Assembly: GCA_020852405.1 (NCBI GenBank)
Contig: JADZAX010000248.1
Span: forward strand, 1 to 35,134
Origin: Verrucomicrobiales bacterium
GTDB taxonomy: Bacteria > Verrucomicrobiota > Verrucomicrobiia > Verrucomicrobiales > DEV007
Direction: 5' to 3'
DNA length: 35,134 nt
The notes below the pieces were generated by a model. That model made no database searches, was not told where the DNA came from, and was given only the letters and a program-made list of their open reading frames with translations. Below are positions 1-35,134 of this stretch, piece after piece (positions within the stretch are counted from its first letter, which is position 1; every line of letters begins with the position of its first letter). A program made the translations under genes and the position numbers.

Positions 1-3000
1 GACAAAGTTCTAATCGCCAACCGGGGGGCCATTTCATGCCGCATCCAGCGAACACTCCGCAAACTCGGCATTTCCTCAGTGGCAATTCATTCCGAGGCCG
101 ACCGGGAATCGCTGCATGCTTTGGAGGCGGACGTTGCGGTCCCCTTGGCCGGCAGTCTCGCGGCGGAGACCTATCTGGACGCGGAAAAAATCATCGAAGC
201 CGCTCTCCGGACCGGCTCCGGGGCAGTGCATCCCGGCTATGGATTTCTCAGTGAGAACGCGGACTTTGCCCGGGCCTGCGAGGCCGCCGGTCTTGTTTTC
301 ATCGGGCCGACCCCCGAGCAACTAACCACCTGCGGTTTGAAACATGTCTGCCGCGACATCGCCCGCCGACAGGGTGTTCCGTTGCTGGAGGGCAGCGGGC
401 TCCTTGGGTCGGCGGAAGAGGCCGTGACCTTGGCGAATCAGGTGGGATTCCCTGTCATTTTGAAATCCTCCGCCGGAGGAGGTGGCATCGGGATGCAGAT
501 CGCGCGCCACGAAAGCGAGGTGCCGGCTCTCTTCGAACAGGTGCGACGCCTTTCGACCTCCAATTTCGGGGATGCCAGTGTGTTTTTGGAAACATACATC
601 GAACGGGCCCGGCACATCGAGGTTCAGGTCTTCGGTGATGGCGCCGGTCAAGTCATCGCGTTGGGGGAACGGGACTGTTCGGTGCAACGGAGGAACCAAA
701 AAGTCATTGAGGAAACGCCCGCTCCGGGACTCCGCGGATCGGACCGGGACCGCCTCGCCGAAGCCGCGATCCGGATCGCCACTTCGGTCAAGTATCGGTC
801 GGCGGGGACGGTGGAGTTTCTCTGGGACGAGCTCCGAAGGGATTTTTACTTTCTCGAGGTGAATGCGCGGTTGCAGGTCGAGCATGGGGTGACCGAGGAA
901 GTGTGGGGCGTTGATTTGGTTGAATGGATGGTAAAGCTTGCCGCGGGAGAGTTGCCATCTTTGGGGGAATTGTCGGCCCACCTGAAGCCGCTGGGACATT
1001 CCGTGCAGGCCCGCATTTACGCGGAGGATCCCAACAAGGATTTCCAACCTGGCAGCGGATTGGTGACGCGGTTTGTCGCTCCGGTTGGCGACGTCCGATG
1101 CGACACCTGGGTCGAGTCCGGCACGGAAGTCTCGCAGTATTACGATCCCATGCTGGCCAAACTGATCGTGCACAGGCAGACCAGGGAAGAAGCCATTTTG
1201 GCCCTGTCCCGTGCGCTGGGGGATTTCGAATGCCATGGCATCGAGACTAACCAGGCATATCTCGGCAAGATTCTGGCATCGCCGGAGTTTTCCCGGGCGG
1301 AGATCACGACCCGCTTCCTTAGTGGCTTTCCTTACCAACCGGAAACCATTGATGTCCTCGACCCAGGTTTGGAAACCACGGTGCAGGACTACCCTGGCAG
1401 GATCGGTCTATGGGACGTCGGCGTGCCTCCTTCCGGTCCCTTTGATCCACTGAGCTTCCGTCTGGGCAACCGGGTTCTTGGGAATGGGGCCACCGTTGCC
1501 GGATTGGAAATGGCGGTTCGTGGTCCCCGGCTGCGTTTCAATGCTCCCGCAGTGATCTGCCTGACCGGTGCGGAGATGGAGGCCAGACTGGATGGAACAC
1601 CGGTCTCCCGTTATCTTCCGGTGGCTGTCGCGGCGGGACAGACCTTGAAACTCGGTGCGGTCAAAGGTCCAGGGCAGCGTGGCTACCTGCTGATTGGCGG
1701 AGGTCTCGATGTTCCCACCTATTTGGGTAGCCGTTCCACTTTCCGGTTGGGGCGCTTTGGGGGGCATGGCGGGAGGGCTCTGAAAGTGGGTGATGTCCTG
1801 CATCTGGCGGGAACCGCCGTGGAGCAGCCTCCGGGGGCATTGTCGCCCGGGCTCCTTCCTGAGTTGACCTCCGAGTGGTCCATTCACGTGGTCTATGGAC
1901 CCCACGGCGCTCCGGAATTTTTCACCCCGGGAGATATCGAGGCGTTTTTCAGCGCCAGTTGGGAGGTCCATTACAATTCAGACCGGACGGGAATCCGCCT
2001 CAAAGGCCCGAAGCCGGTCTGGGCGAGGCGGGACGGAGGAGAAGCCGGCCTCCATCCTTCCAACATCCACGACAATGCCTATTGCGTGGGATCGGTCGAC
2101 TTCACCGGCGACATGCCCATTTTGTTGGGACCCGATGGTCCCAGTCTCGGTGGCTTCGTCTGCCCCGCGGTGGTGGCGCGTGCGGATTTGTGGAAACTGG
2201 GGCAACTCAAGCCCGGCGACCGGGTACGGTTCGTCCCGGTGCGGAACGAAGAAGCAGAGCGGCTTCTGGAAATCCAGGAACGCGGGATCGCGACTCTTCG
2301 GGAAGAACCGGCAATGGCTTCCCCCGCTTTCCCGCTGCCTTCCCCGGTGCTGGATTCGATTCCGGCCCGGAATGGTCTGCCGGAGGTGTGTTTTCGGCAA
2401 AGCGGGGATGGGGTTATTCTCGTCGAGTTCGGGGAACTGGTTCTCGATCTCGATCTTCGATTCCGGGTGCAGGCCCTTCACGATGAACTGCTCCGAAACC
2501 GCTTCGACGGGATGCTGGAACTCGTGCCCGGGATCCGCTCTTTGCAGGTGCAGTTTGACCCGACCAGGATTTCCGGCAGGGCCGTGCTGAAACTGATCGA
2601 GGCGGCAGAATCCGGATTGCCTCCGGTGGACGAGATGGAATTTGCCAGCCGGATCGTGCATTTGCCACTGAGTTGGGACGATCCGGCAACCCGGGAAGCG
2701 ATCGACAAATACATGCAGATTGTCCGGGCAGACGCGCCGTGGTGCCCTAGCAACATCGAATTCATCCGCCGGATCAATGGACTCGATTCGCTCGATGATG
2801 TGCGACGGATTGTCTACGACGCCAGTTATTTTGTTCTCGGACTGGGTGACGTGTATCTCGGCGCTCCGGTGGCGACTCCGTTGGATCCGCGGCACCGCCT
2901 GGTGACCACCAAATACAATCCGGCCCGCACGTGGACGCCCGAAAATGCCGTGGGCATCGGGGGCGCCTACCTGTGCATTTATGGCATGGAAGGCCCCGGG

Positions 3001-3612
3001 GGATACCAATTCGTGGGCCGGACCCTGCCGATTTGGAACCGGTTCCGCACCACGACGCATTTCAAGGCGGACAAGCCTTGGTTGCTGAGATTTTTTGATC
3101 AGATCCGGTGGTATCCTGTGGACGCCGATGATCTGCCTGAGATGAGGCGGAAATTCCTCACCGGACAGTTCGACATCCGGATTGAGGAGACCACCTTCCG
3201 GCCCCGCGATTACCACGCCTTTCTGGAGGAGAATGCGGCCGACATTGGGACGTTTCGGGAGACCCAGCGGAAAGCTTTCGCGGAAGAACGCCAGCGCTGG
3301 GAGCAGAGCGGAGCCATGTCATTTGAGCATGCTGAAGTGGAACTGTCCGACCAGGGCGACGTTGTCGAGATTCCTCCGGGCTGTGAGGCCGTGACCGCTC
3401 CGGTCGCCGGCAGCGTCTGGAAGGTTCTGGCCACCGAGGGGGAGAATGTCGAGGAAGACCAACCGCTGATCATCGTGGAAAGCATGAAAATGGAAATCTC
3501 CATCGGTGCCATTCAGCGCGGTACCCTCCACGAAGTGCTTGTTGAAGCAGGCGCCAGCATTGTGGCCGGGCAGGTCCTGGCGATCCTGAAAACCGAATCT
3601 TTCCATGAGTGA
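1..3612 (+). CDS. Urea carboxylase (biotin-dependent), 5'-truncated by window edge
   Basis: Carboxylates urea to allophanate using ATP, bicarbonate and biotin; cytoplasmic. The frame is open from base 1 and the first visible residues (DKVLIANRG) are the standard start of a biotin carboxylase domain, so probably only one to three residues are missing. The ATG at 79 is internal. Domains over about 1203 visible residues: biotin carboxylase with ATP-grasp (to about 450; GERDCSVQRRNQKVIEE is diagnostic), carboxyltransferase halves of the KipA/AHS2 type (about 450-760) and KipI/AHS1 type (about 790-1020), a linker region, and a C-terminal biotinyl domain with ESMKMEIS, the biotinylated Lys near residue 1163. 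Length matches the family, about 1200. It overlaps the allophanate hydrolase gene by 8 nt. Some enzymes with this name prefer guanidine, and the deciding upstream genes are outside the window. Confidence 0.95.
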   Translation, partial: DKVLIANRGAISCRIQRTLRKLGISSVAIHSEADRESLHALEADVAVPLAGSLAAETYLDAEKIIEAALRTGSGAVHPGYGFLSENADFARACEAAGLVFIGPTPEQLTTCGLKHVCRDIARRQGVPLLEGSGLLGSAEEAVTLANQVGFPVILKSSAGGGGIGMQIARHESEVPALFEQVRRLSTSNFGDASVFLETYIERARHIEVQVFGDGAGQVIALGERDCSVQRRNQKVIEETPAPGLRGSDRDRLAEAAIRIATSVKYRSAGTVEFLWDELRRDFYFLEVNARLQVEHGVTEEVWGVDLVEWMVKLAAGELPSLGELSAHLKPLGHSVQARIYAEDPNKDFQPGSGLVTRFVAPVGDVRCDTWVESGTEVSQYYDPMLAKLIVHRQTREEAILALSRALGDFECHGIETNQAYLGKILASPEFSRAEITTRFLSGFPYQPETIDVLDPGLETTVQDYPGRIGLWDVGVPPSGPFDPLSFRLGNRVLGNGATVAGLEMAVRGPRLRFNAPAVICLTGAEMEARLDGTPVSRYLPVAVAAGQTLKLGAVKGPGQRGYLLIGGGLDVPTYLGSRSTFRLGRFGGHGGRALKVGDVLHLAGTAVEQPPGALSPGLLPELTSEWSIHVVYGPHGAPEFFTPGDIEAFFSASWEVHYNSDRTGIRLKGPKPVWARRDGGEAGLHPSNIHDNAYCVGSVDFTGDMPILLGPDGPSLGGFVCPAVVARADLWKLGQLKPGDRVRFVPVRNEEAERLLEIQERGIATLREEPAMASPAFPLPSPVLDSIPARNGLPEVCFRQSGDGVILVEFGELVLDLDLRFRVQALHDELLRNRFDGMLELVPGIRSLQVQFDPTRISGRAVLKLIEAAESGLPPVDEMEFASRIVHLPLSWDDPATREAIDKYMQIVRADAPWCPSNIEFIRRINGLDSLDDVRRIVYDASYFVLGLGDVYLGAPVATPLDPRHRLVTTKYNPARTWTPENAVGIGGAYLCIYGMEGPGGYQFVGRTLPIWNRFRTTTHFKADKPWLLRFFDQIRWYPVDADDLPEMRRKFLTGQFDIRIEETTFRPRDYHAFLEENAADIGTFRETQRKAFAEERQRWEQSGAMSFEHAEVELSDQGDVVEIPPGCEAVTAPVAGSVWKVLATEGENVEEDQPLIIVESMKMEISIGAIQRGTLHEVLVEAGASIVAGQVLAILKTESFHE

Positions 3613-5377
3613 CATCTTGCCCCATTGCAATCTGCAGTCTCTTCGTGAAGCCTATGCTTCAGGGGTATGGACACCGTCGTCCTACCTGGCGGCCCTCCAC
3701 GGGGCGATCGAGGAAGCTGAACCCACTTTCATTTGGATCAGCCGGCTTTCCAAGGAACGGCTTCTGGAGCATGCCCGCCGGGTCGAAGCCCGGGGACCTG
3801 CTTCCCAACCGCTCTACGGTGTTCCTTTCGCGATCAAGGACAACATTGATTTCGTTGACCTGCCCACCACTGCCGCGTGCCCGGAATTTTCGCACCGGTG
3901 CCGGGAGTCGGCGTTCGTCGTACAGCGCCTGATGGACGCGGGGGCGATCCCGCTCGGGAAGACCAATCTCGATCAATTTGCCACCGGTCTCGTGGGGGTC
4001 CGCTCTCCCTATGGCTTTCCGGCGAATGCGTTTGATCCAGATTACATTCCCGGGGGGTCCAGTTCCGGATCTGCCATCGCGGTGGCTCGGGGCTTCGCGG
4101 CATTCGCCCTGGGGACGGACACCGCCGGTTCCGGGAGGATCCCGGCCGCTTTCAATGATCTGGTTGGCCTCAAACCCACCCGGGGACTCCTCAGCTGTTC
4201 CGGGGTGGTTCCGGCCTGCCGGACTCTGGACTGTGTTTCCATCTTTGCGGGCAATGCGGCGGATGCGGAATCGGTCTTCCAAGTGGCGGCCGTCTTTGAT
4301 TCTGACGATGCCTATGCCCGGAAGGATCTTCAACCTGCCGCTGCCGCGCCCTTGTCAGGCGGGTTCCGATTCGGCGTGCCGAAACCGGATCAGCTGGCAT
4401 TCTTTGGCAATACCGAGACCCCAGGCTTGTATGAACATTCTCTGGGAAAGCTCGAAGCCTTGGGAGGGATCCCGGTGGAAATCGATTTCGGACCTTTCCT
4501 GGAAGCGGCACGGCTTCTGTATGAAGGGCCCTGGGTCGCGGAACGTTTCGCTGCGATCGAAGACATTCTGACGGAACGTCCGGAGATCCTGCACCCGGTG
4601 ACACGGCAAATTATAGGAGGCGGAGGTTCCCCCCGGGCAGTGGATGCCTTCAAGGCCCAGTACCGGCTCCAGACCTTGCGAAGGGTTGCCGACAGGATCT
4701 GGGAAGAGGTCGATGTGGTGGTCACCCCGACCGCCGGAACGGTCTATACCATTGCGGAAGTTGAGGCGGATCCCATCCGTTTGAACTCCAATCTCGGCTA
4801 TTACACCAACTTTATGAATCTGCTGGACTACAGCGCGGTCGCTGTTCCTGCCGGGTTTCAGGTTTCCGGGTTGCCCTTTGGGATCACGCTCTTCGCTCCC
4901 GCTTTCCACGACCGCCAGTTGCTCGGTCTGGCCCGGCGCATGGAATCCGGTGCCATTCCTGGATTCACCTCCGACCCTGGTCAGGGGTGGACCAAAATCG
5001 TCGTATGTGGAGCACACATGAGAGGGCTCCCACTGAACCATCAGCTGACAGAGCGGCAAGGGCGCTTTCTGGAACAGACCCGGACCGCTCCGGTCTATGA
5101 TTTCTACGCCCTGCCTCCAGGAGCAGGACTGCCGCCGCGGCCGGGGTTGATCCGTCGTGCGGAGGGAGGCGCGGCCATCGCGGTGGAAGTCTGGGCGCTT
5201 CCGACCGCGAATTTCGGGGAGTTTGTGGCACAGATTCCCGCCCCTCTGGGCATCGGCAAGGTGGAACTGGCAGAAGGTGGCAGCTGCTCCGGGTTCCTCT
5301 GTGAGCCTTGGGCCTTGGAGCAGGCCGAGGACATCACCACGCTGGGAGACTGGCGGAAATACCTCGCGCAACGCTGA
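3605..5377 (+). CDS. atzF: Allophanate hydrolase
   Basis: Hydrolyses allophanate to ammonia and CO2, completing the two-step urea amidolyase route with the overlapping carboxylase. It is an amidase-signature enzyme of 590 residues, usual for full-length AtzF. The Ser-Ser-Lys triad is visible: Lys78 (AIKDN), Ser152 (PGGSSSGS) and Ser176 (TDTAGSGR), the last two spaced 24 residues apart as in other family members. A separate C-terminal domain follows, from about residue 460 (VCGAHMRGLPLN, then FYALPPGAGLPPRPGL), as in AtzF proteins with the accessory decarboxylase-like domain. The ATG lies inside the last codons of the carboxylase gene, which implies translational coupling; no Shine-Dalgarno sequence is visible. 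Its stop lies 6 nt from the stop of the convergent minus-strand gene. Confidence 0.95.
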   Translation: MSDILPHCNLQSLREAYASGVWTPSSYLAALHGAIEEAEPTFIWISRLSKERLLEHARRVEARGPASQPLYGVPFAIKDNIDFVDLPTTAACPEFSHRCRESAFVVQRLMDAGAIPLGKTNLDQFATGLVGVRSPYGFPANAFDPDYIPGGSSSGSAIAVARGFAAFALGTDTAGSGRIPAAFNDLVGLKPTRGLLSCSGVVPACRTLDCVSIFAGNAADAESVFQVAAVFDSDDAYARKDLQPAAAAPLSGGFRFGVPKPDQLAFFGNTETPGLYEHSLGKLEALGGIPVEIDFGPFLEAARLLYEGPWVAERFAAIEDILTERPEILHPVTRQIIGGGGSPRAVDAFKAQYRLQTLRRVADRIWEEVDVVVTPTAGTVYTIAEVEADPIRLNSNLGYYTNFMNLLDYSAVAVPAGFQVSGLPFGITLFAPAFHDRQLLGLARRMESGAIPGFTSDPGQGWTKIVVCGAHMRGLPLNHQLTERQGRFLEQTRTAPVYDFYALPPGAGLPPRPGLIRRAEGGAAIAVEVWALPTANFGEFVAQIPAPLGIGKVELAEGGSCSGFLCEPWALEQAEDITTLGDWRKYLAQR

Positions 5378-5383
5378 TCCGGG

Positions 5384-7984
5384 TCATCCTTTTTTCGGCT
5401 CCACCGCAGGGGTGTGCACGGCAATGTCATGGATGCGCCATGGGGTGCGTTTGTCGGACTGGGTGTTGGAGGTGATCCGGATGAATCTGGCAGGGGTCGG
5501 CGTGAAGGTGATCTCGCTCAATGCGGTCGAGGCATTGCCGCGGAAAACCGGCTTGTCCCAAGCTTTGCCATCCAGCGACGTTTCCACTACCAGATTGCGC
5601 GTTTTGCTTCCTGCGGCCTGACTGGTGATGGTCAATGCGGCGATCGTCTCCGCGGAAGGCAGTTCAAGGGTGAACCACATCTTTTCCGTGATCGGATCGT
5701 GGCTGTCCCAGCAGGATTTGACCTCGTCGTCGACCGCCTTGGCCAGCGTTTCGGTTCCATTGCTGGCGGTCAGTTTCCATTGGTCACGGTGTCCCAGCCG
5801 TGGCAGACCCTGGGCCAGCAGTTCTTCCTCCGTCCACGGTGCCGTGCGGGACTGGGTGGCCGAGCGGGCGGCGGCGACTTCCTGGGGACTGATCAAGGTG
5901 GCGGAGTTGCCGAAGTTGTTGCGCACGTAACTGATGACATCGGCGATCCAGGCATCGGTGTTGTTGGCCATCGGGATCATCTGTGCCTGGAAGATTTTTC
6001 CGTCCACGGGGCCGGTGACTCCATGCAGGAGAGCACGCACCAGGCCTTCGCGCGGTCCGAGCACTATTTTGGATCCCGACAGCGGGGGGGCGAGCGTCAG
6101 ATTGAGTTCTCCTCCCTCAATGGCGGTGCCTTTTCCATCGAGGCCGTGGCAGGTGTAGCAAAGTTCCTGGAAAATGGCTTCCCCGTGGGTGAGACGATTC
6201 TTCTCGTCACTGCTGAAATATTTGGGAAGTTCCCCTTTGTTTGTCAGGATCTGGGTCGCGACCATCTTCACTCCTTTCGAAGGAGTGCCCAAGGCGCTGG
6301 TGTTGATGAATTTGCTGTAATCCTTCCAGTTCATCAGTTTCGCCGTGAGGAAGACCTGGATCACCACCCCGGGATCGGTGTCCCGGGCCAGTGCCTTGAT
6401 GTCGTCGACGACGGACTGGTCGCCGGCCCGCATCAGGGTTTCTCCCGCTCGGATGGCGGCCTGACGGACGTTGGCGTCCTGGTCTTTCAACCCCTTGCGG
6501 ATGTGGTCGGCGGTGAGGACCCCGGTGCCCTCCAGCGTCCACAGGGCATGGATGCGGGCGAGTGGATCGGCGTGGGTTTCCAACATGGCGACCAGAGCCG
6601 GAGTCACGGCAGGATCCCGGCGCAGGACGAGAAGTTTTTGCGCGGTGTCGCGCTGCCAACCGTTGGCATGGGCCAAGGTGGCAACGAGTCCGGCCTGAGT
6701 GGCTTCGAGCAGCTTCGGCGTGGGAGCCGGAGGGGTCGACTCATGGACCAAACGCCAGATGCGTCCCCGGTCCGTGATTTTTTCCATGGCATATTGTTGG
6801 ATGACCTTGCGGAGGTAACTGCCTTCACGGGTCCAGTTTCCTTCCTGGATGATGCCGCGGTACATGTCCGCGATGAAGAGCGTGCCGTCGGGGGCGGTTT
6901 TCATGTCGACCGGACGGAAGCAGGCATCAGTACTGCGGAGAAATTCGCTCTGCGGATAGGGATTGTGCAGAATCGTGGTGCCGTCCTGGACCTCGATGGT
7001 GGTGCGCCGCACGAGGCGTCCGACCGGTTCCCCGAAAAAGAGGTTGCCACGCAGTTCGGAGGGCAAACGATCGCCGCGGTAAATTTCGCCGCCGCAGGTG
7101 GCGGTGAAATGGTTCAGCGTGTTGTCGTCCCGCGATTTGGGCGGGCCGCCCTGGAAGTCCCGCAGACCCATGGCGGGCCAGACGATTTCGAAGCCGGGTT
7201 CGAACTGGTTCGGGGCGGAGTACTGGCCGTAGAGAATGTGGTTCTGGAAATTCACCGGACCGCGTTCCCCGCCCGCATTGACGACCCAGAACTTGCCATG
7301 ATCGTCCTGGGTGGCTCCCCATTGACCGCCATTCCCTGGAATGTCCTGCTTGATGAGCTGTCCGTCCTGCCAGCGCAGGCGGTAGTTGTTGACCGCCGAG
7401 TACAACCAGTTGTCCATAGCCCACGTCAGTCCGCTGGGTTGGTGCTCCAGATTGCCGCCCCGATCCCCGCCTTCATAGACGCGGAGCTTTTCATCGCTCA
7501 CGCCGTCTCCATTGGTGTCGCGGTGAAGGTAGAGATCATTAGTGTCCGTTTCCCCGATGAGGACGCCATCATCGAGCGGCAACAGCAGGCGGGGCAGAAC
7601 CAGCTTGTCGGCAAAGACGCGGTGTTGGTCGAAGATGCCATCGTTCTTGCTGGACCAGTGGACTGAAACCCGGCTGACCGGGGCGTGTTCATCAGTCCCA
7701 TCGATGTCCTGCATGTAGGCCCGCATTTCGGCCACGTAGAGGCGGCCGTTGCCATCGAAGGCCATGCAGACGGGCTCCGCGATGTCGGGTTCGCTCAGGA
7801 CGAGCTCCATGCGGTAGCCGGGTGGAAGTTGAAAGGTCCGGGCTTCTTCCTGGGGTGTTTTGGCCAGGACCGGTGGTTGGGGAGGAAACTCCGGATCGAC
7901 TGGCGGGGGTGTCTGGGCGTGGACGGCGGAGCCCAGGGCAAGCAGAAGGGCGGCGGCAAGGAGTGGGGTGCGGCGGTTCGACAT
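5384..7984 (-). CDS. PVC-type propeller dehydrogenase with HEAT repeats, cytochrome c and discoidin domain
   Basis: Probable exported oxidoreductase; substrate unknown. The chosen start gives 866 residues with a clear signal peptide (MSNRRTPLLAAALLLALGS, then AHAQ-like cleavage). Residues about 45-400 form a sorbosone-dehydrogenase-like propeller of the TIGR02604 'membrane-bound dehydrogenase' type (LPPGYRMELVLSEPDIAEPV, GRLYVAEM, IADMYRG). HEAT-like repeats span about 430-580. A cytochrome c domain follows with CYTCHG near residue 608 and a distal Met candidate in MIPMANNTDAW. Residues about 740-865 resemble an F5/8 type C (discoidin) domain, suggesting carbohydrate or surface binding. An in-frame GTG at 8044 overlaps the previous stop as GTGA but would put 20 residues before the signal peptide. 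Last gene of the minus-strand block, 56 nt after an SGNH hydrolase. Confidence 0.88.
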   Translation of the reverse strand: MSNRRTPLLAAALLLALGSAVHAQTPPPVDPEFPPQPPVLAKTPQEEARTFQLPPGYRMELVLSEPDIAEPVCMAFDGNGRLYVAEMRAYMQDIDGTDEHAPVSRVSVHWSSKNDGIFDQHRVFADKLVLPRLLLPLDDGVLIGETDTNDLYLHRDTNGDGVSDEKLRVYEGGDRGGNLEHQPSGLTWAMDNWLYSAVNNYRLRWQDGQLIKQDIPGNGGQWGATQDDHGKFWVVNAGGERGPVNFQNHILYGQYSAPNQFEPGFEIVWPAMGLRDFQGGPPKSRDDNTLNHFTATCGGEIYRGDRLPSELRGNLFFGEPVGRLVRRTTIEVQDGTTILHNPYPQSEFLRSTDACFRPVDMKTAPDGTLFIADMYRGIIQEGNWTREGSYLRKVIQQYAMEKITDRGRIWRLVHESTPPAPTPKLLEATQAGLVATLAHANGWQRDTAQKLLVLRRDPAVTPALVAMLETHADPLARIHALWTLEGTGVLTADHIRKGLKDQDANVRQAAIRAGETLMRAGDQSVVDDIKALARDTDPGVVIQVFLTAKLMNWKDYSKFINTSALGTPSKGVKMVATQILTNKGELPKYFSSDEKNRLTHGEAIFQELCYTCHGLDGKGTAIEGGELNLTLAPPLSGSKIVLGPREGLVRALLHGVTGPVDGKIFQAQMIPMANNTDAWIADVISYVRNNFGNSATLISPQEVAAARSATQSRTAPWTEEELLAQGLPRLGHRDQWKLTASNGTETLAKAVDDEVKSCWDSHDPITEKMWFTLELPSAETIAALTITSQAAGSKTRNLVVETSLDGKAWDKPVFRGNASTALSEITFTPTPARFIRITSNTQSDKRTPWRIHDIAVHTPAVEPKKG

Positions 7985-8040
7985 CAGTGGATCGGGGAAG
8001 GGGAGTTGATTTCTCGCTGGAGCGGGGGGACTTGGCAGTA

Positions 8041-8766
8041 TCACTTCACGGCACCGGTTCCCAATTCCCGCAGGACCGATTCGGTCACGGCTTGGGCGAG
8101 AATTTGATAGGCTTCCGGTTTCCAGTGGAATTGATCGCCCCGGGCCAACTCCAGCTTGGTGACGAGCAGGGAATAGAAGTCATTGACCGGCACGTTCAAC
8201 TCCTTCATGACGCCAGCGGCCCGGCGGTTGTGGTCGATGATGATGGGGTTGATCTCCGGATTGAGTTGCGTCGGAAGATCCTTCACCGTGACCGGTGTGC
8301 TGCTGGCCCAGAGGAGGCGTGCCTTGGGCAGCCGGCGTTTGATGACCTCCACGTAGGCTTTTGTCAGGGGGTCGAAGGTCCCGGCTTTGATGCGGCCTTC
8401 CTGCCATCCGTGAAGGCCCATGTTGAAATGGATCACGTCATAGGGACCCTGCTTCAGGACCTCCGCAAGCAGCTTGTTGAGGTGTTCCGACTGATTGTAG
8501 GGATTGACCCAGGTGTCGACGTAGGCCTTTCCCTCGAGGGACTTGATGACCTGGGCGCGGTAGCCGTTGAGAATGGAGTCGCCGACCAGCAGGACCCGGG
8601 GGCGGGAGGGATCGGTGACCTTGGCCTTGTCGAGTCCCCAGCCCTTGCCGTCGGCATGGAGGCGGGCATCGTTTTCCGCCGGGGTTTCCGCCGCGGATGA
8701 GGATGCCGGCGCGGCGCAGAGCTGGCTGAGGAAGATGGTGGCGGCAAGCAGGGCTCTTTTTGTCAT
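8041..8766 (-). CDS. Exported SGNH/GDSL hydrolase
   Basis: Likely a periplasmic or secreted esterase, possibly removing acetyl or other acyl groups from glycans; the substrate is inferred from context only. The 241-residue product has a signal peptide ([20 protein letters not shown]). Block I is VGDSILNGY with nucleophile Ser64, a glycine/Asn oxyanion region lies around [13 protein letters not shown], and block V is GDQFHW with Asp211 and His214, so the catalytic set appears complete. The ATG at 8766 is preferred to an in-frame one at 8799 because it begins the signal peptide directly. It sits 40 nt after the DUF1552 gene and 56 nt before the dehydrogenase-cytochrome gene. It resembles the SGNH protein at 14761-15591 in block III (VIHFN-x-G-x-H) but is clearly a different sequence. 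Confidence 0.87.
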
Positions 8767-8806
8767 CTGTTGGAGAGGTTCCGGTTCCAAGAATCCCAAG
8801 GCGGCC

Positions 8807-10096
8807 TCAGGCCAGAATTTCTTTCAGAACACCGGTGCTGTCACCATGGCGCTCCGCGGCGACACCGATCCCCTGCAGCATGGTGAGCCACGCATTGCAG
8901 AGTGGCGTGTCCTTGGGTGCAACGATGTTCTGGCCGAGTTTGAAACCCGCTCCTCCGCCGGTGAGGATGGTGGGGCAATTGCTCAGTTCATGACCCGTGC
9001 GAATGTTGCTGCCGTAGGCCAGGGCGACATTGTCAAAAAGACTGCTGCCATTGGCTTCCTTGGTGGCTTTGAGCTTGTCGAGGAAGCCCGCCAGCAGTTC
9101 GCTCTGCGCGAGATCCCGCCGTTGCGAGGCGTCGAGCTTTTCGCCGAGTGTGGTGTGGTAGTGGCTCATGTCGTGCGGATGCACTTTGATCCCCAGCGCC
9201 GTCAGCAGGGTGTTCACCGGTTGGCGGAAAGTCATCACCCGGGTGCTGTCGGTCTGCATTGCAGCGATCATGATGTCGTAAATGAGCTTGATTTCCCCGC
9301 GCCCGTCCACGCCGGCCTGGGGCTCGGGAAGCGGGGCTTTTGGTTGTGGGACCCCCATCCACTGCTCTTCTTTGGCAAGCCGGATTTCGATGTCGCGGAT
9401 GCCCTGGAAGTACTCATCGAGCTTGGCATTGTCGTTCTTGGCCAGCCCGCGCCGGAGTGACTTCGCATTGTCGAGCACCGCGTCCAGCACGCTGCGTTTT
9501 TGGGCCAGCATGGCCTTCTGTTGTTCGATAGGAGTGCTGTCTTTGGCGAAAAGCCGGTGAAAAGCCGCCAAGGGCCCGTTTTGGCCGCCCACCGGTTTTC
9601 CGCTGACATCCCAGGCCATCGACAATCCCGGGCCATGACCGCTGAGATCGCCCGTCTGGCTGCCATTGAACTGCAGGGAGGAAAACCGCGTCTCCAGACC
9701 GAGCTGCGCCGCTGCGACCTGGTCCGCACTGATGCTGTTGTGGAAGCTCTGTCCCGGCTGGGCGTAGCGATTGGCCCCCGTGAGCCACATGGTGCTGCCC
9801 CAGTGCCCTTCGTTCGAGTATTTGTTCCAAAGCCCCTGCACCACCGAAATGTCCGCCTTGTGGCGCTCCAACGGCTTGAGTCCCACCGGCAGCTGATAGT
9901 CCGATCCAGGTGTCTTGATGTCGGGATACCAGGTGCTCTCCGTGATCCCCCAGCCGAACCCGAGGAAGATCAGGCGTTTCGGTGGCGCGGCAGGGGCCGC
10001 TGCGGCAGCGAAGCGGCTGAATCCAAGCGATTCCAGCATCGGCAGGGCGATGACGGCGGTGGAGGATTGGAGGAGGCGGCGGCGTGTGTTCTTCAT
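8807..10096 (-). CDS. DUF1552 family exported protein
   Basis: Function unknown; DUF1552 proteins are typical of Planctomycetes, Verrucomicrobia and some myxobacteria and are usually encoded next to DUF1592-type cytochrome proteins, as here with only 9 nt between genes. The 429-residue product starts with a twin-Arg-like export signal ([10 protein letters not shown], then a hydrophobic Ala/Leu stretch ending around residue 35). Family-typical features seen are [11 protein letters not shown], a Trp/Gly-rich [12 protein letters not shown] segment, and a C-terminal HDMSHYHTT segment followed by [20 protein letters not shown]. Use of the Tat pathway would mean folding before export, perhaps with a cofactor, but no cofactor motif is recognisable. 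It is probably a partner or chaperone of the diheme protein, which is inference from conserved pairing. Confidence 0.85.
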
Positions 10097-10105
10097 GGTG
10101 CTGAA

Positions 10106-13100
10106 TTACTTCGTGTGAAACTCTTTGCTGGCGACGAGAGACTGAACAAACGTGCGCAGTCCGAAATTTTCCTTCCTGGCGGCGGTGAGCATGTCCGAGA
10201 TCAGAGGCTCATCCCGGAAGCCAATGGGGCGTCCGAGGGCGTATTGGATGAGCACCCCGCTGAAGCCTGTGGCAAAGTCCACGGACTGTCCCGCGATGAA
10301 GTCTCGCAGCCCAAAGAAGTCTTTGAACTCGGGGCCTTTGTGGATGGCGGCATTGGCTTCGATGTGCCAGGTTTTGCTCGCGCCTTTGACGGGTTGACCT
10401 TTCTCATCCATGACCTGGTAACTGTCCTCGGTGCGCCACTGACCCACGGCATCGAAGTTCTCGAGGCCGAAACCAATGGGATCGATCTTGCGATGGCAAC
10501 TGGCGCATTGGGCGTCCTCCTGGTGCATTTGGAGACGTTCGCGGGTTGTCAGCACTTTCCCGGCAAGGCGGGTGATCTGGGGAACGTTGGCCGGCGCGGG
10601 AGGCGGAGGGTCGTTGAGGAGCTTGCGCAGCACCCACGCACCGCGTTCGACGGGCGAGGTTCGCTCGCCATTGCCACCCATGACGGCGATGGCGGCCATG
10701 CCGAGCAGTCCCCCGCGAGGCGAGTTTTCCGGGAGGGCCACTTTTTGAAAGGCATCGCCCTCTACTCCGGGGATGCCGTAGAAATCGGCGAGGAGGTGAT
10801 TGATGACGACGTAATCCGCCTTCAGCAGATCGTTCAACGGGGCATTGTGCTTGAGCAGGTGGGCAAAGGTTTCATAGACCTCGTGCTTCGCCGCAAGCTT
10901 GGTGCTGTCGTCGAAGCGCGGAAATTTCGGACGGTTCACTTCAAAAAAATCAAGCCGGTCCATGCCGAGCCATTGGGAGACCAGGCCTTGCACGAGGTCA
11001 CCCGATCGGGGATCGTCGAGCAGGCGTGCGGTTTGCGCGGCGAGGACCTCGGGCTTCATCAATTCACCCTGCTTCGCCAACTGGAGCAAGATCTCGTCCG
11101 GCGGGGCGCCCCAGAGGAAATAGGAGAGGCGGGTGGCGAGTTCCTGGCCGGTGAGCGGGCGGCGTTTTTCATCGGCTGCCGGTTCGGCGAGGTAGAGAAA
11201 CATGGGGGATGACAGGACCACCGCGAGTGTCTCTTTCAGCGCGTTGCTGTGCTTGCCGCCCGCTTTCAATTGCGAGTCATAGATCATCGTCAGGCGTTCC
11301 AGATAGCCCGAGGGGGGCTCGGTGCCGCGGAAAGCCACCGTGGCGAAACGCTGGATGGCGGCCCGCACCTCCGCCGCGGCAGGTGCGGCGGTGGCGTCAT
11401 CCAGGGGGATCTCCAGGGAAGCGAGACCGGGTGCGCCGATCTTGGCGACGCTATCGAGGCGCTCGATCTCCATATAGTCGATCCACAGCACCGCTTCGGG
11501 ACCGATGCCATTGCGCTTCACGGCTTCCTGGCGTTTGCGCCCCCCTTCCTCATTGTTGTCCCAGGCGCCTTTCTCGCGGATGAACAGCGTGCGGTCACCG
11601 GGATCGTCCTGCACCCGGGTGAGCGTGAATGGCATCTCGACAATCTGCGGCGCCTCCATCGTTCCGGTCACTTCGAAAGTCGCCCTCACCATGCCATTGC
11701 GCGGGTGCATGCCGGCTTCAAGAAAGCGCTGTTCGGGCCGTGCTTCCTTCGCCGCCGCGAGGCGCACCCGGAGCACGTAATCGCCGCTGTGCCATTCCGC
11801 CGGCACGGGCAATTGCAGAAAGCCCAGCGCCATCACGGCGGGATGCATCGTCGGGGTGCCGAGATACGCGCCCTGGTCCAGTGCGGGTCGGCTCAGGTAG
11901 TATTCGTGATACTTCTGCCAGTTCTCGCCGAGTGAATCGTTCGCCATGTCCGCATCGTTTTCACCCTTCTTGTCGAAGCCGAACGTGCGGGGGTTCGGGG
12001 CTCCGGGGATTTTGTCCCAGGAGCGCCGGAAGATGGCGTCGTTCTTCGATTCCTTCTTCAGTCGGGCGACGATGTCTGTGTTGTCCGGTTTCGCGGCGGC
12101 TTCCTCCACCGCTTTGACCCACTGACGCGCGCGCTCCCGGGCATCGATGGTGTAGGCGACATAGTTGGAGACCTTGTCATTGGCGGTCTCGCACTCATAA
12201 CGCACTTTGCCCAGGCCATTCGCCGACACGGAGCCGACCTGCCGGTTGTTGCCGATGCCGAACTTTGCCACACCGGACGCAGTTTTTGATTTCCGTTCGA
12301 TCTCCATCCAGTCCACCCAGATCGCCAGCTCCGGGCCGATGCCGTTTTTGCTTTTGCCTTCGTTGAAAATGCGACGGGTCTGTGTGTAGTGGTCGTTGCT
12401 GCCCTTTTCGCGGATGAAGAGGGTGCGATTGTCGCGGTCCACGTGATCCTTGGTCAGGGTCAGGGGGATTTCAATGATCTGCGGCGCTGCCAGTGTCCCG
12501 GTGACCTCGTGCGTGCTCATCACCTGGCCATTGCGCGGATGCGTGCCGAATTCGATGAAACGCCGCTCCGGCGGGGCCTGCTCCGTCGCCGCGATCCGCA
12601 CGCGCACGGTGTAATCTCCCACCGGCCAACTCGGCGGCACGTAGATCGACAGGGTATCATTGCCGATGTCGTTGCCCGCCATGATGGTCAGGTAGGCGCC
12701 GGTGTCGAGATGCGGCTGGCCCAGGTAATGCTCGTGATAGGGGCGCATGTAGCCTGTGCCCATCTTGGCGGCATAACCGAGCGCCCGGTTGGCCTTGTCC
12801 GCGTTGTTTTCCACGGTCTGAAAACCGAAGGTCTCCGGAGCGGGCGCGCCTTGGATCCGGGCCCATTCTCGGCGGAAAAAGTCATCGTTCTTTGCTTCCT
12901 TCCGGATTGCGGCAACGACTTCGGCATTCTCCGGCCGGGCCGCTGCCTCGTCGACCGCCTTCGCCCATTGGGTGGCACGCTCCAGCGCATCCAGGTTGTC
13001 CTGATAGGTCTTGGTGATGGTCTTCAGCGTGTCCTCCACCTCATAGCGGAGCTTCCGGTGTTCTCCTTCCGCCGCCTGCCACACGAAGGCTTCCTCCAGC

Positions 13101-13645
13101 GCTTCCCGGCCGAGAGTCTGGTACTGCTCGAACTGGTTCGCCGACATGAAAAGATCCGATCCAAAGGTGTCAAAGCTTCCCGTGCCGGTGTCCGTTGGCA
13201 AATCGGAGACGTTGATCTCGACCCCGAGCAATTCCCGCAAGGTGTTCTTGTATTCGCGCCGGTTGAGCCGCCGCATCGTGATCACCCCGTGCTGGTCGTT
13301 GAGGGTGCGCCGCGCCGAGACCATCGCGTTCGACAGATCCTCGAGCAAATCAGCCTTGGCTTCGTTGCCGGGCTGCTTTTCGTCCTCCGGCGGCATGTCG
13401 CCGGAGTTCATGGCATTGAGAATCTTCTGCCATTTCTCGGCCACTTCCAAGCCCGTGATCTGGAATGGCAGATCATCGACGCGAAACTTTCCCTTTTGTT
13501 TCTCCGGGCCATGACAGCTCACACAGTGTTCTTTGAAAAGGGAACGGTGCTTGTCCGGAATCGCGGGGTGAGGGGGCTCTTCCGCGGGCCGGACCAGTGA
13601 CGGGGCGACGAACAAGGCCGCCAGGAAAGGAGGTGCGAGTCGCAT
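10106..13645 (-). CDS. DUF1587/DUF1595/DUF1592/DUF1588/DUF1585 diheme c-type cytochrome protein with duplicated insert
   Basis: Exported multidomain protein of 1179 residues, characteristic of PVC bacteria; exact role not established, probably extracytoplasmic electron transfer or oxidation. It begins with a short signal peptide (to about 20), then a planctomycete-type cytochrome c domain with CVSCH at 41-45, DUF1587 (124-190, RRLNRREYKNTLRELLG), two tandem copies of a roughly 250-residue module (198-451 and 480-729), DUF1595 (about 745-815), DUF1592 (about 825-950, RLSYFLWG), DUF1588 (about 965-1060) with a second CASCH near 1047-1051 followed by the family signature DPIGFGLENFD, and DUF1585 (about 1095-1175). 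The two CXXCH motifs imply two covalently bound hemes. The duplicated module is unusual; one copy is the common arrangement as I recall it. It sits 16 nt after the alpha/beta hydrolase gene and 9 nt before DUF1552. Confidence 0.9.
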   Translation of the reverse strand: MRLAPPFLAALFVAPSLVRPAEEPPHPAIPDKHRSLFKEHCVSCHGPEKQKGKFRVDDLPFQITGLEVAEKWQKILNAMNSGDMPPEDEKQPGNEAKADLLEDLSNAMVSARRTLNDQHGVITMRRLNRREYKNTLRELLGVEINVSDLPTDTGTGSFDTFGSDLFMSANQFEQYQTLGREALEEAFVWQAAEGEHRKLRYEVEDTLKTITKTYQDNLDALERATQWAKAVDEAAARPENAEVVAAIRKEAKNDDFFRREWARIQGAPAPETFGFQTVENNADKANRALGYAAKMGTGYMRPYHEHYLGQPHLDTGAYLTIMAGNDIGNDTLSIYVPPSWPVGDYTVRVRIAATEQAPPERRFIEFGTHPRNGQVMSTHEVTGTLAAPQIIEIPLTLTKDHVDRDNRTLFIREKGSNDHYTQTRRIFNEGKSKNGIGPELAIWVDWMEIERKSKTASGVAKFGIGNNRQVGSVSANGLGKVRYECETANDKVSNYVAYTIDARERARQWVKAVEEAAAKPDNTDIVARLKKESKNDAIFRRSWDKIPGAPNPRTFGFDKKGENDADMANDSLGENWQKYHEYYLSRPALDQGAYLGTPTMHPAVMALGFLQLPVPAEWHSGDYVLRVRLAAAKEARPEQRFLEAGMHPRNGMVRATFEVTGTMEAPQIVEMPFTLTRVQDDPGDRTLFIREKGAWDNNEEGGRKRQEAVKRNGIGPEAVLWIDYMEIERLDSVAKIGAPGLASLEIPLDDATAAPAAAEVRAAIQRFATVAFRGTEPPSGYLERLTMIYDSQLKAGGKHSNALKETLAVVLSSPMFLYLAEPAADEKRRPLTGQELATRLSYFLWGAPPDEILLQLAKQGELMKPEVLAAQTARLLDDPRSGDLVQGLVSQWLGMDRLDFFEVNRPKFPRFDDSTKLAAKHEVYETFAHLLKHNAPLNDLLKADYVVINHLLADFYGIPGVEGDAFQKVALPENSPRGGLLGMAAIAVMGGNGERTSPVERGAWVLRKLLNDPPPPAPANVPQITRLAGKVLTTRERLQMHQEDAQCASCHRKIDPIGFGLENFDAVGQWRTEDSYQVMDEKGQPVKGASKTWHIEANAAIHKGPEFKDFFGLRDFIAGQSVDFATGFSGVLIQYALGRPIGFRDEPLISDMLTAARKENFGLRTFVQSLVASKEFHTK
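11459..12208 (-). repeat. Second copy of ~250-residue internal duplication in the DUF1592-type protein
   Basis: This encodes residues 480-729 of the diheme protein. It aligns end to end with residues 198-451: both begin K-x-RYE, contain R-x-R/T-QW-x-KAV-x-EAAA, GAP-x-P-x-TFGF, YHE-x-YL, GDY-x-x-RVR, HPRNG, EVTGT, APQI, RTLFIREKG and KNGIGPE or RNGIGPE, and end MEIER. By eye about half of aligned residues match, with a few short gaps. Confidence 0.85.
12293..13054 (-). repeat. First copy of ~250-residue internal duplication in the DUF1592-type protein
   Basis: This encodes residues 198-451, directly after DUF1587. The beta-rich part (GDYTVRVRIAAT, RFIEFGTHPRNG, RTLFIREKG, LAIWVDWMEIER) looks like a carbohydrate-binding-type sandwich; the N-terminal part is helical and charged. 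A linker of about 28 residues (from KSKTASGVAKFG) separates it from the second copy. Substitutions are spread across the whole length, so the duplication is not recent. Confidence 0.85.
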
Positions 13646-13661
13646 GATGCCGAAGCGTTGC

Positions 13662-14720
13662 TTACTTCCTCTGGTTCATCTCACAATCAGGATCCAGCGG
13701 CACCGGGGACCCCGTGCGATCGACCGGATGATTGAACAGATACCGCCAGACCTCCTCATGGATGAAACCGCCCGAGGCATCCTTCCCCGCGCTGCCTCCG
13801 GGCACCACAGTGGTGTGGGCCCGGCCGGGATCGTTTTTGACATCGCTGTCGGTGATGAGCCTCCGGGTGTTGGCGAAGGGAGGCATGGCGTGATCCACAT
13901 TGACGATCGCGCCGTGTTGGTGCAATCCCAGCATCTGCCAGGAGCGGCAGTAGTGGTCGCCCGTCCACCCTCCGTCCAGCACATGGGTGAAGCCAAAGAA
14001 CCGGTTGGAAGGCGTCGCCGAAGGAAATCCCTGCCAGGTTTCCGTATTGTCCCGGGGACCGGAGAACATGACCACCCGGCCCACCTTTTGGTGGATCGCA
14101 AACCGCGCCGCCGTCGTGCTGCCGTGGGAAATGCCGCTCATGATGACATTTTCCCACCGCAGTCCCTGCCCGTCACTGCTAAGAAACTGTCCCCATTGAC
14201 CCTGCGGATTCTCTTTGTCGAGCCACTTCACGAATTGCAGCGCCCGCTCCATCATCCCATCAGGACGGGGTATGCTGACCAACGGACTGTGATCCTCACC
14301 GGTTGCCGCTTCCAGGCGGATTTTTCCCAGGCTGGTGCCATCGTTGAGCGTTTCCTTGCTCAGACCTGAAAACCAACGGTTGGCATAACTCACCTGGATG
14401 CCGTGGAGACCGTAGGAGGCGACCCGTTCGAAGAGTCCCGCATTGTGGTCCATCAACCAGATCACCAGTTTCCCCTGTGGCGCGACGCGGGTGTCCACGG
14501 TGGCGTGTTCCAGATCACGGACTTTACCGTCCTTGCCGGCGAACAGAAAGTCGATCTCGGGGTGCTCGCGGGTCCGGGGGTCGATCTCGCTGGCTCGCTT
14601 CGTCAGATCATACCGCTGGGGGGACGGATCATGATAGACGGAAGCCTTGGGGGAGGAATCTGCAGCGGAGACGAACCCGGCCAGGAGGATCAGAAATGCA
14701 GGGAGAATGGCTTTGGTCAT
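13662..14720 (-). CDS. Exported alpha/beta hydrolase-like protein
   Basis: Probable serine hydrolase outside the cytoplasm; substrate unknown. The product has 352 residues with a signal peptide (MTKAILPAFLILLAGFVSAA). A nucleophile elbow GISHGS places the candidate Ser at 198, after a beta strand (WENVIMS), and is followed by the AARFAIHQKVGRVVMFSGP helix-strand pattern of alpha/beta hydrolases. The acid residue is uncertain; NVDHAMPP and the GGFIHEEVWRYL region near the C-terminus are candidates for the acid and His. The overall sequence recalls the BPSS1187-type hydrolases found in Verrucomicrobia, which is recollection rather than a search result. It sits 40 nt after an SGNH hydrolase and 16 nt before the DUF1592-type gene. 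Confidence 0.75.
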   Translation of the reverse strand: MTKAILPAFLILLAGFVSAADSSPKASVYHDPSPQRYDLTKRASEIDPRTREHPEIDFLFAGKDGKVRDLEHATVDTRVAPQGKLVIWLMDHNAGLFERVASYGLHGIQVSYANRWFSGLSKETLNDGTSLGKIRLEAATGEDHSPLVSIPRPDGMMERALQFVKWLDKENPQGQWGQFLSSDGQGLRWENVIMSGISHGSTTAARFAIHQKVGRVVMFSGPRDNTETWQGFPSATPSNRFFGFTHVLDGGWTGDHYCRSWQMLGLHQHGAIVNVDHAMPPFANTRRLITDSDVKNDPGRAHTTVVPGGSAGKDASGGFIHEEVWRYLFNHPVDRTGSPVPLDPDCEMNQRK

Positions 14721-14760
14721 GAAATCGGGGGAAATTGACAGGGAATGGGCCGGACCGGGG

Positions 14761-15591
14761 TCACTTCAGTGCGGTCTCGATCGACAGGGCGACTTGTCGT
14801 CCCAGGAAGTCGTATCCGGGGCCGTTGAAGTGAACGTCATTCGGATTCTGATACTCCGCAAGGTGCGGGGTTACGGCCCCAAAAAGGTCATCCGTGGCGA
14901 CGCCGTGTTTTGCCATCACCTCACGGGCAGCTTTGTTCCGCTCCACGATGGACGAGGCGGTTTGCTTGCCCTCCGGAGTGTCTGGAATCGGGGTTGTGGT
15001 CGCCCAAACCAACTTGGCACCCGTTTTGGCCAGGCGTTCGACCAGTTGATCGAGACGTCCGGTATAGTCCTGCAACGGGGTGTTGCGGTCATGGATGCCG
15101 AAATTGAAATGTATCACGTCCCACTGGTCGTTTCCGAGCCAGGTTTCGATGTTTTTGATGCCGCTTGCCGTGGGGCCGCAGTTGGCCGGGGCACGGTGCA
15201 CATTGGCTTTTCCGGTCAGGGCCTTGCGCACGGCCTGAGTGTAGCCCCGGGACACCGAGTCTCCGATCAAGAGCACCCGGGGTAACTTCGGGTCATCCGT
15301 CCCAAAATCCCACGCACTGGATCGTCCGGAAATTTTTTCGCGTTTGTGGATCGGGAGGTAGAAGCCGCCCAGCTGTTCCTGGAGGACGCGTTCCCAAGCC
15401 TGCTGGTCCTCCGGCAACCGGGACACCAACTCCTGGTATTTGGCGTCGATTTCTTTTTCCGCGGCCGCCTTCTGTGCTGCCGCCTCCGCTGCATTGGTGG
15501 GTTCTCCTTTCGGGGGAGGAGATGCGGTTTGGGCATGCAGCGGCAGTTGGGAAAGCAGCAGGACGCAGACTGGGAGGAAGGTGGTTTTCAT
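14761..15591 (-). CDS. Exported SGNH/GDSL hydrolase with helical N-terminal linker
   Basis: Probable secreted acyl esterase. With the ATG at 15591 the product has 276 residues: signal peptide (MKTTFLPVCVLLLSQLPLHA), an Ala/Lys/Glu-rich, probably helical segment (about 30-75), then the SGNH fold. Block I is LLIGDSVSRGY with Ser112, block II has Gly-Asn-type residues in APANCGPTASG, block III is DVIHFNFGIHD, and block V is NDVHF with Asp252 and His254. All four catalytic blocks are present. An in-frame ATG at 15690 overlaps the stop of the preceding gene as ATGA; it would add 33 residues ahead of the signal peptide, and a further ATG lies at 15630. The family's block III resembles that of the second SGNH gene at 8041-8766. 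Confidence 0.86.
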   Translation of the reverse strand: MKTTFLPVCVLLLSQLPLHAQTASPPPKGEPTNAAEAAAQKAAAEKEIDAKYQELVSRLPEDQQAWERVLQEQLGGFYLPIHKREKISGRSSAWDFGTDDPKLPRVLLIGDSVSRGYTQAVRKALTGKANVHRAPANCGPTASGIKNIETWLGNDQWDVIHFNFGIHDRNTPLQDYTGRLDQLVERLAKTGAKLVWATTTPIPDTPEGKQTASSIVERNKAAREVMAKHGVATDDLFGAVTPHLAEYQNPNDVHFNGPGYDFLGRQVALSIETALK

Positions 15592-15686
15592 GAGACAGGC
15601 GGGGTGGAAGGAAAAGGCGGGGTTTTTCATAACATCATCCGGCCTTGTTGGGATTGGAAAATCATGTTCTGCGCGATCGCGGAGGG

Positions 15687-17051
15687 TCATTGAGGGGTTT
15701 TGCTGAGTCGGATGGATTTGATCCGGATCCGATCGTCAGCAGAACCGGCCGGAACAGGGTCGAGTCGGAGGCGGATCATAGGCCCCCCGTAGGATGGGTT
15801 GTCGGCGAGGCGGATGCTCAGCAAATGGAACTTTCCGTCCGGGTGGAGGGGGAAGTCGAGATGGTCTGTGGCGGCGGGGGATTCTTCTCCGAGGTGCTGC
15901 CAGTATACCGTGCCGGTTCGGTGCGGGGTGCTCCAAGCGGCTTCGATGAGGAGGAAGGGCGCCTCTGCGGCCTTCCAGAAAGTGAATGGGCTGATCAAGT
16001 GTGGATCGTCCTGTTGCGGTGTCAAATCGAGCATGCCCGTGATCGGCCAGCCCCGGTCGGTGATGCGGGCGTGGTGCCAACCCTGGCGGTCGCCAGAAAA
16101 AGTCCAGGCGGGAAGCACCGTGGAACGCACCGCCGTCGCGCGGGCCCTGATCTCCTCCAAGCTTCCGGCCACCAGTTCGTAGCGGAATTCGAATGAGATG
16201 TTGTGGTCGAGGATTTCCCATGCCTGCCCGGCGAGGTAACCGGTGGCATTGCCAAATGGATCGTTCGGTCCGGGCTGCCCCGCGAAGCCTCCAGTGAAGA
16301 AGATCCTTCCGGGGGTGACCAGTCCCAGGCCTTGGTTGTCCGCGTTCAACAGGGCCGACCAGTTCTCGGTTCCGTGCCAAAAGGTCCATGGATGCTCGCC
16401 GGTGGATTTGGGCACCTCAGTGACGGCGTCGCCGGTGAAGGGACTCGCCCCGGTGTAACTGACAACCCGGTGGAAAGACGCGTTGGCATACACCGCCGGC
16501 AGTTCCTGGAGTCTGGCAGGATATTGGGTGTGGTCCGGTCGCGCGTTGCTGAGGAGGGCCCGGACTTTCACCACGGGGCCGTCGAGTTCGAGCCAGGAAT
16601 CGAAGGTGCATTCGCCGGGCACATGGTTGAGGGGCCATTGCAGGGGCTGGCACTTCACATGGAGAATGTGGCCGTCATTCTCGTGGGCGATCAGTCGGCC
16701 AGGATTTTTGAAGTCGTCACCCGACTGGATGGGGTTCCAGCCAAGGTGTGACCAATGCTTGGCCGGCTCTTGACCATCCGCACGGAAGGGCACTGGACCG
16801 GAGAAAAACGACAGCTGCACCTGGCGGCCGAGGTCGAAGTTGTTGATCAGGTTTTGCCCCCCCGGCTTCGCCAGGAACACCACGGCCCCCCCGTGGGTGA
16901 GATCCACGCCCACCTTGATCTGGCCGTTTTCGAGAAAGCTCAGCTTTGCCCCGGGAGGGACCTGCGCGGCAGCATCCTCCTCCGCGCACGACGGCACAGG
17001 CAGTGCCACAAACAGCGCCTGTGCCCCGACCATGAATTTCAGGAGCTTCAT
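15687..17051 (-). CDS. Secreted protein of unknown function, possible galactose-mutarotase-like fold
   Basis: I do not recognise a named family. The product has 454 residues with a signal peptide ending near residue 23 (VPSCAEED). A Cys lies just before that cleavage zone, but the context is not a convincing lipobox. The body is beta-rich, with repeated short strands and many Trp, His and Gly residues. The N-terminal part (IKVGVDLTHGGAVVFL, then NLINNFDLGRQVQLSFFSG) resembles the opening of supersandwich, mutarotase-like carbohydrate-active proteins. The C-terminal third (from about 330: GDRQGWHHARITD, APFLLIEAAWSTP, IRIKSIRL) looks like a separate carbohydrate-binding sandwich. Neighbours (SGNH hydrolase, deacetylase, sulfatases) support a role in glycan handling, which is inference. 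Gaps are 74 nt upstream and 95 nt downstream to the chosen SGNH start. Confidence 0.6.
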   Translation of the reverse strand: MKLLKFMVGAQALFVALPVPSCAEEDAAAQVPPGAKLSFLENGQIKVGVDLTHGGAVVFLAKPGGQNLINNFDLGRQVQLSFFSGPVPFRADGQEPAKHWSHLGWNPIQSGDDFKNPGRLIAHENDGHILHVKCQPLQWPLNHVPGECTFDSWLELDGPVVKVRALLSNARPDHTQYPARLQELPAVYANASFHRVVSYTGASPFTGDAVTEVPKSTGEHPWTFWHGTENWSALLNADNQGLGLVTPGRIFFTGGFAGQPGPNDPFGNATGYLAGQAWEILDHNISFEFRYELVAGSLEEIRARATAVRSTVLPAWTFSGDRQGWHHARITDRGWPITGMLDLTPQQDDPHLISPFTFWKAAEAPFLLIEAAWSTPHRTGTVYWQHLGEESPAATDHLDFPLHPDGKFHLLSIRLADNPSYGGPMIRLRLDPVPAGSADDRIRIKSIRLSKTPQ

Positions 17052-17125
17052 CCGTTCAGGATCCCCTGGCAGGGTGGGGACGGTTCATTTTTTCAGGAAA
17101 GGGGGAGATGCCAATGCGAGGAACT

Positions 17126-18244
17126 TCATGGCCCTGTGATCGGTTGCATTCCGTGTTTCCGACCGAGTCCGAACTGGTCCCCCTGATGCACCGGAAGGCC
17201 GTCTTGGAAATCGATTTCGAGCAGTTTCTCGCTGGCGACATGCCGGCCTTGCTCATCCTCAAGGGTGGTGAGGACCCGGTTTGCCGCCACCTCGACGACC
17301 TCGCCGCTGGAGGGATAGGCAAAGCGGCCGTCCAGGCTGAAGGTGACCCAGCCGGGGTCGTCACGGCAGACGATGCTGCCGAGCTGCTTGGGCGGCATGA
17401 CCGTCGCGTCGAAATAATGCACCCGCTGGTTGAACCCGTCGCAAACCCAGATCTCCCGTTCATCCGGGGTCAGGCCGATGCCATGGCTCGGACAGCCATG
17501 ACGTTTGACCGGTCCTTGGGAGAAGCCCCGCACTTCGACCCGGTGCAGCATTTTGCCTGTCGAGGTATCACCGATCTCGAAGCCGAGGAGGCCGTTCACA
17601 TTGACAAAGCAGAGCGAGCCTTTGGCATTCACAGTGAAGGGACGGATGGGCGCGCTGAAGGGGCCGACTTCTTTCACGATCCCGTGTGTGGCCGTGTCGA
17701 CCACCCTGAGCATCGGCGAGCGCAGTCCGGCGAGGTAGGCATGCGCTCCGGAAGCGTCGACCACCGTGTTGTGCGCCCCGGTCTGTGGTGTGTTGATCCG
17801 TTTCAGGAGGCTGCCATCCACCGCGTTCACCACGTTCCAGAAGTCCTTCTCGAAAGACGGTTGGTAAAGGAACCTCCCGTCCGCAGTCATGGACATGCGG
17901 TCGCAGCCTCCGTCAAAGGGTTTTCGCCAGAGCAACTCACCGGAAACCAGGTCGAGACATGACAGCGTATGGGTCGTGCTGATGAACAGGCGCCGGGTGG
18001 CGGCATTCGCACAAATTCCCTTCACGTTTCGGGGAGCGCCCTTTTCATCGGGGTCACTAAAGGCAATCCGTTTCACAAATTTGTGGCCCTCATCCATGTC
18101 GAAAACCAGCACCCCGTGCCCTCCCCAAGCGAGGTCGTTGCGGATGCCTGGGGTGGCGACGTAGAGTAAATGCGTTTCGCTCTCCGCCGCCCGGACACGG
18201 ACCGTGAGGAGGAGCAGAATCAGGAGACACCGGAACCCGTTCAT
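17126..18244 (-). CDS. Exported YncE-like beta-propeller protein
   Basis: Secreted or periplasmic propeller of 372 residues; no catalytic assignment is possible. A signal peptide (MNGFRCLLILLLLTVRVRAAES) is followed by repeated blade motifs of the YVTN/YncE kind: THLLYVATPG, RRLFISTTHTLSCLDLVSGELLW, GRFLYQPS, GAHAYLAGLRSPMLRVVDTATHGIV, GSLCFVNVNGLLGFEI, REIWVCDGFNQRVHYFD and GRFAYPSSGEVVEVA. Seven blades fit the length. Such propellers often serve as protein-interaction scaffolds or carry quinone or metal cofactors; no cofactor ligands can be named here. Gaps are 36 nt after the polysaccharide deacetylase gene and 74 nt before the unknown secreted protein. Confidence 0.78.
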   Translation of the reverse strand: MNGFRCLLILLLLTVRVRAAESETHLLYVATPGIRNDLAWGGHGVLVFDMDEGHKFVKRIAFSDPDEKGAPRNVKGICANAATRRLFISTTHTLSCLDLVSGELLWRKPFDGGCDRMSMTADGRFLYQPSFEKDFWNVVNAVDGSLLKRINTPQTGAHNTVVDASGAHAYLAGLRSPMLRVVDTATHGIVKEVGPFSAPIRPFTVNAKGSLCFVNVNGLLGFEIGDTSTGKMLHRVEVRGFSQGPVKRHGCPSHGIGLTPDEREIWVCDGFNQRVHYFDATVMPPKQLGSIVCRDDPGWVTFSLDGRFAYPSSGEVVEVAANRVLTTLEDEQGRHVASEKLLEIDFQDGLPVHQGDQFGLGRKHGMQPITGP

Positions 18245-18280
18245 GGAGATGGCTGGATAGGAGGGGAGAAAGAGAAAGGA

Positions 18281-19048
18281 TCAGGGCTGTTGCGGAGCCA
18301 GATACCGCTCCAACTCTCGGAGGGCGACCACTTTGCAGCCTTCCTGTTTCAAATGGTCGAGGTATTGCGCGAATTTTTCGGGATCGGTGTTCACCCAGGG
18401 ATGCTTGATGTCGGGCACGCCGTGAAAGGTCATCACCGCGATCTTTCCATCGCGGGCTCCGGCCACGGCGGCTTTGAACTGTTCCAGCGTGCTTTCCGGC
18501 TTTCCGTCGAAAGCTTGTGGCAGGGTCAGGGGCTCATCCTTGGCGGGATCGTAGACTTGGGCTCCGCCGGCCCGGGCGAAGCGGTACCCGCGATCCCTCA
18601 GGATCTTCACGGCCTCCACGCTCGTCTGATATCCCGGATAACAGAAGCTCCTGGGCAGGGCGATCCACTGGGCCTGGCATTGCTGCTCGATGTATTGAAT
18701 GTCGGCGGCGATCTGCTCGGAGGACTGTTTCCCCACTCCTGTATGACGCCGGGTGTGATTGCCGATTTCAAAGCCGGTGGTGTCGAGCGCCTTGATCTGT
18801 TCCCAGGTCATGTAATGCTTCTTGTCCAAAGTGAATTCGAAACCTTCGGTGATGAAGAAAGTCGCTCCGAAGCCGTATTTCTTCAGCAGTGGGGCCGCGA
18901 AGGTGGCATGGCTGGCGACCGAATCATCAAAGGTCAGGACCACCAGACGGTCCGGAACGGGTTCCACAGCCCGGGAAGCTGACAGCAGGAAAAGACCCCA
19001 GAGGAGCCCGGGGATGGCATTGGAGAGGAGTCCTGGTCGGTGACGCAT
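18281..19048 (-). CDS. Exported polysaccharide deacetylase (NodB-type)
   Basis: Carbohydrate esterase family 4-like enzyme, expected to remove N- or O-acetyl groups from a polysaccharide outside the cytoplasm. From the ATG at 19048 it has 255 residues with a signal peptide (hydrophobic IPGLLWGLFLLSASRA). Motif 1 is LTFDDS (Asp41, Asp42) and motif 2 is GNHTRRH (His98, His102), which with Asp42 form the usual metal triad. Motif 3 is RSFCYPGY and the catalytic-His motif is VMTFHGVP. The reading frame extends to 19237, but that part overlaps the preceding sulfatase relic and lacks a signal peptide at its N-terminus. It fits with the acetylesterase and sulfatases upstream as an enzyme stripping decorations from glycan. 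Confidence 0.88.
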   Translation of the reverse strand: MRHRPGLLSNAIPGLLWGLFLLSASRAVEPVPDRLVVLTFDDSVASHATFAAPLLKKYGFGATFFITEGFEFTLDKKHYMTWEQIKALDTTGFEIGNHTRRHTGVGKQSSEQIAADIQYIEQQCQAQWIALPRSFCYPGYQTSVEAVKILRDRGYRFARAGGAQVYDPAKDEPLTLPQAFDGKPESTLEQFKAAVAGARDGKIAVMTFHGVPDIKHPWVNTDPEKFAQYLDHLKQEGCKVVALRELERYLAPQQP

Positions 19049-19151
19049 GCGGTTGGAATGTTGGGATTTTGGAGAGGATTTCAGCGGCGTATCCGGTGAA
19101 GGCGGGAGGATGGGATGCCTGCGGGGCGGAGCCCATATCCGGCGGGCCCAT

Positions 19152-19412
19152 CTACTTCCCACGTTTTTGAGCAGGAGGGACGTTGGGAAATTTCGGAGCC
19201 AGCCCGAGTTTGCGGCAGTCCGCATCGACTTCGTCACTCCAAGCTTGGTAGAGGGCTTTCAACTCCGCGAGTTTGCCGGGCTCCGAGGCGGCGAGGTCGA
19301 GCTGCTCGCCGATGTCATCGGCGAGGATGACGATGATGTTGGGACGGGGGGCTGCCGCGCCCGAGGCGGACGCCAGTCCCAAACAACAGGCGAGCAGGAG
19401 AGATCTGGTCAT
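19152..19412 (-). pseudogene. Sulfatase relic: N-terminal and C-terminal ends joined in frame
   Basis: The 86-codon frame starts with an intact signal peptide and the first strand of a type I sulfatase (RPNIIVILADDIG, including the metal-binding Asp pair at 32-33). It then passes directly into what looks like a sulfatase C-terminal tail (GEQLDLAASEPGKLAELKAL and so on, compare DDPGEKSDVAAQHPG in the sulfatase at 27111-28658). The roughly 400 residues carrying the formylglycine motif and the rest of the active site are missing, so sulfatase activity is not possible. The frame remains open with a start and stop, so a short exported peptide could still be made. An inverted repeat lies exactly at the junction. 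It lies between the five-domain fusion gene (28 nt) and the polysaccharide deacetylase gene (103 nt). Confidence 0.8.
19305..19325. repeat. Perfect inverted repeat at the sulfatase relic junction
   Basis: Arms CTCGCCGATG and CATCGGCGAG are exact reverse complements with a single central base. On the coding strand the repeat spells the Leu-Ala-Asp-Asp-Ile-Gly-Glu codons, exactly where the N-terminal sulfatase motif meets the C-terminal tail. It may mark microhomology used in the deletion. Confidence 0.8.
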
Positions 19413-19440
19413 GGGTTCGTTCCGAGACCGGCAGCGCCGC

Positions 19441-22400
19441 TCACTTCACTTTGAGCACCCCGCGCATGATGATGTGGTGCCCGGGGAAAGAGCAGAAGTA
19501 AGGATAGTCGGCCGGCCTTGCCGGGGCGGTGAATTCGATGATTTCTTCCTTCCCATGGTCGAGCAACTGGCTGTGCCAAATGATGTCCGGGCTTTCGGGG
19601 ATGAATCCATTCTCGAAGCCCTTGGCCCCCAGAGCGAGGGCCTTGTTGGCCAGTTCGTCGATCTTCCCGGGATTCACCAGGAGAATGTTGTGCGGCATGA
19701 AGTCCGGATTGGCGAACGTGAGGCGGACTTTTTTTCCGGCGGTCACAGTGAGCTCTTTCACGTCATAAGTGAGACGCTCCGGAACGGTGGCGATGCGGAT
19801 GGTGGTCAGTTCGGGCGTGTCGGAGAGGATGCCGGACTTGCCGGCGGCGGCTTCCACTTCCCCGGCCACGAGCCCTCCATGCATGGATGCCTCCACATTG
19901 AACCACAAATGCTGCACCGTGTTGGCCGCAATCCGGGCATGAGGTTCAGGAGATTTGAGGAGTTGGCCGAGCAGCTCGACGTTCCGGACGTTGTGTTGCT
20001 GGTGGACCCAGAGGGCTTCGAGCAGCGGATGAGCGTCCTCTTTCTTGGCGGGATCGAACTGTTTCATCCACTGCTGGGTGGCGGCGATGACTTCCTTGGT
20101 GTCACGACCGCTCAGTTCCACACGGGTGCGCTGACGGACGCCGTCGGTGGGGTGTTTCAGGTTGTCGAGAAGTGCAGGGATTGGCTGGCCGGCAATGGCC
20201 ACCGGCTTCTGCAGGGGACGCCCCGTGGCGGTCAGGCGGTAAATCCGGCCGTGCTGGTGGTCGCGGTTGGGGTCACGCACATTGTGCTGCATGTGTCCGA
20301 TGATGACGTTGTGCCAGTCTGCGAAATAGAGGGCGCCGTCCTCCCCAAAAATGGCGTCCGAGGGGCGGAAATTTTTGTCCCCGCTCATGAGCAGTCCGCG
20401 AGATTTTTCCTCCACCTTGCTGCCATCAGCCTGGATGGTGGTGACGGTGAGCTCATCCCCCGCCGGCTCGCCCCAGACCGCACCGGTTTCGGGGTTCCGC
20501 TCAAGATGGTAGTGCTTGATCCCCAGGAATCCGATGACGTTGCAGATCAGGAAATCTCCCTGCATCGATTCGGGGAAATGGGTGCTGGAAACGATCTCGC
20601 TCGCGGTCACGGGACGCACTTCTTTTTTCAGGAGTTCGTGCATTTTGAAGCCGCTCCCTTCCGGGCGCACCTGGTAGGCGCGTCCACCGGTGCCGTCGGT
20701 GGCATAGTGGTATCCCCAGGTGTCGAAAGAAATGCCGTGGGGATTGGGCGAATTGGCCGCATGCATCGCGATGGTGAAGCGGCGCGGATCAAACCGGTAC
20801 ATCGCGGAGGCTTCCGCCTGCAGGGACGGCCCCCAGGGATGCTCGTGGTTGTGCACCATAAAGACACCGCTCTGCCAGTAGATGCCTCCATCCGGTCCAT
20901 AGACGAGATTGTTCGCCCCATGGTGGGTGTCGGAGGAATCCAGACCCTGCAGCATGATGGTGCGTTCATCGGCGATGTCGTCGCCGTCGGTGTCTTTGAG
21001 GAAGAGGATCTCCGGGGGGCAGGTCACCAGAACCCCGCCATTCCAGAATTCGAAACCCAATGGATTCTGGACCTTGGCGAACTCCGTGACCCGGTCAGCC
21101 TTGCCGTCCTTGTCGTCGTCGTGCAGGATCAGCAGGGCATCGTTCATGGGCTTGAGGGGTTCCCACTTTGGGTAGGTCCCCCAGACTGATGCCCAAAGAC
21201 GGCCTTTGCCATCGACCTGCATCTGCACCGGATTGACGAGCTGGGGGAACCGTGATTCATCGGCGAAGAGGTTCACCTCGAATCCTTTGGCGACGGCCAT
21301 GTGCTTGATTCCCTCCTCGCCGCTGATGTAGTTCAGCGTGCCTTCCTTCATCGCGCTCGAGCTTTTGCTTTTGCCGCCCACGTTGGAGATGACTTCGATG
21401 GGTTTGGGGACATTGCTGTCGTCAATGGTCTTGTCCTTTCCGGTGGCCAGAGCCCAGACGCGTTCGTCTCGGTTGGCGGTCATGACATCGAGCATGGACT
21501 GCTCGTGCTGGAGGACGACGGCGTTGTTTTGATCATTGGTGAAAGTCAGGGTGGAACGTCCTCCCCAGACATCATTGCCATCGCGGGCGCGGTAGCGGTT
21601 GTTCCAGTGGTAATCTTTGTCGAGGACCGCCTCGCGCAGCGCATCCAGCGAGGGCGCGGCGGCGACTTCCTTGCCGGTCAGGGCCTTGGCGATCACTTCG
21701 GCGAGCTGGCGGTTGCCTTCCGGTGTCAGGTGTACCCCGTTGATGGTGAGCGGTGTCTTGGCGTCCTTGAAAAGTTCCTGCGTGGGATGGAAGAGATCGA
21801 CATAGGCCACCCCGGCTTCTTTGGCGGCGGCTTCGGTGGCTTTGGTGTAGGCCTCAAGCTGCAGGTTGTGCGTTTTGCCGTCGGGCACGTTGACGTTGTG
21901 GGTGTCCTCATGGGCGATGGGACTGAAGAGCACGACTCGGGGAAAACTCCGGCCATTGGCTTTGGTTCCCCGGACATACCGCACGAACTCGACGAGTGTC
22001 TTGCGGTAATCATCCGCCTTTTCGACTCCATCAAACGATTCGTTGTAGCCGAAGAAACCGAACACCACGTCGGCTTTGACGTGGCGCAGATAGTCGGTCA
22101 TGTGGATGTGGCCTTTGCTGCGCGGGAAAGAACCGGGTCGATCCCCGCTCGCGCTCATGTTGCGGAAACTCACCTGCTGGCCGGGAATCTGGCTTTGCAG
22201 CAGCGTTTCCATCCAGCCATCGTGCTGCATGCGGTCCGGCAAGCCATTTCCGACAATGGCGACGACATCGTTCTTGGCGAAGGCGAAGGTCGCCGGATCA
22301 CGGTAGTCCTCCGGCACCGGGGCCAGCTCGGGCTCTTTGGTGGTCTCCGCAGGCTTGGCGCCGCCTTGCTTGGAGGCGGGTTTGCCCGGTTTGCCGGCGA

Positions 22401-23958
22401 AGGTGAAGTAGACCGGCTTGCCCTGGTTTTTGACATCGATCTCCATCGCTTCCGGGGCGTCCACGCCGCTGATGCGGAACACTTCTTTTCGGTCCTCATC
22501 CAGTAGGGTCAGAGTGAATCCATCGAGCCGGGCCTCGAACCCTTGGCGGTTCCAGATGCCGATTTTCTCGATGTCCTTTGCGGTGCCAAGATCGGCCTCC
22601 CACCAGGGATTCGTGGTTCCCGCATTGGAGGTATGAGTCTGTCCTCCTTTGTTGTAGTCGGGATCCTTGTTGCCGTCGAGCGCCTTGGCTGCCACTGCTC
22701 CCCCATTGCTGCTGGATTGTGTGGCTTTCGCCCCGGACGCGACGTTTTTGCCACCGCTCAGGATTTCCACTTCCGCCAGGGTAAGAATGCGCTTGTCACC
22801 GGGCAACTCGATGCGGACAAAGCGGGCCGGTTTGCCTGTGACTAGAGCTGGCGCGGAAGGCCCCGCGGGATTGGCGGCATTCGCCGGCTTGGTTACCTTC
22901 TTGTCATCCCGTTGGGCTTTCTGGCTCTCCTTCTTGGCCGGTTTGGCCTGGGGATCCTTGGTCTTGCTGTTCGCCGGGATCGGACTCTCCCAGCCCGAGT
23001 ACATCTCCGGCTTGATTCCCCGCGCGTAGCTTCCTCCGCCGAAAGTGTTGGGTTTGAAGGGGCCCACAAAAGAGATGTCCAGGTCCGGCTTGATGGCCTC
23101 CTCCATCCCAAGGGACCAAAGCATGCCGTTCACCAGGAGGCGGCGGTAGCCGTCATTGGTGATGTCCTCGGACGTGCCATACAGCGAGGTGAAGCCGCGG
23201 CCTTTTTTGCCGGAGGCGGACTGGTAGGTGCGGGTCCATTCGGACGGCATCGGCGGCTTGGTTTCGTCGGCGGGTGACTCCGGGGTCATGCCATTGAGGG
23301 GCTGAGCCATGGTCAGCACATCTCCATCGGTCGGTTTTCCGACATACCCGCCGGCCTGGACCCAGACGTCCTTCACCCCGCGCAGGATCGGATGGTCTTT
23401 CATCTTCTCGACGATGCTGATGCGGGTGCTTTGTGAGTGGTTCCTGCCGTAATGACCCACCCAGGTCTGTCCTAGCACCTGGTGGCCGAAGCCCAGCTCA
23501 TATTCCGGTCCTTTGAAGTCGAAGGAGTATTTTGGGAAGGGAGCGTCCTGTCCCATCTTGAAACCATGAGTCGCGGTCCGCATCCCGACGACGGGGCCTC
23601 CCCGGTTCAGATAAGCATCGAAATGCTGCATTTGTTCCTTCGGGAAGTCCTGGAACCGCAGGAACACCACCGCGAGGTCGGCGGTGTCGAGCGCCTCCAT
23701 CCCCGGCATGTTCGAGTTGCCCGCGACAATTTCGCCGGTGGCGGGATCGATGTTGAACAGCACCGTGCATTTGAATCCCTGATGCTTGGCGAGGAGCCGG
23801 GCCAGAGCGGGCAGGGACTCCTCGGAGCGGTATTCATGATCGCCTGCCAGAAAAACGATGTGCCTGCCTTTGCCGGGGCCTTCAGTGCCTTCAAAAACAA
23901 GGGGAGCGGCACTGGCAACGCCAGCGAATGACAACAGGATGAGGAGGAGGAGTTTCAT
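19441..23958 (-). CDS. Five-domain exported fusion: ThuA, discoidin, SGNH-like, propeller dehydrogenase, cupredoxin
   Basis: Very large exported protein of 1505 residues from the ATG at 23958, which begins the signal peptide [17 protein letters not shown]. Domains: ThuA/trehalose-utilisation-like (about 25-300; [25 protein letters not shown]), a Lys/Ala-rich linker (about 320-370), F5/8 type C discoidin (about 373-526), a second linker, an SGNH-like domain (about 560-765) with VGNG where GDS is expected, a TIGR02604-type propeller dehydrogenase (about 880-1245; [28 protein letters not shown]), short HEAT-like repeats (about 1265-1360) and a C-terminal cupredoxin (about 1386-1505). The cupredoxin has a plausible type 1 copper site: His in MPHNIL, then Cys, His and Met in [12 protein letters not shown]. 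It carries no CXXCH. It may bind glycan and oxidise a sugar with copper as electron acceptor; the activity is inferred. Confidence 0.87.
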
Positions 23959-24005
23959 GGGGTTTGGTTTGCGAACAGACAGGGAGGGTGGCTGGAAAAA
24001 GGGTT

Positions 24006-25592
24006 TCATCTGGGCTTTTGCTCCAGGGTGACGGGTTTTGCGGGATGACGGCGCACGGCGACGTCATTTTTCTGTGGAAGTCCTTTGGTGCTGCGGCCTG
24101 CGGTGATCAGCTTTTCAAGTAGGGATTGCATCCCGGCAACCCTTCCGGGTTCCACGGCGGCAAGATTTTTGGCTTCACCGAGATCGCTTGAAAGATCGTA
24201 GAGCTGGACCGGTTGGCTCTGGTCGCCCCCTTTGCTCCAACCCCCTGAGCCGGGCGCGGCGATGTATTTCCACGAACCCAGGCGCACCGCAGGGATGCCA
24301 TTGATCGAAGCGCTGACGGCGTTTTCACGAACCGGCTCGTCCCCGCCTTTGAGGAGCGGCAGCAGGCTGAAGCTGTCCTCCCCCGCGTTGTCCGGAAGTC
24401 TGGCATCGAGGATTTCGGCGAAGGTGGCCATGAGATCGGCCTGGTGCACGAGTTGGTCGCAGACACTGCCGGATTTCACGACACCGGGCCAGCGGACAAT
24501 GAACGGAACCCGGTGGCCTCCCTCCCACGCATCCGCCTTGTAGCCGCGCAGAGGTCCGCTGGGATGGTGTCCCATCTTTTCAAGCTCGCCGACACCGATG
24601 TAAGGCGCGCAGCCATTGTCGCTGGTGAAAACGACGAGGGTGTTCCCGGCGGCACCGCTTCTGTCCAAAGCCTCCAGGACACGGCCGATGACGGCGTCAG
24701 TCTCCATCACCAGATCGGCATAGCGGTTCATCCCGCTCTTGTCCTTCCAATCATCATTCACCGCCAGCGGAGTGTGGGGACTGGTAAACGGGAGATAAAG
24801 CAGGAAAGGCTCCGGGGTTTTCGCCTGGCGTTCGATGAAATCCACCGCGTGTTCGCCCAGGGCGGGAAGGATGCCTTTGAGGTTCCAGTCTTTGAGGGCG
24901 GGACCCTGGGTGCTGGCGAGGTTGTTTGTAAAATCCTCCGGGGGCAGGAAGTCGGTGGGAATACCCAGAGTCCGGTCATTCTCGAGGAAGCAGTAGGGTG
25001 GCCAGTTGGGGACATCGGTGCCGAAGTAGCTGTCGAATCCCCGCGTCACCGGTCCCCCGGGGATGGGCTTGGTGAAGACGCCTCGCCACGCGGCCAGGTG
25101 TTCCTCCGTGGGGACGGGAGCCTCGTCTTTGTTTCCCTTCTTGCCTGCCCCCTGGAAGAATCGGCGCTGCGAATCATCAATGGGCCAGTCCCAGCCGAGA
25201 TGCCACTTGCCGATGGCCGCGGTGCGGTAGCCCTGTTGCCGGGCAAGAGTGCCGATGGTCATGCGGTCGGGAGAGATCAAAGGAGGACCGAAAACACCCA
25301 CGATGCCGCTTTGCAAACGGGAACGCCAGTGATAGCGGCCGGTGAGGAGCGTGTAGCGCGAAGGTGAGCAGACGCCGGAGGATGAATGTCCGTCGGTGAA
25401 GCGCATCCCCTGGGAGGCCAGCGCGTCAATGTGCGGGGTGGGGATTTTTCCCAACCCGGGATGGTAACAATGGACATCACCGTAACCAAGGTCGTCGGCG
25501 TAGAGGACGACGATGTTGGGCCGCGCCGCCAAGGCCGCGGCTCCGGTCAGGAACCAGGCAAGCAGAAGCCAGGCAGCAGGGTGGGGTTTCAT
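24006..25592 (-). CDS. Type I sulfatase (formylglycine-dependent arylsulfatase family)
   Basis: Hydrolyses a sulfate ester, probably on a polysaccharide, outside the cytoplasm. The chosen ATG gives 528 residues with signal peptide [20 protein letters not shown]; the frame runs open further upstream only because it overlaps the next sulfatase gene. Metal ligands Asp32 and Asp33 (YADDLGYGD), the modification motif Cys74-Ser-Pro-Ser-Arg78 followed by YTLLTGR, the GKWHLGWDW block and [10 protein letters not shown] are all present. The Cys must be converted to formylglycine by a maturation enzyme not encoded in this window. The C-terminal subdomain ([20 protein letters not shown]) is intact. It is 25 nt after another sulfatase and 47 nt before the five-domain fusion, so an operon is likely. 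Confidence 0.93.
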
Positions 25593-25617
25593 GTGGGAGG
25601 GTTCGGGGTGCTCTCTC

Positions 25618-27114
25618 TCACCGGGGATAATCCGCGCCGGTGAGGCTGTGGAGGACGGATTCCTGCCATTGGTGGAGCGTCTCCTCCAATGACCCGGCGG
25701 TGTCGGGCTGTTGGCTAAGGAGATTGGTCTTTTCTGCGGGGTCGGCCTCGAGATCGAAGAGCTCCTTTTTGGGGGCGCCTTTTTTCTGCTCGTGGATGAC
25801 GAGCTTGAAGCGGCCATCAATGATGGCACGGGGACCGAGGTAATCGGCATCGGTGATCCCGGGGTGCTTGAAGTTGGTGAAATTGCGGGTCGCGATGCCT
25901 CCCATGAGCTTGACCAGAGGGGTGGTTCCTTTTTGTAGTTCCGGGTCGAGGTAGGGCTCCGCCCCGCGGAGGTTGGCACTCTTGAAATCCCAGAAAAACA
26001 GAGGCTTGGAGCGCGCGGTCATCCGGTCATCGAGCAGGGGCGTGAGGTCAATGCCGTCGAGGGGACGGTCGGGAAGCGACTGGCCGGTGAGGGCACAGAG
26101 GGTTGGCAGGAGATCGCTGGTGGACGCGCGGACGGCGGTGCTGCGGGGCTTGGGAATGCGGGCCGGCCACTCGATCAGGCCGGGGACCAAGGTGCCGCCG
26201 TCATAGACTTGGCCTTTGACCCCGCGGTGCGGAGTGACGAGCGATCCATCGGCCGATGTGCCATTGTCGCCGCAATAGAAAAGAAGTGTGTTCTCGCGGA
26301 GTCCCTCGGAGGCAAGGTGCTTCCGCAGCGTCCCGATTGAGCGGTCCATGGCCGTGATTTCGGCATAGCGTTCGCGCAGCACTTCGCCTTGGGGACGGGT
26401 CGTGGGACCTCCCGTTTCGTTCGAGGTGAGTTTGACCTTCTTTTCCTGGTATTTTGCCGGCAACTCGTCGTAAAGGGCGAGGTCCGCCGGGAGTCCGCTG
26501 TAGGGTTCATGCGGTGAGCCGAACCAGACCACGGTGAAGAACGGCTGACCGGACTGGCGGGTGCGGTCAATGAAACGGATGGCCTCTTCGATGAGAATCT
26601 CAGAACTCTCGCCCCGGATGACCTCCGGTGGTTCGCCGTTGCGCGAAAGCGATGGGTTCAGTTCGAAAAAATTGTCGTGCGACACCCATTCGTGGAATCC
26701 CATTGCACCTGGATTGGTGGGTGACGCGGCTTTCACCGGACCAAGGTGCCATTTGCCGAAATGCCCGCAATGGTAACCGGCTTTGCCGAGGATCTGGGCG
26801 ATCGTGGTTTCTTCCGGGCGGATTGAACAGCCGGGGGTGAAGGTGCCCATGCGGTTGGGATGACGACCGGTCATGAAGCTGGCACGGGTCGGGGAGCAGC
26901 TCGGATGCGCGGCATAGAAATTCTCGAACCGGAGTCCGGTGGCCGCCATTTCATCGAGGATCGGAGTTTTGAGGTTAGGGTGGCCATTGTAGCCGGTCTC
27001 CTCCCAGCCGTGGTCGTCACCCATGAGCAGGATGATGTTCGGCTGCGCCGCCATGGCCGCAGGCAGCAAAGCGGAGGCGAGCAGGAGAACAGAGAGCAGG
27101 GGTAAGGATTTCAT
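25618..27114 (-). CDS. Type I sulfatase
   Basis: Exported sulfate-ester hydrolase of 498 residues. The ATG at 27114 starts the signal peptide (MKSLPLLSVLLLASALLPAA) and overlaps the stop of the upstream sulfatase as ATGA, so the two are probably translationally coupled. Asp33 and Asp34 (LMGDDHGWEE), the canonical motif Cys73-Ser-Pro-Thr-Arg77 followed by ASFMTGR, HFGKWHLGP, FGSPHEPYSG and YCGDNGTSADG are in place, so the active site looks complete. It is distinct in sequence from both neighbouring sulfatases, so the three probably attack different linkages or positions rather than being recent duplicates. Its sulfate-ester specificity cannot be read from the sequence. Confidence 0.93.
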   Translation of the reverse strand: MKSLPLLSVLLLASALLPAAMAAQPNIILLMGDDHGWEETGYNGHPNLKTPILDEMAATGLRFENFYAAHPSCSPTRASFMTGRHPNRMGTFTPGCSIRPEETTIAQILGKAGYHCGHFGKWHLGPVKAASPTNPGAMGFHEWVSHDNFFELNPSLSRNGEPPEVIRGESSEILIEEAIRFIDRTRQSGQPFFTVVWFGSPHEPYSGLPADLALYDELPAKYQEKKVKLTSNETGGPTTRPQGEVLRERYAEITAMDRSIGTLRKHLASEGLRENTLLFYCGDNGTSADGSLVTPHRGVKGQVYDGGTLVPGLIEWPARIPKPRSTAVRASTSDLLPTLCALTGQSLPDRPLDGIDLTPLLDDRMTARSKPLFFWDFKSANLRGAEPYLDPELQKGTTPLVKLMGGIATRNFTNFKHPGITDADYLGPRAIIDGRFKLVIHEQKKGAPKKELFDLEADPAEKTNLLSQQPDTAGSLEETLHQWQESVLHSLTGADYPR

Positions 27115-28658
27115 GGCCGTGCTACGGGGCACCGGCCATCACCGGTGTAGATGATTTTCCCGTCTTTGGGAGCCCCGGGCCAGGGGTATTGTCCGGGGGG
27201 ATAGCTTTTTGGCTGGGTGGCCCGGAGGGCATCGACATGGGCCTTGATATCGGCGGGCACACTCTGGTTCTCGTCACGGCCATAGACATAAGGCAACGCG
27301 GGTTCCATGAGGATGGGGAGTTCCCCGAGCGGGGGGCGTTGCGCGCCGACCTCCTTCAGGCGGGCCTGCATCTCCGCCACCAACCCGGGGTGCTGCGCGG
27401 CGACGTCCGACTTTTCGCCGGGATCGTCCGTGAGGTGGTAAAGTGCTTTGCCGACCAGTTTGAAGTCACCTTGGCGCAGGGTGGGAAGGCGCACGCTGCC
27501 GGACACTTCAATGACGATCTCCTTGCGGGGGCTGGGCTTGTTCTCCAGAAGCACCGCGCTCATGTCCATGCCATCGAGAAGAAGTTTCTGCCGCAATGAG
27601 CCGCCGCCCAGAGTGACGAGCGTGGGGAAGAGATCGGTCACATTGATCAGGGCGTCGTTGGTGGCGCCCGGTTTCAGCCGTCCGGGCCAGCGGGCGATGA
27701 AGGGCACCCGGATGCCGCCTTCAAAGGTCGTGTTTTTGGTGCCGCGCCAGGGTTTGTTGACCTCTTCGGTGAGACCGCCGTTGTCGTTGGTGAAAATGAC
27801 CAGCGTGTTCTCGGTGAATCCGTTCTTCGCGATGGCCCCGAGGATGCGGCCGAGGCCTTCGTCGAGGCATTTGATGGCCGCGGAGCGCTTGTCCATCGTG
27901 TCGGTATGGCGGGGGATTTCCTCCAAGGGGCCGTGGATGGCGTTGAAGGCGATGTAGTGGAAGAAGGGTTGATCCTTCGACTGGAGGCCCAGCAGACGCA
28001 CGGCTTCATCGGCAATGAGATCGGTCGAGTAGCCTTTCTCCAGCACCGGATGCTGGTCGCGGTGCCAGTCATGGACACAGAAAATGGCGGGCGCATTGTG
28101 GGGGATGGTGTGGGTCGTGTAGTCGATGCCCCACCCGTAATGGCCGTATTGATGGTCGAATCCCTGTCCCATCGGCAGTTGCCCGGGAAGCCATTCTCCG
28201 AGATGCCATTTGCCCACCAGGGCCGTGGTGTAACCGGCCTCCTTGAGCGCCTCCGCCACGGTGCGCTCCTCGGTTGGCAAGCCTAGGATCCGGCGGGTCG
28301 GGGTGCCATCTGGCAAATGAGCGAGCTTCATGCCGAGGAGTTCCAGATAGTCCGGCTTGCCGAAATCCTCGGAACGCCAGTCCATCCATTGCCGGAAGGG
28401 ATAACGCCCGGTCATCAGGGCCGCACGGGTCGTGGCGCACACCGGGGTCATGTAGAACTGGGTCAACCGTGTTCCCTCGGTGGCAAAGCGATCGATGTTC
28501 GGTGTCAGCGCGGCATTTCCGCCATTGAAGCCGGGATCGGCCCAGCCCAGATCATCGGCCATGATGAAGACGATGTTCGGACGGGGCGTTGCGGCGGATC
28601 CGGCTTGTGTCAGGGCACAAGCCACGGACAGCAGCAGCGGGTGGAGCAGTCGTCTCAT
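27111..28658 (-). CDS. Sulfatase-family protein with variant formylglycine motif (CATTR)
   Basis: The product has 515 residues from the ATG at 28658, which starts the signal peptide MRRLLHPLLLSVACALTQAG; the frame upstream is open but lacks protein-like features. The fold is clearly a type I sulfatase: Asp35/Asp36 in IMADDLGWAD, LVGKWHLGEW, IFTNDNGGLTEE, FEGGIRVPFIARWPG. The modification site reads Cys74-Ala-Thr-Thr-Arg78 followed by AALMTGR, so the usual Pro at the third position of C-x-P-x-R is Thr. Cys and Arg, the key residues, are kept. Modification may be less efficient, use another maturase, or the subfamily may normally carry this variant. It heads a three-sulfatase run, coupled to the next gene by an ATGA overlap. 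About 180 nt upstream is free of genes. Confidence 0.9.
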   Translation of the reverse strand: MRRLLHPLLLSVACALTQAGSAATPRPNIVFIMADDLGWADPGFNGGNAALTPNIDRFATEGTRLTQFYMTPVCATTRAALMTGRYPFRQWMDWRSEDFGKPDYLELLGMKLAHLPDGTPTRRILGLPTEERTVAEALKEAGYTTALVGKWHLGEWLPGQLPMGQGFDHQYGHYGWGIDYTTHTIPHNAPAIFCVHDWHRDQHPVLEKGYSTDLIADEAVRLLGLQSKDQPFFHYIAFNAIHGPLEEIPRHTDTMDKRSAAIKCLDEGLGRILGAIAKNGFTENTLVIFTNDNGGLTEEVNKPWRGTKNTTFEGGIRVPFIARWPGRLKPGATNDALINVTDLFPTLVTLGGGSLRQKLLLDGMDMSAVLLENKPSPRKEIVIEVSGSVRLPTLRQGDFKLVGKALYHLTDDPGEKSDVAAQHPGLVAEMQARLKEVGAQRPPLGELPILMEPALPYVYGRDENQSVPADIKAHVDALRATQPKSYPPGQYPWPGAPKDGKIIYTGDGRCPVARP

Positions 28659-28741
28659 GAGGGCAGCGTCAGGTCGGGAGCGGGGAAAATGGAGATGGTG
28701 CCAACCCGGGGGATGGCCGCAAGGGGGAGCCGGTCCGGGAG

Positions 28742-28770
28742 ATGCTAGGACCTTTGAGGGGGATAGGGAA
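28742..28770 (-). promoter_or_regulatory. Weak candidate sigma70-type promoter for the sulfatase run
   Basis: On the minus strand TTCCCT and TAGCAT are separated by 17 nt, about 85 nt ahead of the first sulfatase start. Each hexamer matches only three or four consensus positions. The 182-nt gap between the acetylesterase stop and this sulfatase start is one of the widest in the block, which is the main reason to consider it. Confidence 0.2.
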
Positions 28771-28840
28771 GTATCTTTTTTCTGACGATCCTGGTGGTGG
28801 GCCGTCCTGCTGTTGATGGCGCCGTCCCGGAGTGAAGGTC

Positions 28841-29983
28841 TCATCGTTTGGTGCGGACCTGTTCTTCCAGCCAAGGCGACACTTTTTCCATCCACCTGGC
28901 GGCGTGTTCCCGCAGTCCGGAGCCGCTGAAATGCACGCCCTGGCCCTGGCGTTCCCGGAGGTTGCCTTTCAATGCGTCGCTGTCCGGACCTTCGAGGGCG
29001 ATCCCATCGGTCCAGAGCGATTTCTGGGCGGCGCGGATGTCGGAGGAGGCTTCGTCACCGGGGACGTGGTAACTCACGAGGGCGACAAACCAGGGAGCTT
29101 CCCAGCCAATTTCCTTGCGGGAGTCGCAGATCATTTTTTCAAGATACTCCCGGTAGAGTCTGCCGGTGAGCGTCCGGGTGGGATCTTTTTGATTGGCGTC
29201 GCTCTCACCCTGATGCCAGAGCACGGCCCGAAATCCGTGGGGTCCGGCGGCTTTCAGGCGGGTCAGAAAGGCCGCGTAAGCCTCGCCCTTGCTGGCCCAG
29301 GCTCCACCAGGGAGTTGTGCGACGCGGGTAAGGATGGTGGGGGGATTCGGAAAGGTCGTGTTTTTGGGCAGCCACTCCCGCACGCTGGTCGCACCGATAC
29401 CGCAGGGAATGAAACCGACCGGCACCCGGAAGTGCCGCACCATCGCGTCGCCCAGCGGCGGCATGAAACTCCCTCCCCGACCGCTCGCGCCCGGCTGGGG
29501 ATCATTCGCCAATTGCCAGCTGGTGCCATCGAATGAGGCCACGCGGCCGGTCTGGGTGCTTTGTTTCTCCTCTCCATGATTGGCGGAATTGGATTGTCCG
29601 GCGACGACAAAGACTTCACCGATGCCGAGGTGGTCCACGCCTGCTCCGGCCAGCACCTGACCGTTTTTCGAGACTCTCACCTCCAAACGCTGCCATCCGC
29701 CTGCCGGCGCCGTGAGGCTGCCCTGAAAGCCGTCCTTGCCAACCTGGGCCTCCCAGCTCTGCCAAGGGATCGTGTGATCCTCCGAGACCAGGCGCGTTTC
29801 GAATCTGGCCCCGGTGGGATCGATCCCCGACAGCGTGCCACGGATTCCCACCACGCCCTGATTGAGCGCATTCCGCTGGACGATCTGGTAATCAAGCGGC
29901 TCCGTCAGGGCCATCTCGGCAGCAGACAATGCGGTGGTCAGAACGGGCAGATAAGCCAGCAGTGTGAAGAAGAGGTGATTCAT
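28841..29983 (-). CDS. Sialate O-acetylesterase family protein (SASA domain)
   Basis: Exported carbohydrate esterase of the CE6/SASA type, expected to remove O-acetyl groups from sugars. The product has 380 residues from the ATG at 29983 with signal peptide MNHLFFTLLAYLPVLTTALSA. An N-terminal beta domain (about 25-125) precedes the SGNH-like catalytic domain with VFVVAGQSNSANHGE carrying the nucleophile Ser, the diagnostic AVLWHQGESDAN block and a C-terminal GVHFSGSGLREHA with the catalytic His. The start codon overlaps the stop of an 8-codon upstream ORF as ATGA, and a strong AGAGGAGG lies ahead of that mini-ORF. It lies downstream of a ThuA protein gene and upstream of three sulfatases, which supports a joint role in de-acetylating and de-sulfating glycans. 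Confidence 0.88.
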   Translation of the reverse strand: MNHLFFTLLAYLPVLTTALSAAEMALTEPLDYQIVQRNALNQGVVGIRGTLSGIDPTGARFETRLVSEDHTIPWQSWEAQVGKDGFQGSLTAPAGGWQRLEVRVSKNGQVLAGAGVDHLGIGEVFVVAGQSNSANHGEEKQSTQTGRVASFDGTSWQLANDPQPGASGRGGSFMPPLGDAMVRHFRVPVGFIPCGIGATSVREWLPKNTTFPNPPTILTRVAQLPGGAWASKGEAYAAFLTRLKAAGPHGFRAVLWHQGESDANQKDPTRTLTGRLYREYLEKMICDSRKEIGWEAPWFVALVSYHVPGDEASSDIRAAQKSLWTDGIALEGPDSDALKGNLRERQGQGVHFSGSGLREHAARWMEKVSPWLEEQVRTKR

Positions 29984-30006
29984 CCCAGGGCAAAAGACTT
30001 GCTCAT
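29980..30006 (-). CDS. Candidate 8-residue leader ORF coupled to the acetylesterase
   Basis: ATG at 30006 opens an ORF reading MSKSFALG and then TGA, which overlaps the acetylesterase ATG as ATGA. Its own ATG in turn overlaps the stop of another small ORF. AGAGGAGG lies just upstream (30008-30015), with its 3' end one nt from the ATG, close for a Shine-Dalgarno, although the first half (AGAGG) is better spaced. It may only be a translation re-initiation device. Confidence 0.3.
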   Translation of the reverse strand: MSKSFALG

Positions 30007-30152
30007 TCCTCCTCTTGGAAGACCATCGATTCGTCTTTGGCCTGAAACTCGATCCCGTAACTATCCATATCAATGGCCGGATGCCGTCCCTTGAGGAGGG
30101 TCTGGTTCCCGGGCGGGAAGGGTCCTTTTTCGCGCCTCCACGATTTTCCCAA
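30003..30152 (-). CDS. Candidate small ORF between ThuA and acetylesterase genes
   Basis: I do not recognise this product. The frame ends at TGA (30003-30005), overlapping the next mini-ORF start as ATGA. An internal ATG at 30068 gives a 21-residue acidic peptide (MDSYGIEFQAKDESMVFQEE plus one Glu). The frame is open further up, and a TTG at 30152 would give 49 residues beginning MGKSWRREKGPF. The mix of residues is protein-like and ends in an acidic tail. It could be a small protein, a translated leader for the acetylesterase, or the last fragment of a lost gene. There is no signal peptide, unlike its neighbours. Confidence 0.3.
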   Translation of the reverse strand: MGKSWRREKGPFPPGNQTLLKGRHPAIDMDSYGIEFQAKDESMVFQEEE

Positions 30153-30153
30153 G

Positions 30154-30184
30154 AAGACGCCTGCTGCGGCGTGTCACGCGTCTT
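30154..30184 (-). terminator. Stem-loop after the ThuA gene, possible weak terminator or processing site
   Basis: AAGACGC (30154-30160) and GCGTCTT (30178-30184) are exact reverse complements around a 17-nt loop, 9 nt past the ThuA stop in its direction of transcription. No T-run follows the stem, so intrinsic termination would be weak. An alternative 5-bp stem (ACGCC/GGCGT) sits within it. Confidence 0.25.
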
Positions 30185-30193
30185 GATTCCCGC

Positions 30194-31057
30194 TCACTTA
30201 GGGGCTTTTTTGGGCGGCTCGGTGCGCGGCGTCAAAAATGAATCGATCAGGGCCTTGTCGGCGTCACACGTTGCCCCGTCCTTTGGAATTGCGATGCCCG
30301 CCGTCCACAGGATGCCGTTGATCACCAGTTTCCGCATTCCCGCATTCTCCCAGGCGGAGTGCGCATCCAGACCGCTGAAGCTGAAGGATCGGCCACCATT
30401 CGGCCTCTCAAAGGACCAGGAGACGATGTCCTTGTCGCCGCCCTTGGGCGAGCCCAGTTCCACTTTGCCGGACCACACCAGAGGAGTGATGCCCTTCATG
30501 CCGGGGGTGAACTGAAAGTGGTTCAGCCACCCGTCATTGATCTTCCATGAAGTCACGCCGTGGGTGATGGGATGGTCGGGGAAGGTATCGTGGACACTGT
30601 CCCAATGGCCCCGGCTGGAAAGGGCGTTGTAAACCCCGCCCTGCCATTCCATGGACTGCTTGGCAAATGCAGGGGGAAATTCCACCGCCTGATGAATGCT
30701 GACGATTCCCACGCCGGCATCCACCAGTTTTTGCACCGTGGCGATGCGCTCCGGCGAATTCAGATAGGCCTGCTTGCCTCCGCCGTCGGTATAGAACACG
30801 ACGGATGCCGCTCCATTGAACACCGTTTCATTGGACGGCCAGTCCTCCCGGACCAGGACCGGAGTGACGCCCTCGGTCTGTTTCAGCAGTGTCTCCATCA
30901 GCCTGCAGCCTCCCAGATAATCATGATGTCCGCTCCGGTCAGCTTCTTTGACCTTTCCAGCGACGAGGATGATCTTGGCGCTCTCGCCGGCGCGGGACAG
31001 CGTGCCGAAAGCGGTGAAAGCAGCAATGGGGATGAGAAACAGAGCGCGGCGGTTCAT
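30194..31057 (-). CDS. Exported ThuA-domain protein
   Basis: ThuA (trehalose-utilisation-like) domains have a class I glutamine-amidotransferase-like fold; their reaction in PVC bacteria is not established. The product has 287 residues with a signal peptide (MNRRALFLIPIAAFTAFGTLSRA). Family features seen are IILVAGKVKEADRSGHHDY, ASVVFYTDGGG, VGIVSIHQAVEFP, FPDHPITHGV and a C-terminal KLVINGILWTAGIAIP. A short charged tail ends in EPPKKAPK. A second, divergent ThuA domain forms the N-terminus of the large fusion at 19441-23958. It is the first gene of the minus-strand secreted block, with a candidate promoter about 55 nt upstream. Confidence 0.87.
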   Translation of the reverse strand: MNRRALFLIPIAAFTAFGTLSRAGESAKIILVAGKVKEADRSGHHDYLGGCRLMETLLKQTEGVTPVLVREDWPSNETVFNGAASVVFYTDGGGKQAYLNSPERIATVQKLVDAGVGIVSIHQAVEFPPAFAKQSMEWQGGVYNALSSRGHWDSVHDTFPDHPITHGVTSWKINDGWLNHFQFTPGMKGITPLVWSGKVELGSPKGGDKDIVSWSFERPNGGRSFSFSGLDAHSAWENAGMRKLVINGILWTAGIAIPKDGATCDADKALIDSFLTPRTEPPKKAPK

Positions 31058-31110
31058 GGACTTGGGAGAGGCCGGTGTTGGTGCGGCGAATGGAGTGGGC
31101 AGAATACCGG

Positions 31111-31140
31111 ATCCTAGGCAGGAGCCTGGAAAAAACGCAA
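31111..31140 (-). promoter_or_regulatory. Candidate sigma70-type promoter for the ThuA/acetylesterase block
   Basis: On the minus strand TTGCGT (31135-31140) and TAGGAT (31111-31116) are 18 nt apart, in the 126-nt gap between the Gre-like gene stop and the ThuA start. The -10 keeps TA--AT; the -35 keeps only TTG. A run of six T on that strand lies at the start of the spacer. Confidence 0.35.
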
Positions 31141-31183
31141 CCGAAATCAGGCGGGCGCTGGAGCGCGAAGGATCTTTACTCTC

Positions 31184-31651
31184 CTAAAACACCGCCGTCA
31201 CTGTGACCATGCCCATGCCGCCGATCTCCAAGGCGAAGCGGTCACCGGTCCGGTGGTCGAGCAGGGTCACCCCGAGCGGGGAGGCCGGAGTGAGGACCCG
31301 GATTTGGCGTCCCTCGAAAGTGATCTCCTTGCCGCCGGCGGCGGGAGCGAGGAAATAGGTCCGCTCACCGGCGGTGGTCCCGAGCACCACGAGGCTCCCG
31401 ACCTCCACGCATCCGGGTGGGGGCAGGACCAGGGATTGGAGCTGCGCTAGGGCCGACTCCGCTTCGGCAGCCCGCAGGGCCTGTCCGCGCGCGAGATAAC
31501 TGCTTTCGAGGCCGCGGGTGTCGTACTTGTTTTCCGCCTTGCTCTGGGGATCGGTGGCCGCTTCATGGGCGGCACGGGATGCCCGGGCATAGGCATCGAG
31601 CTCCTCCCGGAGGGTGGCGATGAGCGCGGCAACAAGGGCGGTTTTGTCCAT
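31184..31651 (-). CDS. GreA/GreB-like transcription elongation factor homologue
   Basis: Cytoplasmic, with no signal peptide, unlike the genes downstream. The product has 155 residues from the ATG at 31651. The N-terminal part (about 1-75) is helical and Ala/Glu-rich, matching the coiled coil of Gre factors that reaches into the RNA polymerase secondary channel (TLREELDAYARASRAAHEAA, ESSYLARGQALRAAEAESAL). The C-terminal part (about 80-155) matches the FKBP-like GreA/GreB C-terminal domain (VEVGSLVVLGTTAGERTYFL, LTPASPLGVTLLDHRTGDRF). The acidic tip that supports transcript cleavage is not obvious; DPQSKAENKYDTRG sits in its place. It may be a Gre paralogue with a modified role. The reading frame extends to 31864 but lacks family features there. 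A candidate promoter with TTGAAA lies upstream. Confidence 0.75.
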   Translation of the reverse strand: MDKTALVAALIATLREELDAYARASRAAHEAATDPQSKAENKYDTRGLESSYLARGQALRAAEAESALAQLQSLVLPPPGCVEVGSLVVLGTTAGERTYFLAPAAGGKEITFEGRQIRVLTPASPLGVTLLDHRTGDRFALEIGGMGMVTVTAVF

Positions 31652-32058
31652 TAGATGACTTTTGAAGGGGGGAAGGGAAGGGTGCGCGGGGATGGAATAC
31701 CGCAGGGGATTCCCTTTTTCAACCCCACGGAACAGGCGCCACCTCATCTCTCGCGTCGATTCTCTTGTTCTGGGTTCACCAGGACCAGGCTCCCAATGCC
31801 CAGGGACCATAAGATTCGCTCCGCTGGGAGGCCGGAACGCCAGAGTGCGCAGACAATAACCCATGTCTGGAACAGGATTCCGAGATCGACACTACCGAAG
31901 CCCAGATCGACCATCATCCAGTCTCGGATTACCTTTTTTAATCCTCAATGATAATGACGGAAAGAGGGGCATCGTGCACCACCCGGCGGATGCCGCCATT
32001 GAGCCGGGCTTGACGGAGGGGGAAGCCTCCCACATGGTGAAGCTGACATTGTCCCACC
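31652..32058. other. 407-nt divergent intergenic region between Gre-like gene and ppk2
   Basis: The longest non-coding stretch of the window and the only divergent junction, so it should hold promoters for both sides. The minus-strand half has the TTGAAA/TATTCC candidate listed separately. On the plus strand GATAAT at 31950-31955 resembles a -10 element just after a T-rich run (31934-31939), but no good -35 sits 16-18 nt ahead, and TTGACG near 32010 has only a poor -10 partner. No riboswitch, small RNA, tRNA or convincing ORF was recognised. Confidence 0.6.
31694..31722 (-). promoter_or_regulatory. Candidate sigma70-type promoter for the Gre-like gene
   Basis: On the minus strand TTGAAA (31717-31722, five of six consensus positions) and TATTCC (31694-31699, three of six) are spaced by exactly 17 nt. 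This would give a leader of about 35 nt before the ATG at 31651. Confidence 0.4.
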
Positions 32059-32901
32059 ATGGCCACCCTTCCTGTTCTTGTCTCCATTCCCTTGGACCGT
32101 CACCCCTACCTCGTCGTGCCGGGGACAAAGGTCCACCTCGACAAGATCGATCCGGCGGATCATCACCTGTATGAAGGGGACAAATCGGAGGGCAAAAACG
32201 CTCTCGTTCCTCTGGCTGCTGAACTAGGCAGTCTGCAAAATCTCCTCTACGCCCAGGGCCGGAAACGCCTCCTCGTGGTGCTTCAAGCGATGGATACGGC
32301 GGGCAAAGACGGCACCATCCGCGATGTTTTTGCCGACATGGATGCGATCGGCGTCCGGGTGGTGGCGTTCAAGGCTCCCAGCGAGCCGGAGTTGGCCCAT
32401 GACTATCTCTGGCGGGTGCATTCCCAGGTGCCCCGCAACGGTGAGGTCACGGTCTTCAACCGCAGCCATTACGAGGATGTCATCGTCGTGCGGGTCCGTG
32501 GCTTCGCTCCTGAGGAACGCTGGTCGAAGCGGTTCGACCATATCCGTTGCTTTGAGCAGATGCTTGTCGATGAGGGAACCACCATCGTGAAGTTTTTTCT
32601 CCACATCAGCAAAGAGGAACAAAAGGAGCGGCTCCAGACCCGCCTCGATGATCCGGAAAAGCGCTGGAAGTTCAACCCCGCCGACCTCGAGGACCGGGCC
32701 CGCTGGTCGGATTACCAGAGGGCCTACGAGGAGGTGCTCTCCCGCACCAGCACGGATGCGGCCCCGTGGTATGTCATTCCCGCAAACCGCAAGTGGTACC
32801 GCAATCTGGTGATCTCCCGCATTCTCATCGACACCATGACCGGACTGAAGATGGAATTTCCGAAACCGGACTTCGACCATAAAAAGATCATCGTGGAGTG
32901 A
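32059..32901 (+). CDS. ppk2: Polyphosphate kinase 2 family nucleotide phosphotransferase
   Basis: Transfers phosphate from polyphosphate to a nucleoside mono- or diphosphate in the cytoplasm, linking polyphosphate stores to nucleotide energy supply. The product has 280 residues, a single-domain PPK2. The P-loop-like Walker A is MDTAGKDGTI (Asp79, Lys83, Asp84) and the Walker B block is VFNRSHYEDV (Arg135, Asp140). The lid region is KRFDHIRCFEQML, followed by KFFLHISKEEQKERLQTRL and NPADLEDRARWSDYQRAYEE. The N-terminal region (VPGTKVHLDKIDPADHH) resembles the PPK2-related group often placed in class III, which can act on AMP and ADP, but class assignment needs an alignment. No Shine-Dalgarno is visible. 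It is 44 nt before the SGNH-like gene, whose products are secreted, so shared transcription may not mean shared function. Confidence 0.92.
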   Translation: MATLPVLVSIPLDRHPYLVVPGTKVHLDKIDPADHHLYEGDKSEGKNALVPLAAELGSLQNLLYAQGRKRLLVVLQAMDTAGKDGTIRDVFADMDAIGVRVVAFKAPSEPELAHDYLWRVHSQVPRNGEVTVFNRSHYEDVIVVRVRGFAPEERWSKRFDHIRCFEQMLVDEGTTIVKFFLHISKEEQKERLQTRLDDPEKRWKFNPADLEDRARWSDYQRAYEEVLSRTSTDAAPWYVIPANRKWYRNLVISRILIDTMTGLKMEFPKPDFDHKKIIVE

Positions 32902-32945
32902 GGACCTCCGCCCGACGAAACGAACCCCTTCCCTGTTCCCCTGTC

Positions 32946-34007
32946 ATGACTCCTCTAATCCGCGACGTAGGCCTGTTTGGGTCGAACCTTCGTGTCCGCT
33001 CAGTCGGGTGGGGCCTCCTGCTGTCAATGGTGATGATGTCAGCTGCCGTGAGATCAGAGCCCACTTCGGAGCCCGGCCCCTTGGTGCGCTGTTTTGCCGC
33101 TCCGTCAGCTGCGGTGCCCCCCTTTGTGGGCGGTCGTTTTGATCCCCGACCGGGCGAGACCATTGCCCTGGTTGGGGGTTCCCGCTGGGTGGAGGAGTCC
33201 CGTGAAGGCACCTTTGAGACTCTGCTCCATCTGGCCTATCCCGATCGTGATTTCCGGGTGCGCAGCCTCTCCTGGCAGGGTGACTCGGTGTATGCCCAAT
33301 CCCGGCCCCACTTTTTCTACACCGCGATCGGCGATGACAAGCCGGGCAGTGTGCCCGACCAGCGGGAGCGGGTCATTCCGGGCATCATCGTGGCGGAGTT
33401 CGGGCGGATGGAGTCCCTGGACGGACGGGAACGCCTGCCGGAGTTCGTGGCCGCCTATGAACTGATGGTGACAGCCTGGCTCAAGCTGACGCCCCGCATC
33501 GTGTTGGTCAGTCCGCCTCCTTTCTTTGCGGGTGGTCCGGCGGCATCGCTCGTGGAGGAGCGCAACCGGGTGCTGGCTTCCTACAGCAAGGCCATCGCCG
33601 ACCTTGCGAAACGTCATGGATGTCTCCATGCGGATCTCTTCAAGGCTCTCGATCCGGCAAAGGCCGGTCTGTCCCGGGACGGGGTCGCGCTGTCGGCTGC
33701 CGGGCAGAAGGCGGCCTCCCTCGCCCTTGGCGCATCGCTGGGCTTCGGCATCCCGGCCTCGGTGCTCGATTCGGCCGAGGCTGAGCCCCTGCGGCAGGCC
33801 GTCCAGAAACGCCACCTGCTCTGGCAGCAGTACTACCGGCCCACGAACTGGGCCTTCCTCTTCGGCGACCGCCAGCATGTGCCCAGCAGCCGCGATCATC
33901 TGGATGAGAAACACCGCTGGTTTGTTGAAGAAATGGGGCGCCTGCCTGGAATGCTGAGCGCCGCCGATGCCGACATCACCCGTCTGGCCCGTGAGGCCTC
34001 CCATTGA
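32946..34007 (+). CDS. Exported SGNH-like protein lacking the usual nucleophile and His
   Basis: The product has 353 residues from the ATG at 32946. A GTG at 32898 overlaps the ppk2 stop (GTGA) and is in frame, but would place 16 residues before the MTPLIRDVG start; a hydrophobic export segment (VGWGLLLSMVMMSAAVRS) follows either way. The fold is SGNH-like: IALVGGSRWVEESREGTFE stands where block I (GDS) should be, then FRVRSLSWQGDSVYAQSR, IIVAEFGRMES and RIVLVSPPPFF. Block V reads LSRDGVALSAAGQKAA, with Ala where His is expected. Both catalytic positions therefore appear lost, suggesting a binding or structural role. This SGNH-like group is commonly encoded beside propeller dehydrogenases in PVC genomes (recollection), as here, 20 nt ahead of one. 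Confidence 0.75.
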   Translation: MTPLIRDVGLFGSNLRVRSVGWGLLLSMVMMSAAVRSEPTSEPGPLVRCFAAPSAAVPPFVGGRFDPRPGETIALVGGSRWVEESREGTFETLLHLAYPDRDFRVRSLSWQGDSVYAQSRPHFFYTAIGDDKPGSVPDQRERVIPGIIVAEFGRMESLDGRERLPEFVAAYELMVTAWLKLTPRIVLVSPPPFFAGGPAASLVEERNRVLASYSKAIADLAKRHGCLHADLFKALDPAKAGLSRDGVALSAAGQKAASLALGASLGFGIPASVLDSAEAEPLRQAVQKRHLLWQQYYRPTNWAFLFGDRQHVPSSRDHLDEKHRWFVEEMGRLPGMLSAADADITRLAREASH

Positions 34008-34027
34008 TCCCCCGACCCTGCTGACAC

Positions 34028-35134
34028 ATGCCCCTTCCCTTGTTCTTCCGATCCGCCGCGCTTTGGGCTGGCTTGTTTTCTCTGGGAATGTCATTTTCTC
34101 CTCCGGTCCTCGCCGACTCTGTGGAGGGAAAGCCCATGGACGACTCCGTGGCCGCGGAACTGGCATCCTTCACCCTGCATCCCGGTTTGGAGATCGCGCT
34201 CTTCGCCGATGAGACCAATGGTGTCGCGAACCCCGTGGCCCTGCAGTGGGACCATCGCGGACGGCTCTGGGTGCTCTGCACGCTGGCCTATGCCCAGCTC
34301 CAGCCGGGGCAGTTGCCGGATGACAAACTCTTCATCCTGGAGGACCGCGACGGCGATGGCCGGGCTGATCATACCTCTGTGTTTGCCTCGGGACTGAACA
34401 TGCCCTCCGGATTCGTGCTGGGGCCCGATGGCGTCTACCTGGGAGAGAGCGAAGACCTGGTCCGGCTCCGCGACACCGATGGTGATGACAAGGCAGATGT
34501 CCGCGAGGTTGTCCTGACCGGATTTGGCACGGCGGACACCCATCAGAACATCCGCAACCTGACCTGGGGGCCCGATGGCACGCTGGCCTTTTGTCAGGGA
34601 CTGCACACCGAGTCGCACGTGGAAACCCCCTGGGGACTGGTCGGCGGTGACACCGCGGGCTTTTGGAGGTTCCACCCCGTGACGATGCGGCTTGAACCTT
34701 TCTGCTTCCCGGCCCTCGCCAGTCAGAACCCCTGTGGCGTGGCCTTTGACCGGTGGGGGGCGATGTTTGTCAAAAGCAACAACAAGGAAGTGGGGTTCGT
34801 CACTCCGGGGCTGATCCCGACGACGCACCAGCTCGATCTTATGGCGGTTTCCAACATCGGGAGCACTCCGGGGAAGAGCATGGGTGGTGAGATCGCGGAA
34901 TCCGGCCATCTGCCGGAGTGGTTGCGCGGGCAACTCCTCATCGCGGGCTATTACTCCCACCACATTCACAGCTTTACCCTCCAGCCCGAAGGCGCCGGTT
35001 TCCGCCGCGTTGAACCCGTGGAGCTCCTCCGCTCGACCCACCAAAGTTTCCGGCCGGTGGAAATCCGTCTCGGTCCGGAAGGGGCGCTCTATGTCGCCGA
35101 TTGGTACAATCCCATCATCGGGCATTATCAGGCC
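34028..35134 (+). CDS. PVC-type propeller dehydrogenase, 3'-truncated by window edge
   Basis: The frame is open from the ATG at 34028 to the end of the window (369 codons, no stop). A signal peptide (MPLPLFFRSAALWAGLFSLG, cleavage near VLADS) is followed by a sorbosone-dehydrogenase-like propeller of the TIGR02604 type: FTLHPGLEIALFADETNGVA, GRLWVLCTLAYAQ, ILEDRDGDGRADH, VRLRDTDGDDKAD with Ca-binding-like DxDGDGxAD loops, and GALYVADWYNPIIGHYQ at the end. HEAT repeats and a cytochrome c or other electron-carrier domain would be expected beyond the window. It is related to the dehydrogenase parts of the proteins at 5384-7984 and 19441-23958. It lies 20 nt after the SGNH-like gene, probably cotranscribed. 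Confidence 0.87.
   Translation, partial: MPLPLFFRSAALWAGLFSLGMSFSPPVLADSVEGKPMDDSVAAELASFTLHPGLEIALFADETNGVANPVALQWDHRGRLWVLCTLAYAQLQPGQLPDDKLFILEDRDGDGRADHTSVFASGLNMPSGFVLGPDGVYLGESEDLVRLRDTDGDDKADVREVVLTGFGTADTHQNIRNLTWGPDGTLAFCQGLHTESHVETPWGLVGGDTAGFWRFHPVTMRLEPFCFPALASQNPCGVAFDRWGAMFVKSNNKEVGFVTPGLIPTTHQLDLMAVSNIGSTPGKSMGGEIAESGHLPEWLRGQLLIAGYYSHHIHSFTLQPEGAGFRRVEPVELLRSTHQSFRPVEIRLGPEGALYVADWYNPIIGHYQA

Follow-up and report, generated by a model that had tools for sequence, protein, structure and literature searches.

A widespread fusion of ThuA, F-type lectin, SGNH-fold and DUF7133 propeller domains with a predicted type 1 copper domain in Verrucomicrobiota and Planctomycetota

PVC bacteria carry many proteins of the DUF7133/TIGR02604 type, and the only experiments on TIGR02604 proteins that were found in the literature concern a single representative; a search under the name "PVC-type heme-binding CxxCH" found no publication. 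This representative, Lac161_ORF7 (AGW45552), is a verrucomicrobial TIGR02604-HEAT-cytochrome c protein that was reported as a new beta-galactosidase. It was expressed in E. coli BL21(DE3)pLysS, and the purified protein was reported to free glucose from lactose with a Km near that of LacZ (PMC5342196). Since the host is an E. coli BL21 strain and the Km is LacZ-like, a contamination with host LacZ is possible. If the activity is real, it could consist of a hydrolysis or of an oxidation followed by an elimination. As a side observation, the kcat/Km printed in the paper is not equal to its kcat divided by its Km (PMC5342196). Other points of reference are the neighbourhood of PSCyt and sulfatase genes reported for freshwater Verrucomicrobia (PMC5615132), the catalytic and PQQ-binding residues of the PQQ sugar dehydrogenases (PMC6881789), and the fucose-binding triad and motif definitions of the F-type lectins (PMC5712786).

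The window considered here is the whole stretch of 35,134 nucleotides that forms positions 1-35,134 of the forward strand of contig JADZAX010000248.1, from Verrucomicrobiales bacterium (DEV007; GCA_020852405.1). The gene lies at 19441..23958 on the minus strand, as do all features described below. Translation from 23958 to 19441 gives a single uninterrupted frame of 1505 codons and a stop, as an initial annotation of this DNA had stated, while the plus strand has stops in the same frame over 19441-23958. Twelve homologues align over the full length at 56-79% identity without a frame break, one of them being ended by a contig end. Together with at least 69 full chains from the species-level scan described below, these homologues rule out an assembly artefact or a chance open reading frame. 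The gene encodes a real single protein, and the fusion is conserved and widespread.

The N-terminus (residues 1-17; 23908..23958) reads as a typical signal peptide, and the complete homologues have hydrophobic N-termini as well, so that the exported chain proposed initially stands as a prediction. Two Lys/Ala/Pro-rich linkers, also recognized before, are found at residues ~331-377 (22828..22968) and ~522-549 (22312..22395). Both are low-confidence (low pLDDT) parts in an AlphaFold2 model, whereas the folds themselves are mostly confident in both models that were made (with 52 and 57 relatives in their alignments; mean pLDDT 81.5 and 86.1). The whole protein has four cysteines, at positions 64, 980, 1139 and 1489. 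The initial annotation counted five domains in its title and six in its text; the latter number is the appropriate one if the HEAT-like connector is included.

The full chain was found in five genomes of the source's family, its own included, and in eight more genomes from a class-wide draw of 384, together representing seven families. In the species-level scan of 84,980 species genomes, at least 69 of the best 80 loci have the complete order ThuA, lectin, SGNH, propeller, HEAT and electron module, all counts being lower bounds. By record titles, 46 of these 69 among the best 80 belong to Verrucomicrobiota, 22 to Planctomycetota and one to Proteobacteria, the last probably a mislabelled metagenome-assembled genome. 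The survey of Verrucomicrobiota suggested initially thus yields at least 46 full chains, with at least 22 more in Planctomycetota, and the statement that these families occur mostly as separate proteins in PVC genomes is wrong, as the fusion is common to two phyla. Among the isolates with the chain are Brevifollis gellanilyticus and Verrucomicrobium sp. BvORR034 and BvORR106. The Planctomycetota sequences, with one exception, form one group within those of Verrucomicrobiota on the tree described below, and this nesting suggests a transfer between the phyla. In the source genome, 38 places match parts of the protein.

The C-terminal domain (residues ~1380-1505; 19444..19821) is assigned as an auracyanin/azurin-type cupredoxin by PDB profile, fold and ligands. 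Auracyanin 6kol matches it at 6.5e-15 in the PDB profile search, and 6kol and 2aan reach TM 0.87-0.88 (Foldseek, second AlphaFold2 model), so that the cupredoxin fold expected from the initial reading is recovered. The NCBIfam azurin model matches residues 1396-1503 with 37.7 bits, below its equivalog cut-off of 105.1 (TIGR02695). The predicted type 1 copper ligands His1423, Cys1489, His1494 and Met1498 are invariant (57/57). A CxxCH heme motif occurs nowhere in the protein, so "heme-binding CxxCH protein", the name given automatically, is incorrect here and should be regarded as misleading.

The ends of the 69 full chains among the best 80 loci are of different kinds: 40 have a cupredoxin (some only because the contig ends there), 28 a cupredoxin followed by a cytochrome c and one a cytochrome c alone. 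The combination of cupredoxin and heme domain is found in 20 of the 22 Planctomycetota full chains among these loci. On a tree of 107 SGNH-propeller-HEAT cores, built with a quick method and SH-aLRT support only, at least three changes separate cupredoxin ends from cytochrome-c-only ends; they concern a well-supported group of seven cytochrome-ended cores and two single sequences, L024 and L143. L143 sits among copper-ended chains, its core being 91% identical to that of its nearest, cupredoxin-ended relative, and its tail is a cytochrome c with the motif CVTCH, similar to that of L024, which in turn shows a weak similarity to CcoP. Each of these two sequences comes from a single draft contig, and either could by itself be an assembly join; the seven cytochrome-ended cores span several families, and this group could not. 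The copper-plus-heme chains carry another heme domain, which was TIGR02603 in the only one scanned. Thus, one copper module and two different heme modules are found at the same position of the chain. The strongest evidence for electron transport by the copper domain, a role already proposed for it, is this exchange in nature, which at the level of sequence also supports a redox reading of the protein. The exchange on nearly identical cores offers a direct handle on electron flow, and the protein's own blue copper colour could be used as an assay, in the form of bleaching with candidate sugars.

The propeller (residues 881-1245; 20224..21318) is recognized by Pfam, NCBIfam, fold and hhalign. 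DUF7133 matches residues 881-1243 at 4.5e-61 (207.7 against 27 bits) and TIGR02604 residues 892-1245 with 184.7 bits (cut-off 122.2). It is followed by a HEAT-like helical connector (residues ~1246-1375; 19834..20223), seen as helices 713-811 in the model. When the propeller profile was compared with solved structures by sequence, the only matches were weak and NHL-like. By fold, the propeller matches a pyranose dehydrogenase in its PQQ domain (6jt5; Foldseek, second AlphaFold2 model), and the DUF7133 profile aligns with the GSDH proteins of related genomes at 97.2% probability (E 4e-11, hhalign); His1013 then falls at the position of the catalytic His and Asn1072 at that of the PQQ Asn. The dehydrogenase-type propeller of the initial annotation is thus corroborated, its activity being a prediction. 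All 28 DUF7133 propellers compared have Asp1010, His1012, His1013 and Asn1072. The PQQ-contacting arginine that precedes the Asn (Arg430 in CcPDH) is replaced in all 28 by P, T, V, A or S, while the Arg is present in almost every GSDH relative where the motif could be located. A profile model for pqqC found no match in 20 carrier or core genomes; the same model matches 19 of 286 genomes of the class. The missing arginine and the absence of pqqC make PQQ doubtful as the cofactor.

The domain between the two linkers (residues ~378-521; 22396..22827) had been called discoidin. A domain of the sugar-binding type is indeed present, with F5_F8_type_C and F5_F8_type_C_2 matching residues 412-489 (Pfam), but its identity is that of an F-type (fucolectin) lectin, which matches better than a coagulation-factor C domain. 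Among solved structures, FBP32 (6.5e-30) and the lectin domain of lectinolysin (4e-18) are its best relatives in the PDB profile search, and the fucolectins 4gwi, 3lei and 2j1t match by fold (Foldseek, first AlphaFold2 model). The basic triad His442, Arg471 and Arg477 is invariant (52/52) and a cation-type LDGN motif is present. The fucolectin fold and intact triad sustain the earlier proposal of a glycan-binding domain on the chain as a prediction. The canonical motif HX24RXDX4(R/K) is not found: the spacing is H-x28-R-x5-R without an Asp after the first Arg, and NRDSFEKR of the FBP32 lectin domain aligns here with NRQGFEAR. Because of this deviation, the sugar bound may be fucose or a different one. 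A GH29 fucosidase was not found in seven carrier genomes, and BMC shell genes were not found in the incomplete source genome, which leaves fucose as a ligand or food uncorroborated; four other carriers do have BMC shell genes.

The ThuA domain (residues ~20-330; 22969..23901) has a class I glutamine-amidotransferase-like fold. PF06283 matches residues 46-281 with 36.1 bits (cut-off 33.4) and 1t0b (E 1.1e-8) and 4e5v match by fold (Foldseek, first AlphaFold2 model), in agreement with the initial assignment. The core tree requires ten or more changes between chains with ThuA and chains without it. In four unfused relatives, representing about two independent lineages, a close ThuA gene (52-57% identical) lies directly downstream on the same strand, and for another chain without ThuA a separate ThuA, 82% identical, lies ~6 kb upstream. 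Fusion and adjacency support the functional link between ThuA and the other domains that had been suggested initially. ThuA and ThuB of rhizobia act on 3-keto sugars; a literature search linking ThuA with 3-keto sugars gave nothing useful.

The SGNH-like region proposed initially (residues ~556-760; 21679..22293) stands as a fold, but is probably not an active enzyme. The fold is supported by a Lipase_GDSL_2 match to residues 580-750 (42.5 against 32.9 bits, Pfam), by the PDB profile match 8gkd (1.5e-8) and by the alternation of strands with helices in this part of the model; no SGNH structure is among the 50 Foldseek matches listed. The position of the catalytic Ser in block I is a Gly here (GNG, residues 570-572), with Gly, Ala, Thr or Ser in the family as a whole, the catalytic Asp of block V is replaced by Asn740 (57/57), and the oxyanion Asn639 and His743 are kept. 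With Ser and Asp lost, an ordinary Ser-His-Asp esterase is unlikely, and a binding or altered role is likely.

The gene stands in a row of genes on one strand that also includes three sulfatases, a SASA (sialate-O-acetylesterase-like) carbohydrate esterase, a polysaccharide deacetylase and a second ThuA gene. The nearest sulfatase (PF00884; 24006..25979) stops 47 bp upstream of the start codon, the three sulfatases extending to 28895; the SASA esterase lies at 28841..30073 and the deacetylase directly downstream (18281..19237). Flanks of homologues contain 57 sulfatases in 1,054 kb, or 0.054/kb, about five times a genome-wide density of ~0.011/kb that is a rough background, as it comes from different genomes and another threshold with at most 90 candidates scored per genome. 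A sulfatase lies within 400 bp in 15 of 64 loci.

Taken as a whole, we explain these observations by an exported, glycan-tethered redox protein that acts with its neighbours on polysaccharide, with a probability of roughly 0.55. The F-type lectin domain, by its fold and triad, would hold the protein on a glycan with fucose or a fucose-like sugar, and the DUF7133 propeller, as a distant relative of GSDH and AA12, would oxidise a sugar unit of the bound glycan. The glucose release from lactose reported for Lac161_ORF7 (PMC5342196) would, if real, also fit such a propeller. Electrons could then pass to the C-terminal type 1 copper site and from there to a cytochrome, such as many relatives have on the same chain; the ligands, the copper/heme exchange and the copper-plus-heme chains are observed, and the direction of flow and the partners are what we infer from them. 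ThuA and the SGNH-fold domain, the latter probably not a hydrolase, may handle the sugar before or after oxidation. Judging from the gene context, the neighbouring sulfatases and esterases would act alongside on a sulfated or acylated polysaccharide. This points to an overlooked redox route for polysaccharide breakdown and would tie ThuA to a redox step on glycans. A bolder version, which we hold to be rather doubtful, sees the DUF7133 proteins in general as non-PQQ exported sugar oxidases, in which oxidation, perhaps to a 3-keto sugar, sets off the cleavage of sulfated glycans; ThuA and the altered SGNH domain would take over the follow-up step, and copper and heme would be interchangeable exits. 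If true, they would be a redox counterpart of the glycoside hydrolases in PVC bacteria.

It could also be imagined that the propeller cleaves glycosides, as a hydrolase or lyase, with the copper or heme module outside the main reaction. The lactose cleavage reported for purified Lac161_ORF7 (PMC5342196) speaks for it, but that protein came from E. coli with a LacZ-like Km, which allows for contaminating host enzyme, and release of glucose is also expected from oxidation and elimination. Moreover, hydrolysis leaves the retention of the copper ligands in 57 of 57 sequences and the copper/heme exchange unexplained, so we regard such a propeller as unlikely. Quite unlikely is a conventional PQQ sugar dehydrogenase of the sGDH or fungal AA12 kind that has a copper carrier fused to it and scavenges its PQQ. 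It would account for the similarity in fold to CcPDH in its PQQ domain and for the aligned His and Asn, and in fungal AA12, too, a PQQ propeller and a heme domain are fused (PMC6881789); against it are the family-wide absence of the arginine and the lack of pqqC, although scavenging could supply the cofactor. Improbable is a glycan-capturing surface lectin or scaffold whose enzyme domains have degenerated and whose cupredoxin serves in copper handling. It agrees with the intact lectin site and with the SGNH domain that has lost its Ser and Asp, but not with the four invariant propeller residues, nor with the replacement of the copper domain by cytochromes, which do not handle copper.

Compared with known systems, the protein shares parts with several. 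CcPDH of Coprinopsis cinerea (AA12) likewise has an electron carrier fused to a propeller from this superfamily, whereas here the PQQ arginine is missing, the carrier is a copper instead of a heme b domain, and ThuA, lectin and SGNH domains are added. Auracyanin and azurin have the same fold and His-Cys-His-Met ligands, but are free carriers, while this cupredoxin, below the azurin equivalog cut-off, is fused to an enzyme-like chain. With the F-type lectins (FBP32, lectinolysin and the S. pneumoniae fucolectin modules) it has in common the fold, the His-Arg-Arg triad and the cation-type motif, and it differs in the triad spacing and the absent Asp. The PSCyt/PSD proteins of freshwater Verrucomicrobia (PMC5615132) come from the same phyla and similarly combine carbohydrate-binding modules with electron carriers and sulfatase neighbours; their domain families are different, and the words "cupredoxin" and "ThuA" are absent from the main text of that paper. 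The PVC-type CxxCH proteins (TIGR02604/DUF7133), including Lac161_ORF7, have the same propeller, HEAT-like part and C-terminal carrier position. In the present protein, a type 1 copper domain without CxxCH takes the place of the heme domain, and the chain is extended by ThuA, F-type lectin and SGNH-fold domains.

Besides the fusion gene itself, some of the homologous loci in other genomes carry a second gene that ends in a cupredoxin. At L071, L072, L074, L075, L104 and L127, the fusion gene is followed closely, and on the same strand, by an SGNH-propeller-HEAT-cupredoxin gene, which is distant from it (33-36% in the SGNH and propeller regions). The metagenome-assembled genome titles Proteobacteria, Kuenenia and Akkermansia muciniphila seem to be wrong at L067, L080, L081, L091, L094, L111, L122, L125 and L142, and taxonomy based on titles is unreliable.

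Related domains also occur elsewhere in the window. A separate ThuA gene (30194-31057, minus strand) is part of the fusion gene's own cluster. An SGNH-like gene and then a further TIGR02604-type propeller are found at 33153-35131 (plus strand); this propeller is incomplete, being broken off by the contig end. Domain content identifies a DUF1552 gene adjoining a PSD/PSCyt3 gene (8807-13645, minus strand), the latter with domains DUF1592, DUF1588, DUF1587, DUF1585 and DUF1595, and each of the two has relatives in the neighbourhood of 13-14 of the homologous loci. Three minus-strand ORFs, at 13662-14720 (352 aa), 15687-17051 (454 aa) and 17126-18244 (372 aa), have no Pfam match over the cut-off. 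The urea carboxylase and allophanate hydrolase genes (79-5377, plus strand) have no relation to the polysaccharide cluster.

Another DUF7133 protein, of 886 aa (5384-8044, minus strand), has, by domain content, a DUF7133-HEAT-cytochrome c-F5/8C architecture. For Lac161_ORF7, a verrucomicrobial protein reported as a beta-galactosidase, Table 3 of PMC5342196 gives a kcat of 13.2 per s, a Km of 1.8 mM and a kcat/Km of 7.3e4 per s per M, whereas the quotient of the first two is 7.3e3. Lac161_ORF7 and the 886-aa protein have a common domain set, to which the latter adds a C-terminal F5/8C domain.
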